DNA of 64,000 nt from Clostridia bacterium (GTDB lineage: Bacteria; Bacillota; Clostridia; Lachnospirales; Lachnospiraceae). The DNA lies in NCBI GenBank assembly GCA_910574835.1, contig CAJTDE010000026.1, positions 1-64,000 of the forward strand, in the 5' to 3' direction. Below are positions 1-64,000 of this stretch, one piece after another. The position numbers were made by a program, and so were the translations under genes. Numbering within the stretch: the first letter of the stretch is position 1; each line of letters begins with the position of its first letter. Below the pieces are notes generated by a model. The model did not search any database. It was not told where the DNA came from and saw only the letters and a list, made by a program, of their open reading frames with translations.

Positions 1-54
1 CCGGAGAAGGTCTTCGGACATGTCCGCAGGGAGCAGCTGAAAGCTGCCGCCTGA
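1..54 (+). CDS. 3' end of an unidentified gene (partial)
   Basis: An open frame runs in from the window edge and stops at TGA 52-54, giving 17 residues rich in basic and Ala residues. Nothing identifies the family. It is called only because the frame is open to the edge and is followed by a structured intergenic stretch; it may be chance. Confidence 0.3.
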   Translation, partial: PEKVFGHVRREQLKAAA

Positions 55-74
55 AAACAGAATGAGCCGGTAAT

Positions 75-148
75 GGCACGGGGACAAGGAGGGTTCCTCC
101 ATCAGCCCAAAGAGGCAGCAAACAAGCACAAGTCTGCTCCGTGCCTTT
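75..148 (+). terminator. Structured region, possible terminator of the upstream gene
   Basis: GGCACGG (75-81) pairs with CCGTGCC (139-145), which is followed by TTT. A smaller GGAGG/CCTCC hairpin lies inside the loop (about 89-101). The long loop and short T-run make it an atypical terminator; it could also be a structured leader. The rest of 149-340 is AT-rich with no gene; I found no convincing sigma-A promoter for the SIS gene in it. Confidence 0.35.
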
Positions 149-340
149 ATCCATAAAGCAGAATGAAGGAATGTGAGGGCACAGACCCAGCGAGAACTGA
201 TAGGGTAAGCGAATGGATATGAATCGGCAGGACACCATCACCAATCATTCCATCCAATCATGGATGATGATATATAAATATAAAAATATATCGGGAGATA
301 TATTGACAAATTTCAAATATTGAGATAGGAGGAAATAAAA

Positions 341-889
341 ATGACACTGGAAGAAAAACGTTTACAGTATGCGAAAGAGGATTTTGACTTGTTTATGAAA
401 GTGGATGTGAAAGAGATGATGGCTCTGGCAGATGCTATTCAGGAAGCAAAAACCGTATTTGTAGGAGGCTGGGGCAGGGCAGGCGTGACCGGGAAAATTT
501 TGTCCATGAATTTATCACAGATTGGAATTTCAACGTATGTGGTCAGCGATATCGGCATTTGTCAGCCGGCGGCGCATCCGGGCGACTTGTTCGTGATCTG
601 CTCTAATTCGGGAACGACCCGTACTATGGTGGCCCTGGCGGAGCGGGCAAAGGAGCTGGGGGTAGATATTGCGCTTATAAGCTCTAATGCGGATTCTGCT
701 ATTGGAAAGCTGGCAAAGGTAAATGTAGTCATTCCAAAAACACAGATGGAGGTGGACAGAGAAGATTCTGCGTGGTGGCCCTTCTACCATGTAGATGGAC
801 AGGTTATGGATTTTGTTCGGGAGATTATTATGGAACGGACCAAACAAACGATGAAAGATATTATGTACTATCACAATAATCTGGAATAA
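341..889 (+). CDS. SIS-domain sugar isomerase (6-phospho-3-hexuloisomerase-like)
   Basis: A 182-residue single SIS (sugar isomerase) domain protein, the size of HxlB-type 6-phospho-3-hexuloisomerases. The glycine-rich GGWGRAG stretch (residues 42-48) and the SNSGTT phosphosugar loop (88-93) are the expected SIS signatures. ATG 341 follows a strong AGGAGG. It is cytoplasmic with no signal peptide. The gene is followed after 12 nt by a HAD phosphatase and then an oxidoreductase, so it probably isomerises a phosphosugar made by a transporter or kinase outside the window. The exact ketose/aldose substrate cannot be read from the sequence; other SIS proteins of this size bind sugar phosphates in different isomerase roles. 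Confidence 0.85.
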   Translation: MTLEEKRLQYAKEDFDLFMKVDVKEMMALADAIQEAKTVFVGGWGRAGVTGKILSMNLSQIGISTYVVSDIGICQPAAHPGDLFVICSNSGTTRTMVALAERAKELGVDIALISSNADSAIGKLAKVNVVIPKTQMEVDREDSAWWPFYHVDGQVMDFVREIIMERTKQTMKDIMYYHNNLE

Positions 890-901
890 GCGGAGGAAGG
901 G

Positions 902-1714
902 ATGATTCGTTTAATCGTATCCGATATGGATGGAACTCTACTTCGGGACGACGGAACCATGCACAAGGGCATGGTTCCGTTGATCCAAGGACTGAGAGAA
1001 AAGGGGATTATATTCATAGCGGCCAGCGGAAGGCCAGCATTTAATCTACATGAACAGTTTCAAGAGGTATATTCTGAGATAGGTGCGATTGCCTTTAATG
1101 GAGCATGTTTGCACTATAAAGGAAGAATTCAGAAATTTTCATCTGTGGATCCGGATGTTTGCAGAGGGATTGTAAAGAAAGTTCGGAAAAAAGATGGAAT
1201 TTATGTCAATATGGATGGAATAGATACCTCCTATCTAGAAGATTTGGAGTGCCCGCTGTGGGAATGGAAGGAAGCGCGGGAACATATGAAGGTGGAAAAT
1301 CTTGAGTATGTGGTTGAGAGAGAGCCTATCTACCGAGTAAGTGTTATGAAGAAGATGGGAAATGAATACCCAGAAGAAATTGCAGAAATGTTGGAGGAGT
1401 ACAGAGGAAAAGCGGAGCTAATCAGAAGTGATAGCAGAGGAATGGATTTGTCTGGGCTTGGGAATAGCAAGGGAAGGGCATTGGAGTGGATACAGGATTT
1501 TTTGAAGGTGACTCCAGAGGAAACCATGGTATTTGGAGACTATTACAATGATAAGGAATTGTTTTTAAGAGCAAAGTATAGCTTTGCTCCCATCAATGCC
1601 TGTGAGGAGATAACCTCTCTTGCCTGGAAAATAATCGGAGATCACAATCAAGATTCGGTGTATGATACGATACAAAATTATTTGAACTCAGAAAAAGAAT
1701 TTCCAGAGAAATAA
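902..1714 (+). CDS. HAD-superfamily Cof-type phosphatase
   Basis: A 270-residue Cof/YidA-type (HAD IIB) hydrolase. The N-terminal DMDGTLL carries the nucleophile Asp8 and acid/base Asp10; the C-terminal metal motif is GDYYND (residues 212-217), a variant of GDxxND. A large cap domain sits between them, typical of sugar-phosphate phosphatases. A GGAGG site precedes ATG 902. It lies between the SIS isomerase and the Gfo/Idh/MocA oxidoreductase with 12-15 nt gaps, so all three are probably one transcript. The likely role is dephosphorylation of the pathway's sugar phosphate; the substrate is not deducible. Confidence 0.85.
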   Translation: MIRLIVSDMDGTLLRDDGTMHKGMVPLIQGLREKGIIFIAASGRPAFNLHEQFQEVYSEIGAIAFNGACLHYKGRIQKFSSVDPDVCRGIVKKVRKKDGIYVNMDGIDTSYLEDLECPLWEWKEAREHMKVENLEYVVEREPIYRVSVMKKMGNEYPEEIAEMLEEYRGKAELIRSDSRGMDLSGLGNSKGRALEWIQDFLKVTPEETMVFGDYYNDKELFLRAKYSFAPINACEEITSLAWKIIGDHNQDSVYDTIQNYLNSEKEFPEK

Positions 1715-1729
1715 GGAGGATGAGGAATA

Positions 1730-2731
1730 ATGGTAAAACTGGCAACTGTGGGAACAGGCTGGATTGTGGACATGTTTCTGGAGGCTGTAAAGCAAGCAGA
1801 TCCGGAGTTTGTACATACAGCAGTATATTCTTTTCGGGAAGAGGAGGGACAGGCATTTGCGAAGAAGCATGGGGTGGAGCATGTTTACACAGATTTGGAT
1901 GAGCTTGGAAAATCAGATGTGGATGTGATATATATTGCAAATCCCAATGCTCTGCATTATCCGACTGCGAAGAAAATGTTGGAATATGGCAAACACGTGC
2001 TTTGTGAAAAAACCTCTGTAGTAATCTCGGAACAGTTGGAAAAGCTGTATCAGATAGCAAAGGAGCATCAGGTATTGTTTCTGGAGGCAATAAAGGCACT
2101 GTATTTGCCGGAAGCAGAAACCATTCGGAATGCTCTGAAAAAGCTGGGGCGGGTTCATATGGCAAAATTTGATTTCTGCCGTTTTTCTTCTAAGTATCCG
2201 GCATTTCTACAAGGAGAGAGACCAAATATATTTAATCCGGCGCTGGCAGCCGGAGGATTGATGGATATGGGGATTTACAGTGTGTATCCTGCTGTTTACT
2301 TCTTTGGTGCACCAAAGGAGGTAAAGGCACAGGTAAATTTTATGCCCACAGGAGCGGATTTGGCAGGCACTGTGCTGCTTGGTTATCCAGATGTGCATGT
2401 AAACATTTGTTGGTCGAAGGGGAGTACATCAGGACATGACAGTATTATTCAAGGGGATAAGGGAGTTCTGCATATGAATACCATGGAGTATTTTGGAGAC
2501 AGCTATATTGAGTATACAGATGGAACTAGGGAAGAGATTGTAAGCTGGACTCCGGGAAGAAATCCTATGGCTGGAGAGGCAAGGATTCTGTATGAAATGG
2601 TATCTGGCATAAATCGGCATGAGGATTTCTATCAGGAAGCCTGTGCAAGAACCAGACAGGTGATTCTTCTGATGGAGCGTATTCGTGAGGACGCAGGGAT
2701 TACATTTGCGGAAAACTGTTATCAATGTTAG
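1730..2731 (+). CDS. Gfo/Idh/MocA-family oxidoreductase
   Basis: A 333-residue NAD(P)-dependent dehydrogenase of the Gfo/Idh/MocA family. The N-terminal Rossmann motif GTGWI (residues 8-12) is followed by the family Glu-Lys signature at 93-94 (CEKT, replacing the usual EKP), where Lys acts in catalysis. The C-terminal half is the substrate-binding alpha/beta domain. An AGGAGG lies before ATG 1730. As third gene of the SIS-HAD-oxidoreductase set it probably oxidises or reduces a polyol or sugar of the same route. Family members act on glucose, inositol, 1,5-anhydrofructose and others, so the substrate is open. Confidence 0.87.
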   Translation: MVKLATVGTGWIVDMFLEAVKQADPEFVHTAVYSFREEEGQAFAKKHGVEHVYTDLDELGKSDVDVIYIANPNALHYPTAKKMLEYGKHVLCEKTSVVISEQLEKLYQIAKEHQVLFLEAIKALYLPEAETIRNALKKLGRVHMAKFDFCRFSSKYPAFLQGERPNIFNPALAAGGLMDMGIYSVYPAVYFFGAPKEVKAQVNFMPTGADLAGTVLLGYPDVHVNICWSKGSTSGHDSIIQGDKGVLHMNTMEYFGDSYIEYTDGTREEIVSWTPGRNPMAGEARILYEMVSGINRHEDFYQEACARTRQVILLMERIREDAGITFAENCYQC

Positions 2732-2823
2732 AATTTTTCTGGCGGACAAGGAAACAATTACATTTTGGCAGCTGAAGGTATTATGTCAATCGAGGTATGG
2801 ACAGAGAGTAAGGGAGTGTTCAA

Positions 2824-5592
2824 ATGGGACCTTATGTGCAGACGAAGCAAGAGATTTTGGATTACATCCGACAGGAGACGAAAGGATTTCAGACTTGGCA
2901 TATGGAGGGCTTTTCAGCAAGCGGTATCAGTCGAAAGAAAAATATCAGCCGAAGTCTTGTAAGCCAATATTTGAATGAACTGGTTAAGGACGGGGAGTTG
3001 GTGAAAATCAACTCCCGGCCCGTATATTTTCTGCACCGGGAGACATTGGAGATACAATATGATGTAAGGATTCAGGGAAGAGTCTACTATTCTGTGGACG
3101 AACTGATGCAGGAGCTTCTCCAGGCCCGATATCAGATGCTTGATTTCGGAAATGCAATCGGATGTATGGCCAGCCTTGGATACTGTGTGGAACAGTGTAA
3201 GGCGGCTGTCAGTTATCCGCCTGTGGGACTTCCTATTCTTCTTACCGGAGAACATGGCACCGGGAAGTCCTGGTTTGCAAAGCTGACCTATGAGTATGCC
3301 CAGAACAACAGCTTGATTGATGCAAACCGTGCCTTTTATGAAATTGATTGTTCGGAATATTCGGAGAATCCGGATAAGCTCCGCATAACATTATTTGGAG
3401 AACGACACGGAGATGGAAGTGTGACGAGGGGGCTTATGGAAGCGGCGGAGGGAAGCATCCTATTTTTTGACGAGGCCCATAATCTTTCTTCGGAGTGTCA
3501 GGAACAGCTATTCAGCTATTTGGACGAAGGACATTTTCACAGAGTGGGTGACAAAGAAAACTGGGTTGTTTCAGGAACCCGCCTGATTTTTGCAACCATG
3601 AAAAATCCGCCGGATGTATTTTTACGTACTTTTCTTCGCAGAATCCCGGTGATAGTTCATTTGCCAAGTCTGGCAGAGCGATCCTATGAGGAAAAAGAAG
3701 AGCTGATTGTGCGCTTTTTAAAACAGGAGTCAGCCAGAATGGGACAGGAGCTTTATATCAGCCGAAGAGCTATGAATGTGCTGCTGCATCACACCTATGG
3801 AGGGAATATTGGTGAGCTTATCGGCGCAATTCGTACCAGCTGTGCATCTGTCTGGCTGAATAAGGGGAAGCAAGATAAGCTGGCGGTTTTACTCTACTGC
3901 CTGCCGGCACATCTTCTGGCTGCTATGAAGGTAGAAAAGGAAAGTATTGGTGAGGAGGACGCACTGATCAATATCAGCCGATATGAACGGGACAACTCGA
4001 CTGATCGGATTACGGCTATGTTCGATGAGCTTCTCGACGCGGTTGTGGAGCATGGAGAGAGGGAGAGCTCCTTTACGGAATTTTTGGATTTATCCATGAA
4101 AAGCATCTGGATTTACTATGATTACCTTGTATTTGAAGAAAAATATGTACATGTGAAAATACGGGCGGTTCAAAATGTTTTAACAGAGATTTTTGACGCC
4201 GTTTCCGAGAAGTACGCAATGATATTGCCGGTGAATTGCAGCTTTGTACTGGCAAGAAGTACATTTTTAACCGGTCAGAAAAGTCAGATGATAGAACAGT
4301 GGGAGCAGGAACGAAGCGAGGAGCTTCAGGAAGCGACTGAGCTTCTGGAACGGGAAGCAGCACAGGAAAGCCTGATTGCCCATGAAATACTGCAGGCCAT
4401 TCGGGACAATCTGGATATGAAGCCTCAGAAAATAAATCAGATTTTTTTGACTTTGAATATTGCCTATTACAATTGTAAGCTGCAGTTTAGGGATACAACC
4501 GGTATTATTATTAGTCATGGATATTCTACCGCAAGCAGCATTGCGGACACAGCGAACAAAATGCTCGGTACTCCCATGTACTATGCTATGGATATGCCTT
4601 TGGACATGCAGCCGGATGAGATTGTATTTCGTCTGAAAAAGCATATTACCACTCATGGAATCTACCGGAATATTGTGCTTTTGGTGGATATGGGATCTTT
4701 AGAGCAGATTGGAAGCCAGCTTGAGGACATTCCCAATATTAATGTAGGGATTGTAAATAATGTATCCACACAGATGGCTTTGGAGATTGGGTTTCGGCTA
4801 ATGAATCGTACGGAGATGGAAACGATTCTAAAAGATCTCTGTCAGAATATGAAGCTGTCCTATAAGATGATTAATACTCAGAAAAGGAGTCCTGCAATTT
4901 TGTTTACCAGTGAGATGGGGGTCCATTCGGCAGAACGTATCATGGAGCTTTTTAAGTCCAGTCTTCCGGGGAAGGCAGGAGAGCTTAAGATGGTATTCTG
5001 TGAGTATCCGGCGTTGCTTCGGGAGGAGAATACCTTCCTTGAAAAATATCAGGTTCTCTGCGTCATAGGAACCACGGATCCGGGGAGCCTTAAGACGCCT
5101 TTTTTCTCTTTGGATATGCTGATTGCCGGAGAGGAAAGCCGAGCTATGGAATACCTGCTGATGCCCTATTTATCCAAAGAAGAGGCAGAGAAGCTATCCG
5201 AAAATCTATTGAAGAATTTTTCCCTTCAGAATGTCCTGCAGAACCTGACAATATTGAATGCGGATACGCTGCTGGAGTTTGTGATTACGGCAGTAAAGAA
5301 TCTGGAAACCCTGTTGGGGAAAAAATTTACCAACCGGATGCTCACCGGCTTTTATGTGCATATGAGCTGTCTGGTAGAACGCTTAGTGACAAAGATGCCT
5401 CTTGGAGAACTGGAGGGGCAGGAGGAATTTGGAAGAACTCATACGGATTTTGTTATGAAAACCCGGAAAGCCTTTTCGGAGATAGAACACCATTATCGGA
5501 TTCAGCTTCCTTTAAGTGAAATCTTATTTTTGTTTGAGTTTATTGAAAAAGAAGAGCGGATAATGTATATTCAAAGTGATAAAAAAGAGTAA
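2824..5592 (+). CDS. LevR/MtlR-type AAA+ regulator with PRD and EIIA-Man domains, GAFTGA loop missing
   Basis: A 922-residue PTS-controlled regulator. Order: N-terminal winged helix (about 1-80), AAA+ domain with Walker A GEHGTGKS (142-149) and Walker B FFDE (Asp216-Glu217), first PRD (about 400-470), an EIIA-Man-like domain with candidate phospho-His565 in ISHGYS, and a C-terminal PRD (about 800-910). In sigma-54 activators the GAFTGA loop lies between the Walker motifs; here that place reads FGERHGDGSVTRG, shortened and without GAFTGA. The protein may therefore not engage sigma-54. ATG 2824 has GGGAG upstream. It follows the SIS-HAD-oxidoreductase genes and is their likely regulator. No mannose-class PTS permease is visible in the window. 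Confidence 0.87.
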   Translation: MGPYVQTKQEILDYIRQETKGFQTWHMEGFSASGISRKKNISRSLVSQYLNELVKDGELVKINSRPVYFLHRETLEIQYDVRIQGRVYYSVDELMQELLQARYQMLDFGNAIGCMASLGYCVEQCKAAVSYPPVGLPILLTGEHGTGKSWFAKLTYEYAQNNSLIDANRAFYEIDCSEYSENPDKLRITLFGERHGDGSVTRGLMEAAEGSILFFDEAHNLSSECQEQLFSYLDEGHFHRVGDKENWVVSGTRLIFATMKNPPDVFLRTFLRRIPVIVHLPSLAERSYEEKEELIVRFLKQESARMGQELYISRRAMNVLLHHTYGGNIGELIGAIRTSCASVWLNKGKQDKLAVLLYCLPAHLLAAMKVEKESIGEEDALINISRYERDNSTDRITAMFDELLDAVVEHGERESSFTEFLDLSMKSIWIYYDYLVFEEKYVHVKIRAVQNVLTEIFDAVSEKYAMILPVNCSFVLARSTFLTGQKSQMIEQWEQERSEELQEATELLEREAAQESLIAHEILQAIRDNLDMKPQKINQIFLTLNIAYYNCKLQFRDTTGIIISHGYSTASSIADTANKMLGTPMYYAMDMPLDMQPDEIVFRLKKHITTHGIYRNIVLLVDMGSLEQIGSQLEDIPNINVGIVNNVSTQMALEIGFRLMNRTEMETILKDLCQNMKLSYKMINTQKRSPAILFTSEMGVHSAERIMELFKSSLPGKAGELKMVFCEYPALLREENTFLEKYQVLCVIGTTDPGSLKTPFFSLDMLIAGEESRAMEYLLMPYLSKEEAEKLSENLLKNFSLQNVLQNLTILNADTLLEFVITAVKNLETLLGKKFTNRMLTGFYVHMSCLVERLVTKMPLGELEGQEEFGRTHTDFVMKTRKAFSEIEHHYRIQLPLSEILFLFEFIEKEERIMYIQSDKKE

Positions 5593-5621
5593 ATAGGAGC
5601 TGCTGCCGTGCAGGAAATTGC

Positions 5622-5750
5622 ATGAAGAGCAATTCGGAGGCCGGCTCGCCGTTGAAGACGGACGGGATCAACGGCATCATCCTCAATCCCTGGAATCGGA
5701 CAATTATGCTGGATAAGCAGCTAATCCGTATTATTTTGGGTGGGAACTGA
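5622..5750 (+). pseudogene. Possible remnant of an SseB-like C-terminal domain
   Basis: Between the LevR-like gene and the convergent AraC gene an open frame encodes 42 residues. Its core DGINGIILNPW, followed by a hydrophobic LDKQLIRIIL tail, resembles the C-terminal repeat of SseB-family proteins (DGIVINPW followed by a KEL helix) as I remember it. There is no ribosome binding site, and its end overlaps the AraC gene by 30 nt. It is most simply a decayed gene fragment; chance similarity is possible. Confidence 0.33.
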
Positions 5751-6566
5751 TTTGCAATGTGCCCGGTACTGGCTGGGACTTACCCCTTTTTTCCGTTTAA
5801 ACAGTCTGGAAAAGTACAAAGTATCCTCGTAGCCTACGGACAGCGAGATGATTGATACGGGCAGCTCCGTAGACTTTAAAAGGGCGCAGGCTTTCCGGAT
5901 GCGCAGATCCAGAAGGTATTCCTGAACGGAAGAGCCGATGGCGGATTTGAACAGGCGGTGAAGGTAGGAGCGGTTTAAGCCTATGGAATCCGCCAGATCC
6001 TGAACAGAGACATTGCAGGCATAGTTGGATTCCAGATAGGTCAGAGCTTCTTCCACATAGTTGATTTGCTTTTCTCCCGGAGTGTACTGTTCCCGGGGGA
6101 ATTTGCTTGCCAGGAGAAAGAGATATTCGTAGAGGATGCTGTTCATCATAAGGTCACGGTTGGCGTTTAGATGGCTTGCTTCGAACATTTTCTCGTGGCA
6201 AAGGCGGATGCGGTCGTCGCGGCCGTAGTGAAAGACCGGGATGGATAAGAGAGAGGTGCGCTCTAAGAAGCCTTTGATCTTGACGCCCTGGAAGCCTATC
6301 CAGGTGTAGATCCAGGGATCTTTGCGGTCGGCCTCATAGTAGATAAGCTCGTCGGGGCAGATGAGAAAGGCGTCGCCTTCTTTTAGGTGGTACATAGTTT
6401 CCTTTGTTTTGTAGTAGCCCTGACCTCCCAGGATGTAGTGAATAAGATAGCCGCTGCGGACAATGGGGCCGTAGCTGTGGCCGGGAGCGCAGGTTTCGTA
6501 ACCGCAAGTGTAAACGAAGGCGTCAAGGTTTTTAAAATAGTCATTGGAAAAGAGAAAGTCCTGCAT
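5721..6566 (-). CDS. AraC-family regulator, likely of the sucrose operon
   Basis: A 281-residue AraC/XylS protein: N-terminal cupin-like sugar-sensing domain (about 1-150) and C-terminal double helix-turn-helix (about 180-275), including the VSIISLSVGYEDTLYFSRLF segment typical of the second HTH. The frame is open further upstream, but ATG at 6566 is chosen because AAGGAG lies 7 nt before it and longer forms would run into the divergent promoter. It is transcribed divergently from the sucrose PTS and hydrolase genes across a 166-bp gap and probably activates them. AraC control of sucrose PTS genes is less usual than LacI or antiterminator control. Stop is at 5721. Confidence 0.9.
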   Translation of the reverse strand: MQDFLFSNDYFKNLDAFVYTCGYETCAPGHSYGPIVRSGYLIHYILGGQGYYKTKETMYHLKEGDAFLICPDELIYYEADRKDPWIYTWIGFQGVKIKGFLERTSLLSIPVFHYGRDDRIRLCHEKMFEASHLNANRDLMMNSILYEYLFLLASKFPREQYTPGEKQINYVEEALTYLESNYACNVSVQDLADSIGLNRSYLHRLFKSAIGSSVQEYLLDLRIRKACALLKSTELPVSIISLSVGYEDTLYFSRLFKRKKGVSPSQYRAHCKSVPTQNNTD

Positions 6567-6649
6567 CTTTTTCGGCTCCTTTTTATTCCCGCATATACCC
6601 CTGGTGTTAGGCGGAGTTTTAGTCACAATGGTACATGAGAAGACAACAT

Positions 6650-6679
6650 TTGTCCATGTCCTCTTTATTATAATATAGT
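6650..6679 (+). promoter_or_regulatory. Candidate promoter of the sucrose PTS operon
   Basis: TTGTCC (6650-6655) and TATAGT (6674-6679) are 18 bp apart, 54 bp before the PTS start. The weak -35 fits activation by the divergent AraC protein. Overlapping -10-like sequences (TATAAT at 6669-6674) leave the exact choice open. Confidence 0.45.
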
Positions 6680-6732
6680 ATACTGACAATAACAAGAGCG
6701 GATGTGAATCCGCAGAGAAAGGGGAGTATACA

Positions 6733-8661
6733 ATGGACGAAAAGAAACGACAGAGATATCTGGCGATATCGGAAAAGCTGACGGAGCTGGTAGGAGGTGA
6801 AAGCAACATTCAGGGTGTGGCGCATTGTGCCACGCGGCTTCGGATTGTACTGGAAAATAATGATGCTGCGGATTTGAAAGCGATTGAGGATTTGGATTTG
6901 GCCAAGGGTGTGTTCGTGGCAGGGGATCAGCTTCAAATTATTTTTGGGGCCGGACTGGTGAATGATGTATACGAGGTGTTTACGGAGTACACAGGGAAAC
7001 GAAATATGAGCCTGAGTGATCTGAAAACGGAGGCGAACAAGAAGATGAATCCGATTCAGAGAATTATCAAAGCTCTTTCAGATGTATTTATTGATATTAT
7101 GCCGGGGATTCTGGCGGCGGCTTTACTTACGGGACTTTCCGGTGTCCTGGCAAATGTGGATCTGGTGCAGAACAGTGAGACTCTTTTTGGCATTACAAAG
7201 CTGATTAATATTTCTTCCGGCGCCATATTCGGATTCCTGCCTCTGGCCGTGGCCTACAGCGCATGCAAGCGGTTTGGCGGAAGGCCGATACTTGGTATTG
7301 TGATGGGCTGTATTATGCTTTCTCCCAGCCTTGCGGATGCTTATGCGGCGGCTCAGGGAACGGTTGAGGTAACTACCCTGCATCTCTTTGGCATGGGCGT
7401 GGATCTGGTTGGCTTTCAGGGCGGTATTATCGTGGCGCTTTTGATGGGCGTTGTCACGGCAAAGCTGGATCTGTTCTTTGAGAAGAAGGTGCCGGAGGTG
7501 ATTCGCCTTTTGGTTTCTCCGCTTCTCACAACTTTGGTTGGTGCGCTATTGCTGTTTACGGTTATCGGACCCCTGGGAAGAGGGCTTGCTTCCGGTATTA
7601 CAAGCGGACTGGTATGGATGACTCAGAATCTCGGCGTGTTTGGATATGCTCTGTTCTCCGGAGTTCAGCAGCTTGTGGTAATTACGGGACTTCATCATAT
7701 CTTTGGCGCGATTGAGGCGCAGCTTTTGGCGGATACGGGAAGAAATATTCTGAATCCCCTGATGTCTGTGGCTATGACGGCTCAGGGCGGAGCGGTTCTT
7801 GGATATCTGCTTCGGAATCGGAAGGATGCCAAGACACAGGAGCTTTGTATCCCCAGCTTTGTGTCGGTGCTTTTCGGAATTACGGAGCCTGCGCTCTTCG
7901 GCGTAAATGTGCGGTTTAAGTATCCGCTGATAGGCGGTTGTATCGGCGGGGCCATTGGCGGAGCGGTTGTTTACTTTACAAATCTTGCGGCACTTGGTTT
8001 CGGAACCACAGTTGTGCCCGGAATCGCTTTGGCAGACCCGGCAGGCAACGGTTATGTAAACTATGTGATAGCCCATGTGATTGCTCTGGCAGCGGGCTTT
8101 GTGATGACCTTGGTTTTGAGCGGTTTTCAGAAGCAGACGAAGATTTTGGAGGAAAAGACGGCAGAGGTGAAGAGAGCGGAAGCATCAATGCCTGTGATTC
8201 TTTCGGAGGCTGCGGATTATAAAGAAGGGACGTTTCTTGCTTATACGGCCGGTGAAATGATTGCAATGGAGGATGTGAAGGATGAGACTTTCCGCAATAA
8301 GATTCTCGGCGACGGCATTGCGATTCGGCCGGAGGAGGGCGCTGTCTATGCGCCGGTAAACGGTACGGTGGCCAGCGTGTTTGAGACGAAGCACGCGATC
8401 TGCCTGATATCGGATGCGGGGGAGGAAATTTTGATTCACATTGGTGTGGATACGGTGAACCTTCAGGGAGAGCATTTTACGGCTTATGTGAAGGACGGCG
8501 ATAAGGTGAAGGCCGGACAGCTTTTAATCCGATTTGACTTGAAGAAGATAGCGGAAAAGGGTTATGATACGGTCATTCCCATGATTTTCACGGACCCGGA
8601 GCATCAGCCGGATATGAGCGGATGGGAGCTTCGGAGGGTCGGACACGGTGAGTGTTTGTAA
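6733..8661 (+). CDS. scrA: Sucrose-type PTS transporter, subunits IIBCA
   Basis: A 642-residue glucose-superfamily PTS permease with domain order IIB-IIC-IIA. IIB carries phospho-Cys32 in GVAHCATRLR; the IIC part (about 110-460) has some ten hydrophobic segments; the C-terminal IIA has the LIHIGVDTV motif with phospho-His569. It imports and phosphorylates a sugar using phosphate from HPr. Specificity for sucrose is inferred from the next gene, a GH32 sucrose-6-phosphate hydrolase; beta-glucoside and trehalose permeases share this architecture. GGGGAG precedes ATG 6733. A complete fused IIA means no separate IIA gene is needed. Confidence 0.92.
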   Translation: MDEKKRQRYLAISEKLTELVGGESNIQGVAHCATRLRIVLENNDAADLKAIEDLDLAKGVFVAGDQLQIIFGAGLVNDVYEVFTEYTGKRNMSLSDLKTEANKKMNPIQRIIKALSDVFIDIMPGILAAALLTGLSGVLANVDLVQNSETLFGITKLINISSGAIFGFLPLAVAYSACKRFGGRPILGIVMGCIMLSPSLADAYAAAQGTVEVTTLHLFGMGVDLVGFQGGIIVALLMGVVTAKLDLFFEKKVPEVIRLLVSPLLTTLVGALLLFTVIGPLGRGLASGITSGLVWMTQNLGVFGYALFSGVQQLVVITGLHHIFGAIEAQLLADTGRNILNPLMSVAMTAQGGAVLGYLLRNRKDAKTQELCIPSFVSVLFGITEPALFGVNVRFKYPLIGGCIGGAIGGAVVYFTNLAALGFGTTVVPGIALADPAGNGYVNYVIAHVIALAAGFVMTLVLSGFQKQTKILEEKTAEVKRAEASMPVILSEAADYKEGTFLAYTAGEMIAMEDVKDETFRNKILGDGIAIRPEEGAVYAPVNGTVASVFETKHAICLISDAGEEILIHIGVDTVNLQGEHFTAYVKDGDKVKAGQLLIRFDLKKIAEKGYDTVIPMIFTDPEHQPDMSGWELRRVGHGECL

Positions 8662-8781
8662 ATAAGGCTTTTATTGGAAGTTCTGATTTGATATAATCTA
8701 TTGTTTGAAAAGGGTCAGATGGACGGGGAAGCCTGTCTGTCCGGCCCATTAAGAGAATCAACTGGAATGGAGACGGAAAAA

Positions 8782-10206
8782 ATGGTAAAAAGTCCGATGA
8801 AAAAGGATGCCTATCTAAAAAATTTTCAAGACAGAAGAGAATGGTATGAACGTGTACAAAGGGACCCGGCGCGTTTTAAGTACCACATTCAGCCTCCTAT
8901 GGGATGGCTGAACGACCCCAACGGTCTGTGTCAGAAGGACGGCGTCTATCACATTTATTTTCAATACTGTCCTTTTTACCCGGAGCTTGGAAGCATTTTC
9001 TGGGGACATATGACCACCAGAGATTTTATTCACTTTGAGGAGCAGGAGCCGGCGGTGTACTCCGATACTCCCTGGGACTGCAACGGACCCTACAGCGGTT
9101 CGGCTTTTGAGAAGGACGGAACTCTCTGTTTCTTTTATACGGGAAATGTGCGGTATGAGGGCGATTACAACTATGTGACTGACGGAAGGGAGCAGAATAC
9201 GATTCTTATTACCTCCGAAGACGGCTATCATTTTTCAGAGAAACAGCTTTTGATGACAAATGACGACTATCCGGCAGATATGAGCAGGCATGTGCGGGAC
9301 CCGCAGGTATTTCGGGAAAATGGCCGCTATTTTATGATTCAGGGCGCCCGGAGCGCGGAGGATGAAGGGGCTGTTCTTTTGTTTGAGAGTGGGGATCTGA
9401 TTCACTGGTCTTATAAGCTTCGATTTCAGCCGGAGAAGCCCTTTGGCTATATGTGGGAGTGTCCCAATTATCTGAAAATCGGGGAGCAAAGATTTCTGAT
9501 TACCTGCCCTCAGGGAGTGCCCAGGGATGGGATCGAATTTGCCAATGTGTATCAGTGCGGGTGGTTTCCTCTGGACTATGATTTTGAGGGGGAGGAGTAT
9601 AAGCTTGGGGACTTTCACTCTCTGGATCGGGGGTTTGACTTTTATGCGCCTCAGGTATTTCGGGATGAGTCCGGAAGGTGGATTCTTCTTGGATGGATGG
9701 CAGTACCGGACTCCGGGTATGAGGAGCCGACGCTTGCAAATGGATGGATTCATGCCATGACCATTCCACGGGAGCTTTATGTGAATGAGTTTGGTCTTTT
9801 GTGCCAGAAGCCCTTAAAAGAACTTGAGAGTCTTAGAAAGGAAAAGGTGTGCGGAAGGCTTGAGGAAGGGCTGGACAGAGAGATATCACCCTGCTTTGAG
9901 CTGAATCTGCTTATGGAGGAGACGGAAGAATTTGAAATGAAGCTTCGGGAATCTGTGAAGCTAACATACAGGTGCGGAGTATTGCAGTTGGATGTAACGG
10001 AATGCGGCATGGGAAGAACGGTGCGGAGCCTTAAGGTTTTAAAGCTTCATGGGCTGCGGATTTTTTCCGATACTTTAAGCCTTGAGATCTTTGTGAATGA
10101 CGGGGAGGATGTGTTTACCAGCCGAGTCTATGATTCTATGGAGAATTTGAGGATTTGGGCGGCAGCAGGGGAAATACGGGGGATTTGGGAGTATTATTCA
10201 CTTTGA
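8782..10206 (+). CDS. scrB: GH32 sucrose-6-phosphate hydrolase
   Basis: A GH32 enzyme of 474 residues that cleaves sucrose 6-phosphate to glucose 6-phosphate and fructose in the cytoplasm. The three active-site motifs are present: WLNDPNG with nucleophile Asp45, RDP with Asp173 (transition-state stabiliser) and WEC with acid/base Glu226. A five-bladed propeller is followed by a C-terminal beta-sandwich. The frame is open from TTG 8701, but ATG 8782 is preferred because GGAG lies 9 nt before it. There is no signal peptide, consistent with cleaving PTS-delivered substrate. It lies 120 bp after the PTS gene, probably the same operon. Confidence 0.92.
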   Translation: MVKSPMKKDAYLKNFQDRREWYERVQRDPARFKYHIQPPMGWLNDPNGLCQKDGVYHIYFQYCPFYPELGSIFWGHMTTRDFIHFEEQEPAVYSDTPWDCNGPYSGSAFEKDGTLCFFYTGNVRYEGDYNYVTDGREQNTILITSEDGYHFSEKQLLMTNDDYPADMSRHVRDPQVFRENGRYFMIQGARSAEDEGAVLLFESGDLIHWSYKLRFQPEKPFGYMWECPNYLKIGEQRFLITCPQGVPRDGIEFANVYQCGWFPLDYDFEGEEYKLGDFHSLDRGFDFYAPQVFRDESGRWILLGWMAVPDSGYEEPTLANGWIHAMTIPRELYVNEFGLLCQKPLKELESLRKEKVCGRLEEGLDREISPCFELNLLMEETEEFEMKLRESVKLTYRCGVLQLDVTECGMGRTVRSLKVLKLHGLRIFSDTLSLEIFVNDGEDVFTSRVYDSMENLRIWAAAGEIRGIWEYYSL

Positions 10207-10254
10207 CTTAAAATGTATACTGGCTTGCTGGGGCTTGAAAATTTATTTCAGCTA

Positions 10255-10301
10255 AAAAAGACTGTTTCGAATGTGCAATGGCTGTTCGGAGCAGTTTTTT
10301 T
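10255..10301 (+). terminator. Rho-independent terminator after scrB
   Basis: ACTGTTTCGAA (10261-10271) pairs with TTCGGAGCAGT (10285-10295) over 11 bp including G-U pairs, followed by seven T. It ends the sucrose operon. The next 400 bp (10302-10699) is AT-rich and I see no gene in it. Confidence 0.85.
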
Positions 10302-10699
10302 GTTGAAGCGGAAGAGTGGATAGCGGAAATTTTTTCTTTTGCAGAATGTTTGGAAGTTTAAATTTTTTTGCGAATAGAAAAGGAAAGTTTGAACAGAAAA
10401 TATTTCCTTTCTTTTTTACTTATAGTATAATTAAAAAAACAGTTGGGAAGCTTGGTGTATTTTTAATGGATTATAGAAAATTATTATGAATTTATCAACC
10501 AATAAACTTGGCAACAAAAATATGAAAGTAGTGGGTGCACCGTAAAAAGGCAGTAACATCGTCAGATTGGGAAAGTTATAGTATATCTTTGCTTGAATTT
10601 TGTGGGGATATATCCGAATGGAAATCTTTAAAAGAGATTAAATTTCTATTAAAAAGGAAAGATACTGTCGGCGGGAAAATCGAGATAAGAGGTGTATGA

Positions 10700-11259
10700 G
10701 TGAATAGACGAGAAGAAAAAGATTAGAAATCTAATATCATTATTTATACAATACAAGATGGTTTGACAAAAATTGAAACGACTTTTGACGAAGATACCGT
10801 ATGGTTATCCATTGACTAGATGGCTGAATTATTCCAAAGAGATAAATCGACGATTTCAAGGCATATAAAAAATGTCTTTTCTGAGGGTGAATTGGTGAGA
10901 GAATCAGTTGTTGCAAATTTTGCAACAACTGCGGCGGATGGGAAAACCTACCAAGTTGACTATTATAATTTGGATGTCATTATTTCTGTGGGCTATCGTG
11001 TGAAATCCAAACGTGGTACGCAGTTCGGAATTTGGGTGACTAATATACTGAAAGAATATATGCGAAAAGGTTTTTTACAGACAAATTCTTGAGATTTACG
11101 CTACTAGCATTGATTATGATCCCAAAGCAGAAATATTCATTCTCTTTTTTAAAAAGGTGCAGAACAAAATTCATTATGCTATTCATGGTCAAACGACTGC
11201 AGAGGTTATTTACACAAGAGCGGATGCGCTAAATATTTTGAGGTATTTTAATGGATGAA
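10700..11259 (+). pseudogene. Broken RhuM-family gene
   Basis: The frame starting at GTG 10700, with AGAGG upstream, reads into RhuM-family (Virulence_RhuM) sequence: a beta-strand start, then EDTVWLSID, then an HTH region (MAELFQRDKSTISRHIKN) and the YNLDVIISVGYRVKS block. It is interrupted by two in-frame TAG codons (10724-10726 and 10817-10819). The frame ends at about 11092; the family's C-terminal EIYATSIDYDPKAE block continues in another frame to TGA 11257-11259, with the middle of the protein missing. So there are two nonsense changes plus an internal deletion and frameshift. RhuM genes travel with defence and mobile regions. Confidence 0.85.
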
Positions 11260-11541
11260 AAGATTTATCAGATTGCAGAGCAGATAGTTGAAATACATCA
11301 AAAAGCCTATGAGGTTTATTTGCCGCTGGTTGAAGATGTGTGTAGCAGAACCGTGTCAGAGGCTGAATTATCACATTTGCTTGATTATCTACTGGACTTT
11401 GCCTGTGATGAAAAAACACTGAAATTGTTTAAAAGGGTGTGCAGAAAGTATTTGTATATATACCCTAGTTGCATTAAACTTTATGTTGAAGCATATCGGG
11501 AAATGTGGGGAGATGAGGAAGAACATGACAATAATTGTTAA
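11251..11541 (+). CDS. Small acidic conserved protein of unknown function (96 aa)
   Basis: An intact 96-residue, mostly helical, acidic protein, starting at ATG 11251 with GAGG upstream and overlapping the RhuM remnant by 9 nt. It contains the stretch LSHLLDYLLDFACDE and a C-terminal cluster of charged residues. I know similar small proteins only as unnamed clostridial ORFs. Its position directly after RhuM and overlapping a KilA-N start suggests that the three formed one accessory unit. No function is assigned. Confidence 0.6.
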   Translation: MDEKIYQIAEQIVEIHQKAYEVYLPLVEDVCSRTVSEAELSHLLDYLLDFACDEKTLKLFKRVCRKYLYIYPSCIKLYVEAYREMWGDEEEHDNNC

Positions 11542-11671
11542 GGAAACTATCCATGCAAAAGGTATCAATATTGGCATCTATACAACAAATTTTGAAAATG
11601 AGTTTATCTCGTTAACCGATATTGCAAAATATAGGAATGAAGATGACCAAAGATTTGTACTAGAAGTATAA
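11525..11671 (+). pseudogene. Truncated KilA-N domain gene (N-terminus only)
   Basis: Forty-eight residues from ATG 11525 overlap the end of the previous gene. The segment IGIYTTNFENEFISLTDIAKYRN, given here as two parts (IGIYTTNFENEF and ISLTDIAKYRN), matches the start of KilA-N proteins, phage-type DNA-binding proteins normally well over 200 residues long. Translation stops soon after, so only the first third of the domain remains. It supports this being a decayed accessory or phage-derived patch. Confidence 0.65.
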
Positions 11672-11712
11672 AGGACAAAATATTAAAAAACTAAAAACCA
11701 GGAGGCAGTTCA

Positions 11713-12330
11713 ATGAGCATCACAACACCACAGACAGGTATCCGCACCGGACTAACCTTCGGCGCATACCTGGAAAAAAAGCCTGATCAAAACCAGACAG
11801 GCACATCCAAACCAGGCTTTGGCAGTCTTCTAAAGCAAACCACCCAAAGTCAGTCAAAGTCCACAGGCGAAGAAGCCGAAACCGCAGTCAAAGCCGAGGT
11901 CGAGGAAGCAAAAAAACTAGTAAAAAACTACCAAACCGTTCTGGTAAAAGAGATCCTCTACGGTACCTCCAACGCCCAATACCAGGCAGAAAAGAAAAAG
12001 AACAAAAAGTACCGGCTCTTCAAAGCAGACAATGGCGTCTTCGGCGACAAAACCCTGGAAGAAATGGCAAACCCCACAGATGACCCCAAAGCGACCTGGA
12101 ACAGCGCGCAGTCAAAGAAGCTGACAAAAGACCAACTGCGCTTTCTGAAAGAAATCTATCATTTGACCAATCTGTCAGGTGAAGGCTTTGAGGGCATTAT
12201 AACGGAGCTAATTGACAAGCAGATTTTTTCCGAAGAAGAAGCCGAAAGGCTGCAGGTTCTGCAAGTTCCCTTCGAATCCGTACAATCAGGGTCTTTTGCT
12301 GTGGATAAAAAGGCTTTTGAGAAGAAATAA
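11713..12330 (+). CDS. Conserved protein of unknown function, lysine- and glutamine-rich (205 aa)
   Basis: A 205-residue hydrophilic protein with no signal peptide or membrane segment. The first 60 residues are low-complexity (Thr, Gln, Lys, Ser); residues 60-205 are predicted helical and charged, including a VEEAKKLVKNYQTVLVKE segment. AGGAGG lies 8 nt before ATG 11713. I do not recognise a domain. Style and composition resemble the protein at 48375-49241, another Lachnospiraceae-type unknown, but I see no clear alignment. Codon use is richer in C-ending codons than in the RhuM remnant next to it, so it is probably native. Confidence 0.75.
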   Translation: MSITTPQTGIRTGLTFGAYLEKKPDQNQTGTSKPGFGSLLKQTTQSQSKSTGEEAETAVKAEVEEAKKLVKNYQTVLVKEILYGTSNAQYQAEKKKNKKYRLFKADNGVFGDKTLEEMANPTDDPKATWNSAQSKKLTKDQLRFLKEIYHLTNLSGEGFEGIITELIDKQIFSEEEAERLQVLQVPFESVQSGSFAVDKKAFEKK

Positions 12331-12496
12331 TTAGGATTGCTTTTCCGCTTTACAACATGTTAAAATATACCTAATGCATCATTACATTCATGGCTGAGTA
12401 AATAGTGCTTGCTTCATTATCCGCACGATTTACTTTAGCATTGATGCAATGAACTATTAGTGCGATAGAAAGGATTCCCGAAAGGTAACGATCGAG

Positions 12497-15478
12497 ATGA
12501 GTAAAAGTAAGAAGAAACAATTACTGAGAAAAATGCGCAACAACATCATTCTGCTGGCAATGTTTATTTGTCTGGTGCTGCTGTGCACTTATATTTTGCG
12601 CAATTCTCTGATGGAGAATACCAACAAAATGGGCCTGACTCTGGTGGAGAATTATTCCTCGGCGGAGGAGGGCAATATCAGTACATGCGAGTCCATTCTG
12701 ACTATCAGTGTCAAATATGTGGAGGAGCGGGAGAAGGACGGCGTCACCCTGGAGGAGCTTCGGGAGGGATTGTATCCTTTTATGAACGGCCTGACGGATC
12801 TGTATGGGCATGAAAATATTCAGATCTACGGAAAAGCTATGGGCGGTACGAAGATGATATCCAACGATCCCCGGATTGAGGCTTTGGAAGATTTTGATGT
12901 AGAGGAACGTGATTATTACAAGGGTGCAATGGCTGCGGACGGAGACATTTATATTTCTTCCGCCTATACGGATGAGGTGACAGGTCTGCCGGTGGTAACT
13001 ATGTGCAAGGCTATCCCCTCCACAGGGAGTTTTTTGGCCATTGATATTATGTTTTCCTGCTTTGAGCGGAACAATGACAGTATGAGGCTGCCCAAGGATG
13101 CGGCTTATTACCTTCTGGGCCGGGAGGGAACGCTCCTTTATTATAAGTCTCCTCTGGATCGTGAGTATGAGGAGTTTCAGGAGCTTGTGAACGGATTTAT
13201 GGAGCTTGCGGACGGGGATAAGGAAAATCAGGTTTTGGAAAAAGTAATTGCGTTGGAGGGAGTTACCCGGAATGTCTATTTTCACCAGATGGACAACGGC
13301 TGGACTGCTATCTTAACCATCCCTGAGGAAGAGATTCTTTCCGGCGTGGATACCTTTAACTATATTATTATTGCATTGGTACTGCTGGGGCTTGCATTTG
13401 TTATTTTCCAGGCATTCCATGATTACAGGCATGAGAAGCAGAGTCAGCTTTTGATGGAAGAACGGGATCAGATGGCGGATCGGAATCGGATCTACCAGAA
13501 TGCCATGAACGGTACGGCAAGGTCTTACCGGGCCATCTACTACATTGATGTGGAAAAAGGCAGATATGAGATGCTCTATCCTCATCGGGGAAAGGCTTCC
13601 GAGAGCGGCGATTACAATACGGAATTTGTATCAAGCCGTTTTGAGACGGGAATTATCGGAGAGGAATACCGGCAGCAGCTGGAGGAATTTTTGAATCTCT
13701 CCAATATTTTGAATCTGCTTGAGACGGAGGAATACGTAGAGTTCCGGTATAAGCGGCGGGACGAAGACGGAGACTTTGAGTGGTGCTCCGCGGCCATTAC
13801 CGTGGCGGAGATGGGAGAGAACGGCCCGGCTGCTATTACACTGGCAGTCCGCAGCATTGATGAGATTATTCACAAGGAGGAGCGTCAGAATGAAATACTG
13901 GCTCTGGCAGCGGAGCGGGCGGAGTCTGCCAATCATGCAAAGAGTGATTTCCTGTCCCGAATGAGCCACGATATCCGCACGCCCATGAATGCCATTTTGG
14001 GCATGACGGCGGTTGCCGGTATGCACATTGATGAGAAGGACCGAGTGATAGACGCTCTGAGCAAGATTACCCTGTCCGGAAAGCACCTTCTGGGATTGAT
14101 TAACGAGGTTCTCGATATGAGCCGTATCGAGAGCGGCAAGGTCAGCCTTACGGAAAGCGCCTTTAATCTGTCCGACACCATTGAAAGTCTGATGACCGTG
14201 TTCCACACTCAGATGGCGGCCAAGGGTCTGGAGCTGAGCGCCGGTATTGCCAAGCTGGAGCATGAGGATGTGGTGGGAGACGAGCAGCGCCTGCAGCAGA
14301 TCTTTATGAATATTATGGGCAATGCCATCAAGTTTACGCCTGCCGGCGGCCGGATCAGTATTCATATTGAGGAGAAGCCCTCCCATATCAAGGGCAGCGG
14401 ATGCTATGAGTTTACCTTTGAGGATACGGGCATTGGTATGGAGAAGGAGTACATTGACAAGATCTTTGAGCCGTTTTCCAGAGCTGCGGATTCCCGCACC
14501 GGCAAGATTGAGGGAACGGGTCTTGGCATGACCATTGCGGTAAATATTGCCCGGATGATGAACGGAGATATCAAAGTGGAGAGTGCGCCCGGCGAAGGGT
14601 CTAAGTTTACGGTGAGGGTTTATCTGAAGATTGACGATATTACGCAGGAAGATTTGGATGCCTTTGTATCCCTTCCGGTGCTGGTGGTGGATGATGAAAA
14701 GGTATCCTGTGAGAGCGCTTGTGAGATTTTGAAGAGCCTTCAGATGGAGGCGGAGTATGTCCTTGACGGAGATTCCGCCGTGAAGCGGCTTATTGAGGCC
14801 AGGAATGAAGCAAAGGACTTTTCGGTGGTGATTCTGGACTGGAAGATGCCCGGAAAGGATGGCGTGGATACGACCAAGGAGATCCGCAGCGTGGTTGGGG
14901 ACGAGGTTCCTATCATTATTTTGTCCGCTTATGACTGGTCGGATATCGAGGCGGAAGCCCTGGAAGCCGGAGTGGATGCCTTTATTGAGAAGCCCTTGTT
15001 TAAGTCCAGGCTGACGAGGGTACTGAAAGAGGTTTTGGGCTTGGGCAGTGAGGAGAAGGAGATTACGGCGCTGGAAGCGTTCCAGCAGGAGGATTTCTCC
15101 GGGAAGCGCGTACTTCTGGTGGAGGATAATGAGCTGAATATTGAGGTGGCCACGGAGCTTTTGGATGTGGTTGGAATACAGGTGGAGCAGGCTCTTAACG
15201 GAGAGCTTGCGGTGCAGTGCATGATGGAGCATGAGCCGGGGTATTTTGATCTGATCTTTATGGATATTCAGATGCCGGTGATGAATGGATACGAGGCTGC
15301 CAAAGCTATCCGGGCTTCCGATAGGGCGGATTTGAAGGAGATTCCCATTGTTGCTATGACGGCGGATGCTTTTGCGGATGATATTCGTAAGGCGGAAGAG
15401 GCCGGCATGAACGGTCATATTTCGAAGCCGGTGGATATTGGGAAGCTGGAGGATGCGCTGAGAAAGTGGATTCAATAA
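12497..15478 (+). CDS. Hybrid sensor histidine kinase with two receiver domains
   Basis: A 993-residue membrane kinase. A membrane segment near residues 15-33 and another near 288-308 flank an extracytoplasmic Cache-like sensor. A PAS-like region follows (about 335-450), then HisKA with phospho-His491 in MSHDIRTP, HATPase with DTGIGM and GTGLGM boxes, and two receiver domains with VILDWKMPG and FMDIQMP aspartates. No DNA-binding output domain is present. The gene stands alone with its own 166-bp upstream gap, so the partner and signal are not visible. This architecture, like that at 45351, is common in Lachnospiraceae. Confidence 0.92.
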   Translation: MSKSKKKQLLRKMRNNIILLAMFICLVLLCTYILRNSLMENTNKMGLTLVENYSSAEEGNISTCESILTISVKYVEEREKDGVTLEELREGLYPFMNGLTDLYGHENIQIYGKAMGGTKMISNDPRIEALEDFDVEERDYYKGAMAADGDIYISSAYTDEVTGLPVVTMCKAIPSTGSFLAIDIMFSCFERNNDSMRLPKDAAYYLLGREGTLLYYKSPLDREYEEFQELVNGFMELADGDKENQVLEKVIALEGVTRNVYFHQMDNGWTAILTIPEEEILSGVDTFNYIIIALVLLGLAFVIFQAFHDYRHEKQSQLLMEERDQMADRNRIYQNAMNGTARSYRAIYYIDVEKGRYEMLYPHRGKASESGDYNTEFVSSRFETGIIGEEYRQQLEEFLNLSNILNLLETEEYVEFRYKRRDEDGDFEWCSAAITVAEMGENGPAAITLAVRSIDEIIHKEERQNEILALAAERAESANHAKSDFLSRMSHDIRTPMNAILGMTAVAGMHIDEKDRVIDALSKITLSGKHLLGLINEVLDMSRIESGKVSLTESAFNLSDTIESLMTVFHTQMAAKGLELSAGIAKLEHEDVVGDEQRLQQIFMNIMGNAIKFTPAGGRISIHIEEKPSHIKGSGCYEFTFEDTGIGMEKEYIDKIFEPFSRAADSRTGKIEGTGLGMTIAVNIARMMNGDIKVESAPGEGSKFTVRVYLKIDDITQEDLDAFVSLPVLVVDDEKVSCESACEILKSLQMEAEYVLDGDSAVKRLIEARNEAKDFSVVILDWKMPGKDGVDTTKEIRSVVGDEVPIIILSAYDWSDIEAEALEAGVDAFIEKPLFKSRLTRVLKEVLGLGSEEKEITALEAFQQEDFSGKRVLLVEDNELNIEVATELLDVVGIQVEQALNGELAVQCMMEHEPGYFDLIFMDIQMPVMNGYEAAKAIRASDRADLKEIPIVAMTADAFADDIRKAEEAGMNGHISKPVDIGKLEDALRKWIQ

Positions 15479-15527
15479 TGGCTTATAGAATAGAATTTTC
15501 GTAAAATTGAATTTGATGATAAAGAAA

Positions 15528-15572
15528 CGGAGCAAAATAAGAATCTGGTCTTAGTTTGCTCCGAGCTTTTTT
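15528..15572. terminator. Terminator between the kinase and the DUF362 gene
   Basis: CGGAGCAAA (15528-15536) pairs with TTTGCTCCG (15555-15563), followed by AGC and six T. It ends the kinase transcript and lies just beyond the end of the convergent DUF362 gene, so it may serve both strands. Confidence 0.8.
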
Positions 15573-15599
15573 GTAGATAAAAATTGTCTGATACAGCTT

Positions 15600-16481
15600 T
15601 TAGTCGAGAGCCACAAGCTCATACTCCCGCGTGCCAAGGACCAGCTCAACCGCAGCTTCAATGGTATGAATACCGTTTCTGGATTCTATGCGCTCAATTA
15701 ACGCAGCCTTTCCGGGATCAGGAGAATTGTAAACACCGTCCACACACGCCTGATCCACCGCAACGGGGTCAAGGGAAGCAAAGATCCCGATGTCAGCCAT
15801 CTCCGGATCCTGAGGATGGGCCATGCAGTCGCAGTCTACGGACAGGCGATTGGCTACGTTGATATAAACCATATTCCGGCTTCCCATATAATCAATTACG
15901 GCGCTGTCTGCGTCAGCCATAGATTCCAGGAAAGAGTCGTGATCTGCGGTAAAGAGATCGTCAAATTTGTTCATTACCGCACCATTGCAGTGAATATGTC
16001 CTTTTCCGTGAGCGGAAGCAATACCGATAGCAACATTTTTCAGCGCGCCTCCGAATCCGCCCATAGGATGTCCCTTGAAATGCGACAGCACCAGCATAGA
16101 ATCGTACCGTGAAAGATGGCTGCCTACATAATTCTCTTTCAGCTGCTTTCCGCTTCGGACGGGAAGAACCAGCTCTCCCTCCTCATCCATCAGATCGCAG
16201 GGAGCGATGGCTGCAAAGCCGTGGTCCTGAAAGGTCTGCCAATGGGCCTTTGAGGTATTGCGCCGTCCTTCGTAAGCCGTATTGCACTCTACAATCGTAC
16301 CCTCAAGCTTCTTTACCAGAGGAGCAATCAGATCAGGCTGAAGAAAGTTATGACCGCCCGGTTCTCCGGTGGAGATTTTAACAGCGACTTTTCCGTGAAG
16401 CTCTCTGCCCAGGGCCTCGTAAATGCGAACGAGGCTTTCAGGAGTAATTTCCTTTGTAAAATAAACCTTTGCTTTTTCCAT
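15600..16481 (-). CDS. DUF362-family protein
   Basis: A 293-residue DUF362 protein. Recognisable features are KISTGEPGGHNFLQPDL near the start, the HFKGHPMGGFGGALKN block and a late acidic region LDPVAVDQACVD. DUF362 proteins are uncharacterised; some carry C-terminal ferredoxin clusters, but this one shows no CxxCxxC motif. The start is taken at ATG 16481, 9 nt after AAAGGA; the GTG at 16487 is too close to that site. No signal peptide. Monocistronic by layout: terminator behind, divergent GH3 gene in front. Confidence 0.85.
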   Translation of the reverse strand: MEKAKVYFTKEITPESLVRIYEALGRELHGKVAVKISTGEPGGHNFLQPDLIAPLVKKLEGTIVECNTAYEGRRNTSKAHWQTFQDHGFAAIAPCDLMDEEGELVLPVRSGKQLKENYVGSHLSRYDSMLVLSHFKGHPMGGFGGALKNVAIGIASAHGKGHIHCNGAVMNKFDDLFTADHDSFLESMADADSAVIDYMGSRNMVYINVANRLSVDCDCMAHPQDPEMADIGIFASLDPVAVDQACVDGVYNSPDPGKAALIERIESRNGIHTIEAAVELVLGTREYELVALD

Positions 16482-16568
16482 AATCACTTGTCCTTTCCTA
16501 CAAAATTAGTCTGCAATAAAAAATAGAACCAGGATTAAAACAATAAATATAGTAAAACATTTATTCTA

Positions 16569-16597
16569 ATGATAAGTTTTCCATGTCTGCTTGTCAA
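16569..16597 (-). promoter_or_regulatory. Promoter of the DUF362 gene
   Basis: On the minus strand TTGACA (16597-16592) and TATCAT (16574-16569) are 17 bp apart, a near-consensus sigma-A promoter about 90 bp before the start codon. Confidence 0.65.
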
Positions 16598-16627
16598 GAG
16601 TATAAGGCAAAGCAATATTTTTATAGA

Positions 16628-16656
16628 TTGTAGAAATAATATGAAGATGCTAGAAT
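16628..16656 (+). promoter_or_regulatory. Promoter of the GH3 gene
   Basis: TTGTAG (16628-16633) and TAGAAT (16651-16656) with a 17-bp spacer, 47 bp before the GH3 start. It diverges from the DUF362 promoter 31 bp away. Confidence 0.5.
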
Positions 16657-16702
16657 AGCAATATGACAACAAAAGGACCTTCAAAGAGGAATACAAAAAG
16701 CA

Positions 16703-18070
16703 ATGAAAAGACGAAGAAGGAGACGCTATCGGAAAAACCAGGGCTTTGGCAGAAAATTGCTGCTTAGCATAGCGCTTATTTCCTGTGCGTTTATAGGAAT
16801 ATATGCCTTTGCAAAGAGCGCCGCCTATAAAACAAATGAACGGAAGCAGGAATATGAGGACAGCCCGAAGAATTTGGAAGCAGATTCGGCGGCAGACAGC
16901 GCACTCGCAGAACAGCCGGAAGAACAAAATGACACATCAGAATTGCCAAGTCAGGCAGGACAAGCAGAGCATAATGCTGAAGCTCCGAAACAGGGGAAGC
17001 AGGAGCTTACAAAGGAGGAGCTTTTGGAGCAGGAAATAGAGGCATATTTAGATAAAATGACTTTGGAGGAGAAGATCTGCCAGATGTTTATTCTCACCCC
17101 GGAGCAGCTAACCGGAATTTCTCCTGTCACAGCAGCCGGAGAAACTACGAAGAATCGGCTGATGGAGTATCCGGTGGGAGGACTTATCTATTTTGCCCAA
17201 AATCTGGTATCGGAAGAGCAGACAAAGGAAATGCTTGCGAACACCAAAGAATATGCTGCTGAGATAGGAGCGCCGCCGCTGTTTTTCTGCATTGACGAGG
17301 AGGGCGGAAGAGTGGCCCGTATCGGAAAGAATGCGGCTTTTCAGGTGGAGCATGTGAAGCCTATGGGCGAGATCACTGACGAGGAGGAGGCTTATGAGGC
17401 CGGCGTCACCATAGGGAGATACCTGAGTGAATTGGGCTTTAATACGGACTTTGCCCCGGACGCGGATGTGATGACCAACGAACAAAATACCGTGATAGGG
17501 GATCGATCTTTTGGAAGCGATCCTCAAACAGTTGCGCATATGGCAGCCGCCGTATCAGATGGGTTGCATAAAGAGGGAATATTAAGCGCTTTTAAGCATT
17601 TTCCGGGTCATGGGGCAACCAAGGGCGATACCCATGACGGATATGCCTATACGGAGAGAACCTACGAGGAGTTAAGGGCTGCGGAGCTGGTGCCCTTTGA
17701 AGAGGCCCGGGAGTGTGGGGCGGATATGGTTATGGCTGCGCATATTTCGCTGCCGAATGTATTGGGAGACAATACGCCTGCCACCTTGTCTTATCGGATG
17801 ATAACGGAGATTTTAAGGGAGGATTTGGGCTTTCAGGGACTTGTGGTTACAGATGCCTTAAATATGGGAGCCATTTCCCAGAACTACAGCTCCAAAGAAG
17901 CGGCGGTAAAGGCAGTGGAATCCGGTGTGGATCTGCTGCTGATGCCAAAGGATTTTTTGGAGGCATATGAAGGAATCAGGGAGGCTGTTTCCGGCGGAAG
18001 GATATCCGAAGAGCGGATTAGCGAGTCCGTACGGAGGATTTTGCATACAAAGCTTTTCATGGAGCAGTAA
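16703..18070 (+). CDS. GH3 beta-N-acetylhexosaminidase (NagZ-like), membrane-anchored
   Basis: A 455-residue glycoside hydrolase family 3 protein. A basic N-terminus and hydrophobic segment (about residues 14-34) form a signal anchor, followed by a 70-residue charged linker and the catalytic barrel. The KHFPGHG motif followed by GDTHDG is the NagZ-type catalytic loop, in which Asp-His acts as general acid/base. VVTDALNMGA carries the expected nucleophile Asp. There is no C-terminal second GH3 domain, as usual for NagZ. The probable role is removal of terminal GlcNAc from muropeptides or glycans outside the membrane. It is not in an operon with other wall-recycling genes. Confidence 0.88.
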   Translation: MKRRRRRRYRKNQGFGRKLLLSIALISCAFIGIYAFAKSAAYKTNERKQEYEDSPKNLEADSAADSALAEQPEEQNDTSELPSQAGQAEHNAEAPKQGKQELTKEELLEQEIEAYLDKMTLEEKICQMFILTPEQLTGISPVTAAGETTKNRLMEYPVGGLIYFAQNLVSEEQTKEMLANTKEYAAEIGAPPLFFCIDEEGGRVARIGKNAAFQVEHVKPMGEITDEEEAYEAGVTIGRYLSELGFNTDFAPDADVMTNEQNTVIGDRSFGSDPQTVAHMAAAVSDGLHKEGILSAFKHFPGHGATKGDTHDGYAYTERTYEELRAAELVPFEEARECGADMVMAAHISLPNVLGDNTPATLSYRMITEILREDLGFQGLVVTDALNMGAISQNYSSKEAAVKAVESGVDLLLMPKDFLEAYEGIREAVSGGRISEERISESVRRILHTKLFMEQ

Positions 18071-18203
18071 GCAAAAGAGGCAGCTTCAAAACCGGGAAGT
18101 CCATGAGGGCAAAATAGCCAAAATGCCTGTCACAGTTATCAGTTAAATGTAACAAAAAACAAAAAATTATAAAATAAGATTAGAAAAATTTGGTTTTTTC
18201 TGT

Positions 18204-18272
18204 TATAATATAGGTAGAAGTTGTAAAATTAAAACCGCTTTGCATGGTTTTTCACAGCAGGCGGTTTTTATT
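18204..18272 (+). promoter_or_regulatory. carD promoter and leader hairpin (possible attenuator)
   Basis: An extended -10 box TGTTATAAT (18201-18209) lies 124 bp before carD. About 22 nt after it AAAACCGC (18231-18238) pairs with GCGGTTTT (18261-18268), followed by a T-rich run. The hairpin has terminator form but lies inside the carD leader, so it may attenuate carD or serve as a late terminator for the GH3 gene. Confidence 0.5.
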
Positions 18273-18332
18273 TTAAAAAAGTCACCGAATACGGAGAACA
18301 AAGGGGATGTAAAAAAGGCAGGAGGGAAGCCT

Positions 18333-18836
18333 ATGTTTGAAAAAGGAGGGTACATTGTATACGGAACGACCGGAGTGTGTGAGATAGAGGATATCACTTC
18401 GCCTGATATTGAGGGTGTGGCGGGCGATCGCCTTTATTATGTGTTAAATCCCTGCTTCAAAAAGGGAAATCGGATTTTTACACCTGTGGACAATGAGAAG
18501 GTGGTGATTCGGGCAGTGATGACGGAAGAAGAAGCAGCGACTCTGGTGGATGAGATTCCCACCATTGAGGAGCTTTGGGAAAAGGATGATAAGGTACGGG
18601 AGCTGCGTTATAAGGAGGCTATCCGAAGCTGCAATCCGAGGGAATGGATTCAGATTATCAAAACCTCTTATCAGCGGCAGCAGCAGAGAAAGGCGATGGG
18701 AAAGAAGGCGACTACTGTGGACGAGCGGTATTTTAAGGCTGCGGAGGATCACCTGTATGCGGAGCTGTCCATTGCTCTTGGAATGCCGAAGGAGGACGTG
18801 AAGACTTATATTCAGACGCGGCTGAATATGAAATAA
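18333..18836 (+). CDS. carD: CarD-family transcriptional regulator
   Basis: A 167-residue CarD/CdnL protein, an RNA-polymerase-binding regulator acting at promoters. It starts FEKGGYIVYGTTGVC, the usual beginning of the N-terminal RNA polymerase interaction domain (Tudor-like, residues 1-60), followed by a helical DNA-binding C-terminal domain. The frame is open from 18240, but ATG 18333 is chosen because GGAGGG lies 7 nt before it and it matches family starts. Monocistronic, with a strong terminator behind. Confidence 0.9.
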   Translation: MFEKGGYIVYGTTGVCEIEDITSPDIEGVAGDRLYYVLNPCFKKGNRIFTPVDNEKVVIRAVMTEEEAATLVDEIPTIEELWEKDDKVRELRYKEAIRSCNPREWIQIIKTSYQRQQQRKAMGKKATTVDERYFKAAEDHLYAELSIALGMPKEDVKTYIQTRLNMK

Positions 18837-18844
18837 GAGATAAG

Positions 18845-18890
18845 AAAAGACCTGTATCGGGCAGATAAGCTTGTCCATACAGGTCTTTTT
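18845..18890. terminator. Bidirectional terminator between carD and the SorC gene
   Basis: AAAAGACCTGTAT (18845-18857) pairs with ATACAGGTCTTTT (18877-18889), and GGGCA/TGTCC extends the stem inward. T-runs flank it in both orientations, fitting convergent carD and SorC genes. Confidence 0.85.
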
Positions 18891-18892
18891 CA

Positions 18893-19852
18893 TTATTCTT
18901 TTTTCATCAGACCTTTGCCTAGTTCTTCGTCAATCACCAATACATTGATATATTTTCCGGCCAAAGCAGCCTTTAGGACCTCCAGCTTTGCACGTCCGGA
19001 GGCAATGCAAATCTTGTAATCCTTTTTTATCAGCTCCGAGAGAGGAAGAGAGACATTTCGCTGATCCAGGGTTTCATCGCTGAGCTGTCCGTTTTTATTA
19101 ATAAAGTGGCTGAAAATGTCGCCTACGGTTCCGGACTGCATCAACGCCTCCAATTTTTCCTGTGCAAGAAAGCCTGATTTAATCAGGGAGTTTGTTCCCA
19201 CTGTGCCGAGGGAGCCGACGGAAAATATAATAATGTTTGCTTTTTTCTGCAGGGAGACTACTTTTTGAAGATTCCGATCTTTAAAAAGAGCCTCCTTTAT
19301 CTTTGTGTTTTCTAAGAATAGAGGACAAGGGAAACCATAGGGTGTAGCATTTAGGGCTTCCGAAGTCATTTTCAGATTTTCCTTTGTAAAAATATGATGG
19401 CTTAAATCAGTATATTCTCCGGAGAGCTGAACCACATGCAAGTTGGAGATATCGTCTCTGTGAATTACATTAAGTGCGAAATTGTACATAGTACTTCCGT
19501 TGGAGATACCAATGACATCATCATTTTTAAGTATGGAGTTAAGATATCGCGCAGCCGAGCCTGATACCTGGGTTATTGTGCTTTCACCTGGAATACAGGG
19601 AGTAATGAAAACTCTTAAAAGTCCGTAATCCAATCGGATTTTTCGTTCCAGAGAGCTTTCGTCGTTCAAGGGGTCTCGAATTGTGATTTTTACAATGCCA
19701 GATGAGGATGCCTCCTGAAGCAGCTTGGACACATAAGGACGGGAAAGATTCAGCTTTTCAGCAATGGTCATTTGATTATAATGATGCTCATAGTACATTC
19801 TGGCTACGGTTACTAATAGGGATGTCTTATCATTCTGGTAAATTAGTTCCAC
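18893..19852 (-). CDS. SorC-family sugar-binding transcriptional regulator
   Basis: A 319-residue SorC/DeoR-type regulator: N-terminal HTH (MTIAEKLNLSRPYVSKLLQE, about residues 27-46) and a phosphosugar-binding effector domain with IGISNGSTMYNF (the SorC VGVSGGxT-like loop, here with Asn). It is divergent from the glycerate kinase-Liv-enolase-LarA operon across a 292-bp gap and is the clear candidate regulator of that operon. SorC effectors are usually phosphorylated sugars, which fits a pathway with a phosphorylated sugar-acid intermediate. AAAGGA lies before ATG 19852. Confidence 0.88.
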   Translation of the reverse strand: MELIYQNDKTSLLVTVARMYYEHHYNQMTIAEKLNLSRPYVSKLLQEASSSGIVKITIRDPLNDESSLERKIRLDYGLLRVFITPCIPGESTITQVSGSAARYLNSILKNDDVIGISNGSTMYNFALNVIHRDDISNLHVVQLSGEYTDLSHHIFTKENLKMTSEALNATPYGFPCPLFLENTKIKEALFKDRNLQKVVSLQKKANIIIFSVGSLGTVGTNSLIKSGFLAQEKLEALMQSGTVGDIFSHFINKNGQLSDETLDQRNVSLPLSELIKKDYKICIASGRAKLEVLKAALAGKYINVLVIDEELGKGLMKKE

Positions 19853-20048
19853 ATCCTTTCTTGTAAGGAAAATTCGTGATGATAGCTTTTTTTAGTGTAA
19901 AACATTTCAGAAATATAAACAAGTTCTTAAAATGCAAAAATATGCACAAAATGAAGGAAAGAATTTTGAACAATATTTACAAACTTATAGTAGAAAGTCA
20001 AAAAGTGTAACAGAACCATTGACTCTGTACGGAATGTGTGATAGCATG

Positions 20049-20105
20049 TAGTAACAAATGATAATAGTAAGGTATCAAAGGTTACTAAAGTAGCAAATGA
20101 TAATA
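20049..20105. promoter_or_regulatory. Direct and inverted repeats, candidate SorC operator
   Basis: Two 16-bp direct repeats GTARCAAATGATAATA occur at 20051-20066 and 20090-20105, 39 bp apart, and TAGTAAC (20049-20055) faces GTTACTA (20081-20087). They lie 40 to 96 bp before the first gene of the operon. Nothing else in the 292-bp intergenic region is as ordered. Confidence 0.5.
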
Positions 20106-20144
20106 CAGTTAAAACAAAATAATGCAAGAAACGAGGTGAACCTG

Positions 20145-21608
20145 ATGAGAATTAAAAACAGGGAAATGCTTGTGTCACATGGCTATCTTGCCGGAAGAAA
20201 GAATATGGCAGAGATTTTGGAAGCCGGACTTATGGCTGCGGATCCCTACTGCAATACGCGGGAGCTTTTTCATCTGGAAGGGAATCTGCTTTCCATAGGA
20301 AGTCCCGAGTTTGAAGCGGACGGAGATCCCAGAACAGGAACAGAGGTGATAGATCTAAGCCAGATAGAGCATATTTATGTGGCAGGCGCGGCAAAGGGTG
20401 TGCAGAGAATGGCAAAAGCCATAGAGGATGTGCTGGGAGAATGGTTGACTGGCGGTCATGTGATTGGAAAGTACGGCGACAGTACGGAGCTTACACGCAT
20501 CGGCATCACCCTTGGTTCCCATCCAACCCCGGATGAGGGCTGTGTGGAAGGCTGCAGGAGAATCCTGGAATTGTCCGGAAAGGTAACGGAAAAGGACCTG
20601 GTGATAACTATTATCGGAAACGGAGGCTCTTCTCTTTTGACCTACCCTTCGGAGGGGATTACCATTCAGGAGGTTCGGGATTTTACTTATATGATGCAGA
20701 TTGAAAAAGGAGTCCCTACCATTGAACTGAATGTAGTAAGGAATCACATTGATCAATTAAAAGGCGGCCGCCTTACCAGACTCTTTTCCAAAGCCAAGGT
20801 GATCTGCCTGGATTGTGTGGATGCCAATGATTTTCGAATGCGCGGAGTGCGGGAGAACTGGCAGATCTTAATGCATGAAAATAGATGGCTTCACAATCTT
20901 CCGGATGAGACAACCTTTGCGGATGCTCTGGCAGTCATAGAAAAGTATGAGGCAGAGGAGCGAACGCCAGAGAGTATTCTCAAGCATCTGCGTACTGCGG
21001 CTCCGGAGGAAGAGACGGTGCATTTTCAGGAATTTCAGGAATTTGATACCCGTATGTTCGGCATCACGCCAAAATCACGGGATTTTATGGAGGTAAGCAA
21101 ACGGAAGGCCGAGGAATTGGGATATCGGGCACTTACCTTCGCCCATGTGGAGGCGGTGGAGTCAGTCCAGGCAGCGCGAATCTTTGCATCGGTGGTAAAG
21201 CATACTCTGGAGATAGGAGAACCGTTTCAGGCGCCGGTAGCTTTGTTTATTGGTGAGGAGATGGTAGTGGAGGTAGGAAAAAGCAAGGGGGTCGGAGGAA
21301 GAAATCAAGAATATGCGTTGATGATGGCGAAGCTTTTGGCAGGCCAGGAGCGGGTTACCGTGGGAGCCGTGGATACGGACGGAACAGACGGCCCGGGAGG
21401 TCTTCGGCTGGAGGGAGCGCCGGGGTGCCTGGCAGGGGGAATCATAGACGGACAGACCTGGGAGGAAGCAAAAAAACGGGAGGTTGACATAGAACATGCA
21501 TTGGCCACCCACAATACATCGGAAGCTCTCTGGAGGCTGGGCTGCGGCGTGGCGGCAGAACAAAATGTCAGTATGGGCGATCTGGGCGTTATATTAATTG
21601 ATGTGTAA
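20145..21608 (+). CDS. Glycerate 2-kinase-like protein (DUF4147/MOFRL)
   Basis: A 487-residue protein of the GckA/TtuD glycerate 2-kinase family: N-terminal DUF4147 domain with VAGAAKGVQRMA and GNGGSSLL loops, and a C-terminal MOFRL domain with GGRNQEYAL and VDTDGTDG. Family members phosphorylate the 2-hydroxyl of D-glycerate to give 2-phosphoglycerate. ATG 20145 is chosen, with GAGGTG 8 nt upstream. The segment around residue 115, GSHPTPDEG, matches the family's SHPxPD motif. It is first gene of the Liv-enolase-LarA operon. The DUF4147 part is longer than usual near residues 280-320, so a related hydroxy acid rather than glycerate is possible. Confidence 0.85.
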   Translation: MRIKNREMLVSHGYLAGRKNMAEILEAGLMAADPYCNTRELFHLEGNLLSIGSPEFEADGDPRTGTEVIDLSQIEHIYVAGAAKGVQRMAKAIEDVLGEWLTGGHVIGKYGDSTELTRIGITLGSHPTPDEGCVEGCRRILELSGKVTEKDLVITIIGNGGSSLLTYPSEGITIQEVRDFTYMMQIEKGVPTIELNVVRNHIDQLKGGRLTRLFSKAKVICLDCVDANDFRMRGVRENWQILMHENRWLHNLPDETTFADALAVIEKYEAEERTPESILKHLRTAAPEEETVHFQEFQEFDTRMFGITPKSRDFMEVSKRKAEELGYRALTFAHVEAVESVQAARIFASVVKHTLEIGEPFQAPVALFIGEEMVVEVGKSKGVGGRNQEYALMMAKLLAGQERVTVGAVDTDGTDGPGGLRLEGAPGCLAGGIIDGQTWEEAKKREVDIEHALATHNTSEALWRLGCGVAAEQNVSMGDLGVILIDV

Positions 21609-21656
21609 TTTGCGCATTAAGCGTAAAAAATAAAAGGATAAAAGGAGGAAATGTAC

Positions 21657-22901
21657 ATGAAGAAATGGGGAGCGATGCTATTGGCGCTGATGCTGGTGGT
21701 AATGGCAGGCTGTAAGGGACAGCCTGCATCGGAGCCGGAAAGGGAGCCGGAGCAGACAGAGGAAGCGGTAGGAGATCAGGCAGAAGGTGAAGAAACACCG
21801 GCGCAGAGAGAATTTGACGGACAGATTAAGATTGGACTTTTAACCACCGGAACAGCGATTGCCACCTATACGGAGACCGTAACCTACGGAGCAGAGCTGG
21901 CAGCCAGACAGTTAAATGCCGCAGGCGGCGTGCTGGGGAAAGAGGTTGTGATTGTGCCCTCTGACGGAAGCAATACGGCGGACGAGACCATCAATGGAGC
22001 AAATCGTCTTCTGGAGGACCCGGAGGTTGCAGCTGTCTGCGGATATCCGCTTTCTACCGGTTGTCTGGCAATCGAGAGCTTGTTTAAGCAGGCAGAAAAG
22101 CCGGTAGTAATATCCGGAACCAGTGTGCGGCTTAAGGATGAGACAGACAATAACTACCTGTTCCGCGGCAGAGCTTCGGACGCCATCCAGGCCAGAAATG
22201 CGGCGGCCTTTCTGGCAGAAGAGCTGGGAATGAACGAAGTTATGGGCATTTTGTATGAAAACAATGACTTTGGTCAGGGCGCGCTGCAGGTGGTAGAGGA
22301 GTACTGCAAGGAGAATGGCATTACACTGGTGGCAGAGGGCTTCAATCCGACAGACACAGATATCACAACACAGGTTTTGAAGCTAAAGGATTCCGGCTGT
22401 CAGTCTGTGGTAACCTGGATAGCGGCCAGCGCCGTACCTACGGTTTCCAGCAATATGTACAATCAGGGGCTGACTGTACCGAAGTGCGGTCCTGTTGCCG
22501 TAACCCTGGAAGAAAATCTTGCAAACTGTGAACCTGAGTGGATTGACGGCTGGTATGGTGTTACGGACATTTGTATGACAAAGGAAGATAAGGCGCTTAA
22601 GGATTTCATTGCCGCATATTATGAGGCTTTTGGGGACGACGCATATCTTTCCAATGAGGGAGCCAATATCTACAGCCATGTTTTGTGGATTTGCGATGCC
22701 ATTGAGCGGGCTGGTTCCACAGAAGGACCGGCAATTATGGAAGCCATGAGAAGCACGGAAAAATTCCCGGGTTTAAACGGAAACTACCAGCTTATTGGCG
22801 ACAAGGTAGACTATGTGGCAACCATAGACATTGCACAGGATACCATTGTAGACGGCAAGGTGACCAATGTATTTATTAAAACCGTAGGAGAAGAACAGTA
22901 A
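21657..22901 (+). CDS. Liv-type ABC transporter solute-binding lipoprotein
   Basis: A 414-residue type I periplasmic-binding-fold lipoprotein. The signal peptide ends with lipobox VMAGC (Cys19), followed by an acidic Glu/Pro linker and the LivJ/amide-type domain (about 60-414). ATG 21657 rather than 21651 is used because the AAAGGAGG site is then 8 nt away. It binds the substrate outside the membrane for the two permeases and two ATPases that follow. LivJ relatives bind branched amino acids, amides, urea or aromatic acids, so the ligand could be a small acid that suits the kinase, enolase and racemase genes around it. Confidence 0.9.
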   Translation: MKKWGAMLLALMLVVMAGCKGQPASEPEREPEQTEEAVGDQAEGEETPAQREFDGQIKIGLLTTGTAIATYTETVTYGAELAARQLNAAGGVLGKEVVIVPSDGSNTADETINGANRLLEDPEVAAVCGYPLSTGCLAIESLFKQAEKPVVISGTSVRLKDETDNNYLFRGRASDAIQARNAAAFLAEELGMNEVMGILYENNDFGQGALQVVEEYCKENGITLVAEGFNPTDTDITTQVLKLKDSGCQSVVTWIAASAVPTVSSNMYNQGLTVPKCGPVAVTLEENLANCEPEWIDGWYGVTDICMTKEDKALKDFIAAYYEAFGDDAYLSNEGANIYSHVLWICDAIERAGSTEGPAIMEAMRSTEKFPGLNGNYQLIGDKVDYVATIDIAQDTIVDGKVTNVFIKTVGEEQ

Positions 22902-22932
22902 GGGCTTTGAAACAGGAAAGGAGGATGGCCGA

Positions 22933-23838
22933 ATGCAGAATGTATTGTTTCAGCTGATTGTCAGCGGAACTGCAATGGGTTTTGTATATGCGCTGGTGGC
23001 AGTAGAGTACACGTTGATCTGGAATGCATGCGGGCTGCTTAATTTCAGCCATGAGAAAATAATTATGCTTGGGGGCTATATGTTTGTAGGGACCTGTATC
23101 ACAATGTTTGGCATGTCCAATCTGCTGTCGGCGCTGCTGGCCATTCTGCTCCTGGGAGTATTCGGAATTTTGATTGCGGTAGTCATATTTATTCCCCTAA
23201 GGAACCAATCCAGACTGATTGCCGTAGTGGCAACCGTTATGCTGGGACAGATATTGAATGAAGCAGCCGTGCTGGTGTGGGGACCGGTTGCTTTGATGCC
23301 CAAAAACTTTTTGTCCGGCGTGTTTCAGATTATGGGAGCAACCATAGCAAAAAGCTATGTGTATATTATTATGATTTCCATTTTTATTATTATCGCTTTG
23401 CAGTTTGTCTTTAAAAGGACAAAATTTGGGAAGGCAATGACTTGTGTATCCATACATAAGACGGCAGCATCCCTTATGGGAATCAATGTAAAGGCCAGTA
23501 TGGTAATTACGCTGATGATTAGCTTTATGATATGCGCTGTGATTGGCATTATAACGGCGCCTATCTTTACCGTAAAGCAGCAGATGGCGACGATGATTGC
23601 GCTAAAAGGATTCTGCGCCGGTGTAATCGGTGGATTCGGGAGCCTTCCGGCAGCCATAGCAGGGGGCCTGATTCTGGGAATTGTGGAAAATCTGGCTGGT
23701 TTAGTTCTTCCTGCCGTATTCAAGGACGCAGTAGCATTTACCTTGATGATTTTGTTTATGATGTTTTCCCCAAAAGGATTGATTGGGGTAAAGCAGGAGA
23801 TGGATCGCAAAAGGCAGCTTAGGACAGGGGAGGTTTGA
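22933..23838 (+). CDS. livH: Liv-type ABC permease (LivH-like)
   Basis: A 301-residue membrane protein with about eight hydrophobic helices, of the LivH family. It opens with GTAMGFVYALVAVEYTLIWNA, given as GTAMGFVYALVA plus VEYTLIW, and ends with the family FSPKGLIG segment. GGAGG precedes ATG 22933. It pairs with the LivM-like gene, whose start overlaps its stop, to form the channel of the importer. Confidence 0.9.
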   Translation: MQNVLFQLIVSGTAMGFVYALVAVEYTLIWNACGLLNFSHEKIIMLGGYMFVGTCITMFGMSNLLSALLAILLLGVFGILIAVVIFIPLRNQSRLIAVVATVMLGQILNEAAVLVWGPVALMPKNFLSGVFQIMGATIAKSYVYIIMISIFIIIALQFVFKRTKFGKAMTCVSIHKTAASLMGINVKASMVITLMISFMICAVIGIITAPIFTVKQQMATMIALKGFCAGVIGGFGSLPAAIAGGLILGIVENLAGLVLPAVFKDAVAFTLMILFMMFSPKGLIGVKQEMDRKRQLRTGEV

Positions 23839-24830
23839 TGAGCATGAAAGATAAAAGAAGCATTTTGAAATATTTCCCCCTCCTGATGCTTGGAATGATT
23901 GGAATTTTGCCTTTGTTTATGACAAGTAATTATTATCAGACGATTTGCTGCCAGGCCATGCTCTATGCAGTTGTAGCTTTGGGATTGAACTTTATCGTCG
24001 GCTTATCAGGGCTGATGACCCTTGGAACGGCGGCAATCTATGGATTGGGAGCCTATACCTCAGCCTTGTGCTGCACAAAGCTGGGCATGAATCCCTGGGC
24101 GGCGCTGGTTCCGGTGCTTTTTATGGGATGGCTTATCGGAAAGGGGCTTGGGTATCCAAGCCTTCGCGTCCAGGGTGTATATCTGTCCCTGGCAACCATT
24201 GGCTTTAATGAAATTGTCCGAAGCTTTCTTACGAATCTGGAGTGGACAGGCAGCGGTACGGGAATCCGGAATATAGAGCCTTATCGAATCGGAGATTTTG
24301 CTTTTGATACCCAGATTCGAAGCTATTACCTGATCTATGCGGTATTGCTTTTGTTCATAGGGATTGCCTGGAAGATCGTAAATTCCAGATGGGGAAGGGC
24401 ATTTGTGGCAGTAAAGGATAATCCGGAAGCTCTTCAAATCTGCGGGATTGATATTGCGAATGTAAAGATAACGGCATTTACATTGTCCTCTGTTTTTGCA
24501 GTCGTGGCGGGGGCTATGTATGCTCATTTTAACCGCTACATAACACCGGCCACCTACACGACGGACTTGTCGATTTCGTTTGTGGTTATGCTGATTATCG
24601 GAGGCTTGGGAAATTTTTGGGGCTGTATTTACGGGGCTTACATCGTTGCGTTTTTGCCGCAGCTTTTACGTCCCATAGGGCTGTCCTACAAATTGATTTA
24701 TGCCCTGATTATGATGTGCCTGGTGGTGTTTTTCCCAAATGGCCTGATTCGGGATATGAAAAAATATCTGACATTCAAAAGGGCGTTGAAAGGTGGTGCG
24801 GCAAGTGAAAACAATTCTCAAGATCGATAA
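23838..24830 (+). CDS. livM: Liv-type ABC permease (LivM-like)
   Basis: A 330-residue polytopic LivM-family permease with the coupling segment DNPEALQICGID and the terminal FPNGLI motif. ATG 23838 overlaps the livH stop by one base; ATG 23844 is an alternative 10 nt from GGGGAGG. The 3' end overlaps the next ATPase gene by 26 nt, so the transporter genes are translationally coupled. Confidence 0.9.
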   Translation: MSMKDKRSILKYFPLLMLGMIGILPLFMTSNYYQTICCQAMLYAVVALGLNFIVGLSGLMTLGTAAIYGLGAYTSALCCTKLGMNPWAALVPVLFMGWLIGKGLGYPSLRVQGVYLSLATIGFNEIVRSFLTNLEWTGSGTGIRNIEPYRIGDFAFDTQIRSYYLIYAVLLLFIGIAWKIVNSRWGRAFVAVKDNPEALQICGIDIANVKITAFTLSSVFAVVAGAMYAHFNRYITPATYTTDLSISFVVMLIIGGLGNFWGCIYGAYIVAFLPQLLRPIGLSYKLIYALIMMCLVVFFPNGLIRDMKKYLTFKRALKGGAASENNSQDR

Positions 24831-25611
24831 TCTCACAAAGGTATTCGGCGGACTGGAAGCGGTTAAGGATGTAAACATTCAAGTGCAGGAACGGGAAATC
24901 CACGCTTTGATAGGACCGAACGGAGCAGGCAAGACAACAACCTTAAGTATGATTAACGGAACCTTAACACCAACCACAGGAAAAATAGTATTTCGCGGAA
25001 AAGACATTACAGGCTGTCCTCCCCACAGGGCGGCAGCGGAAGGGCTAGGGAGAACCTTTCAAAATATTAAGCAGTTCGGCTCCCTGACGGTATTGGAGAA
25101 TTTGATGGTTGGGGGCATGTATCATCACAACAAAGGCGGCGTGCTCCATATGCTGCTTCACAGAAAAGAGACAAGAGAGCTTGAACGCCAAGTAAGGGAA
25201 AAGGCAGAAGAGATTGCATGTAAAATAGGGGTGCGGAATCTTTGCGGGGAATACGCGGGGAACCTTCCTTACGGAAGGCAGAAGGTCCTGGAATTGGGAA
25301 GGGCCATGATGGGAGATCCAAGACTGATTCTTCTGGACGAGCCGGCAGCCGGCTTGAACCCTTCTGAGCGGGCGGAGTTTGTAGAGATATTAAATAAAAT
25401 TTATGAGGAAGGCATCGACTTATTTTTGATTGAGCACAATATGGATGTCGTGATGAATATCAGCCATAAAATTACGGTGCTGAACTTTGGCAGGAAGATT
25501 GCGGAAGGAACGCCCCGGAAGGTGGCAAACAATGCGGCGGTTATCAAAGCCTATCTGGGCGACCGCTATGGGAAAAATGATCAGGGGGGTGAACCGAATG
25601 CTGGAGGCTGA
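24805..25611 (+). CDS. livG: Liv-type ABC ATPase (LivG-like)
   Basis: A 268-residue ABC ATPase with Walker A GPNGAGKT, Walker B LILLDEPAAGLN and the LivG-type insertion after GRTFQNIK. The signature reads LPYGRQKVLELGR in place of LSGGQ, usual for LivG proteins. GTG 24805 is favoured (AAAGGTGG 8 nt upstream); GTG 24793 is also in frame. It energises import with LivF. Confidence 0.9.
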   Translation: MKTILKIDNLTKVFGGLEAVKDVNIQVQEREIHALIGPNGAGKTTTLSMINGTLTPTTGKIVFRGKDITGCPPHRAAAEGLGRTFQNIKQFGSLTVLENLMVGGMYHHNKGGVLHMLLHRKETRELERQVREKAEEIACKIGVRNLCGEYAGNLPYGRQKVLELGRAMMGDPRLILLDEPAAGLNPSERAEFVEILNKIYEEGIDLFLIEHNMDVVMNISHKITVLNFGRKIAEGTPRKVANNAAVIKAYLGDRYGKNDQGGEPNAGG

Positions 25612-26308
25612 CCGCATTACAACATACTATGGAAACGCCTGTGCCCTCAGAGAAGTGTCATTTGAAGTAAATGAGGGAGAGATCGTATCAATTATCGGTG
25701 CAAACGGGGCAGGAAAATCTACCTTGATGAAATCCATTATGGGCGTCGTAAAGCCGCGTACAGGAGCCATCCGGTATAAGGGAAAGGAGATCCTGCATTT
25801 CCCGACTCATAAAATAGTCGGAGAGGGAATTGTGTATGTACCGGAGGGGAGAGATGTATTTGCGCCTATGTCCGTTCAGGACAATTTGGAAATGGGAGCT
25901 TACAGCCGGCCCTTTTCCAAAAGCCAGACAGAGGAATTGTGCGAGGAAATGTATCAAATGTTTCCCAGACTTAAGGAGCGCAGGAAGCAGACGGCAGGAA
26001 CCTTAAGCGGCGGGGAACAGCAGATGCTGGCCATAGCCAGAGGACTTATGAGCAAGCCGGAGATTATTATGTTTGACGAGCCTTCTTTGGGTTTGGCGCC
26101 AATTGTGGTAGACGAGGTATTTGAGCGGATCAAATATATCAATCAGGAGCTGAAGATATCAGTTGTTCTTGTGGAACAGAATGCTTACATGGCTTTGACC
26201 ATCTCGGATCGGAGCTATGTAATGGAGAATGGAAGGATTGCAAAACATGGAGCAAGCCAGGAGCTGCTTCATGACGATTCCATTAAGACAGCATATTTGG
26301 GAATGTAA
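25598..26308 (+). CDS. livF: Liv-type ABC ATPase (LivF-like)
   Basis: A 236-residue ABC ATPase with Walker A GANGAGKST, signature LSGGEQQM, Walker B MFDEPSLGLAP and VVLVEQNAYMAL, all typical of LivF. ATG 25598 follows GGGGGGTG and overlaps the end of livG by 14 nt. It is the last transporter gene; the enolase-like gene begins 25 nt later. Confidence 0.9.
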   Translation: MLEADRITTYYGNACALREVSFEVNEGEIVSIIGANGAGKSTLMKSIMGVVKPRTGAIRYKGKEILHFPTHKIVGEGIVYVPEGRDVFAPMSVQDNLEMGAYSRPFSKSQTEELCEEMYQMFPRLKERRKQTAGTLSGGEQQMLAIARGLMSKPEIIMFDEPSLGLAPIVVDEVFERIKYINQELKISVVLVEQNAYMALTISDRSYVMENGRIAKHGASQELLHDDSIKTAYLGM

Positions 26309-26333
26309 AATTTCACACTTAAAGGGGAAAACA

Positions 26334-27617
26334 ATGAAAGGTAGAGCAATAAAAAATATCATTACGAGGCAGGTCTTTTCCAAAAGAGGCCATCCCGGAA
26401 TTGAAGCAATTGTAACAACAGAAGGCGGAATTGTAGAAAAGGCCATGTGCACAGCCGGACTATCGGTAGGTACGCATGAAGTAAAGTTCGTCTATGACGG
26501 GGGAGAGCGCTGGAAAGGCAAGGGCGTTCAAAGAGCGGTGCACAATGCCAACGAAAAAATCATTCCGCACTTAATAGGCATGGATGCGGCCAATCAAAGT
26601 GAAATTGATTATACAATGCTTCACCTGTGTCCAAATGTAAAGGAAATGCTGGGAGGAAACGCCATAGCGGCCATATCGGCAGCCGTCTTAAAGGCAGGGG
26701 CGAGAAGTCTGGATCTGCCTCTCTATCGCCATATAGGAGGAGAGAATGCAAGAGTTCTTCCCGTTCCGTCGGCGCCGGCAATCACCGGTACCAGAAGATA
26801 TGGGAGCTTAAGCGGCAGAAATGGCACAAAGCCCAGCATTACCTTTCAATGCTATGATTTTAACAGCTTTGAGGATGCCTCTTACGCTGCCTGGGAAATC
26901 TATCAGCTGTGGTCAGAAGCCATGAAAAGAAAAGGGATATGGTCTCCGGACCCCTGGCACTTTTTTGACGTACCGCCCGGCATATTTGCAGACGATCTTC
27001 AATTGTTTGAATGGATGGCGGATACCATACAAAGAGCCGGCTACGAAGGAAGAGTCGGAATCCAGATTGATGTGGCGGCGGATACGTATTACAACAAAGA
27101 GGATGGCAGATATTATGGAATCTTAACTCCCGAGCCAAAGGATACCGAACAGATGCTGGAGCTGTATTTAAAAATGGTCCGCGATTATCCGGTCATTATT
27201 ATAGAAGATCCTTTTCATGAAGAAGATTATGAAAGTCACGGAAGGCTGACTCAGGCAGTTGACATTCAGATTGTGGGAGATGATTTGTATACAACCAATA
27301 CGGAGCGTGTAAAGCTGGGAATCGAAAAGGAAGCAACCAACTGCGTACTTCTTAAAGTAAATCAGATTGGTACAATAACCGAGACACTGGAAATGATTCA
27401 TCTGGCTTACCAAAACGGCATGGGAGTTATGCCCTGTGAGAGCAGAGGAGAAGGCGATACCATTGCGGATTATTCGGTAGGAATCAATGCAGGCAGTATT
27501 CGGGAGTCAGCCATCAATGAGACGGCAAACCGCCTTTTGGAGATCGAGAAGGAATTAGGCGAAAAAGCAGTTTTCCTGGGAAAATACGGTTTGAAAGGAA
27601 AGAGGTTTCGACATTGA
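26334..27617 (+). CDS. Divergent enolase paralogue with altered active site
   Basis: A 427-residue protein that aligns along its length with enolase. Retained: the mobile loop AGLSVGTHE with Ser44 (enolase Ser39), metal ligands Asp246, Glu291 and Asp316, and Lys341 in LLKVNQIG, the enolase proton-abstracting Lys345. Changed: enolase QEF (Glu168) reads FQCYDF, GDEGG (Glu211) reads FFDVPPG, the GGSHA loop (His159) is gone, SHRSGETED (His373) is shortened to CESRGEGD, and Lys396 is Arg. Metal- and Lys-assisted enolisation is thus kept, while the general acid and phosphate-handling residues differ. ATG 26334 has AAAGGGG upstream. It sits between the Liv importer and the LarA-like gene. Likely a dehydratase, epimerase or lyase of a 2-phospho sugar acid, not the housekeeping enolase. 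Confidence 0.85.
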   Translation: MKGRAIKNIITRQVFSKRGHPGIEAIVTTEGGIVEKAMCTAGLSVGTHEVKFVYDGGERWKGKGVQRAVHNANEKIIPHLIGMDAANQSEIDYTMLHLCPNVKEMLGGNAIAAISAAVLKAGARSLDLPLYRHIGGENARVLPVPSAPAITGTRRYGSLSGRNGTKPSITFQCYDFNSFEDASYAAWEIYQLWSEAMKRKGIWSPDPWHFFDVPPGIFADDLQLFEWMADTIQRAGYEGRVGIQIDVAADTYYNKEDGRYYGILTPEPKDTEQMLELYLKMVRDYPVIIIEDPFHEEDYESHGRLTQAVDIQIVGDDLYTTNTERVKLGIEKEATNCVLLKVNQIGTITETLEMIHLAYQNGMGVMPCESRGEGDTIADYSVGINAGSIRESAINETANRLLEIEKELGEKAVFLGKYGLKGKRFRH

Positions 27618-28900
27618 AAACAAACTATCACGATTTACTTTCACATATTACACTGCCGGCCTTTGTAAAAGTAAAATACCGGATTCCCGGCCGCCAATTG
27701 TCAAATCTGCCAAAGGAGATACATAAAGCCATTGTGGAGGCGGAAGTACTTGACAGAATAAAAGAAGGAATGCGGATTGCGGTAACCGCAGGCAGCCGTC
27801 ATATGGCGGAATATCCAATCTTGCTGAAAGCGCTCATAGAAGAACTAAAGGCAGCCGGCGCGGAGGTGTTCTTAGTTCCGGCTATGGGAAGTCATGGAGG
27901 AGCAACGGCAGAGGGACAGACAGCAATCCTCAGAAGCTATGGGATAACAGAGGAAACAATGGGAGTTCCGATTTGTTCTTCTATGGAGACCGTAAGTCTT
28001 GGAAAAGCAGAGAATGGTATGGAGGTCCGGATGGACCGTTATGCCTATGAAGCAGATGGAATCGTTGTCTTTAACCGTGTGAAGGCGCATACGGGTTTTC
28101 GCGGGCCAGTAGAAAGCGGATTGATGAAAATGATTACAATCGGTCTGGGAAAACAGCACGGGGCCAATATCTGCCACAGCCGCCCACCCGAAGAAATGTC
28201 AAAAAATATCCATACAATTGCATCCTTTTGCATTGCCCATTCTCCAATACTTTTTGCAGTAGGCATTGTGGAAAATGCAAGCCATCAGGTATATGACATA
28301 AAGGCGATAAAAGCGGAAGAGCTTTGGAAAGAGGAGCCTAAGCTCTTGGAAGAGGCAAAGCGGCATATGCCCCGTATCCCATTTGCCAAGGCAGATGTAC
28401 TCTTTGTGGATGAGATTGGAAAAGACATAGCAGGTGAGGGAATGGACCCCAATATCACAGGGCGTTCTTTCTTTATCGGAGAGAAGGAGCCCTATTTTGA
28501 GAGCATAGCAGTTCTGGATATAACAGATGCTTCCGAAGGAAACGGAACAGGAATCGGCAACGCAGATGTGATATCCGGACGGGCCTTTGACAAATTCCGT
28601 ATGGATATGGTATACCCAAACTGCATTACTTCCCGGGACAGCAAATCCACAAAGCTTCCGGTTACAATGCCCTGTGATATGTTGACCCTTCAATTTGCAT
28701 TACAGATTTGCTATGGGATAGATGACAGCAGGGGACCGCGAATAGTCTGGATAAAAAACACCCTTTGCTTGGATACCTTTTATATTTCAGAAGCACTGGT
28801 GGAAGAAGCGAGGATGAATCCTGATTTGGAGATAGCAGGAGAATTGCAGGAAATAAATTTTGATCATGCGGGAAATGTAATAGAGCATAATTACGATTGA
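27614..28900 (+). CDS. LarA-like nickel-pincer racemase/epimerase
   Basis: A 428-residue LarA/DUF2088-type protein. LarA of Lactobacillus uses a nickel-pincer nucleotide bound by Lys184 with His108, His174 and His200. Equivalent residues with near-identical spacing are visible: His94 in MGSHGGAT, His159 in KAHTGFRG, Lys172 in SGLMKM and His188 in ICHS. Relatives racemise lactate, malate, 2-hydroxyglutarate or sugar acids at the 2-hydroxyl. TTG 27614 overlaps the enolase-like stop by 4 nt and has GAGG 8 nt upstream. It is the last gene of the operon. No cofactor synthesis genes (larB, larC, larE) are in the window. Substrate unknown. Confidence 0.82.
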   Translation: MKTNYHDLLSHITLPAFVKVKYRIPGRQLSNLPKEIHKAIVEAEVLDRIKEGMRIAVTAGSRHMAEYPILLKALIEELKAAGAEVFLVPAMGSHGGATAEGQTAILRSYGITEETMGVPICSSMETVSLGKAENGMEVRMDRYAYEADGIVVFNRVKAHTGFRGPVESGLMKMITIGLGKQHGANICHSRPPEEMSKNIHTIASFCIAHSPILFAVGIVENASHQVYDIKAIKAEELWKEEPKLLEEAKRHMPRIPFAKADVLFVDEIGKDIAGEGMDPNITGRSFFIGEKEPYFESIAVLDITDASEGNGTGIGNADVISGRAFDKFRMDMVYPNCITSRDSKSTKLPVTMPCDMLTLQFALQICYGIDDSRGPRIVWIKNTLCLDTFYISEALVEEARMNPDLEIAGELQEINFDHAGNVIEHNYD

Positions 28901-28924
28901 TTCTTTTCATAAAATCAGAAAAAG

Positions 28925-28953
28925 GGCTGCTGCCGGTCTATTCTGCAGCAGCC
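28925..28953 (-). terminator. Terminator between the LarA-like and DUF1292 genes
   Basis: GGCTGCTGC (28925-28933) pairs with GCAGCAGCC (28945-28953). On the minus strand it is followed by five T, so it ends the DUF1292 transcript and probably also slows the convergent operon. Confidence 0.75.
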
Positions 28954-28966
28954 TCACAGCATCTTG

Positions 28967-29317
28967 TTACTCCGCCGCACCCTCTTCAACTAATTCGTCA
29001 TACTCCGCCGCATCCAGCATTTCATCAAATGCATCCGCCACGGCCTCATACTCATCATCATCTTCAATATTCTCCAACACCGGAGATCCCTGGCTGTTAT
29101 CATAACGATAGATAAATACTTCGCCGTCCTCATTCTCCCCATTCTCATCCAAAGGAAGAAGAGCAATATAATCCCGGCCATTTACCGGAAAAATAGTCAG
29201 AATAGCACATTCCACCTGCTCATCATTATCCAAAGTCAGAGTAACCGTAATATTGCCGTCACAGGAATCACAGTTGCCGTTGCAGGATGTCGTATCACAT
29301 TTATTATCTGTTCCCAT
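28967..29317 (-). CDS. DUF1292-family protein
   Basis: A 116-residue acidic protein. A short Cys-rich start (four Cys within residues 7-20) is followed by the DUF1292 fold: ITVTLTLDNDEQVECAIL, NGRDYIALLP, GEVFIYRYD. The tail is strongly acidic. ATG 29317 is preferred to 29323 because GAGG is then 7 nt away. DUF1292 proteins are small, widespread in Firmicutes and of unknown function. The Cys cluster could bind metal. Confidence 0.85.
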   Translation of the reverse strand: MGTDNKCDTTSCNGNCDSCDGNITVTLTLDNDEQVECAILTIFPVNGRDYIALLPLDENGENEDGEVFIYRYDNSQGSPVLENIEDDDEYEAVADAFDEMLDAAEYDELVEEGAAE

Positions 29318-29448
29318 ATTCATACCTCACTTGTTTTTTTGATATTTATCTGTCCGGCCGTCAATTATGGTTTGCAAGCCATAAACGGCAGCCATGTCCT
29401 TACTCTATCAGAAGCGCCGCGGAAAAGCAAGGGAAACCCGGAAAATCA

Positions 29449-29476
29449 TTGACAAAACTTCTGAGTAGGATAAAAT
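29449..29476 (+). promoter_or_regulatory. Promoter of the FGGY kinase gene
   Basis: TTGACA (29449-29454) and TAAAAT (29471-29476), 16 bp apart, 53 bp before the kinase start; a near-consensus sigma-A promoter. Confidence 0.65.
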
Positions 29477-29529
29477 GAAAATTATCCATTGAAACAGACA
29501 TAAACCTGAATATAAGAGAGGGCATGCAA

Positions 29530-30840
29530 ATGAAAACAATCGGAATTGATATTGGAACCACAACCATCGGCGCCGTAGTTATGGATACGCAGGATAAGAG
29601 GCTTTTGACTTCCGTAACCATACCCAACGGAAGCTTTATCAAGACAGCCTGCGAGTGGGAACGGATTCAGGATGTAGGGCTTCTTATGAAAAAAGCAAAA
29701 GAACTCTTGGATTCACTTTTAGAGGAATATCCGGATACAAAGACCATAGGATTGACCGGGCAGATGCATGGGATTCTCTATACGGATATAAACGGACAGT
29801 GCATCAGCCCCTTATATACCTGGCAGGATGGAAGCGGGGATCAACCGAAGTTCGGCGGAGAGTCTCTCGTTGAGCAGATTACAAAAAAGTATGGAATTTT
29901 CGCAGCTACGGGATTCGGACTGGTAACTCATTTGTATCATGTGAAAAAGGGGCTTGTTCCGGAGGGGAGCGTATCTCTTTGCACCATTTCCGATTATCTG
30001 GGTATGTGGCTTACAGGCAGACAGCGCCCCCTTGTACATGCCAGCAACGGGGCCAGTCTGGGGTTTTATGATTCTAAGGAGTGGCGTTTTAGGGAGGAGA
30101 TGCTTACCGATACCGGAATAGATCTTTCTATACTGCCGGAGGTGACGACAGAGGTAAAGAAGCTGGGTACCTATCATGGGAAGACGGTTCTTGTGAGTCT
30201 TGGCGATAACCAGGCCAGTTTTCTCAGCGCAGCAGGGATGCAGGAACACGTGTGGCAGGTGAATGTAGGAACAGGAGGCCAGCTTTCCGTTTTATCAGAG
30301 CAGCATTTTGAGGCGGCCGGAATCGAGGCGCGGCCGTTTTTGGATAAAAAGTATATTCTCACAGGCGCAGTGCTTTGTGCGGGAAGGGCCTATGCGATTC
30401 TGGAGAACTTTTTCCGAAGCTGCGCTCAGTCTATGGGGATGGAAGACGGAGAGCAGTACGGCCTTATGGAGCGTTTGGCCGGGGCAGCAAAAGAGGATGC
30501 GGGCGGAATTTCTGTTGTAACAAAGTTCAAGGGGACGCGGGTAAATCCGGATGAGAGGGGAAGCATCAGCGGAATCAGCGAGGAAAATTTTCTGCCGGAA
30601 AATCTGGTACTTGGCGTGATTCAGGGAATTGCCGGCGAGATGTATGACATTTACCAAGAGATTCATAGGGGAACCGGGATCCGCGCAGACAGGCTGGCCG
30701 CCTCCGGAAACGGCGTCAGAAGGAATCCGGCGCTGCGTGAAGCTTTGGAAAAAATGTTCCGGGCAAAGCTTGAGATAACAGGATATCAGGAGGAGGCCGC
30801 CTGCGGAGCCGCTCTCAGTGCGCTGTATATGAAAGAATAG
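29530..30840 (+). CDS. FGGY-family sugar kinase (sedoheptulokinase-like)
   Basis: A 436-residue FGGY carbohydrate kinase. The N-terminal phosphate loop GIDIGTTTIG, GLTGQMHGILY and LYTWQDGSG are close to sedoheptulokinase and xylulokinase motifs; NVGTGGQ and AASGNGVRRNP belong to the C-terminal ATP domain. FGGY kinases are usually 450-550 residues, so this is a short form. ATG 29530 is chosen, with GAGAGGG 8 nt upstream. The gene has its own promoter and is followed by the divergently regulated LacI block, so its physiological partner is unclear. The product would be a ketose phosphate. Confidence 0.85.
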   Translation: MKTIGIDIGTTTIGAVVMDTQDKRLLTSVTIPNGSFIKTACEWERIQDVGLLMKKAKELLDSLLEEYPDTKTIGLTGQMHGILYTDINGQCISPLYTWQDGSGDQPKFGGESLVEQITKKYGIFAATGFGLVTHLYHVKKGLVPEGSVSLCTISDYLGMWLTGRQRPLVHASNGASLGFYDSKEWRFREEMLTDTGIDLSILPEVTTEVKKLGTYHGKTVLVSLGDNQASFLSAAGMQEHVWQVNVGTGGQLSVLSEQHFEAAGIEARPFLDKKYILTGAVLCAGRAYAILENFFRSCAQSMGMEDGEQYGLMERLAGAAKEDAGGISVVTKFKGTRVNPDERGSISGISEENFLPENLVLGVIQGIAGEMYDIYQEIHRGTGIRADRLAASGNGVRRNPALREALEKMFRAKLEITGYQEEAACGAALSALYMKE

Positions 30841-30963
30841 AATACTTCTGTTAATATGGGGTTGTGGATGGTGAAAATATACAAAAAATACTTTGAAAAA
30901 GGAGAGTATATTAGCATTAAAACGGCAAAGTGCATAAAAATATACCATGTATATATTTTTTAG

Positions 30964-30992
30964 TTGACGAATAAATGAAATGAGTGTATAAT
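30964..30992 (+). promoter_or_regulatory. Strong promoter of the LacI operon
   Basis: TTGACG (30964-30969) and TATAAT (30987-30992) with the ideal 17-bp spacer, 12 bp before the first LacI operator. Confidence 0.8.
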
Positions 30993-31003
30993 AAAATCAC
31001 TGG

Positions 31004-31078
31004 TTGAGAACGTTCTCAAAATTTACATTCGGGAGCGGAGAAAACCAGAATAAAGTTATAAGTTGAGAACGTTCTCAA
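31004..31078. promoter_or_regulatory. Two perfect 16-bp LacI-type operators
   Basis: The palindrome TTGAGAACGTTCTCAA occurs exactly twice, at 31004-31019 and 31063-31078, centres 59 bp apart. The central CG and symmetry are typical of LacI/GalR operators. Lying downstream of the promoter and before the regulator gene, they imply autoregulation by repression, possibly with looping. Confidence 0.85.
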
Positions 31079-31097
31079 AAAATAGAGGAATATTACA

Positions 31098-32150
31098 ATG
31101 GAGAATAGTAATCAATCAATTACCATAGACGACGTGGCAAAGTTAGCAGGTGTATCAAAAGCTACGGTTGGACGCGTCATTGGAAATTATGGAAGTGTAT
31201 CAGACAAGAGCCGCCGAAAAGTTATAGAGGCCGTAAAGGAATTAGATTATGTTCCCAATACCATAGCTCAAGGACTTCGCAGCCACAGTACAAAAACAAT
31301 TGCTGTTATATTGGGAAGTATTAAAAATGGTTATTGCAATGAGCTTGTATATGCGATAGAGAAAGAAGCAATGAAGCGGGGATATAATGTATTGATATGC
31401 AATACCCATGAGAACTTGGACAAAGAGATTCAGCATCTTCAAAATATAAGAAGCCGCCAGGTAGATGGTGTGATATTGATTCCTGTATATACAATTGGAA
31501 AAGTGATTCCGGAAAAGTACAGACATTTGTATGAGAGCTTAAATATTCCAATGGTATTAGTTGACAGAAATATTATGGGAATAGAAAAGGACTTGGTCCA
31601 AAGTAAAAATGAGGAGGCTTCCTATGAGGCAACAAAATATCTGATATCTCTCGGTCATAGGAATATCGGCGTCATAGGAACGGTTGCCTATTCAACAGTA
31701 CAGGACCGGATAAAGGGATATCGCAGAGCGCTTCAGGAAGCAGGAATTACAATAAATGCATCTTTGGTAGTAGATGCGGAGTATTCAGAAAAGCATGTAG
31801 GACAAAAGCTGGCAGATAAGCTTTTGAAAGAGCATCCGGAATTGACAGCGCTTTACGTTTTGAATAATACTCTTTGCGGAAGTGTGCTCCTGGAACTAAA
31901 GAAACGGAATTTACATATGCCGGATGATTTATCTTTGATTACGTGGGATGATGATGAACTGAATGAACTATTTGATATTACAACAATTGTTCAATATGTT
32001 GAGGAGATTGGAAGATCGGCAGTGAAGCGTTTATTTGAGCTAATGGAAAATCCTCAGTCCAGGGCGGAGATACAGCGAATCGATACGGAGATGGTAGTTC
32101 GTAAATCCTGTGGAAAACCAAAAACAGTACGGTGGAATAGTAAAGCCTGA
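31098..32150 (+). CDS. LacI-family transcriptional regulator
   Basis: A 350-residue LacI/GalR protein. N-terminal HTH: ITIDDVAKLAGVSKATVGRV (the hinge-side VGR replaces the usual VSR) with GYVPN-like LDYVPNTIAQGL hinge. The effector domain is of the periplasmic-binding type (about 60-340). It has the twin operators upstream and probably represses its own operon until a sugar ligand binds. The kinase gene begins 41 nt downstream. Confidence 0.92.
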   Translation: MENSNQSITIDDVAKLAGVSKATVGRVIGNYGSVSDKSRRKVIEAVKELDYVPNTIAQGLRSHSTKTIAVILGSIKNGYCNELVYAIEKEAMKRGYNVLICNTHENLDKEIQHLQNIRSRQVDGVILIPVYTIGKVIPEKYRHLYESLNIPMVLVDRNIMGIEKDLVQSKNEEASYEATKYLISLGHRNIGVIGTVAYSTVQDRIKGYRRALQEAGITINASLVVDAEYSEKHVGQKLADKLLKEHPELTALYVLNNTLCGSVLLELKKRNLHMPDDLSLITWDDDELNELFDITTIVQYVEEIGRSAVKRLFELMENPQSRAEIQRIDTEMVVRKSCGKPKTVRWNSKA

Positions 32151-32191
32151 AAAGGCTGCTATAAATACATTATTTTAAAGGAGGTTACTTT

Positions 32192-33424
32192 ATGGACTTA
32201 ATCATGGGAATGAACAGCGGTTCCTCATTTGATGGAATTGACGTAGTTCTCGCAGAGACAGAAATGGATGCGGATGGCTTTCCCAAGGCGCCGAAGTTTA
32301 TCTGCGGAGGATCTTATGACTGGCCGGATGATGTGAAAGAAATCGTGACGGCATCCTTTGACAACAAAGTGGATATGGTTGGGCTGAACAGACTGAATTA
32401 TATCTGCGGAGCAGTATTTGCTGAGAAGGCTGTGCAGTTTATGAAAGAAAAGAATATCAATCCGCTGGACGTAAAGGTTCTGGGGCTGGATACACAAACG
32501 ATATATCAGGAACAGCCTGATCACAAAACAATTGATGCTATGACGGCTGAACAGAAGTCAGACTGGACTCACAGGTGGCTGAACGGTCCGTATCCGGCAG
32601 GAATACAGATGGGAGACAGTTCTGTTATAGCCAATCTGACGAACATTGATACCGTAACACATTTTCGTCCGGCGGATCACACTTGGGGCGGAAGTGCGGC
32701 GCCTCTGATGCCATATCTGGATTTCATCCTTTTTCGGAAAGATGAGAAACCGTCCATGACATTGAATATCGGCGGAATTGCGAATCTTCATGTAGGATGC
32801 AAAGACAGAAGAGATATGTTTGGATTTGACACAGGACCGGGCAATGTGATTTCAAATTACATGTGCAGAAAGTTATTTGGAGTTGAGTATGATAAGGATG
32901 GAAAGATTGCGGCAAGTGGAAATGTAAATGATGAGCTTTTAGACCATTTTATGCATCATCCGTTTTTCGACAGACCGGTACCGCGCTCAGGATGGATAGC
33001 TGATTATAGTGCGGAATACATTGAGGGTGTAATTGAGAAGTTCAAGCATCTGCCAAAAGAGGATATCATTGCTACGGCATGCGCGTTTACCGGAGCGGCC
33101 GTTGCTAAGAGTATGATTGATAATATTCCGGAAGAAATAATAAAGAATACGGACAAGCTTTATGCAAGCGGCGGCGGTACAAGGAATCCTCAGATTATGA
33201 AAGAAATACAGGCAAGAGTACCATCCAATATTACAGTGACGACCTCTGCTGATATTGGCGTTCCGCCAGAGTATAAAGAAGCGATTAAGTTTGCGACCAT
33301 CGCTTATTCAACTATTCATTGCGTACCAGGCAATATACCAGCAGCAGGCCATGCGTCACAATATGCAATTCTCGGCAAGATTGCATTGGCTCCGCGTCAT
33401 ATAAAAGGCGGTGCACAGCTTTAA
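32192..33424 (+). CDS. AnmK/levoglucosan-kinase-like anhydrosugar kinase
   Basis: A 410-residue member of the 1,6-anhydro-N-acetylmuramic acid kinase family, whose enzymes hydrolyse the anhydro bond and phosphorylate O6. Conserved: GMNSGSSFDGIDV (family MSGTSLDGID), QMGDSSVIA, NIGGIANL, and FDTGPGN with catalytic Asp213. Divergent: the family HGQT reads LDTQT (His lost), about 25 residues are inserted before QMGD, and DFRxxD reads HFRPAD. At 410 residues it is longer than AnmK (about 370) and nearer to yeast levoglucosan kinase. AAAGGAGG lies before ATG 32192. In operon with LacI and an Rbs-type importer, it may phosphorylate an imported anhydrosugar other than anhydroMurNAc. Confidence 0.82.
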   Translation: MDLIMGMNSGSSFDGIDVVLAETEMDADGFPKAPKFICGGSYDWPDDVKEIVTASFDNKVDMVGLNRLNYICGAVFAEKAVQFMKEKNINPLDVKVLGLDTQTIYQEQPDHKTIDAMTAEQKSDWTHRWLNGPYPAGIQMGDSSVIANLTNIDTVTHFRPADHTWGGSAAPLMPYLDFILFRKDEKPSMTLNIGGIANLHVGCKDRRDMFGFDTGPGNVISNYMCRKLFGVEYDKDGKIAASGNVNDELLDHFMHHPFFDRPVPRSGWIADYSAEYIEGVIEKFKHLPKEDIIATACAFTGAAVAKSMIDNIPEEIIKNTDKLYASGGGTRNPQIMKEIQARVPSNITVTTSADIGVPPEYKEAIKFATIAYSTIHCVPGNIPAAGHASQYAILGKIALAPRHIKGGAQL

Positions 33425-33585
33425 TCACAGAACTACATATCGCTATGATTGTAGCATAAATTTCCATTGAAAACTAGTAGTAAAATCAGATAGTATTCAA
33501 TTGCGACCTGAATATTTGAAGAATAGACATTTGGTAAGGTTGGCTTATGCCGATAGTACTTGAGAAAGATGAAAGGACAACTATT

Positions 33586-34602
33586 ATGAAAAAGAGAATT
33601 TTAGCTTTAATATGTGCATCTGTTATGGCTTTATCTTTGACAGCATGTGGAAATAGTTCAAAAGCTCCGGAAGCGGAAGATTCAGCAGCGGCGCCTGAGA
33701 CAGAGGAACCAAAAGAGAAGGAGTCTACGGAGAAGGAAGAGACTATTACTATCGGAGTTTCATTTGGACAGAATGTACATCCATTCTTTGTCGCTATGCA
33801 GATGGGCATTGAGGCGGCTTGCAAAGATTATGGGATTGAGAATGTAAATATTTTGGCGGCAGATAGTTCTTTGGAGACACAAGTATCTCAGATAGAGAAT
33901 TTAGTAACAATGGGCTGTGATGTGATTCTGCTGAATCCTTATGATTCCGATGGAGTTGTAAATGCGGTGAATAGTGCATTAGAAGCTGGTGTAGGTGTAT
34001 TTACTATGGATATAGATTGCGAGGGCTCCACTGCATATGTGGCTTCTGATAATGTAAAAGTTGGCAAGCTTCTTGGTGAGTGGATCGTGGAGCAGCTTGG
34101 CGGTGAAGGCAAAATCGCAATCATTGACGGAATCAGTGTAACATCTCTGAAAGACAGAACAGACGGCTTTATGTCAGCGATTGAGGGGAGTAATATTGAA
34201 ATTGTAGCAGAACAGCAGACAGCAGTAGAGCGGGATGATGCGCTGGCTTCAGCTGAAACCATTTTACAGGCGCATCCAGATATCGATGCATTTGTCGGCG
34301 TGAATGAAAATTCCGGTATGGCTATTTTAAGCGCTGTGACGGCAGCCGGGTTAGAGGATGTACTCATGACTTGTGTGGACGCAACAGCAGAAACAATGGC
34401 AGCTATCCGCGATGGCAAAGTAGATGTGGGCGTATCACAAGATCCGTATCAGATGGGATATACGGCAGTAGAGCAGGCCATCGCCTGGGCAAATGGCGAG
34501 AACGTAGAAGCATTTGTAGAAGTTCCGGTTGATTATATGAATCAGGATAATATTCAGGAAGTGATTGAGAGAGAGCAAAGCTATGGAGTAGAAGTAGAGT
34601 AA
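33586..34602 (+). CDS. Rbs-type sugar-binding lipoprotein
   Basis: A 338-residue substrate-binding protein of the ribose/galactose class. The signal peptide ends at lipobox LTAC (Cys21), then a Glu-rich linker, then the type I binding fold (about 50-338). ATG 33586 has AAAGGA upstream. It supplies substrate to the ATPase and permease that follow, and a strong hairpin terminator lies directly behind it. The ligand is probably the sugar handled by the AnmK-like kinase upstream. Confidence 0.9.
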   Translation: MKKRILALICASVMALSLTACGNSSKAPEAEDSAAAPETEEPKEKESTEKEETITIGVSFGQNVHPFFVAMQMGIEAACKDYGIENVNILAADSSLETQVSQIENLVTMGCDVILLNPYDSDGVVNAVNSALEAGVGVFTMDIDCEGSTAYVASDNVKVGKLLGEWIVEQLGGEGKIAIIDGISVTSLKDRTDGFMSAIEGSNIEIVAEQQTAVERDDALASAETILQAHPDIDAFVGVNENSGMAILSAVTAAGLEDVLMTCVDATAETMAAIRDGKVDVGVSQDPYQMGYTAVEQAIAWANGENVEAFVEVPVDYMNQDNIQEVIEREQSYGVEVE

Positions 34603-34670
34603 TGAATCAGGAGCTTTTATAGACAGATTATGCGAAGAGAATAAGGTATAATCTGTAGATTCTAGAAAAA

Positions 34671-34716
34671 AGGGTGTCGCAAAATGAAAAGGCTTATTTT
34701 GTGACACCCTCTTTTT
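34671..34716 (+). terminator. Strong terminator inside the ABC operon
   Basis: AGGGTGTCGCAAAAT (34671-34685) pairs with ATTTTGTGACACCCT (34696-34710) over 15 bp with one G-U pair, followed by CTTTTT. It lies between the binding-protein gene and its ATPase gene. Confidence 0.85.
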
Positions 34717-34740
34717 GTAAAAAATAAAAGAGGTGAAAAT

Positions 34741-36258
34741 GTGTCTGAAGTAGTTGTAAAAATGGAGGGAATCTCCAAATCTTTTGCCGGAATAAAAGCA
34801 TTGGATCATGTACAGATAGAGCTTTGTAAGGGAGAAGTACATGCTTTGATGGGAGAAAATGGTGCGGGGAAGTCTACTTTAATGAAAATTATGACTGGCG
34901 TTTACACAAAGGATGAGGGTTTTATGTATCTGCGGGATGAGATAAACGGCGAGATGAGACAGATAGAAATAAAATCCCCGTTGATGGCACAAAAGCTCGG
35001 CCTTAGTATGGTATTTCAGGAGCTTAATCTTCTGGAAAATATGAATATTGGAGAAAATATATTTATTGGACGGGAACCGGTTGGCACAGCAACCATGATA
35101 GATAAAAAAGTATTAAATGAGAAAGCAAAAAAGGAACTGGAAAAAGTAAAGTTGGATATAAATCCGAGCACCTCTGTGTCCTCTTTAAGCTGTGGACAGA
35201 AACAATGTGTAGAGATTGCCAAAGCACTATCCTTTGATGCCAGAGTTGTGGTGTTTGATGAACCGACAGCCAGTCTTTCGGAGACCGAATCCCGAACTTT
35301 ATTTGAGATTATACGGGAATTAAGGAATAAAGGGGTATGTATTGTATATATTTCTCACCGCATGGAAGAAGTGTTTGAACTGTCAGATAGAATTACGGTA
35401 TTTCGGAATGGAACGTATATTGACACTGTGGAAACAAGTAAAGTTTCTGAAGCAGATTTGATTAAAATGATGATTGGCCGTGATCTGGAGGAGGGAAAGA
35501 AAAAGGGCAGTGCATATATCAACAAACAGAAAACCGTATTGTCTGTGAGAAATGTGACCATTTTTCCAAATTCATCGCCAATCAGTTTTGAACTGCATGA
35601 GAAAGAGATATTAGGATTTTTCGGCTTGGTAGGAGCGGGAAGAACAGAACTTTCCAGGGCAATTTTTGGAATTGATCCAATCGGAGAAGGAGAAATATAT
35701 ATCCAGGGCAGCAAGGTACACATTAATTGTCCGCGGGATGCGATGGATGTCGGGATTGGTCTGGTTCCGGAGGATAGGAAAGGTCTGGGATTGATTCTTG
35801 GAATGAGTATTAAAGATAATATGCTGCTCTCAAAACTGGGACAGTTAAAAAGCCGGATTTTAAATAAGAAGGTGTTGAAGGAGATTACAGGTACTTATAT
35901 TGATGACTTAGGAATCGTATTGCGGGATGAAAATCAAGAAGTAAAAGAGCTTAGTGGAGGAAACCAGCAAAAGGTGGTTATTGCAAAGTGGTTAGCGATG
36001 ACGCCGGATATTTTGATTTTGGATGAACCTACAAGAGGAATTGACGTAGGCGCCAAAAGTGAAATTTATACTTTAATGAGAAAGCTTACGGAGGCGGGAA
36101 AGAGTATTATTATGATCTCCTCGGAGATGGCAGAGATTCAGAAAGTCAGCGATCGCGTAATTGTGATGCATGAAGGAAATATCACCGGAGAGCTGTCTAT
36201 CGAAGAAGCTACAAAAAATAGTATAATGCAGGCGGCATTTGGAGGTATAAAAGCATGA
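34741..36258 (+). CDS. Rbs-type sugar ABC ATPase, two nucleotide-binding domains
   Basis: A 505-residue tandem ABC ATPase (RbsA/MglA type). Domain 1 has GENGAGKST, LSCGQKQC in the signature place and VVFDEPTASLS; domain 2 has the degenerate Walker A VGAGRTE, LSGGNQQK and ILDEPTRGIDVG. Start GTG 34741 follows AGAGGTG. It overlaps the permease gene by 4 nt. The first signature has Cys for Gly (LSCGQ), a mild variant. Confidence 0.92.
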   Translation: MSEVVVKMEGISKSFAGIKALDHVQIELCKGEVHALMGENGAGKSTLMKIMTGVYTKDEGFMYLRDEINGEMRQIEIKSPLMAQKLGLSMVFQELNLLENMNIGENIFIGREPVGTATMIDKKVLNEKAKKELEKVKLDINPSTSVSSLSCGQKQCVEIAKALSFDARVVVFDEPTASLSETESRTLFEIIRELRNKGVCIVYISHRMEEVFELSDRITVFRNGTYIDTVETSKVSEADLIKMMIGRDLEEGKKKGSAYINKQKTVLSVRNVTIFPNSSPISFELHEKEILGFFGLVGAGRTELSRAIFGIDPIGEGEIYIQGSKVHINCPRDAMDVGIGLVPEDRKGLGLILGMSIKDNMLLSKLGQLKSRILNKKVLKEITGTYIDDLGIVLRDENQEVKELSGGNQQKVVIAKWLAMTPDILILDEPTRGIDVGAKSEIYTLMRKLTEAGKSIIMISSEMAEIQKVSDRVIVMHEGNITGELSIEEATKNSIMQAAFGGIKA

Positions 36259-37199
36259 GAGAAAAGAAAAAAATGGATCTTGGTTCGTTACGTGAATTAC
36301 TTTTGATAGGAGTCGTGATTATTCTTTGCATTATTTGGACAATTATGAATCCCCAGTTTATTTCCATGAATAATGTTACAAATATTTTACGTCAGGGATC
36401 TTATACGGCTATTGCTGCCGTAGGAATGACGATGGTAATTATCATAGGAGAGATCGATTTGTCAGCAGGATCTTTGATTTGTGCATCTGGTTTGGTTGGA
36501 GCAATGGTCTGCAAAAGTACAAATAATGTTGTTCTGGCAGTGTCGGCGGCATTATTGGTAGGAGTAGTAGTCGGAGGGTCCAATGGTGTGCTTTGTGCAG
36601 TCGGAAAATTGCCGGGCTTTATTGCAACGTTGGCCAGTATGACCGTATTAAGAGGGCTTGCCTATATCATTACCGGCGGAAATTCTGTGGTATGGACTAA
36701 TGAGGCATTTACAAAGATTGGAACAGGCTATGTAGGAATTGTACCGATTCCTGTAATTATCATGCTTGTTGTGATTATATTCGGCGTGTTTTTAACATCA
36801 AAGCTGCGCTTTGGACGCTATATTTATGCAGTCGGCGGCAATATGGAAGCAAGCAGATGGTCAGGCATTGCAGTCGTGAAGGTAAAAATTATTGTCTATA
36901 TGATTATGGGGGTACTCACGTCAATTGCCGGTTTAATCGTTGTGACCAGGCTGGGTTCCGGGCAGCCTTCAGCGGGACAGAATTTTGAGATGGACTGTAT
37001 TACAGCAGCAGTTGTTGGCGGAACCAGTATGTCAGGCGGACGGGGAAAGATTATCGGAACTGTTGTAGGCGTATTACTTCTGACCGTATTAACTAACGGC
37101 ATGACGCTTGTCGGTATCAATACTTATTGGCAGCAGGTATTTAAAGGAATTATCATAGTGGTCTCCGTACTTGCAGATACCCACACAAAGAAAAATTAA
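36255..37199 (+). CDS. Rbs-type sugar ABC permease
   Basis: A 314-residue RbsC-class permease with about eight membrane helices and the family GEIDLSAGS and GGTSMSGGRG loops, the latter contacting the ATPase. Its start overlaps the ATPase stop. It is the last gene of the LacI-kinase-ABC operon, followed by a terminator. Confidence 0.92.
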   Translation: MREKKKMDLGSLRELLLIGVVIILCIIWTIMNPQFISMNNVTNILRQGSYTAIAAVGMTMVIIIGEIDLSAGSLICASGLVGAMVCKSTNNVVLAVSAALLVGVVVGGSNGVLCAVGKLPGFIATLASMTVLRGLAYIITGGNSVVWTNEAFTKIGTGYVGIVPIPVIIMLVVIIFGVFLTSKLRFGRYIYAVGGNMEASRWSGIAVVKVKIIVYMIMGVLTSIAGLIVVTRLGSGQPSAGQNFEMDCITAAVVGGTSMSGGRGKIIGTVVGVLLLTVLTNGMTLVGINTYWQQVFKGIIIVVSVLADTHTKKN

Positions 37200-37257
37200 A
37201 ACAAGTCTTAGAGCTTAAGGTTTGTTGAAAAGCATTTAACTAATTATGGAGAAAAGA

Positions 37258-37289
37258 AAGAGTCTGTCAATGCGGCAGGCTCTTATTTT
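37258..37289 (+). terminator. Terminator of the LacI-kinase-ABC operon
   Basis: AAGAGTCTG (37258-37266) pairs with CAGGCTCTT (37276-37284) with one G-U pair, followed by ATTTT. The next 160 bp is AT-rich with a TATAATT/AATTATA inverted repeat (37361-37385) and a TATAAT box (37409-37414) that may start the next operon. Confidence 0.7.
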
Positions 37290-37452
37290 GAGAGCCTTAC
37301 ATACGGAAGAACATGAGAAGGTTTATATCCAAGTGATTATAGTCAAAAAAGTCGCTTTTTTATAATTAATTTTACGAAAATTATAAATACAGACAAAAAA
37401 TTGAAAGCTATAATAAACTTAATGAGAAAAAATGCACAAAGAAGGTGAAAAG

Positions 37453-38961
37453 ATGGGGAAGGTTCTTTTGGAAATGAAGCATATCAGCAAAAGCTTTGGA
37501 GCGGTCCGGGCCCTGAAGGACGTTTCCATAGATCTGCATGAGGGAGAAGTACTCGCCCTGATGGGCGAGAACGGAGCCGGGAAATCCACGTTGATGAACA
37601 TCCTGAGCGGTTCCTTGCTTCCCCAGGAGGGCGAGATCTATGTGGAAGGCCAGAAAGTCAGCGTCACGGACCCGGTGACCGCCAAAAAGCACGGCATTGC
37701 CAAGATCCACCAGGAGCTGCAGGTAGTACCGGAGCTGAACGTGGCCGAGAACATCTTTCTGGGCCGCTGGTTCAAAAAGAAGCTGCCGGTTGTGGACTTT
37801 GAGAGCATGATCACAGAGACACAGAAGTACCTGGATATGCTGGAGCTTGACGTAAAGCCCACCCAGAAAGTAAAGGATCTGCGTATCGGAGAGCAGCAGC
37901 TTGTGGAGATAGCCAAGGCCCTCTCCTTAGACGCCCGGATTCTTGTTATGGATGAGCCGACCTCCGCCATCAGCGAAAAGGAGGCGGAAAAGCTCTTTAC
38001 CATCATCCGCCGGCTTCGAAGCGAGGGGCGGGGCATTATCTACATTACCCACCGCATGGAGGAGATCTTCAAGATTGCCGACCGCCTGACCGTTATGAGG
38101 GACGGCGCATACATCGGCACGGTCAATGCGTCCGAGACAGATACCGACGAGATCATCCGCATGATGGTAGGCCGTGACGTGAGCGAGCAGTACCCCAAGG
38201 ACCCCACGGAAAAGGGAGATGTGGCCTTTGAAGTAAAGGATCTCACCTACACGCCGGCGCCGGGAAGCTTCCGCCGCTCCCTTAAGAATATATCCCTGAA
38301 GGTGCATCACGGGGAAGTTCTGGGAATCGCAGGACTGGCAGGGGCCGGAAGAACCGAGTTCTTTGAGTGCGTGGCAGGGGTTCACGCAAGGGAAGTCACA
38401 GGGGAGATTTATATAGAAGGAAAGCCCGTAAGCATACGAAAGCCGGGAGACGCCATTCGTGCGGGAATCTCCTTTGCCACAGAGGATCGCAAGGGCAGCG
38501 GACTGGTATTGCAGCGTTCCATCGGAGAAAATATTTCCCTTCCTCTTCTCCGTCAGTTCAGCAAATATTTTGTGATGGATCTAAAGAATGAGGGAAGGGC
38601 CTGGGAAGAGCAGATAGAGGCCCTCAAGGTAAAGGCTCCGGGAAGCAGGACCCTGGCAAGCGCCCTGTCGGGAGGAAATCAGCAGAAGGTGATTCTGGCC
38701 CGCTGGCTTTTGACCAAGCCGAAGCTGCTTCTCCTTGATGAACCCACCAGAGGCATTGACGTAGGCGCCAAGGCGGAGATTTACCAGCTTATCAATAACT
38801 TGGCCAAGGCGGGGATGGCGATTATCGTCGTGTCCTCGGAGCTGCCGGAGGTCATCGGGATTTCCGACAGGATTGTGACCTTCTGTGAGGGAGAGCTGAC
38901 AGGTGAATTTTTACAGGCGGAGGCTACCCAGGAGAAGCTGCTTCACAGCGCTACAAAATAA
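37453..38961 (+). CDS. Second Mgl/Rbs-type sugar ABC ATPase
   Basis: A 502-residue tandem ABC ATPase. Domain 1: GENGAGKST, LRIGEQQLVEIA in the signature place, VMDEPTSAIS. Domain 2: AGAGRTE, LSGGNQQK, LLDEPTRGIDVG. ATG 37453 has GAAGGTG upstream; the frame opens at 37432. Base composition is clearly more GC-rich (many GCC, GGC and CTG codons) than the preceding operon. It is the first gene of a second complete importer: ATPase, permease, binding protein. Confidence 0.92.
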   Translation: MGKVLLEMKHISKSFGAVRALKDVSIDLHEGEVLALMGENGAGKSTLMNILSGSLLPQEGEIYVEGQKVSVTDPVTAKKHGIAKIHQELQVVPELNVAENIFLGRWFKKKLPVVDFESMITETQKYLDMLELDVKPTQKVKDLRIGEQQLVEIAKALSLDARILVMDEPTSAISEKEAEKLFTIIRRLRSEGRGIIYITHRMEEIFKIADRLTVMRDGAYIGTVNASETDTDEIIRMMVGRDVSEQYPKDPTEKGDVAFEVKDLTYTPAPGSFRRSLKNISLKVHHGEVLGIAGLAGAGRTEFFECVAGVHAREVTGEIYIEGKPVSIRKPGDAIRAGISFATEDRKGSGLVLQRSIGENISLPLLRQFSKYFVMDLKNEGRAWEEQIEALKVKAPGSRTLASALSGGNQQKVILARWLLTKPKLLLLDEPTRGIDVGAKAEIYQLINNLAKAGMAIIVVSSELPEVIGISDRIVTFCEGELTGEFLQAEATQEKLLHSATK

Positions 38962-39027
38962 GTTGTGTAAACGGCGGCGCCTGTGCGGCATGGCGCTGCG
39001 GAACTTGAATGATAGGGAGAGGCAGAG

Positions 39028-40005
39028 ATGAAAACAGACCAGACAAAGGTATTAATAAAGAAAATGCAAAGTGTAATTGCGCTGATCCTCATATTTATTG
39101 TGGCAAGCGTAATCTGTGTGCAGGATGGAAAAAATGTGTTTCTGGATGCCAGAAACCTGATGAATGTGCTTCGTGCCGTGTCGGAAAACGGCATTATCGC
39201 TATCGGTATGACTATGATTCTGATTCTGGGCGATATTGATCTTTCCGTAGGCTCCGTGGTGGGTCTGGTATCCACCGGCTGCGCGGCTCTGATGGTGTGG
39301 AACGGCCTGGGCTTTATACCGGCGGTTCTGGCAAGCCTGCTTATCGGAGCGGCCTTCGGCTTCTTTAACGGCATCTGCATTACGAAGCTGAAGTTACAGG
39401 CGTTTATCGTCACCCTGGCCAGTATGAACATTGCAAGAGGACTTGCAAGATTCTGGGCAAACGGCGTCGGGATTCCCCTGACCTACGGCAAGGGAGAAGG
39501 ACTTGCGCCGCCGCAGTTTGAGGTACTCCAGATGCGTATCAACGGGCTGATACCCGTACCGGCCATTATTTTCCTGATACTGCTTCTGATTTTCCATTTT
39601 ATTATGACAAGGACGCGGTTCGGCCGTCAGCTCTACGCCATCGGCGGAAACCGTCAGGCGTCCTATCTGGCAGGTATCAATGTAGATCGGATCAAGCTGT
39701 TTACCTTTATGCTGTGCTCCATGCTGGCGTCCGTGGCAGCCATGATTCACGCGGCGCAGATAAGTCAGGGCGGACCGAACGAAGGCTCCGGCTACGAGCT
39801 GAACGCAGTAGCGGCCTGCGCCATCGGCGGAACCAGTCTGGCAGGCGGCAAGGGAACCATGCTGGGAACCCTGATCGGAGCGCTGATTCTGGGTATGTTA
39901 GACAACGTACTCGGATTGAAAGGCGTAAACTCCAATCTGCAGCTGATGGTAAAGGGCTTCCTTATCATCATCGCCGTATTTATGCAGGCGGAGCGGAAGG
40001 AGTAA
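39028..40005 (+). CDS. Second Mgl/Rbs-type sugar ABC permease
   Basis: A 325-residue RbsC/MglC-class permease with GDIDLSVGS and GGTSLAGGKG family loops and about eight membrane helices. GGGAG precedes ATG 39028. It lies 66 nt behind the ATPase and 96 nt before the binding protein. Confidence 0.92.
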   Translation: MKTDQTKVLIKKMQSVIALILIFIVASVICVQDGKNVFLDARNLMNVLRAVSENGIIAIGMTMILILGDIDLSVGSVVGLVSTGCAALMVWNGLGFIPAVLASLLIGAAFGFFNGICITKLKLQAFIVTLASMNIARGLARFWANGVGIPLTYGKGEGLAPPQFEVLQMRINGLIPVPAIIFLILLLIFHFIMTRTRFGRQLYAIGGNRQASYLAGINVDRIKLFTFMLCSMLASVAAMIHAAQISQGGPNEGSGYELNAVAACAIGGTSLAGGKGTMLGTLIGALILGMLDNVLGLKGVNSNLQLMVKGFLIIIAVFMQAERKE

Positions 40006-40027
40006 CAGTTATATCATTACAGTGCGC

Positions 40028-40067
40028 AATCTGCGGGGGGTTGATCGATAGCAGCCCCTTGCAGATT
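40028..40067 (+). other. Intra-operon hairpin before the binding-protein gene
   Basis: AATCTGC (40028-40034) pairs with GCAGATT (40061-40067), and a GGGG/CCCC block extends the stem. It is followed by A-rich rather than T-rich sequence, so it is not a terminator; it may protect the 5' end of a processed binding-protein message. Confidence 0.5.
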
Positions 40068-40101
40068 AAAAAATAAAAAGCTATCGAAGAAAGAGGAAAG
40101 T

Positions 40102-41163
40102 ATGAAAAAGAGAATTTTAAGTGTGGTACTGTGTACGGCAATGCTGGCAACCCTTTTAGCCGGCTGCGGCAGTAAGGCGGAAGAGCCGGCGGCAGCGGAG
40201 CCATCCGGTACCGAGGAGCAGGCGGAAGATCCGGCGCCGGCAGAAGATGAGGAGCCGGCAGCGGACGCAGGAGCAGAGGCAGGCGCAAAGGACAAATATG
40301 TGATTGGTATGTCACAGTGTAACTTAGGCGAGCCCTGGCGTGTAGCTATGAATGATCAGATTGCGGCGGCAGCGGAAGCACATCCCGAGTTCGAGATTAT
40401 CTACGCAGACGCGGCACAGGATAACTCCAAGCAGATCGCTGACATCGAGAACTTTGTACAGATGGGCGTGGATCTGATTATCACCTCCCCCAACGAGGCG
40501 ACTCCTCTGACCAATGCGGTTACCGCAGCATATGAGGCAGGAATCCCGGTTATCCTTCTGGACAGAAAGATTGACGGAGACGGATATACACAGTTTATCG
40601 GCGCAGATAACGTGGCAATCGGAAAACAGGTAGGCGAGTATGTGGCAAACACACTTCTTCCCGACGGAGGAAAGGTTTGCGAGATCAAGGGTCTTGAGGG
40701 AACTTCCGGCGGTATCGACAGAGACAACGGCTTCCGCGAGGGAATCAAGGCAAATCCCAAGGTAGAGATCGTAGCCGCCAACAATGCGGACTGGCTGCGT
40801 GAGAAGGCTATCACCGTTGCGGAGGAAATGCTGCAGACCAATACCGAGATCGACCTGTTCTACTGCCTGAACGATCCGATGGCAGAGGGCGCTTACATTG
40901 CGGCCAAGAACGCAGGACGCGAGCAGGATATCATCTTCATCGGCGTTGACGGACTTCCCACACCCGACGGCGGCATCCGCAGCGTAATGGAAGGCAGATT
41001 AAGCCTGTCAATGGTATACCCCACCGGCGGCGCAGAGGCAATTGAGAGCGCATATCAGCTTCTGGTTGAGGGGAAGGAGCTTGAGAAGGAAATCACTCTG
41101 GAATCCGAGATTATCACTCCGGAGACAGCTCCCGATCTGTTAAAGAAATACGGCGGCGAATAA
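40102..41163 (+). CDS. Second sugar-binding lipoprotein
   Basis: A 353-residue ribose/galactose-type binding lipoprotein. Signal peptide with lipobox LLAGC (Cys22), Glu/Ala/Pro-rich linker to about residue 65, then the binding domain. AAAGAGG lies before ATG 40102. Related in sequence to the lipoprotein at 44401 (shared GxSxxNxxEPW and KDAA/ADAA blocks), which suggests that the two bind the same or similar sugar. Confidence 0.92.
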   Translation: MKKRILSVVLCTAMLATLLAGCGSKAEEPAAAEPSGTEEQAEDPAPAEDEEPAADAGAEAGAKDKYVIGMSQCNLGEPWRVAMNDQIAAAAEAHPEFEIIYADAAQDNSKQIADIENFVQMGVDLIITSPNEATPLTNAVTAAYEAGIPVILLDRKIDGDGYTQFIGADNVAIGKQVGEYVANTLLPDGGKVCEIKGLEGTSGGIDRDNGFREGIKANPKVEIVAANNADWLREKAITVAEEMLQTNTEIDLFYCLNDPMAEGAYIAAKNAGREQDIIFIGVDGLPTPDGGIRSVMEGRLSLSMVYPTGGAEAIESAYQLLVEGKELEKEITLESEIITPETAPDLLKKYGGE

Positions 41164-41201
41164 AAATATTGCTACGGCATAAAAACTGCCTGCAAGGGAA
41201 G

Positions 41202-41234
41202 CGGCCCATCTGTGTACAGCAGGTGGGCCGTTTT
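41202..41234 (+). terminator. Terminator after the second ABC importer
   Basis: CGGCCCATCTG (41202-41212) pairs with CAGGTGGGCCG (41220-41230) with one G-U pair, followed by four T. Confidence 0.85.
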
Positions 41235-41290
41235 CGGACTGCGGCTTTGATGCTTCCTTTCCCTTTGTGCTTTTTTAGTTCACATAATAC

Positions 41291-41319
41291 TTGACGGGAT
41301 GCCGTAAATTTTTTAGTAT
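41291..41319 (+). promoter_or_regulatory. Promoter of the YesM/YesN-like genes
   Basis: TTGACG (41291-41296) and TAGTAT (41314-41319) with a 17-bp spacer, 33 bp before the kinase start. With the terminator just upstream it separates kinase-regulator expression from the importer. Confidence 0.5.
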
Positions 41320-41352
41320 AACTACTATACTCTGACGTGAAGGCGGGTGTTT

Positions 41353-43188
41353 ATGAAAAACCTACAGGAATTGTTATTCACAAAAAATCTCAGGCGCTCG
41401 TTTCTGGTCTTTACCTTTACGGCAGTTCTGTCCGTAACCCTTGTGCTTACCATGACGGGCAGCAGGATTTATATAGATTCCATTGAGGAGCATGCCTATG
41501 CCAGCACGGCGGAGATGCAGAATCAGGTGCAAAAATCCGTGGATCTGAAGCTGGAGGACATTGAGAAAACGCTGAAGCTTTTAGGGGAAAGCCGGGCGGT
41601 TCAGGGATATCTTGTGGTGGATGAGGATCGGGAGCAGGGAAAGCGGGTGGAGCTTGAGACAGAGGTCCGCAATCTCTTGCTGGAATACTCCGCCGTTCAC
41701 CGGGATTATCTGAACATCGTATTGGCAAGCAGCCTGGGGCACTATCTGTCAAACGATTCCTACCGGATTCAGAAGCAGGATTTAAGCGAAGAGAAATGGT
41801 ATCAGGATGCGGTCCGGGCGGAGGGGCGTCCGGTGGTGATCAGCACCTCCATCGGGCGGAACCTTCAGGACTGGAGAAATTACAGCTCCGACAGTTATGT
41901 TTCCGTGGCCCAGGCTATCTATGGGACAAAGAGCCGGGAGCTTATAGGCGTGGCTCTGATTGATTTGGATAAGCGAAGCATCCAGAGCCTGGTGGGAGAT
42001 ATCACCCTGGGACAGACGGGCTTTGTATTTATTATGGACAGCAAGGGAAACATTCTCTACACCCCGGAAAATAAGGTGGTCTACCGCATCAATCCGGCCT
42101 GGTTCTTAGAGGCTCAGAGCGGAAGCTTCAAGTGCAGGATTCAGGAAGACCAGTACCGAATCATCTACAACCAGTCGGAATACACCAGGCTGACCACCGT
42201 AGGACTTTACGATATGGGAAAAACCATAGAGGGCGTTTCCCGGGTTCAGAGGGTGTCCGTTCTGCTGGCCGTTCTCTGCTGCGGGGTGGCTCTTGTGTGG
42301 TCGGCCCTCTTTTCCAAAACCATCACCACGCCTATTTCCAATCTCTCCCGCCTTATGAAGCGGGCGCAGACGGGAGATCTGACGGTGCGGTTCCACAACC
42401 ATTATCAGGGGGAAATCGGCCAGCTTGGAGACGCCTTTAACGCTATGGTGGATAAGATCAATGAGCTGCTCCGCCTGGTCTATGCGGAACAGAAGCAGAA
42501 GCGGGAGGCGGAAATGAAGATTCTCCGGGAGCAGATAAAGCCCCATTTCCTGTACAATACCCTGGACAGCATACAGTGGATGGCGAAGCGGTATCAGGCG
42601 AAGGACATTGTGGAGACGGTCCGCGCCCTCTCCAACTTTTTCCGCATCTGTCTGAGCAGCGGCAAGGAATACATAACTTTGCGGGAGGAAATGTCCCTGG
42701 TGCGCAGCTATCTGGACGTACAGAAGTTCCGGTATGAGGATTTGTTTGAATACGAGCCTTTCTGCCCGGAGGAGCTTTTGGACTGCGAAGTACCCAGGCT
42801 GATCATTCAGCCTCTGGTGGAGAATGCCCTCTATCACGGAATCAAGGAATCGGATCAGGAGCGGGGAAATATCCGTATCCGGATAGAAAAAGAGGAGCCG
42901 GATATCCTGCTGATTCTTGTGATGGACGACGGGGCGGGAATGAGTCTGGAAGAGTGCGGAAGGCTTAACAAAATCCTGCGGATGGAGGAGCGTCCCGAGG
43001 AGATAAGAGCCTTTGGGGTGCGCAATGTTCACGACCGGATTCGCTTTTCCTATGGGGAGGCTTACGGTCTTTTCTACCGGCCGGGGACGGGAGGCGGAAC
43101 TATCGCTGAGATACGGCTTCCGCTGAAGGGCCGGCGTGACGGAAATACGGAGGAAAAAGACGATGTGGAAAATCGTGATTGCGGATGA
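41353..43188 (+). CDS. YesM-type sensor histidine kinase
   Basis: A 611-residue kinase: membrane helix about 16-36, extracytoplasmic dCache-like sensor to about 290, second helix about 298-318, HAMP about 320-375, His_kinase domain with phospho-His398 in IKPHFLYNTLD, and HATPase with DDGAGM. Such kinases sense sugars, often with a binding protein, and signal to YesN-type regulators. ATG 41353 has AAGGCGG 6 nt upstream. The response regulator gene starts 26 nt before its stop, so the pair is translationally coupled. Confidence 0.92.
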   Translation: MKNLQELLFTKNLRRSFLVFTFTAVLSVTLVLTMTGSRIYIDSIEEHAYASTAEMQNQVQKSVDLKLEDIEKTLKLLGESRAVQGYLVVDEDREQGKRVELETEVRNLLLEYSAVHRDYLNIVLASSLGHYLSNDSYRIQKQDLSEEKWYQDAVRAEGRPVVISTSIGRNLQDWRNYSSDSYVSVAQAIYGTKSRELIGVALIDLDKRSIQSLVGDITLGQTGFVFIMDSKGNILYTPENKVVYRINPAWFLEAQSGSFKCRIQEDQYRIIYNQSEYTRLTTVGLYDMGKTIEGVSRVQRVSVLLAVLCCGVALVWSALFSKTITTPISNLSRLMKRAQTGDLTVRFHNHYQGEIGQLGDAFNAMVDKINELLRLVYAEQKQKREAEMKILREQIKPHFLYNTLDSIQWMAKRYQAKDIVETVRALSNFFRICLSSGKEYITLREEMSLVRSYLDVQKFRYEDLFEYEPFCPEELLDCEVPRLIIQPLVENALYHGIKESDQERGNIRIRIEKEEPDILLILVMDDGAGMSLEECGRLNKILRMEERPEEIRAFGVRNVHDRIRFSYGEAYGLFYRPGTGGGTIAEIRLPLKGRRDGNTEEKDDVENRDCG

Positions 43189-44365
43189 CGAGCCGAAGAT
43201 ACGCCAGGGTCTCAGGGAGCTGGTGGAAAGCTTTGATCTTCCCCTAAAGGTCTGCGGAGAGGCGAAAAACGGGCTGGAGGCGCTCCGCATAGCGGGGGAG
43301 GAGCAGCCGGATATTGCGCTGGTGGATATCTGTATGCCGAAGCTGAACGGGCTGCAGCTTTTGGAGCAGATACGCAGCGTGCGGCCGGAGTGCCGGACCA
43401 TCATCGTATCCGGCTACAATGAATTTTCCTATGCCAAGGAGGCGATGGCTTTGGGGGTGCGCAGCTATATTCTGAAGCCCATTGAGGAGCAGGAGCTTTA
43501 CGAAGCCATTCTGCGGCTTACGGAGGAGTTAAGCCGGGAGCGATCCAGGCAGCGCTTTATTGATTTGGCAAACTACCAGCTGGATCAGCACAGGGAGTAC
43601 CTTCAGGGGGTGTTTTTCAATGACTGGCTTGAGGGGAGGCTTACGGATACGGAGCGAGAGGGGCAGAAGGAGCTGCTGTCCGTGCATATGGGGGAGGATG
43701 CGGCTCTGGTCCTCGTATCGACCCAGAATAACCGCTCCTTAAGCCTGCGCATGGGGGACAGCCATATCTCCGATGACGTATATCAGTTTGCCCTTAAAAA
43801 TATACTGGGGGAGCTTTTGGGAAAGTGCGATCCGGTCTATCTTTTTACGGACCGGTATCAGAATGTGGCCGGCATTTTTCATGAGAGGGAGGAAAAGCTT
43901 GGAGAGCTGCGGCGGCGTCTGGAGGGAAGTCTGGAGCAGATCCTGGGCGGAACATGCACCATCGTGGTTCAAAGATGCGAAGAGGCGCTTTTCTCAAAGA
44001 ATTATGGCGAGGCGCTAAGGGAGGTCCAAAAGTCCCTGGAATGTCGTCCGGCGGTGACGGAGGCGAAAAAGTATCTTTTTGAGCATTTTCGGGACCCGGA
44101 TATGGATCTGAATCTGGTGGCCCGCTCCATCGGTATCAGCCCGGCCTATTTAAGCCGTCTGATGAAGCAGGAGCTTGGCATGTCCTTTAAGGATTTTCTT
44201 ACCAGCCTTCGGATCAATGAAGCTATTGTACTGATGCGGGGCACCAGCCGGCCGATCAATGAGATTGCGGATATGGTGGGGTATAAGAGTCAGCATTATT
44301 TCTCCACGGCCTTTAAGAATATTATGGGGATATCGCCGTCGGAACACCGAAAAAATATTGTCTGA
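43163..44365 (+). CDS. YesN-type response regulator with AraC output domain
   Basis: A 400-residue regulator: receiver domain with DDE and phospho-Asp55 in VDICMPKLNG, a middle linker of about 150 residues, and an AraC-type double HTH at the C-terminus (residues 295-395). ATG 43163 follows GGAGG and lies within the end of the kinase gene. It most likely activates the neighbouring ABC importer genes in response to the kinase. Confidence 0.92.
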   Translation: MWKIVIADDEPKIRQGLRELVESFDLPLKVCGEAKNGLEALRIAGEEQPDIALVDICMPKLNGLQLLEQIRSVRPECRTIIVSGYNEFSYAKEAMALGVRSYILKPIEEQELYEAILRLTEELSRERSRQRFIDLANYQLDQHREYLQGVFFNDWLEGRLTDTEREGQKELLSVHMGEDAALVLVSTQNNRSLSLRMGDSHISDDVYQFALKNILGELLGKCDPVYLFTDRYQNVAGIFHEREEKLGELRRRLEGSLEQILGGTCTIVVQRCEEALFSKNYGEALREVQKSLECRPAVTEAKKYLFEHFRDPDMDLNLVARSIGISPAYLSRLMKQELGMSFKDFLTSLRINEAIVLMRGTSRPINEIADMVGYKSQHYFSTAFKNIMGISPSEHRKNIV

Positions 44366-44400
44366 AAGGAAAATGCGTTCAGACGAAGGGAGAAGCATTT

Positions 44401-45324
44401 ATGAAAAAAAGGTTCCTGCCGCTGGCTTTGGGGCTGCTGCTCTGCCTTTTGGCAGGATGCGGGGAGGAAGAGTCCGTAAAGGAAAATGAATATGAATACC
44501 TCATAGGGGTCAGTCTTTCGAATGTGATGGAGCCGTGGCTAAGTCAGACCATCGACAGCATGACCGAGGAACGGCAGTTGGACAGCCGGGTAAATATAAT
44601 TTTTAAGGATGCGGCCGGAAGCAGCAGGAAGCAGCTTCAGGATATCGATCAGCTTATGGAATGCGGCGTGGATCTGCTGATTGTGGCTCCCAATGATTCC
44701 GAATCTCTGAAGGAAAAGCTGGAAGAGCTTTGCAGGGAGCTTCCGGTGGTTGTGATGGGAGTGGACCCGGGTACGGAGAGTTATACGACCTTTATTGAGT
44801 TTAATGATTATGAGATTGGAAGAATTGCCGGCGCTTATATTCTGGAGGAGCGGTACGAGCCGGGAAATGAGGTGATTGTGATTGAAGGATCCGCCGGTTC
44901 TCCCATTTCCGCCCGAAGGCTGGAGGGCTTTCAGGATGCGGTGGAAGGGGCGCTTCCGGAAGAAAATATTCACTATCTCAATGGAGAATGGCTTCGGGAT
45001 AAGGCGGAAAACCGCATGAAGGATTACCTAGTGTCAAGACAGACGGCAGATATTGTCTTTGCCTTTAACGATGAGATGGCCTACGGGGCTTATCTGGCTC
45101 AGAAGCAGTATCGGGTCAGCGGAATCTGCTTTCTGGGAGTAGACGGCTTTGCGGGGAACTTCGGAGGTCTTGATTTGGTAGAGCGGGGGATACTCAATGC
45201 AACCATCCGCTGTCCGGAAATAGGAAGCCTGGCCTGCGAAACGGCCATCCGCATCCTGGACGGAGAGCAGGTGGAGAAGCATCTGGTAATTGAGCCGGAG
45301 CTTATTACAGGGGAGGACGAATAG
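44401..45324 (+). CDS. Third sugar-binding lipoprotein, likely sensor partner
   Basis: A 307-residue lipoprotein, signal peptide with lipobox LLAGC (Cys20) and almost no linker. The ribose-type binding domain resembles that at 40102. It has no permease or ATPase of its own and is third gene of the kinase-regulator operon, so it probably presents sugar to the YesM-like kinase, as in three-component LytS/XylFII-like systems. It may also serve the importer as a second receptor. Confidence 0.85.
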   Translation: MKKRFLPLALGLLLCLLAGCGEEESVKENEYEYLIGVSLSNVMEPWLSQTIDSMTEERQLDSRVNIIFKDAAGSSRKQLQDIDQLMECGVDLLIVAPNDSESLKEKLEELCRELPVVVMGVDPGTESYTTFIEFNDYEIGRIAGAYILEERYEPGNEVIVIEGSAGSPISARRLEGFQDAVEGALPEENIHYLNGEWLRDKAENRMKDYLVSRQTADIVFAFNDEMAYGAYLAQKQYRVSGICFLGVDGFAGNFGGLDLVERGILNATIRCPEIGSLACETAIRILDGEQVEKHLVIEPELITGEDE

Positions 45325-45350
45325 CCCTCCCCTTAGCCGGTAAACCAGGA

Positions 45351-47456
45351 TTAAATAATTTCCGCCAGAAATTCCAGAAGCTGATCCGTATTGAGCGGCT
45401 TGGACAAATGGGCGTTCATGCCGCTTTTTCTGGACATTCGTCTGTCCTCCTCAAAGGCGTTGGCGGACAGGGCAATGATGGGGATGCTGTGCAGGAGGGG
45501 ATCATTTAAGCTCCTGATCACCTGTGTGGTCTCATAGCCGTTCATAATGGGCATTTGGATATCCATCAGTATCAGGGCATAAGTTCCCGGGTCGGCCTGC
45601 AGCAGCAGATCCAGGGCAATACGGCCGTCCATAGCGGTATCCACCGAAAAGCCGAGATCCTCAAGCAGCTCGGACTCCAGTTCCAGATTCAGATCGTTGT
45701 CGTCCACCAGAAGAATTTTCTGTCCCTTTAACCGTTCCAGGAGGGCTTCCGCCGCATCTTCTTTTTCCAGGGCATTGGAGCTATGAATCCGCAGGGTGAG
45801 GAAAAAGGCGAAGCGGCTTCCCTTCTCGGGAGTGCTCTCTACGGTAATGGTGCCGTCCATCAGCTCTACCAGACGCCGGGCAATGGTGAGGCCCAGGCCC
45901 GTTCCGTGGATGCCGCTGAAGGTAGTGCTCTTGACCCGCTCAAAGGGTTCGAAAATATGCTCCAGATATTCCGGGGCGATTCCGATTCCGTTGTCTTCCA
46001 CGGAAAATTCGTAGGAAGCGTAATTATTCGTGGGGGCTTTGCGTTCGGATACGGCGATTTTTATATGACCGCCCTCCGAAGTGTATTTTATGGCATTGCT
46101 TGTGAGGCAGGAAAGGATCTGCTTAAGCTTGCCGGGATCGCTGTATACGCGGACGTGTTCCACATCGGACAGATCCATCGTCAGGGAAAGGTGCTTTTTT
46201 TCCGTCTGCGGCGCTGAGGACTTGAGGAAGTCCGAAATGAGATCAGACAGGCAGCAGGGAACATCCTCTGTCTGCAGGGTACCCGATTCGATCCTGGAGA
46301 TCTCCAGGATATCGTTGATAAGAGACAGAAGCTGATCGCCCGATGTCCGGATCTTCTGCAGATATTCCGCAAGCTTTTCCGGCTCATCCATATGATTTTT
46401 GGCAAGAGCCGTGAAGCCGGTGATGGCATTTAAGGGAGTGCGCATATCGTGGGACATATTGGCAAGAAAGGTGTTCTTGGCAATGTTGGCCCGCTTGGCA
46501 TGGTTGAGAGTCTCCTCTAAGAGCTTTTTTTGTTCCATCTCATGCTGGATTTCGTCGTCTACCCTTCGGGAGCCGATAACAATCTGGGAGCAGGATTCCT
46601 GATGGCCTGCATGGGCTATGCGGAGCTGAAAGCACTGGATGGACTCGGGCGTTTGGATTCTATAGTTTACATAATAAGTGTTCTGAGAGGCAACATTTTT
46701 TCGGATCCAGTGGGGATCGAGGGCAAGGGTGATCAAAGCCTGGTCCTCGGGATACACCCAGGTACTCACGTATTTTGTACAAAATTCATGGAAGGAGTAG
46801 CAATTAGGTCCGGAATGAAACTGAAATTCAATGCGGGAGCTTAACCGGTAGGGAAGGAGCTTGTCTTTGTCCAGATCCACATAGAGAATAGCCTCGTACT
46901 CACTGCTGAGTCCCTCAATGACGGCAAGCCTGCGCAGTTCCTCCTCAGACTGCATCTCTCTTTTTTCCGTAGCGTCTGCCACGAAGACATAGAAGATGTC
47001 GCCGGCAAACTGACTGTGAAGAAAATGTCCGTAATCCTCCACCCAGCGAACCTGACCGTCCTTTCGGATAATCCGGTATTCCACATAATCGAGATCATAC
47101 TGGCTGTTGCTGATCTGCTCCCGGATGCTGCATTCTACAGACTCCAGATCGTCCGGATGCACCAGGCCGGGGAAGGTATTTCCCGTCAATTCCTGAAATT
47201 CCCTAAGCGTATCGCAGGCAAAAAGCCGAAGCATGGCTTTGTTGGCGTAGAGGAGTTCTTCATCTCCGTCCGCATGGTAGATAAAAAAGCCTCCGGGGAT
47301 CTCGTCCACGAATTTTTTCAGTTCCAAAGCAGTTTTTAGATTGGTATCAATGTTCATTGAGGGGGATTCTCTTTGAACGGAGCCATGCTCCAGGCCGTAA
47401 AGCACGGACAGGATGTATTCAATTGGACTCTGGTCGGTTATCACTTGTTTCTTCAT
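45351..47456 (-). CDS. Cytoplasmic PAS hybrid histidine kinase with one receiver domain
   Basis: A 701-residue protein without membrane segments. Two PAS-like regions (about 55-170 and 190-300), HisKA with phospho-His336 in MSHDMRTP, HATPase with DNGIGI and GTGLGL, and a C-terminal receiver domain with LMDIQMP. ATG 47456 follows GAGGGGAG; the open frame extends to 47480. Convergent with the binding-protein gene at 44401, with only 26 bp between. No output domain, so its partner is elsewhere. The domain series is like the kinase at 12497 but soluble. Confidence 0.9.
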   Translation of the reverse strand: MKKQVITDQSPIEYILSVLYGLEHGSVQRESPSMNIDTNLKTALELKKFVDEIPGGFFIYHADGDEELLYANKAMLRLFACDTLREFQELTGNTFPGLVHPDDLESVECSIREQISNSQYDLDYVEYRIIRKDGQVRWVEDYGHFLHSQFAGDIFYVFVADATEKREMQSEEELRRLAVIEGLSSEYEAILYVDLDKDKLLPYRLSSRIEFQFHSGPNCYSFHEFCTKYVSTWVYPEDQALITLALDPHWIRKNVASQNTYYVNYRIQTPESIQCFQLRIAHAGHQESCSQIVIGSRRVDDEIQHEMEQKKLLEETLNHAKRANIAKNTFLANMSHDMRTPLNAITGFTALAKNHMDEPEKLAEYLQKIRTSGDQLLSLINDILEISRIESGTLQTEDVPCCLSDLISDFLKSSAPQTEKKHLSLTMDLSDVEHVRVYSDPGKLKQILSCLTSNAIKYTSEGGHIKIAVSERKAPTNNYASYEFSVEDNGIGIAPEYLEHIFEPFERVKSTTFSGIHGTGLGLTIARRLVELMDGTITVESTPEKGSRFAFFLTLRIHSSNALEKEDAAEALLERLKGQKILLVDDNDLNLELESELLEDLGFSVDTAMDGRIALDLLLQADPGTYALILMDIQMPIMNGYETTQVIRSLNDPLLHSIPIIALSANAFEEDRRMSRKSGMNAHLSKPLNTDQLLEFLAEII

Positions 47457-47690
47457 GCGGTTCTCCCCTCGATTATACATAAATCTTATAGACGGCGGGA
47501 ATAAGGAAAAGCCCGTATCCGCCGCTCTTTTATACAGGTATATTATAACATCCTTTTGCGGGTTTTGGAATAGAAAACTGCGCGTTGTTGACTTTATTCC
47601 GGGGGCTTTTTATAATGGAGGGGATAGCGGAAATTGATTTAGTTAAGGTGTACTGTGAAGGATAGTACGAAACTGGAATAGGAGAATGTC

Positions 47691-48278
47691 GTGAAGTTTA
47701 TTGAGGATATGACGGAGTTCATTTTTGTGGAGCATAAACCGGAGAAGGCGGATATTATTTTTATTCCCGGAGGGGATCAGGGAGCTTTGGCGGTTCGGGC
47801 GGCGGAGCTGTATCAGGAAGGGTATGCGCCGCGGATCTTGCCTTCGGGGCGGTTTAGTAAGCCGGTAGGGCGGTGTATGATTCCGGGATATGAAACGGAG
47901 TGGGAATTTTTGCGGGATATTCTGACAGAGCATGGCGTTCCTAAGGAGGCAGTTCTTGAGGAGCGGGAGGCGACATTTACGTATGAGAATGCGATCTTTT
48001 CCAGGAGGGTGACGGATACTCTGGGGCTTAAGATTGAGAGGGCGATTCTTTGTCCGCAGGCATGTCATGCCCGAAGGGCGCTTTTGTATTATGAGATTTT
48101 GTATCCCGATACGGAGTTTTTTGTTTGCCCGACGGTTACCAGGGGGATTAGCAGGGATAATTGGTTTTTGGAAGAGGATAAGATTGATGTTGTTCTGGGA
48201 GAATTGGAAAGATGTGGAAGTCAGTTTCATGAGATCTTAAGGCAGTATGGGGGGACAGGAAGGACGGCGGCGGAATAA
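47691..48278 (+). CDS. YdcF/SanA-family protein (DUF218)
   Basis: A 195-residue DUF218 protein, with the family ADIIFIPGGDQG opening and repeated Rossmann-like elements (ILPSGR, CPQACHARRAL). YdcF-type proteins bind nucleotide cofactors such as SAM, or act at the envelope; the biochemical role is unsettled. No signal peptide or anchor, unlike SanA. Starts at GTG 47691 with AGGAG upstream. The gene is followed by a repeat hairpin and a convergent unknown gene. Confidence 0.82.
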   Translation: MKFIEDMTEFIFVEHKPEKADIIFIPGGDQGALAVRAAELYQEGYAPRILPSGRFSKPVGRCMIPGYETEWEFLRDILTEHGVPKEAVLEEREATFTYENAIFSRRVTDTLGLKIERAILCPQACHARRALLYYEILYPDTEFFVCPTVTRGISRDNWFLEEDKIDVVLGELERCGSQFHEILRQYGGTGRTAAE

Positions 48279-48285
48279 GGAGACA

Positions 48286-48363
48286 GGCTTTTCCATATCC
48301 GGTGTTCGGACGGTTCGCGTACAGGTTGTCGGTTCCGAACGGACATTGGATATTGGAAAAGCC
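48286..48363. repeat. Inverted-repeat hairpin related to the large hairpin at 60 kb
   Basis: GGCTTTTCCATATCC (48286-48300) faces GGATATTGGAAAAGCC (48348-48363), with one inserted base. Its left arm continues GGTGTTCGGACGGTT, nearly identical to the stretch at 60105-60132. It lies between convergent genes and may serve as a terminator, but the shared core suggests a dispersed repeat family. Confidence 0.7.
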
Positions 48364-48374
48364 CGGAAGTTATA

Positions 48375-49241
48375 TCAAGCTTTTTTAGTTTGGGAGGGCA
48401 TGGGGATGTCCGGGGTTGTGGTCTGGGCTTCGTGGTAGGCGGCGCGGGCTTTCGCTCGTTTGACTTTTAGGGCCTCGGGGGTGGATTCGGCTTCCTGACG
48501 GGTCATTTCTCTGTGGGTCAGGGCTGCTTTGGCTTTTTCGGTTTCCACTTCTTTTTCGTTTGGAATGTCTTCCGAAGGGGCTTCGGCGCCGGAAATCGAA
48601 TCTTCGTTTTCTTCCTTTGGTTTGTCGGTCTTGGTGGGATCTTCGATGCCCAGTTCTGCCTTCTTGGCTTCCTCCAGCTCTTTTTCGGCTTTTTGTTTCT
48701 CGGCCTCGGTGGGGAGCTTGGCGTATTTTCCGCTCTCTATGAAGTCCTGGGTGGACTGTTGGAGAGCCATGTTTTTGCGGTGCTCGTTCCATACCAGTTC
48801 AAGCTTTTTGCTTTCCGGGATGTTGGGGTTGTTTTTGATCTCGTTTACGTTGCTTAAGGAGGTGGCGGCGTGGGCCATGCGGACACGCTGGACCTCTTCC
48901 TTGGTTTTGCAGCGTTTCAGCTCCTGCTCGTAGTTTTTCTGCTCCGTTTCCATAGCTTTGACGCGCTGGTAAGTCTGCGGGTCGTGGTCTCTTAGGTAGG
49001 CCATTTCCTCGGCGGTCAGCTTTTGGCCGGAGTTGAGCTTCAGCTCAATCTGGGCGGACATTTTGGTAGTGCCGTCCTCGTTGGCCCTGCGGATCTCTTC
49101 CGCCTGTTGCTTTACGGAATCGGCGATGGTCATGGCGCCGTCGGCTTTGAAGTCGCCGGTTGCTTTTTTCTTCTGCCATTTCATCTGCATTTCCATGTTT
49201 TTTGTGTAGGTGTTTAAGGATTGGACCGTAAAGAAATTCAT
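48375..49241 (-). CDS. Conserved Lachnospiraceae protein of unknown function (288 aa)
   Basis: A 288-residue hydrophilic, strongly helical protein. The start FFTVQSLNTYTKNMEMQMKW, the middle KLTAEEMAYLRDHDPQTYQR and the end ALKVKRAKARAAY recur, as I remember, in unnamed Lachnospiraceae proteins. Residues 190-250 are low-complexity Lys/Glu/Pro. No signal peptide, no catalytic motif. GAGGGGG precedes ATG 49241. Monocistronic. The coiled, charged composition suggests a structural or adaptor role, but this is a guess. Confidence 0.75.
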   Translation of the reverse strand: MNFFTVQSLNTYTKNMEMQMKWQKKKATGDFKADGAMTIADSVKQQAEEIRRANEDGTTKMSAQIELKLNSGQKLTAEEMAYLRDHDPQTYQRVKAMETEQKNYEQELKRCKTKEEVQRVRMAHAATSLSNVNEIKNNPNIPESKKLELVWNEHRKNMALQQSTQDFIESGKYAKLPTEAEKQKAEKELEEAKKAELGIEDPTKTDKPKEENEDSISGAEAPSEDIPNEKEVETEKAKAALTHREMTRQEAESTPEALKVKRAKARAAYHEAQTTTPDIPMPSQTKKA

Positions 49242-49442
49242 GGAGTTCCCCCTCTCTTTTTAGCTGTCGCTTATGGATAAACTGCGGTATATATTGTTCC
49301 GGCATTTGCTTTGCCAGGTAATTGATAAGGATTCTTATGTTAAAATTATCGACAGAAATTCCCAAAACTTAATTGGATTCAGGGGGAAGTTGGAATGGCT
49401 GTCTTTGAACAGTTGTGGGCGGAAAAGTTAACAGGTTTGGGG

Positions 49443-49471
49443 TTACGGACAGGGGAAAAATATGGTACAAT
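49443..49471 (+). promoter_or_regulatory. Promoter of the AEC transporter gene
   Basis: TTACGG (49443-49448) and TACAAT (49466-49471), 17 bp apart, 44 bp before the start. The remaining 200 bp upstream holds only a weak 29-codon frame (49394-49483) without a convincing start site. Confidence 0.45.
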
Positions 49472-49514
49472 GACTTGTAAGTAAAAGTATGTATACAAGA
49501 GAGAAGAGATTGAA

Positions 49515-50432
49515 ATGATGATTTTTACAGTGTTTTTTCAGATGCTGGCTCTGCTGATTATGATTGGGGTGGGATATTTTGTCAGTAAGAAGGGGATGCT
49601 GGATGAGCATACCAACAGCCAAATGTCCGGGCTGCTTGTGAATGTTTTTAATCCGCTGCTGATTGTTGCAAGCGCGGCCAATTCGGTTGGATTGATCGAA
49701 AAAGATACGCTCAAGACGGTAGGGCTGATTGCGGTGTGCATGTTTGCGTTTTTTATTGTGATTGGCATGGTATTGTCACCGATGCTTGAACGGGATTCGC
49801 AGCAGAGAAAGATGTTTCAGCTGATGTTTGTTTTTTCCAATCTGGCGTTTATTGGGATTCCGGTTGTTTCCAGTATCATTGGTTCTCAGTATGTGGTTTA
49901 TATTACGGAATTTATACTTATTTATACGATTTTGCTTTATACTTATGGAGTAGCGGTGCTGAGCAAGGGCTTTTCCCTTTCGTCCCTGAAAGAAATGCTG
50001 AATCCGGGAACGGTTCTTAGTTTGGCAGCTTTGGTGATTATTGTCTGGGAGATTCCGCTTCCGGATTTTATTAAGACGGCTGTTACCTACCTTGGAAATG
50101 TTACCTCTCCGATGGCTTTGGTTATTGTCGGTTATACGTTAGCTCATTCTGATCTGAGAAAGGTTTTTGGGCAGCCGCGGCTGTATGTGTTCGCCGCTAT
50201 AAAGCTTTTGGTTCTTCCTCTTTTGATGCTGCCGTTTTTAAAGATGGCAACTTCGGATATGTCGGTTATTTCTGTCTGTATGGTGATGTTTGGGATGCCG
50301 GTTGGCAATATTGTTTTGATGCTGGGGATGGAAAAAGGGATTGACGTGTCTACGGGCAGTGCGGCTATTATATTGACAACGGTTCTCTGTGTATTTACGA
50401 TTCCGATTCTGATGTTTGCGGTCGGGTATTAG
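49515..50432 (+). CDS. AEC (auxin efflux carrier) family transporter
   Basis: A 305-residue membrane protein with ten hydrophobic helices in two five-helix halves, typical of AEC permeases. GYFVSKKGMLD near the start and the FSNLAFIGIPV segment in the middle (about 110-120) are family features. In Firmicutes AEC proteins move organic acids such as malate; malic enzyme lies 0.6 kb downstream, so a link is possible though they are separate transcripts. AGAGAAG precedes ATG 49515. Confidence 0.88.
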   Translation: MMIFTVFFQMLALLIMIGVGYFVSKKGMLDEHTNSQMSGLLVNVFNPLLIVASAANSVGLIEKDTLKTVGLIAVCMFAFFIVIGMVLSPMLERDSQQRKMFQLMFVFSNLAFIGIPVVSSIIGSQYVVYITEFILIYTILLYTYGVAVLSKGFSLSSLKEMLNPGTVLSLAALVIIVWEIPLPDFIKTAVTYLGNVTSPMALVIVGYTLAHSDLRKVFGQPRLYVFAAIKLLVLPLLMLPFLKMATSDMSVISVCMVMFGMPVGNIVLMLGMEKGIDVSTGSAAIILTTVLCVFTIPILMFAVGY

Positions 50433-50471
50433 AATTTCTGATTTCTCTGCCATAACCTCCAAAATAAGAAA

Positions 50472-50506
50472 GTGTAAAGTCCTTGATAATTCAATAGACT
50501 TTACAC
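50472..50506. terminator. Hairpin, left inverted repeat of a small cassette
   Basis: GTGTAAAGTC (50472-50481) pairs with GACTTTACAC (50497-50506) around a 15-nt loop. It can end both the AEC transcript and the small minus-strand gene. Its right half reappears inverted at 50805-50828. Confidence 0.7.
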
Positions 50507-50534
50507 CTTTGTTACAATGGTTGCTATTCGGCTG

Positions 50535-50732
50535 TTACTCTTTTATTCTGTCAATTTCCGTAAGATTAATACCTGAAGAAGTGAGTATAACTTTAAGGGT
50601 ATTGTATCTTACTTTCATAGCCTTATATACTTCTGAATCCTTATCGGCTAATAGCATATAACTTTGCAATTGGACAAATTCTTCAATATTCTTTTGCATC
50701 ATTTCTTTTTCAGTCATTTCCAATACATCCAT
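50535..50732 (-). CDS. Small conserved protein (65 aa)
   Basis: A 65-residue charged, helical protein with NIEEFVQLQSYMLLADKDSE and a LTEIDRIKE end. AGGCGGTG lies 5 nt before ATG 50732, and a clear promoter lies upstream on the minus strand. I remember similar tiny clostridial proteins without a name. Size and helices suggest a regulator or toxin-antitoxin-type partner, but no motif supports this. Confidence 0.7.
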   Translation of the reverse strand: MDVLEMTEKEMMQKNIEEFVQLQSYMLLADKDSEVYKAMKVRYNTLKVILTSSGINLTEIDRIKE

Positions 50733-50778
50733 AATTTCACCGCCTTTATTAATGAAAGCAACTGTTATATGTTGTTAT

Positions 50779-50828
50779 ACTTATTATAGCGGATTAAGTG
50801 AAAAGTGTAAAGTCTATTCAATTATCAA
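50779..50828 (-). promoter_or_regulatory. Promoter of the small gene inside the right inverted repeat
   Basis: On the minus strand TTTACA lies within the repeat core GACTTTACAC and TATAAT follows 17 bp later (about 50784-50789). The 24-bp right repeat at 50805-50828 matches 50483-50506 inverted with one mismatch. Confidence 0.65.
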
Positions 50829-50866
50829 TTATCAAGCCACGACAATCTAATCTTGCAATTTAATTC

Positions 50867-50896
50867 TTGCTATCTATTTAATTTTTGTAATATAAT
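50867..50896 (+). promoter_or_regulatory. Promoter of the malic enzyme gene
   Basis: TTGCTA (50867-50872) and TATAAT (50891-50896) with an 18-bp spacer. It gives a leader of about 120 nt that contains the hairpin at 50953-50994. Confidence 0.6.
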
Positions 50897-50952
50897 ACAA
50901 CTTGTGGCATGGTGTCAGTTTGACGAGCAGACAGCGCACAAGTGTGCTCGGC

Positions 50953-50994
50953 GAAGGAAAACGGTATGGCAGCCTTGGCATACGGTTTTCCTTC
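50953..50994 (+). promoter_or_regulatory. Long hairpin in the malic enzyme leader
   Basis: GAAGGAAAACGGTATG (50953-50968) pairs with CATACGGTTTTCCTTC (50979-50994), 15 of 16 positions, loop 10 nt. No T-run follows, so it is not a terminator. It lies 29 nt before the start codon and may affect message stability or translation. Confidence 0.6.
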
Positions 50995-51022
50995 ACAGGA
51001 AGAGAGAGGAGAGTTTCTAAAA

Positions 51023-52219
51023 ATGAAAGAACCAATGACCATTGCGGAGAAAAGTCTGGCGCTTCATGAGGAGTGGAAAGGCAAGATTGAAATGAAATCC
51101 AGAGTACCGGTAAAGACAAAGGAAGATCTGGCGCTGGCTTATACGCCGGGGGTGGCTCAGCCTTGTCTGGAGATTCAAAAGGACGTCAGCAAGTCGTTTG
51201 TATATACCAATCGGTGGAACAGCTGCCTGGTTGTTACGGACGGAACGGCGGTTTTGGGGCTTGGAGATATCGGACCGGAAGCAGGCATGCCGGTAATGGA
51301 AGGCAAATGTGTTCTTTTTAAAGAATTTGGCAATGTAGACGCATTCCCGCTTTGCATAAAAAGCAAAGAGGTGGACGATATTGTAAATACGATTTATTTG
51401 ATTTCCGGAAGCTTCGGCGGCGTCAACCTGGAGGATATTTCGGCGCCGCGCTGCTTTGAGATTGAGAAGAAATTAAAAGAAAAGTGCAATATTCCTATTT
51501 TCCATGACGATCAGCACGGGACGGCTGTCATTACGCTGGCAGGCTTAACAAATGCCCTTCGCCTGGTTGGAAAGAAAAAAGAGGAAATCAAGCTGGTCAT
51601 CAACGGAGCCGGTGCGGCGGCAATTTCCATCGCAAGATTACTGCTGCTTGCAGGCGTCTCGAATATCATTCTCTGTGATCGCACCGGAGCGATTTATGAA
51701 GGGCGGGAAAAGGGGATGAATCCTGTCAAAGAAGAGATGGCCGGGATTACGAATCCCGGTAAGGAAAAAGGAAGTCTGGCAGATTTGCTGCAGGGTGCGG
51801 ACGTCTTTATCGGTGTGAGCGCGCCGGGCTGCCTGACGACAGATATGGTGAAGACGATGGCCGGCGACGCCATTATTTTTGCCTGTGCCAATCCGACGCC
51901 GGAGATTTACCCCGAAGATGCAAAGGCAGGCGGGGCCAGAGTCATCGCAACGGGCCGGAGTGATTATCCCAATCAGATTAATAATGTTCTGGCATTTCCA
52001 GGTATTTTCCGCGGGGCTTTTGATGTGAGGGCCAGTGATATCAACGATCAGATGAAGCTGGCGGCTGCTGAGGCTTTGGCGGGGCTTATTTCAGAGGAAG
52101 AGCTTTCGGAGGATTATATTATTCCGGCGGCATTTGATCCCAGAGTGGGGAAGGCGGTAGCGGCGGCAGTAGCGAAGGCTGCTGTTGAGAGCGGAGCGGC
52201 CCGGATTGCGGAATCATAA
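51023..52219 (+). CDS. NAD(P)-dependent malic enzyme
   Basis: A 398-residue short-form (bacterial) malic enzyme converting malate to pyruvate and CO2. Visible motifs: YTPGVAQPC with the family Tyr, DGTAVLGLGDIGP, the metal-binding FHDDQHGT, and the NAD-fold NGAGAAAISIA. ATG 51023 is used; the upstream frame from 50942 is only the hairpin leader. AGGAG lies 11 nt away. Monocistronic, with an AEC transporter not far upstream that might supply malate. Confidence 0.93.
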   Translation: MKEPMTIAEKSLALHEEWKGKIEMKSRVPVKTKEDLALAYTPGVAQPCLEIQKDVSKSFVYTNRWNSCLVVTDGTAVLGLGDIGPEAGMPVMEGKCVLFKEFGNVDAFPLCIKSKEVDDIVNTIYLISGSFGGVNLEDISAPRCFEIEKKLKEKCNIPIFHDDQHGTAVITLAGLTNALRLVGKKKEEIKLVINGAGAAAISIARLLLLAGVSNIILCDRTGAIYEGREKGMNPVKEEMAGITNPGKEKGSLADLLQGADVFIGVSAPGCLTTDMVKTMAGDAIIFACANPTPEIYPEDAKAGGARVIATGRSDYPNQINNVLAFPGIFRGAFDVRASDINDQMKLAAAEALAGLISEEELSEDYIIPAAFDPRVGKAVAAAVAKAAVESGAARIAES

Positions 52220-52260
52220 ACTGTTTTCCGATGTATCTGCGGCGTTTGGAATAAGGGGCC

Positions 52261-52344
52261 ACCGGAAGTATTGCAAGCATGCTTCCGGTGTACTCTCCGA
52301 CAGTCCGTATCGGAAATTTTGAAACATATTTCCAATACGGGCTG
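52261..52344. terminator. Tandem hairpins between the malic enzyme and luxS
   Basis: ACCGGAAG (52261-52268) pairs with CTTCCGGT (52282-52289), then CAGTCCGTATCGGAAAT (52301-52317) pairs with ATTTCCAATACGGGCTG (52328-52344) with two mismatches, followed by CTGTTATTTT. The convergent layout suits a bidirectional terminator. Confidence 0.7.
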
Positions 52345-52368
52345 CTGTTATTTTGTCAGATTTTAAAT

Positions 52369-52848
52369 CTATTCCGGATAAACCAGCCGTTCTTCTCTGA
52401 TTCCGTATAATACCTCATCCAGATATCTCTTTGCCAGCCAGTTCGCCATAGGCAGGTTCATATCCAGATAATTTCCGCAGTCCCTGGCGCAGGCTCCCGG
52501 CACTTCCCCGGAGAAATCCCGGATAAACTCCCACATTTCCACCATCAGAGGAACAATGTCTTTTGACTCATAATCTCCGGCCAGAAGCAGATAGAAGCCG
52601 GTTCGGCAGCCCATTGGTCCGAAGTAAATGGTCCTGGAAGCAAATTCTCTGTGATTCCGCAGGAAGGTGGCGCCCAGATGTTCAATGGTATGTACCTCCG
52701 CCGTATTCATCACCGGTTCCTCGTTGGGGCTGGTCATGCGCAGATCAAAGGTGGTAATTATGCTGTCTCCCACAGGGTCCTTGCGGGATACGTAGACGCC
52801 GGGCTGTAATTTGTTGTGATCAATGGTAAAGCTTGTGATTTTTTCCAT
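52369..52848 (-). CDS. luxS: S-ribosylhomocysteine lyase
   Basis: A 159-residue LuxS, which cleaves S-ribosylhomocysteine to homocysteine and DPD, the AI-2 precursor. Metal ligands: His53 and His57 in HTIEHLG and Cys124 in CGNYLD; Cys81 is the catalytic cysteine and Glu56 the base. Length is standard. AAAGGA precedes ATG 52848. Monocistronic; no pfs or methionine-cycle gene is adjacent. Confidence 0.95.
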   Translation of the reverse strand: MEKITSFTIDHNKLQPGVYVSRKDPVGDSIITTFDLRMTSPNEEPVMNTAEVHTIEHLGATFLRNHREFASRTIYFGPMGCRTGFYLLLAGDYESKDIVPLMVEMWEFIRDFSGEVPGACARDCGNYLDMNLPMANWLAKRYLDEVLYGIREERLVYPE

Positions 52849-52978
52849 AATGATTGTCCTTTCATAACAAGAATCTTTATTGTTTTCAATCCTGAGAAGA
52901 GTTTACCACATTTACGGGAAAACAGAAAGGCTGATGACGCACAGATTTTGAAAAAAATGAATGAATTGGAACCTATGG

Positions 52979-53008
52979 TTGACGATAACCATAAAAAAGT
53001 GCTATGAT
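52979..53008 (+). promoter_or_regulatory. mgtE promoter with a 300-nt leader
   Basis: TTGACG (52979-52984) and TATGAT (53003-53008), 18 bp apart, 314 bp before the mgtE start. The leader (about 53015-53321) has a complete 18-codon frame (ATG 53037 to TAA 53091-53093) and a 30-codon frame from ATG 53108. I cannot match it to the M-box consensus. Confidence 0.55.
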
Positions 53009-53321
53009 AAAGCATGCAGGTTTTTAAACCTAATTTATGCAGAAGAAGGATGTGAAGAGTCCGTGGACGGGCGAAGTCGAAGGTGTAGCTTAAGACAGAA
53101 CAGAATATGGATGGATATGGGCTTTTCATGTTATTCTATACTTTCCGGGATATCAGCTGTCCTGGAGGCGATTCTTGCCTGGCGTTAGCGGTCCGGTGAG
53201 AGAATCATTTTTTACGGAATAGGGAAGAGCAGACGGACATTCACGGGACCCGGCCGTATTTGTGCGGAAGGGTGTGTGAATGGTTTTGCCATGTCCATCG
53301 ACGGGAATGGAGGAGATTGAC

Positions 53322-54674
53322 ATGGCAATGGGAAATTTTGACTGGGAGCTTTTAGCGGAGCTTTTGGAAAACCGGCAGTTCCGTAAGCTTCGAGAGACAA
53401 TGGCCGAGATGAACGAGGTGGATATTGCGGAGTTCATTGAGGAGCAGGAGCTGGAAAAGAAGGTACTGGTGTACCGGATGCTGCCGAAAGAGCTGGCGGC
53501 GGATGTGTTTTCCTTCCTGGAGGTTGAGGACCAGGAGCATATTATCAACAGTATTACGGACTATGAGCTGGGAAAAATCATCGAGGACCTTTATGTGGAC
53601 GACGCGGTAGATATGCTGGAGGAGCTTCCGGCTATTGTGGTAAAGCGTGTGCTTAAGAATGCGGCGCCGGACACCCGGGCTTTGATTAATCAGTTTTTAC
53701 AGTATCCGGAGAACAGCGCCGGAAGCATTATGACGGCGGAGTACATCGGACTTAAGCGGAATATGACCGTGGAGCAGGCATTTGCCTATATCCGGGAAAA
53801 CGGCGTGGATAAGGAGACGATTTACACCTGCTTTGTGACGGACAGCAAGCGTCAGCTCCAGGGCGTTGTGACGGTGAAGGATCTGCTGATGAATCCGTAT
53901 CACACCATTATCAAGGATATTATGGATGAGAATATCATCTATGCGGTGACTACGGAGGATCAGGAGGAGGTTGTGGAAACCTTCAACAAGTATGATCTGC
54001 TCTGTCTGCCGGTGGTGGACCATGAGGATCGTCTGGTGGGAATTGTCACCGTAGACGATGTGGTGGAGGTTATGGAGCAGGAGGCCACGGAGGACTTTGA
54101 GAAGATGGCGGCTATGCTGCCCTCAGAGAAGCCCTATCTGAAAACCAGTGTTCTGGAGTTGGCCAAGAACCGTATTCCCTGGCTTTTGCTTTTGATGTTT
54201 ACCTCTCTTTTGACAGGGGCGATTCTTGTAACTTATGAAAATGCCCTTCAGGTGGTGCCGCTGCTGATCAGCTTTATTCCGATGCTGATGGATACCAGCG
54301 GAAACTGCGGCAATCAGAGCAGTACGATGGTGATCCGCGGTATGGCGGTGGGAGATATCGAGCTTCGGGATGTGGCGCGGGTAGCCTGGAAGGAGCTTCG
54401 GGTGGGATTTCTGTGCGGCCTTGTGCTGGCGGCGGCTAATTTTGTGCGGCTGCTTTTGCAGTATCCGGATCAGCCTTTGGTGAATCTGGTGGTGGTGCTG
54501 TCCCTGGTGCTTACGGTGATTCTGGCTAAGACGATTGGCTGTACGTTGCCGATGCTGGCGAAGCGGATGAATCTGGACCCGGCCATTATGGCGGCTCCGC
54601 TGATTACGACCATTGTGGATGCGTGCAGTCTGATGATTTATTTTCGGCTGGCATGTGTCTTATTAAAGATATAA
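53322..54674 (+). CDS. mgtE: MgtE-type magnesium transporter
   Basis: A 450-residue MgtE: N-terminal superhelical domain (about 1-130, acidic), two CBS domains (about 130-255) that sense Mg2+, and five C-terminal membrane helices (about 275-450) with the pore segment FIPMLMDTSGNCGNQ, typical of the family. ATG 53322 has GGAGGAG 7 nt upstream; the longer frame from 53280 is unlikely. Expressed from a promoter with a long leader, which suggests Mg2+-dependent control. trpS follows closely. Confidence 0.94.
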   Translation: MAMGNFDWELLAELLENRQFRKLRETMAEMNEVDIAEFIEEQELEKKVLVYRMLPKELAADVFSFLEVEDQEHIINSITDYELGKIIEDLYVDDAVDMLEELPAIVVKRVLKNAAPDTRALINQFLQYPENSAGSIMTAEYIGLKRNMTVEQAFAYIRENGVDKETIYTCFVTDSKRQLQGVVTVKDLLMNPYHTIIKDIMDENIIYAVTTEDQEEVVETFNKYDLLCLPVVDHEDRLVGIVTVDDVVEVMEQEATEDFEKMAAMLPSEKPYLKTSVLELAKNRIPWLLLLMFTSLLTGAILVTYENALQVVPLLISFIPMLMDTSGNCGNQSSTMVIRGMAVGDIELRDVARVAWKELRVGFLCGLVLAAANFVRLLLQYPDQPLVNLVVVLSLVLTVILAKTIGCTLPMLAKRMNLDPAIMAAPLITTIVDACSLMIYFRLACVLLKI

Positions 54675-54697
54675 TAATTGTAGGAGGATACTTAACA

Positions 54698-55702
54698 ATG
54701 CTGGGAGACAAAAAGGTCCTGTACAGCGGAATGCAGGCGACAGGCAATCTGACTTTGGGAAATTATCTGGGAGCCTTGAAGAATTGGCTTACCTTAAGTG
54801 ATGAATATGAATGTTTTTACGGTGTGGTGGATCTTCACTCTATCACGATCCGCCAGGACCCGGCGGAGCTGCGCAGAAGGGCGCGTGCGCTTCTGACCCT
54901 GTATATTGCGGCGGGACTGGACCCGGAGAAGAACTGCATTTATTATCAATCCCATGTATCGGGACACGCGGAGCTGGCATGGATTCTCAACTGCTTTACC
55001 TATATGGGAGAGCTGAACCGGATGACTCAGTTCAAGGATAAGGCGGCAAAGCATGCGGACAATATCAATGCGGGACTTTTTACTTATCCGGTATTGATGG
55101 CTGCGGATATTTTGCTGTACCAGGCGGATGTGGTGCCGGTGGGCGTGGATCAGATGCAGCATCTGGAGATAACCAGAGATATAGCGCAGCGGTTTAACGG
55201 CATTTACGGGGATGTGTTTACTGTTCCGGAGGCTTATATCGGCAAGGTGGGAGCGAAGATTATGAGCCTTCAGGACCCGGCAAAGAAGATGTCAAAGTCG
55301 GATGAGAATCCCAATGCCAGCATTTATCTGATGGACGACCCGGATACCATTATGCGCAAGTTCAAGCGCGCGGTGACGGATTCGGAGAGCCGGATCCTTT
55401 ATCGCGACGAGCAGCCGGGAATCAAAAATCTTATTGATATTTACTGCGCTTGCACCGGAAAGACTCCGGATGAAACGGTACGGGAGTTTGACGGCAGGGG
55501 CTATGGAGAGTTTAAGCCTGCGGTGGGCGAGGCTGTGGTGGCTGTGCTGAAACCTCTGCAGGAGCGGGTTGCGCAGCTTAATAAGGATAAGGCGTATATT
55601 GATTCCGTTATTAAAAATAATGGGGAGAAGGCTCAGTATTTTGCCAATAAGACGCTGCGGAAGGTGCAGAAGAAGGTGGGCTTTCCGGAAAGAGTGAGAT
55701 AA
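54698..55702 (+). CDS. trpS: Tryptophanyl-tRNA synthetase
   Basis: A 334-residue class I synthetase that charges tRNA-Trp. The HIGH-type motif is in TLGNYLG (residues 19-25) and KMSKS is at 197-201. ATG 54698 has TAGGAGG upstream, with only 23 bp behind mgtE, so the two are probably cotranscribed. There is no room for a T-box leader. Standard length. Confidence 0.95.
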   Translation: MLGDKKVLYSGMQATGNLTLGNYLGALKNWLTLSDEYECFYGVVDLHSITIRQDPAELRRRARALLTLYIAAGLDPEKNCIYYQSHVSGHAELAWILNCFTYMGELNRMTQFKDKAAKHADNINAGLFTYPVLMAADILLYQADVVPVGVDQMQHLEITRDIAQRFNGIYGDVFTVPEAYIGKVGAKIMSLQDPAKKMSKSDENPNASIYLMDDPDTIMRKFKRAVTDSESRILYRDEQPGIKNLIDIYCACTGKTPDETVREFDGRGYGEFKPAVGEAVVAVLKPLQERVAQLNKDKAYIDSVIKNNGEKAQYFANKTLRKVQKKVGFPERVR

Positions 55703-55792
55703 GGAATGTTAGAAAAAGGGCTGAAGCTTGCTGTGTGCAGGTTTTGGTTCTTTTTTTATTTTGCAGATGTTCTGCGTGATTAAATTGAGCGA

Positions 55793-55847
55793 ATGATTGA
55801 AAAATAATCATAAAGTAATTGCGTCTAAGGGAAACAGCCGTTATAAT
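55793..55847. promoter_or_regulatory. deoR promoter and operator-like palindrome
   Basis: A 19-bp palindrome ATGATTGAAAAATAATCAT (55793-55811) lies 7 bp before TTGCGT (55819-55824), which with TATAAT (55842-55847) and a 17-bp spacer forms the promoter of the DeoR gene. The palindrome core recurs at 56663-56679 with one change. Confidence 0.65.
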
Positions 55848-55884
55848 GATAAGGTACTTATTATGAGATGAAGGATGTGTAAAT

Positions 55885-56676
55885 ATGAAATTTGCAGCTC
55901 GAAAAGAAAAAATGCTGTCGCTTTTGGACGTCTATGAGACAATGACGGTCCAGCAGCTGGTAGACTTGTTGGAGATTTCGCCGGCTACCGTACGCCGTGA
56001 TATTGTACGGCTGGAGGAAAGCGGCGAATTGCAGCGCTATTGGGGAGGGATTCGGAGAAAACAGACCCCGGAGAACCGCAGGAAAGATAATCTGCGGCAT
56101 CAGATTTCAGATATCAATCATACGGTGATTGCCCGGATTGCGGCAGAGCAGATACAGGATAATGAATTGATTTTCATTGGCTCCGGCACTACGACACTTG
56201 CCATGATTCCGCTGATTCGCAATAAAAATATCCATGTGATTACAAACGGTATTCCGCAGCTTGAGGCGCTTCACCGCAAAAACATTCAAGCCTTACTGCT
56301 GTGCGGCTTTTTTAAGGAGTATTCCCGGTCTTTGGTAGGGAAGGAGACGGTTCAGATGCTTCAGAGCTACCGGTTTGACCGGGCATTTCTTGGGGTGAAT
56401 GGAATTGACGATCAGCTTTCCCTGCTTTCGGCAGACGAGTATGAGGATTCAATCAAAACCCTCTGTATCCGTCATTCCAAGAATACTTATGTCCTGGCCG
56501 GAAAGGAAAAGTTCCACCGGACGGCTTACTATGCGGTCTCCAATCAGACGGCCGGGGATGTTATGCTGATCACCAACTATCCGGAATATCCTTCCGACGG
56601 CTGGGTCAGTGTTTCCGGCGGATGCATGGGAAGGATTGGCGATTTGCTGCATGATAAAAAAATGATTGAAATATAA
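55885..56676 (+). CDS. DeoR-family regulator of the PTS-sulfatase operon
   Basis: A 263-residue DeoR/GlpR regulator. N-terminal HTH with MTVQQLVDLLEISPATVRRD (about 20-39), then a phosphosugar-binding domain with FIGSGTTTLAM and ITNGIPQL loops. It usually represses until a sugar phosphate binds. It stands immediately before the PTS operon, and operator-like palindromes lie before it and across its own 3' end (TGATTGAAATATAATCA at 56663-56679). This implies control of both transcripts. Confidence 0.9.
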   Translation: MKFAARKEKMLSLLDVYETMTVQQLVDLLEISPATVRRDIVRLEESGELQRYWGGIRRKQTPENRRKDNLRHQISDINHTVIARIAAEQIQDNELIFIGSGTTTLAMIPLIRNKNIHVITNGIPQLEALHRKNIQALLLCGFFKEYSRSLVGKETVQMLQSYRFDRAFLGVNGIDDQLSLLSADEYEDSIKTLCIRHSKNTYVLAGKEKFHRTAYYAVSNQTAGDVMLITNYPEYPSDGWVSVSGGCMGRIGDLLHDKKMIEI

Positions 56677-56756
56677 TCAAAAAATACAAAAATAAATCAA
56701 ATTATGATTGAAATAATGATTTATTGATTGACAATTTGACGAAGCAATGTTATAGT
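56663..56756 (+). promoter_or_regulatory. PTS operon promoter with DeoR operator copies
   Basis: TTGACA (56728-56733) and TATAGT (56751-56756) with a 17-bp spacer form a near-consensus promoter. Operator-like TGATTG units lie at 56663-56679 (palindrome overlapping the deoR stop), 56705-56721 and 56725-56733 (overlapping the -35). Confidence 0.7.
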
Positions 56757-56899
56757 GAGAGTACGAGGTGAAGCTGAAGCTGGCAAAAAGTGAAACCAAA
56801 AGTACTCTTTTTTTGTTATAAATAACAAAGAAAGGGCACAATGGAACAGAGAGGTATTGAAAAGGCATTACTACGATATTAGAAATGGAGGAAGAACAA

Positions 56900-58210
56900 A
56901 TGAGTGTCGTTAGTTTTTTGGTGAATGATTTATTGACTACGCCGACTATTTTGATTGGCTTGCTGATTCTTCTTGGCTACATATTGCAGAAGGCAGGCAT
57001 TGTAAAGGCCATTACCGGAACAATCAGCGCAATGGTGGGTCTGCAGCTTATTATCTTCGGCGGCAGCCAGTTTTCCGCAGTTTTCAAGCCGATTACGACT
57101 GCGGTATGCGAAGCCACAGGGATTCAAGGCTATATTATGGATTCCTACGCAATGAAGGCGGCCAGCCAGGAAGCGCTGGGAGATGCTTTCGGATGGATGG
57201 CATATGTATTTCTGATTGCATTTGCCGTAAATATTATTTTTGTGATGCTGGGAAAATATACAAAGGTAAAGGGCGTTTTCTTAACCGGAAATGCCGGTAC
57301 GGCCCATTCCCAGGCAATGCTCTGGCTGATTATGGCTAATTTCGCACTGCCTTCTATGGCGGCGATTGTGATTTCCGGTATTTTGGTGGGTATTTACTGG
57401 GCATATTCTACGACGCTGGCTGCAGGCGTGGTGGATGAGGTTACGGACGGAGGCGGATTTACGGTCGGACATAACCAGCAGATAGGTATCTGGTTTTTCG
57501 GACGCCTTGCACCGAAGCTTGCAGGCAAAAAGTCTATAGACTGTGAGGACATGAATCTTCCCGGATGGCTGGCCGTATTTAATAACAATGTGACTTCCGT
57601 GGCGCTGCTGATGTTTGTATTTGTAAGCTTATTCTGTATTCCTCTTGGAATTGACGGGATTACGGAGCTTTCCGGCGGAACCCACTGGATTATTTATCTG
57701 ATTATGGTAGGTATCCAGTTCTCCATGTATATGGTAATTCTGCTCCAGGGCGTCCGGATGCTGTGTTCTGAGCTGACCGCATCCTTCCAGGGAATCCAGC
57801 AGAAGCTTGTGCCAAATGCAATTCCGGCCATTGATGTTGCGGCTCTGCTTCCGTTTTCACCCAATGCGGCGACGATTGGATTTTTGTTCTGTACCTTGGG
57901 AACCGTATTTTCTATGGCAATCCTTCTGGTAACCGGCAGCTCCATGATGATGCTTCCCGGCTTTACCCCCTTATTCTTCTCGGGTGGACCGATTGGAGTG
58001 GTTGCAAACAAGAAGGGCGGCTTAAGGGCCGTAATTATCTGCTGCTTCCTGCTGGGTGTGATTCAGACCTTCGGAACCTGCTGGGCGATTACGCAGATTC
58101 ATTTTCCATCGGCTACGGGGTGGTCCGGAATGTTTGACCTGTCAACCGTATGGCCGGCTGTGATTCAGGTCCTGCGCTTTATCGGCGGTCTGTTTGGCAT
58201 TACCGTTTAA
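56900..58210 (+). CDS. PTS IIC component, ascorbate (UlaA/SgaT) family
   Basis: A 436-residue permease of the ascorbate-galactitol PTS superfamily, with about eleven hydrophobic segments. Recognisable are the NDLLTTPTILIGLLILLGYI start, the KGVFLTGNAGTAHSQAM loop and TVGHNQQIG. ATG 56900 has GGAGGAAG 7 nt upstream. It would work with the IIB protein encoded next; no IIA is nearby, so it must be supplied from elsewhere. The substrate is probably a sulfated or acidic sugar, given the sulfatase gene. Confidence 0.9.
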   Translation: MSVVSFLVNDLLTTPTILIGLLILLGYILQKAGIVKAITGTISAMVGLQLIIFGGSQFSAVFKPITTAVCEATGIQGYIMDSYAMKAASQEALGDAFGWMAYVFLIAFAVNIIFVMLGKYTKVKGVFLTGNAGTAHSQAMLWLIMANFALPSMAAIVISGILVGIYWAYSTTLAAGVVDEVTDGGGFTVGHNQQIGIWFFGRLAPKLAGKKSIDCEDMNLPGWLAVFNNNVTSVALLMFVFVSLFCIPLGIDGITELSGGTHWIIYLIMVGIQFSMYMVILLQGVRMLCSELTASFQGIQQKLVPNAIPAIDVAALLPFSPNAATIGFLFCTLGTVFSMAILLVTGSSMMMLPGFTPLFFSGGPIGVVANKKGGLRAVIICCFLLGVIQTFGTCWAITQIHFPSATGWSGMFDLSTVWPAVIQVLRFIGGLFGITV

Positions 58211-58271
58211 AGATGTGCTCTTCAATGTTGGAAAAAGACTGTCTTATAATAAATGAAATAGGAGTAAAAAA

Positions 58272-58589
58272 ATGGAAAATAACAAGATTAATGTATTATT
58301 CGTATGCGGTATGGGAATGGGAACAAGCACTATGGCGGAGTTGGGTGTGAAAAATAACTTGAACAAGCTTCACATTTCCGCAAATGTACAGCACACCTCC
58401 TTAGGACAGATGGAATCTCTGCGGGAATGGGCGGATATTATTGTGATTTTGAAAAATCTCTTTAACCAGATCACGGTGAAGGAAGGGGAATTTATTATTC
58501 CGGTGGTTAATGTGATGGACGGTAAAGGCATTGCGGCACAGATTGAGGAAATTGTGGTTCAGCATTTTCCGGAAGCGAAAGGATCTTGA
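58272..58589 (+). CDS. PTS IIB component, ascorbate (UlaB/SgaB) family
   Basis: A 105-residue IIB protein with phospho-Cys12 in VCGMGMGTS, the lactose/ascorbate-type loop. AGGAG precedes ATG 58272. It passes phosphate from IIA to the sugar carried by the IIC at 56900. The sulfatase start follows its stop by 2 nt, so the three genes are one operon. Confidence 0.92.
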   Translation: MENNKINVLFVCGMGMGTSTMAELGVKNNLNKLHISANVQHTSLGQMESLREWADIIVILKNLFNQITVKEGEFIIPVVNVMDGKGIAAQIEEIVVQHFPEAKGS

Positions 58590-58591
58590 GC

Positions 58592-60070
58592 ATGAAAGCG
58601 ATTATTGTATTTTATGATACATTGAACCGCCGGTATCTTCCCTGTTACAATCCGAAGACGACGACGATTGCGCCTAATTTTACCAGGCTTTCCCGGCACA
58701 GCGTCCGTTTTGAAAACAGCTATGTGGGGTCCATGCCCTGTATTCCGGCCCGGCGGGAGCTGCACACGGGACGGTACAACTTTCTTCACCGGGAATGGGG
58801 ACCTTTGGAGCCGTTTGACGATTCTATGCCGGAGCTTTTGAAGGAAAATGGTATTTATACGCATTTGATATCAGATCATCTGCATTACTGGGAGGATGGA
58901 GGAAGCAATTACCACACACGTTATTCTTCCTGGGAGATTATCCGCGGACAGGAGGGGGATCACTGGAAGGGGCAGAAGGCCGAGCCGGAGATTCCGCCGG
59001 TGGTCAAGGTTCCGCAGAAGCAGCAGGGGGGCGGAACCTCCGGCTTGTGGCGTTATGACTGGGTGAATCGTCAGCATATTCAGGAGGAGGAGGACTTTCC
59101 TCAGACAAAATGCTTTGATCGTGCCTGTGAGTTCCTGGAGGTGAATCACGGGGAAGATAATTGGCTGCTTCATCTGGAGACCTTTGATCCTCATGAGCCT
59201 TTCTATGTGCCGAAGAAGTATCTGGATATGTATCCGGAAGAGTATGAAGGGAAGCACTTTGACTGGCCGAGGGGAGCTGCGGAGGAGACAGAGGAAGAGA
59301 TTGCTCACTGCCGCAGGCAGTACCAGGCGCTGGTGACCATGTGTGACCGCAATCTGGGGCGTATTCTGGATATGATGGACCGCTATGGAATGTGGGAAGA
59401 TACCATGCTGATCGTAGGCACGGATCATGGATTTCTTCTGGCAGAGCACGGATACTGGGGGAAGAATCAGATGCCTTATTACAATGAGGTTGCGCATACG
59501 CCGCTGTTTATCTGGGACCCGCGTTACCGGGAGCAGGATGTACTGAGGCAGTCCCTTGTGCAGATGATTGACTGGATGCCTACCTTGCTTCATTATTTTG
59601 ATACGCCGATTCCCAAGGATGTACAGGGGAGTATTTTGGACGGGGTGATTCAAAAGGATGAGCCGAACCGGGAATATGCGCTTTATGGGGTGTTCAGCGG
59701 TCATGTGAATATTACGGACGGAGATTATGCTTATATGAGGGCGCCTTTGCCGGAGAAGGTGAATGAGGTTTATAATTATACGCTGGAGCCTCGGCATATG
59801 AACAGCAGGTTCAGCCCGGAGGAAATGCGGACGGCTGTTCTGGTTCCGCCGTTTTCTTTTACGAAGGGGTGTCCGGTTTTAAAGGTTAAGAGTAAGGATA
59901 AATATAAGGTGGGGCGTTTTGGGACCAGGCTGTATGACTTGAAGGCGGACCCGGAGGAGAAGGCGCCTATTGAGAATGAAGAGGTGGAACGGAGAATGAT
60001 TCGGGCTATGATTCGGGCTATGGAGGAGAATGATTGTCCGCGGGAGCAGTTTGAGAGGTTGGGGTTGTAG
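58592..60070 (+). CDS. Cytoplasmic Cys-type sulfatase
   Basis: A 492-residue S1-type sulfatase. The CIPAR sequence (Cys50-Arg54) fits the C-x-P-x-R motif in which Cys becomes formylglycine; later GTDHG (metal Asp-His) and a KNQMPYYNE block complete the active site. There is no signal peptide, so it acts in the cytoplasm, presumably on sugar brought in by the PTS genes before it. ATG 58592 is chosen with AAAGGA upstream. A maturase (anSME) must be encoded outside the window. Family members desulfate 6-O- or 4-O-sulfated sugars; specificity unknown. The N-terminal metal motif has one Asp (FYDTLN) rather than two. Confidence 0.88.
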   Translation: MKAIIVFYDTLNRRYLPCYNPKTTTIAPNFTRLSRHSVRFENSYVGSMPCIPARRELHTGRYNFLHREWGPLEPFDDSMPELLKENGIYTHLISDHLHYWEDGGSNYHTRYSSWEIIRGQEGDHWKGQKAEPEIPPVVKVPQKQQGGGTSGLWRYDWVNRQHIQEEEDFPQTKCFDRACEFLEVNHGEDNWLLHLETFDPHEPFYVPKKYLDMYPEEYEGKHFDWPRGAAEETEEEIAHCRRQYQALVTMCDRNLGRILDMMDRYGMWEDTMLIVGTDHGFLLAEHGYWGKNQMPYYNEVAHTPLFIWDPRYREQDVLRQSLVQMIDWMPTLLHYFDTPIPKDVQGSILDGVIQKDEPNREYALYGVFSGHVNITDGDYAYMRAPLPEKVNEVYNYTLEPRHMNSRFSPEEMRTAVLVPPFSFTKGCPVLKVKSKDKYKVGRFGTRLYDLKADPEEKAPIENEEVERRMIRAMIRAMEENDCPREQFERLGL

Positions 60071-60084
60071 GGGACGGACGGTAT

Positions 60085-60281
60085 CCGCAAAATAAGCCCG
60101 CAGACTTTTCCATATCTGTGTTCGGACGGTTTACGGACAGTCTGTCTGCTTATAACGGACATTATTTAGGGAGTTTTCTGAAATGGGAGGATTTCCTGGG
60201 TAATGTCCGTTCTAATCAGACAGACTGTCCGCAAACAGCCGGACACCTGATATCGGAAAAGTCTGCGGGCTTATTTTGCGG
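60085..60281. repeat. Giant 197-bp near-perfect hairpin element
   Basis: A 27-bp perfect arm (60085-60111) pairs with 60255-60281. The pairing continues with few mismatches to 60148 against 60218, giving 64-nt arms. Inside, AACGGACATTA (60154-60164) pairs with TAATGTCCGTT (60201-60211), and GAAAT/ATTTC forms a small tip. No ORF of note. It lies between the sulfatase and ECF sigma genes. Its left arm shares a core with the hairpin at 48286-48363. Candidates: nonautonomous mobile element (MITE-like) or structured RNA. Confidence 0.85.
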
Positions 60282-60397
60282 ATGCCTGGTTTTGGGGTGC
60301 GGATCAAGTTTTTGGGATTTTTATTTTTTCTTAGTTTTTTTGTGACATTTCCCCTCTCTTAAAAGTATAATAGGTACAGGCCTGGAAGGAGGAGCAT

Positions 60398-61030
60398 ATG
60401 AATCGGGATATAGAACGGAAGCGGCAGATTGAAGCTCTGATTTTGAAATATGAGAAAACGGTATATAAGCTGGCTTATTCCTATATGAAGAATAGGCAGG
60501 ATACCGACGACGTGTATCAGGAAGTCTTCCTGCGGTTTTTCCGGAGAAAACCGGAGTTTGAGAGTGAGGAGCATGAAAAAGCTTGGTTTATCCGAACGAC
60601 GATTAATTGCTGCAAGAGCTGCCTTACGTCGGGGTGGGTGAAACGGACGATGGCTTTGGAGGAACGGACTTTGGGCCGGGAGGAAAGCTATGAGATGGAG
60701 GAGCAGAGCGAGCTTTTTTATGCGGTTATGAATCTTCCTGGGAAGTACCGGACAGTGATACATCTTTTTTACTACGAGGGTTATACGGTGAAGGAGATTG
60801 CGGAGCTTTTGGACGAAAAGGTGACGACGATTACCACAAGGCTTGGCAGAGGCCGGGAGCAGCTTCGGGAGGTTTTGGATGCTGAAGCGGACCGGGAGTC
60901 TAAGGCGCCGACGGACAGAGGGTATAAGAGCCGCGGCGGTTCCAAAACAGCAGGAGAGAAAAGTCAGAGTACGAAGGGAACGGGGAGATTCGCGGTTGTG
61001 GGACAGAAGGAAACCTGTATTAGATTTTAG
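60398..61030 (+). CDS. ECF RNA polymerase sigma factor
   Basis: A 210-residue sigma-70-family ECF factor. Region 2: YSYMKNRQDTDDVYQEVFLRFF (given as YSYMKNRQDTDD and VYQEVFLRFF), region 4 with YEGYTVKEIAELLDEKVTTI as the -35-binding HTH. The last 45 residues are a basic, low-complexity tail not usual in ECF factors. GGAGG precedes ATG 60398; a TATAAT box lies 27 bp upstream at 60366. The DUF4179 gene follows 18 nt later and probably encodes its anti-sigma factor. Confidence 0.9.
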   Translation: MNRDIERKRQIEALILKYEKTVYKLAYSYMKNRQDTDDVYQEVFLRFFRRKPEFESEEHEKAWFIRTTINCCKSCLTSGWVKRTMALEERTLGREESYEMEEQSELFYAVMNLPGKYRTVIHLFYYEGYTVKEIAELLDEKVTTITTRLGRGREQLREVLDAEADRESKAPTDRGYKSRGGSKTAGEKSQSTKGTGRFAVVGQKETCIRF

Positions 61031-61048
61031 AAAAGGAGGAGTGCGGGC

Positions 61049-62614
61049 ATGAGTATAAAAGGATATAAAAATGCATTTTCAGGGATCGAGCCTTCCAAGG
61101 AGCTGCACGACTCTTTGCTTCAGGCAGTTTTGGAAGAGGAGAATATGAAAATGGATAATAGAGGAAGAAAGCAGATGAAACGAACCGGACGTGTGAGGCC
61201 CAGACTGATTGCGGCTTGTGCGGCGGTGATGATTCTTGGCGTATCTATGACAGCGGCGGCGGCTTTTGATTTGAATGATATTTTTCAGGACTTCTTTAAA
61301 AGAGAAGTGGCCGCAGAGGAGGAAGGAAATGAACCGTCTGCTGTGCCTCTGGAGGCGGGAGACGATTTTCTTGCAAGCGCCGGAAATGTGATTCATGAGG
61401 AGACAACCGGAGATGGTCTTAAGCTGACGCTTCGGGGAACGGTGGGAGACGGCAATGTTCTTTATGCGGCTCTTGATGTGGAGACAGCGGACGGAAGTCC
61501 TTTGCGGGAGGAACAGGAAGGGAGCGTGCAGTCTTACCGGTTTGAGGAGGTTATGCTTGAGGGGGAAGGCATCGGAGGCGATGGGCTGAACCGGATTTAT
61601 TGCGGCCTGGAGCGGATTGACGACGGCAGCGTGCCGGGTAAGGCGACCTTTTTGCTGTCGGAGATGCTTGAGAATGATTTCAAGGGCAAGGAGATCAAAA
61701 TGTCTCTGCGGAATCTGATGGTAGAGAGCAATGAGGTTGTTGACTTGGAAATGGATAAAACCATCTGGGAGCTGATGCAGGAGTTTGAGCCTCTAAAGAT
61801 TCGGGAAAACGTACAAGGCGCCGGTTTGACGGTAGACAGTTGCAGCACCGAGGAGGATGCAAAAGGAAATGTGTCTGCCCATGAGAACTTTATAGTGGAA
61901 AAGACGGATAAGCGGGTTGCATTTTCTTCTAAGTACCCGGAGGCAAGTATTTCTAACTTAGGTATCTGGAAGGGGCAGTATGAGGATAATCTGATAGTCA
62001 ATCTGGACTTTGGAGGAGCATTTGACTGGGACCTGTTGGATCAAAAGAGATTGATTGTAATGGATCGCCGTACCGGAGAGGTGCTTGACGGAAGCTCAGG
62101 AGCTTTGGCTATTGGAAATGGAGCCGAGGAGGACTATTTCCCGGGTATGGAGAATCAGGCGGATATTGTAGGAGAAGATTATATTTCCTGCCGCTACTGT
62201 TTTAACAATATCGGGGAGAGTCAGGCGAAAAATGCAATCTTTGCCCTGGGCGGCGACGGCTCTTATGAAGAACTGTTCGGCGGCGAGTGGACTTTGAGTT
62301 TCCAAGTGGACTATGAGGACACCATGCAGACCTGGGAATTGCAGGAAAAGGCTGCGGCCGGGAATGTGGAAATCAAGAAAGTTCAGATTTCTCCTGTGTC
62401 TGCCGTAGTGGAATTTGACGCATTGTCGGATGAGAGAGCGGAGCTTGAGGATGTTTCTTTGAAGCTTAAAGACGGAAACCAGGTGGGATGGAGCGCTATG
62501 AGCCAGGACTCCGATGAGAACGGCGGAGCATCCTGCAGGGTTATCTGGAAAAGCGTGGTGGAACTGGATGAGATTCAAAGCATTATCGTGAATGGGACGG
62601 AGATTGAACTGTAG
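61049..62614 (+). CDS. DUF4179 membrane protein, probable anti-sigma factor
   Basis: A 521-residue protein: short cytoplasmic N-terminus (about 1-50), one membrane helix (about 52-73, IAACAAVMILGVSMTAAAAF), and a large extracytoplasmic part with the DUF4179 domain and C-terminal beta-rich regions. This topology behind an ECF sigma gene is the usual arrangement in Firmicutes; the N-terminus would hold the sigma factor. AAAAGGAGG precedes ATG 61049. The extracellular signal is unknown. Confidence 0.88.
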   Translation: MSIKGYKNAFSGIEPSKELHDSLLQAVLEEENMKMDNRGRKQMKRTGRVRPRLIAACAAVMILGVSMTAAAAFDLNDIFQDFFKREVAAEEEGNEPSAVPLEAGDDFLASAGNVIHEETTGDGLKLTLRGTVGDGNVLYAALDVETADGSPLREEQEGSVQSYRFEEVMLEGEGIGGDGLNRIYCGLERIDDGSVPGKATFLLSEMLENDFKGKEIKMSLRNLMVESNEVVDLEMDKTIWELMQEFEPLKIRENVQGAGLTVDSCSTEEDAKGNVSAHENFIVEKTDKRVAFSSKYPEASISNLGIWKGQYEDNLIVNLDFGGAFDWDLLDQKRLIVMDRRTGEVLDGSSGALAIGNGAEEDYFPGMENQADIVGEDYISCRYCFNNIGESQAKNAIFALGGDGSYEELFGGEWTLSFQVDYEDTMQTWELQEKAAAGNVEIKKVQISPVSAVVEFDALSDERAELEDVSLKLKDGNQVGWSAMSQDSDENGGASCRVIWKSVVELDEIQSIIVNGTEIEL

Positions 62615-62679
62615 TGATACGGTATGCAAAAGTCTGTGAGATAAGCGAAGGATTTGGATAAAGAATAAGTGATTGAATG

Positions 62680-62731
62680 TAGTGGGGAAATGTGATTTTT
62701 ATAGTTCATGTTTCCCCACTATAAATTTTTG
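62680..62731 (+). terminator. Terminator of the sigma/DUF4179 operon
   Basis: TAGTGGGGAAA (62680-62690) pairs with TTTCCCCACTA (62711-62721) with a short extension toward the loop, followed by TAAATTTTT. Confidence 0.8.
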
Positions 62732-62913
62732 TGATATGATAGAATAAACCAAAAGACACATACTCTTAGCTTTGGGAAGTTTCACCTGAAATCATATATA
62801 GGAAAGACGGCGATATCTTAGCTGCACATTCCGCAAATTCAGAGGAAAAAATGTGCCACAGATTATCATGGAAGGTAAAAAAGGAAAATACCGGGAGACA
62901 GGTTCTTGGCTTA

Positions 62914-62942
62914 TTGTAATTTGCCGGAAGGCTCTGTATAAT
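62914..62942 (+). promoter_or_regulatory. Promoter of the Rpn-type nuclease gene
   Basis: TTGTAA (62914-62919) and TATAAT (62937-62942) with a 17-bp spacer, 77 bp before the start. The stretch 62732-62913 shows nothing else I can name. Confidence 0.6.
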
Positions 62943-63018
62943 AGAAGTAGATAGCAGGGCTTTTGGAACATACGGAGTTTTCCGGCGGTGATTTGTTGAA
63001 AGAAAGCAGGTGGATAAA

Positions 63019-63834
63019 ATGGGAGACATGGAAACAAAGCAGACAAAATGGGAAGAATTAAGCATATCTAATGATTTCCTGTTTGGCAAGGCCATGCTGG
63101 ACGCAGAACTTTGTAAAGAATTGCTGCAGAAAATCCTTCCGGATTTGGATATTGACCATGTGGAATATCCGGAACTGCAAAAGGCAATAAAAGAGGATTT
63201 TGACGCAAAAGGCGTCAGATTGGATGTGTATGTAAATGATGGAAAAGGCACAGTATATGATATAGAAATGCAGGCTGTCACTTCAAAATACTTACCAAGA
63301 AGAACCGGATATTATCAGAGCATGATAGATTTACAGTTGGTTGATAAAGGGCAGGATTACGATACACTGAACAATAGTTACATTATCTTTATCTGCCTCT
63401 CAGACTTATTTAATAAAGGCCGTTATATGTATACTTTTGAGAATACCTGTAAAGAAGATTCGGAGGTCATATTAAATGACGGGGCAAAAAAGATTTTCTT
63501 GAATGCAGACGGAAAGAATGGAGTTATAAGCAAGGAATTAAAAGAGTTCTTAGATTATGTAGCAGGTAAACCATCAGAAGCTATATTTGTGAAGAAACTT
63601 GAATATGCCGTGGAGAAGGCGAAGAAGAATCGGGAATGGAGGCATGAGTATATGACATTGATGATGCGTGACAGAGAAAATCAGAAGATAGGCGAGATAC
63701 GTGGTAAGATTTATGAAACTATTTCTATGGGAAGAGATTATAATATTCCGGAAAAAGAAATATTAACAAGATTGCAGAGGAAATTTGACTTAACAGAAGA
63801 ACAGGCAAGGGCATATTTAAAAGAAGCAGAATAA
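63019..63834 (+). CDS. Rpn/PD-(D/E)XK nuclease-family protein (transposase-like)
   Basis: A 271-residue member of the PD-(D/E)XK family related to Rpn recombination-promoting nucleases. The start NDFLFGKAMLD, the active-site region GVRLDVYVND followed by YDIEMQ (Asp and Glu-x-Gln forming the nuclease core), and RRTGYYQSMIDLQL are family features. The C-terminus is a charged helix ending in EEQARAYLKEAE. ATG 63019 with AGGTGG 7 nt upstream is favoured over GTG 63010. Such genes are often multicopy in Lachnospiraceae; mobility or phage-response roles are suspected. Confidence 0.85.
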   Translation: MGDMETKQTKWEELSISNDFLFGKAMLDAELCKELLQKILPDLDIDHVEYPELQKAIKEDFDAKGVRLDVYVNDGKGTVYDIEMQAVTSKYLPRRTGYYQSMIDLQLVDKGQDYDTLNNSYIIFICLSDLFNKGRYMYTFENTCKEDSEVILNDGAKKIFLNADGKNGVISKELKEFLDYVAGKPSEAIFVKKLEYAVEKAKKNREWRHEYMTLMMRDRENQKIGEIRGKIYETISMGRDYNIPEKEILTRLQRKFDLTEEQARAYLKEAE

Positions 63835-64000
63835 TATGTACTTGCGATTTGGGGGCGGGACATATCATTGTTCTGCCTGTTTTGAATAATACTATGTATG
63901 ATATGTATGGGTACATACAGAAACCGCCGCTCATAAAAACTTGAGAAAATACTCTTGTCAAGTAAAACCTATGCTCAATATATAGAGGGTGTAAGAAAAT
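63835..64000. other. AT-rich 3' edge with no gene seen
   Basis: No supportable ORF. ACTTGA (63938-63943) faces TCAAGT (63957-63962) as a short inverted repeat, and the last bases AGAGGGTGTAAGAAAAT could be the tip of an insertion-sequence end, but the window stops there. Confidence 0.25.

Follow-up and report, generated by a model that had tools for sequence, protein, structure and literature searches.

A remodelled enolase-family gene lies with a MOFRL kinase and a nickel-pincer isomerase in a candidate 2-hydroxy-acid operon of a Lachnospiraceae bacterium

What reaction would be served by a divergent enolase-family gene that shares a cluster with an importer, a 2-kinase-family gene and a LarA-type gene? 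The question arises from a locus in the window, a 64,000-nucleotide stretch (positions 1 to 64,000) of contig CAJTDE010000026.1 from a Clostridia bacterium of the Lachnospiraceae. Eight tightly spaced genes occupy positions 20145-28900 on the forward strand. The first, kin (20145..21608), encodes a kinase of the DUF4147/MOFRL (class II glycerate 2-kinase) family that contains both domains, DUF4147 (PF13660, 147 bits) and MOFRL (PF05161, 64 bits). It is followed by a full Liv-type set, comprising a solute-binding protein (21651..22901; PF13458, 182 bits), LivH-type (22933..23838) and LivM-type (23835..24830) permeases, both matching PF02653, a LivG-type ATPase (24793..25611; PF00005 and PF12399) and a LivF-type ATPase (25598..26308; PF00005, and NF008626 with 251 bits over residues 37-272 of the long open reading frame). 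The remodelled enolase-family gene, which we call enoX (26334..27617; PF03952, 117 bits; PF00113, 177 bits), and larX (27614..28900; PF09861), encoding a nickel-pincer isomerase of LarA superfamily group 22, complete the series. A SorC/DeoR-type regulator is encoded divergently on the reverse strand (18893..19852; PF04198, 175 bits; NF053881, 278.8 bits, below the cut-off of 420). Profile searches of the open reading frames confirmed every gene family named in the original prediction, which had counted seven genes where there are eight, the importer alone accounting for five.

Since the genes are separated by 42, 31 or 25 bases or else overlap, they likely form a single transcription unit. A scan for promoters and terminators gave signals near the level of shuffled sequence. 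The mechanical open reading frames of kin and enoX begin at 20097 and 26229, respectively. Based on ribosome-binding sites and homologue starts, these positions were dropped for the ATG at 20145, preceded by AGGTGA, and the ATG at 26334, which follows AAAGGGG and is probably the enoX start. The LivF-type ATPase appears to start at the ATG of MLEADRI (25598), its mechanical frame beginning at 25487. An FGGY kinase gene located downstream (29524-30840) was ruled out as a member of the unit, having no match in the related loci L016, L017 and L053. We also rejected a plasmid-borne trait: a tblastn search of enoX against 72,556 plasmid records produced matches in 1,112 records, none of which reached 60% identity, and the eight records listed were annotated eno.

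The product of enoX clears the Pfam cut-offs for both Enolase_N and Enolase_C, and its best NCBIfam match is the model named phosphopyruvate hydratase (TIGR01060), with 291.8 bits (292.2 with the shorter open reading frame) under a cut-off of 300. An ordinary enolase is encoded elsewhere in the same genome (G000, contig C2) and scores 424 bits against PF00113 versus 178 for enoX. The AlphaFold2 model of enoX (pLDDT 87.3) finds the enolase 2pa6 as its best PDB match (TM 0.88), and enoX is 32-42% identical to 22 other aligned enolases. In a tree that included 12 of the 75 other enolases, meaning those outside the enoX clade, and that omitted the degenerate second enolase-like protein L108b, enoX belonged to a clade of 18 proteins from Bacteria and Archaea forming one side of a 100/100 branch. 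This branch is long (0.67 changes per column). The clade spans Bacillota and Bathyarchaeia, and identity among its distant members falls to about 40-60%.

Passages of PMC8996150 describe the residue roles in enolase, with E168 and E211 on the leaving-water side, a phosphate site and K345 as the base. The fold, metal ligands, K345 base and S39 are common to enolase and enoX: S44, D246, E291, D316 and K341 are kept in enoX, and all 18 clade members retain the base, the three metal ligands and S39 (enolase numbering). In contrast, enoX is missing E168, E211, H159 and H373, and carries R155, K166-P167, S168, C368, S370-R371 and R390 at or near enolase H159, E168, SHRS and K396. Throughout the clade (18/18) the E168 position is Ser, Thr or Val, the E211 position is never Glu, and the phosphate-site Arg-Ser has become Ser-Arg. 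The K396 position is Arg in 17 of the 18, and the invariant Lys-Pro pair (K166-P167) is new in the clade. None of the 17 fetched members has the DEG motif or the HRSG-type motif, compared to 71/75 and 74/75 of the other enolases, respectively (all 75 were checked, five being without one of the two motifs). On our preferred reading, given below, enoX is an enolase rebuilt on its leaving-group side and not a spare glycolytic enolase. Judged from its sequence, the active site is rewired and the textbook glycolytic reaction has probably been lost.

The same residues bear on plain glycerate use, whereby LarX would racemise glycerate, kin would convert it to 2-phosphoglycerate and enoX would act as a second phosphopyruvate hydratase. 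Such use agrees with the kinase family, with a TIGR01060 score close to the cut-off, with glycerate racemisation by LarA-family enzymes as published in PMC11770544 (passages), and with locus L122, where kin is paired with an ordinary-type enolase, an arrangement that fits plain glycerate use at L122 itself. For enoX we consider this very unlikely, given the glutamates missing in 18/18, the two motifs missing in 17/17, the ordinary enolase in the same genome and the long, separate branch. The original prediction had let L-glycerate end at phosphoenolpyruvate; this part was not borne out, because the genome already has a normal enolase and enoX is without the leaving-group glutamates. The loss of catalytic residues could also mean that enoX stands outside pathway catalysis and is retained for something else, as a structural or sensory protein or a dead relative, and a degenerate enolase-like gene (26% identity, 111 bits) does follow enoX in L108. 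However, the metal ligands and the Lys base remain invariant in 18/18 even at the low identities of distant members, a pattern expected of a working active site, and we regard a non-enzymatic enoX as highly improbable.

Comparison with other genomes showed that L016, L017 and L053 carry the whole block of nine genes, the regulator among them, in unchanged order and with 63-87% identity, so that the neighbourhood reflects more than chance. A chance neighbourhood was ruled out, the block being the same in these three loci, rearranged in L106 and L107, and with parts swapped in L108 and L118. Together with the window these seven make up the eight bacterial enoX loci found, and both kin and a LarA-type gene lie near enoX in all eight, which upholds the conserved co-occurrence on which the original prediction had been staked. 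Four layouts are seen; in L106 and L107 enoX comes first, kin follows larX, and the regulator is at the far end of the cluster. The LarA-type gene belongs to group 22 in six loci and to another group in L108 and L118, nearest the malate-racemase model but below its cut-off. The neighbouring transporter is of the Liv type in seven loci and an SBP_bac_1/BPD_transp_1 ABC set in L118. Thus, the LarA group and the transporter vary, whereas kin, enoX and a LarA-type gene are constant.

This linkage also distinguishes enoX from other enolases, in samples that were not phylogenetically matched: kin lies within 9 kb of the enolase gene in 12 of 17 fetched enoX loci versus 1 of 75 other enolase loci (Fisher p 2e-10), and a LarA-type gene is near in 7/17 versus 0/75 (Fisher p 2e-6). 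L069 and L078 yielded no enolase open reading frame and were excluded from the count. Among the ten archaeal enoX loci, kin is present in five and absent from the stretch read in the other five, one of them truncated where its contig stops; no LarA-type gene was found in the stretches read of any of the ten.

The assignment of larX is supported by a score of 499.8 bits against NF052515 (nickel pincer isomerase, group 22; cut-off 400). Both catalytic histidines, H94 and H159 (LarA H108 and H174), are invariant across nine aligned proteins, and R62, K172 and H188 are also retained. In contrast to LarA, larX appears to lack an equivalent of D72, a residue named catalytic in a passage of PMC7583248; the aligned group-22 proteins have Ala or Val at this position, and the alignment gave no confident placement for K298 of lactate racemase. 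A Foldseek search with a low-confidence larX model (pLDDT 64.7) returned 18 PDB matches at E <= 0.001, all of the LarA family. LarC and LarE are required for the nickel-pincer cofactor. Both were detected above cut-off in G000, where about 1 kb separates them on contig C3, and overall in 7 of the 8 genomes with a bacterial enoX; genome G435 has a LarA-like gene, with no match for LarC and none over cut-off for LarE. Passages of the nickel-pincer literature gave no substrate for group 22. Sugar-acid contexts surround two of five other group-22 loci (L096 and L099). The group-22 gene of L098 sits among 2-hydroxyacyl-CoA dehydratase, CoA-ligase and acyl-CoA dehydrogenase genes, a setting in keeping with a plain 2-hydroxy acid and a clue against a sugar acid for that relative.

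In a phmmer search against solved structures, kin matched 1x3l with 177 bits and 2b8n with 165 bits. Although it has both domains of the class II glycerate 2-kinases (2b8n, 1x3l and GarK of T. tenax), it falls far under the glycerate 2-kinase equivalog cut-offs (100.4 of 550 bits and 96.9 of 670 bits), and the alignment revealed an extended loop after DGTDGP in the bacterial kin set. The product of class II glycerate kinase is 2-phosphoglycerate only, according to a passage of PMC2063504. The best solved relative of the binding protein reaches 62 bits. Aligned to 4gnr, the binding protein differs at the two readable positions of the amino-acid pocket, with Val and Ala in place of what we take to be the carboxylate-site Thr and the amino-site Glu.

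From the genes, their families, the conserved linkage and the residue pattern we infer the substrate, the order of steps, the O2 position and the elimination. Our preferred reading, held at slightly less than even confidence, is that the operon is regulated and serves the catabolism of a 2-hydroxy acid, most probably a sugar acid of the C4-C6 range or some other C3-substituted glycerate, through inversion at C2, phosphorylation of O2 and elimination at C3. Uptake of the acid would fall to the Liv importer, LarX is predicted to invert C2 by its nickel-pincer hydride shuttle, and kin is predicted to phosphorylate O2. enoX would then bind the O2 phosphate and the metal-bound carboxylate, K341 would remove the C2 proton, and expulsion of the C3 substituent would yield the enol phosphate of a 2-oxo-3-deoxy acid. 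Binding of the O2 phosphate by enoX is a guess, because the phosphate site is altered, and no gene of the unit is an obvious consumer of the proposed enol phosphate. Running against the scheme are the D72 position of LarX, the archaeal loci, which show no LarA-type gene and in five cases no kin in the stretch read, the cofactor-gene result for G435, the L098 context and the pairing of kin with an ordinary enolase in L122.

Abstraction of the alpha proton from a metal-bound carboxylate is the superfamily chemistry common to enolase and MR/MLE proteins, and the sites of MR-type dehydratases are lysine-rich. Compared with MR/MLE sugar-acid dehydratases, enoX groups with enolase: its profile and that of two MR/MLE proteins aligned over 91 columns only (probability 79%), too few to set K166 against the MR/MLE lysines; the two subgroups are named as such in a figure legend of PMC5467563. 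enoX might nonetheless be a direct, MR-type-like dehydratase of the unphosphorylated acid, with the kinase acting on a different intermediate, such as one formed by dehydration or cleavage. R155 and the invariant K166 take the place of the acidic leaving-group side and recall MR-type sites, and the surroundings of enoX include an MR/MLE dehydratase-like gene both in L018, with 326 bits against NF010624 (galactonate dehydratase; cut-off 311), and in L108, where the 242 bits fall below the cut-off. We nevertheless find this unlikely, since kin belongs to a 2-kinase family and is retained in 8/8 bacterial loci, the invariant S39 and Ser-Arg pair could hold a phosphate, and L108 has both an MR-type gene and enoX, so that enoX is not simply an MR-type substitute.

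Alternatively, the C3 leaving group may not be water, and enoX would expel an anion or ammonia (sulfite from phospho-sulfolactate, ammonia from phospho-isoserine or phosphate from a 3-phospho acid) to give PEP or a 2-oxo acid. Loss of the water-handling glutamates and gain of R155 and K166 would suit an anionic group or one needing no general acid, and the binding protein, being of the Liv type, belongs to the amino-acid/carboxylate class. SBP_bac_1 and BPD_transp_1 transporters, however, often serve sugars, and such types occur in L118 and in L136, where a BPD_transp_1 permease gene immediately precedes kin-enoX. Together with the sugar-acid contexts of L096 and L099, and with no sulfur- or amine-specific gene noticed on inspection of the clusters, this makes a leaving group other than water quite improbable.

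Threonate/erythronate and aldonate pathways share acid import, a kinase, and dehydration or oxidation with the operon that we propose, and we know of none that joins nickel-pincer C2 inversion, an O2-kinase and an enolase-family step. The original claim that no described pathway joins these families stands among the literature titles and abstracts listed, where none was found. The terms "group 22" and "enolase" had no match in the main texts of PMC11770544, PMC7583248, PMC12611868 and PMC11796402. Table S1 of PMC7583248 lists neighbour genes for each LarA group and could hold the enoX association, so prior notice is possible.

Rather tentatively, we suggest that enoX represents a second function within the enolase branch proper, that of a lyase which acts on 2-phospho sugar acids, or on 2-phosphoglycerates with another C3 substituent, makes PEP-like enol phosphates and is fed, in bacteria, by nickel-pincer epimerases, as part of a phosphorylative acid pathway that we did not find described. 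The enolase family is generally regarded as having one function. The enoX clade combines a rebuilt leaving-group site with cluster ties to a 2-kinase and, among bacteria, nickel-pincer isomerases, and so is an obvious place to look for a new reaction; group-22 nickel-pincer isomerases gain a testable pathway, and enoX points to an enlarged enolase family in some Bathyarchaeia.

In the window, eight tightly packed genes on the plus strand (20145-28900) run from kin, which encodes a DUF4147/MOFRL kinase, through five genes for a Liv-type importer to the enolase-like gene enoX (26334-27617) and the LarA-like gene larX (27614-28900). A SorC-type regulator is encoded divergently on the minus strand (18893-19852). 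The NCBI model "nickel pincer cofactor-dependent isomerase, group 22" recognized larX at 499.8 bits (cut-off 400), and enoX scored 291.8 bits with the enolase equivalog TIGR01060, slightly under its cut-off of 300; a search of the same genome found one further enolase, of the ordinary kind, on a different contig. The region downstream of the operon (29524-43188) encodes two ribose-type ABC transporter sets, an FGGY kinase and one of the AnmK family, a sensor histidine kinase of the dCache type and, as assigned by eye, a LacI-type regulator. The component families are of known kinds. Among the papers listed in literature searches, and in main-text passages of four LarA papers, we found no description of the enoX active-site variant or of this gene combination.

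The fold of the EnoX model (pLDDT 87.3, low confidence at residues 155-164 and 207-209) is predicted to be enolase-like, with 2pa6 as the best PDB match (TM 0.88), and a tree inferred from 31 proteins places all 18 enoX-group members on one side of a branch with support of 100/100. Catalytic positions were audited over these 18 members in yeast enolase numbering, with placement near gaps depending on the alignment. S39, D246, E295, D320 and K345 are retained in all 18, R374-S375 has become Ser-Arg in all 18 and K396 Arg in 17, and H159 is replaced by Arg in 16 members and by Tyr in the other 2. At E168 the group has Ser, Thr or Val, just after a new and invariant K166-P167 pair, and none of the 18 has Glu at position 211 or His at position 373. 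Consistently, the DEG motif (0/17 members versus 71/75 other enolases) and the HRSG-type motif (0/17 versus 74/75) are absent, and a P(C/G)xSRG(E/D) motif is present in 17/17 versus 0/75. According to passages of PMC8996150, a lysine on one side of the enolase site removes the C2 proton, the water lies on the opposite side with a histidine and two glutamates, and the phosphate is held by Arg and Ser. Residue audit and motif counts thus show that the half of the site making the metal-bound enolate is intact, and that the water-handling half has been rebuilt with extra positive charge.

The observed gene families, linkage and residue pattern would fit a pathway in which an acid is taken up by the Liv importer, inverted at C2, then phosphorylated at O2 and finally subjected to elimination at C3 by EnoX. 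Two of these steps are carried over from the families, with class II glycerate kinase described as phosphorylating the 2-position (in part of PMC2063504) and LarA enzymes as inverting by a hydride shuttle (in part of PMC12611868); all points about this particular substrate we infer. The altered phosphate site of EnoX itself argues against such a pathway, and the eight-gene unit holds no obvious enzyme acting on the final enol phosphate. Its shortest case in the original prediction, conversion of L-glycerate to phosphoenolpyruvate, appears quite improbable, because a genome with a normal enolase would not need a rebuilt one.

Genome contigs of 84,980 species, each represented by a single genome, were scanned by pattern. 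This confirmed 190 enoX relatives, and among the best 80 loci, which were retained, four belonged to the enoX group (L016, L017, L053 and the archaeal L018). L016, L017 and L053 share with the window the order of all nine genes, regulator included, at 63-87% identity. Profiles of the first five members, searched at E <= 1e-110 to 1e-120 to exclude ordinary enolases, detected the group in 4/397 genomes of the family, 2/398 of the phylum and 1/392 of the order, samples that share genomes and include the window's own, the only one in the order. In the class around L018 it was found in 4/201 genomes, L018's own included. We therefore conclude that enoX is rare and patchy. In that class, the enolase family is expanded in genomes G827 (7 matches at E <= 1e-20, of which 4 score above 420 bits against the enoX profile) and G880 (4 matches at E <= 1e-110).

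The original prediction had looked to conserved co-occurrence in other genomes, and this was borne out, with kin, enoX and a LarA-type gene clustered in 8/8 bacterial loci. In L106 and L107, enoX comes first, followed by the binding protein, LivHMGF, a group-22 larX, kin and SorC. L108 combines Liv genes, an MR/MLE dehydratase-like gene, LysR, enoX, a degenerate second enolase-like gene and kin with a LarA-family gene. L118 belongs to a different family of the phylum and groups kin and enoX with a LarA-family gene and an ABC set of the SBP_bac_1/BPD_transp_1 type. The LarA-family genes of L108 (210 bits, cut-off 500, with its top-scoring model, malate racemase LarAH6) and L118 (252 bits, cut-off 500) fall outside group 22, and both proteins retain the two histidines. 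Across these layouts and that of the window, L016, L017 and L053, the trio thus stays, and order, LarA group and transporter vary. Of nine genomes tested, the seven whose clusters are of Liv type had both LarC and LarE above cut-off; G435 (L118) and G827 (L018) did not, so that a nickel-pincer role of the G435 LarA-like gene is harder to uphold.

Other genes were noted beside these clusters. The second enolase-like gene of L108 (10729-11934), directly after enoX, has 26% identity to it and 111 bits with TIGR01060, and seems to have lost the metal and base motifs. In L106, a lactate-racemase-type LarA (2145-3497; NF033504, 581 bits, cut-off 460) lies ∼6 kb upstream of enoX, and the interval contains an FGGY-family kinase. 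Class-V aminotransferase and HAD hydrolase genes of L017 (34-1496; PhnW/PhnX-like by eye only) end beside the SorC regulator, with no sign of operon membership.

Among the ten archaeal loci, kin adjoins enoX in five (L119, L120, L134, L136 and L137) and is absent beside it in L018, L121 (where the sequence stops 456 bases past enoX), L133, L135 and L138. No LarA-type gene was found at any of the ten, which counts against the proposed pathway. By flank profile searches, kin was found within 9 kb of enoX in 12/17 fetched loci versus 1/75 loci of other enolases, and LarA-type genes nearby in 7/17 versus 0/75, counts that serve as a guide rather than a matched test because the control loci are mostly archaeal. 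MtmB-family proteins (PF05369) adjoin enoX in L018 (3582-5024, 141 bits) and L138 (5897-7444, 123 bits) and lie ∼6 kb away in L133 (971-2347, 242 bits), making a tie of archaeal enoX to methyl-transfer chemistry possible. At L122 (8391-11310), an ordinary-type enolase, with ERSGQ in place of the HRSGE motif, accompanies a MOFRL kinase, the pairing expected of a route from glycerate through 2-phosphoglycerate to phosphoenolpyruvate.

Group 22 exceeded its cut-off in 6/61 relatives searched, own included, and, among 14 control genomes, also matched in Haloferax volcanii. In a small tree, its genes linked with kin and enoX require two changes rather than one (one in 22% of bootstrap trees), and larX appears to lack an equivalent of lactate racemase D72, given as catalytic in PMC7583248; both speak against the proposed pathway. 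Five group-22 loci without kin and enoX were examined. Neighbors are KDPG aldolase, a DGOK-type kinase and dehydrogenases in L096, altronate-dehydratase-type, DGOK and DHDPS-family genes in L099, and a TRAP transporter gene in L101; L097 gave no substrate clue. Those in L098 (2126-10085), namely 2-hydroxyacyl-CoA dehydratase subunits, an activator-type ATPase, a CoA ligase and an acyl-CoA dehydrogenase, point to a plain 2-hydroxy acid, again counter to the pathway, with the group-22 protein possibly an epimerase feeding 2-hydroxy-acid fermentation. Immediately past the second histidine, larX has Thr-Gly, and its relatives have either this pair or Thr-Asp; these residues are nearer in kind to the Glu-Ser of the gluconate epimerase GntE2 than to the Phe-Phe of lactate racemase or the Tyr-Lys of malate racemase, as reported in passages of PMC7583248. 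An L-fucose isomerase gene directly follows larX in L053, and archaeal enoX lies near galactonate-dehydratase-type and FAA-hydrolase genes in L018 and near aldo-keto reductase genes in L119, L121 and L137. Although partly discordant and naming no single compound, these context clues lean toward sugar acids.
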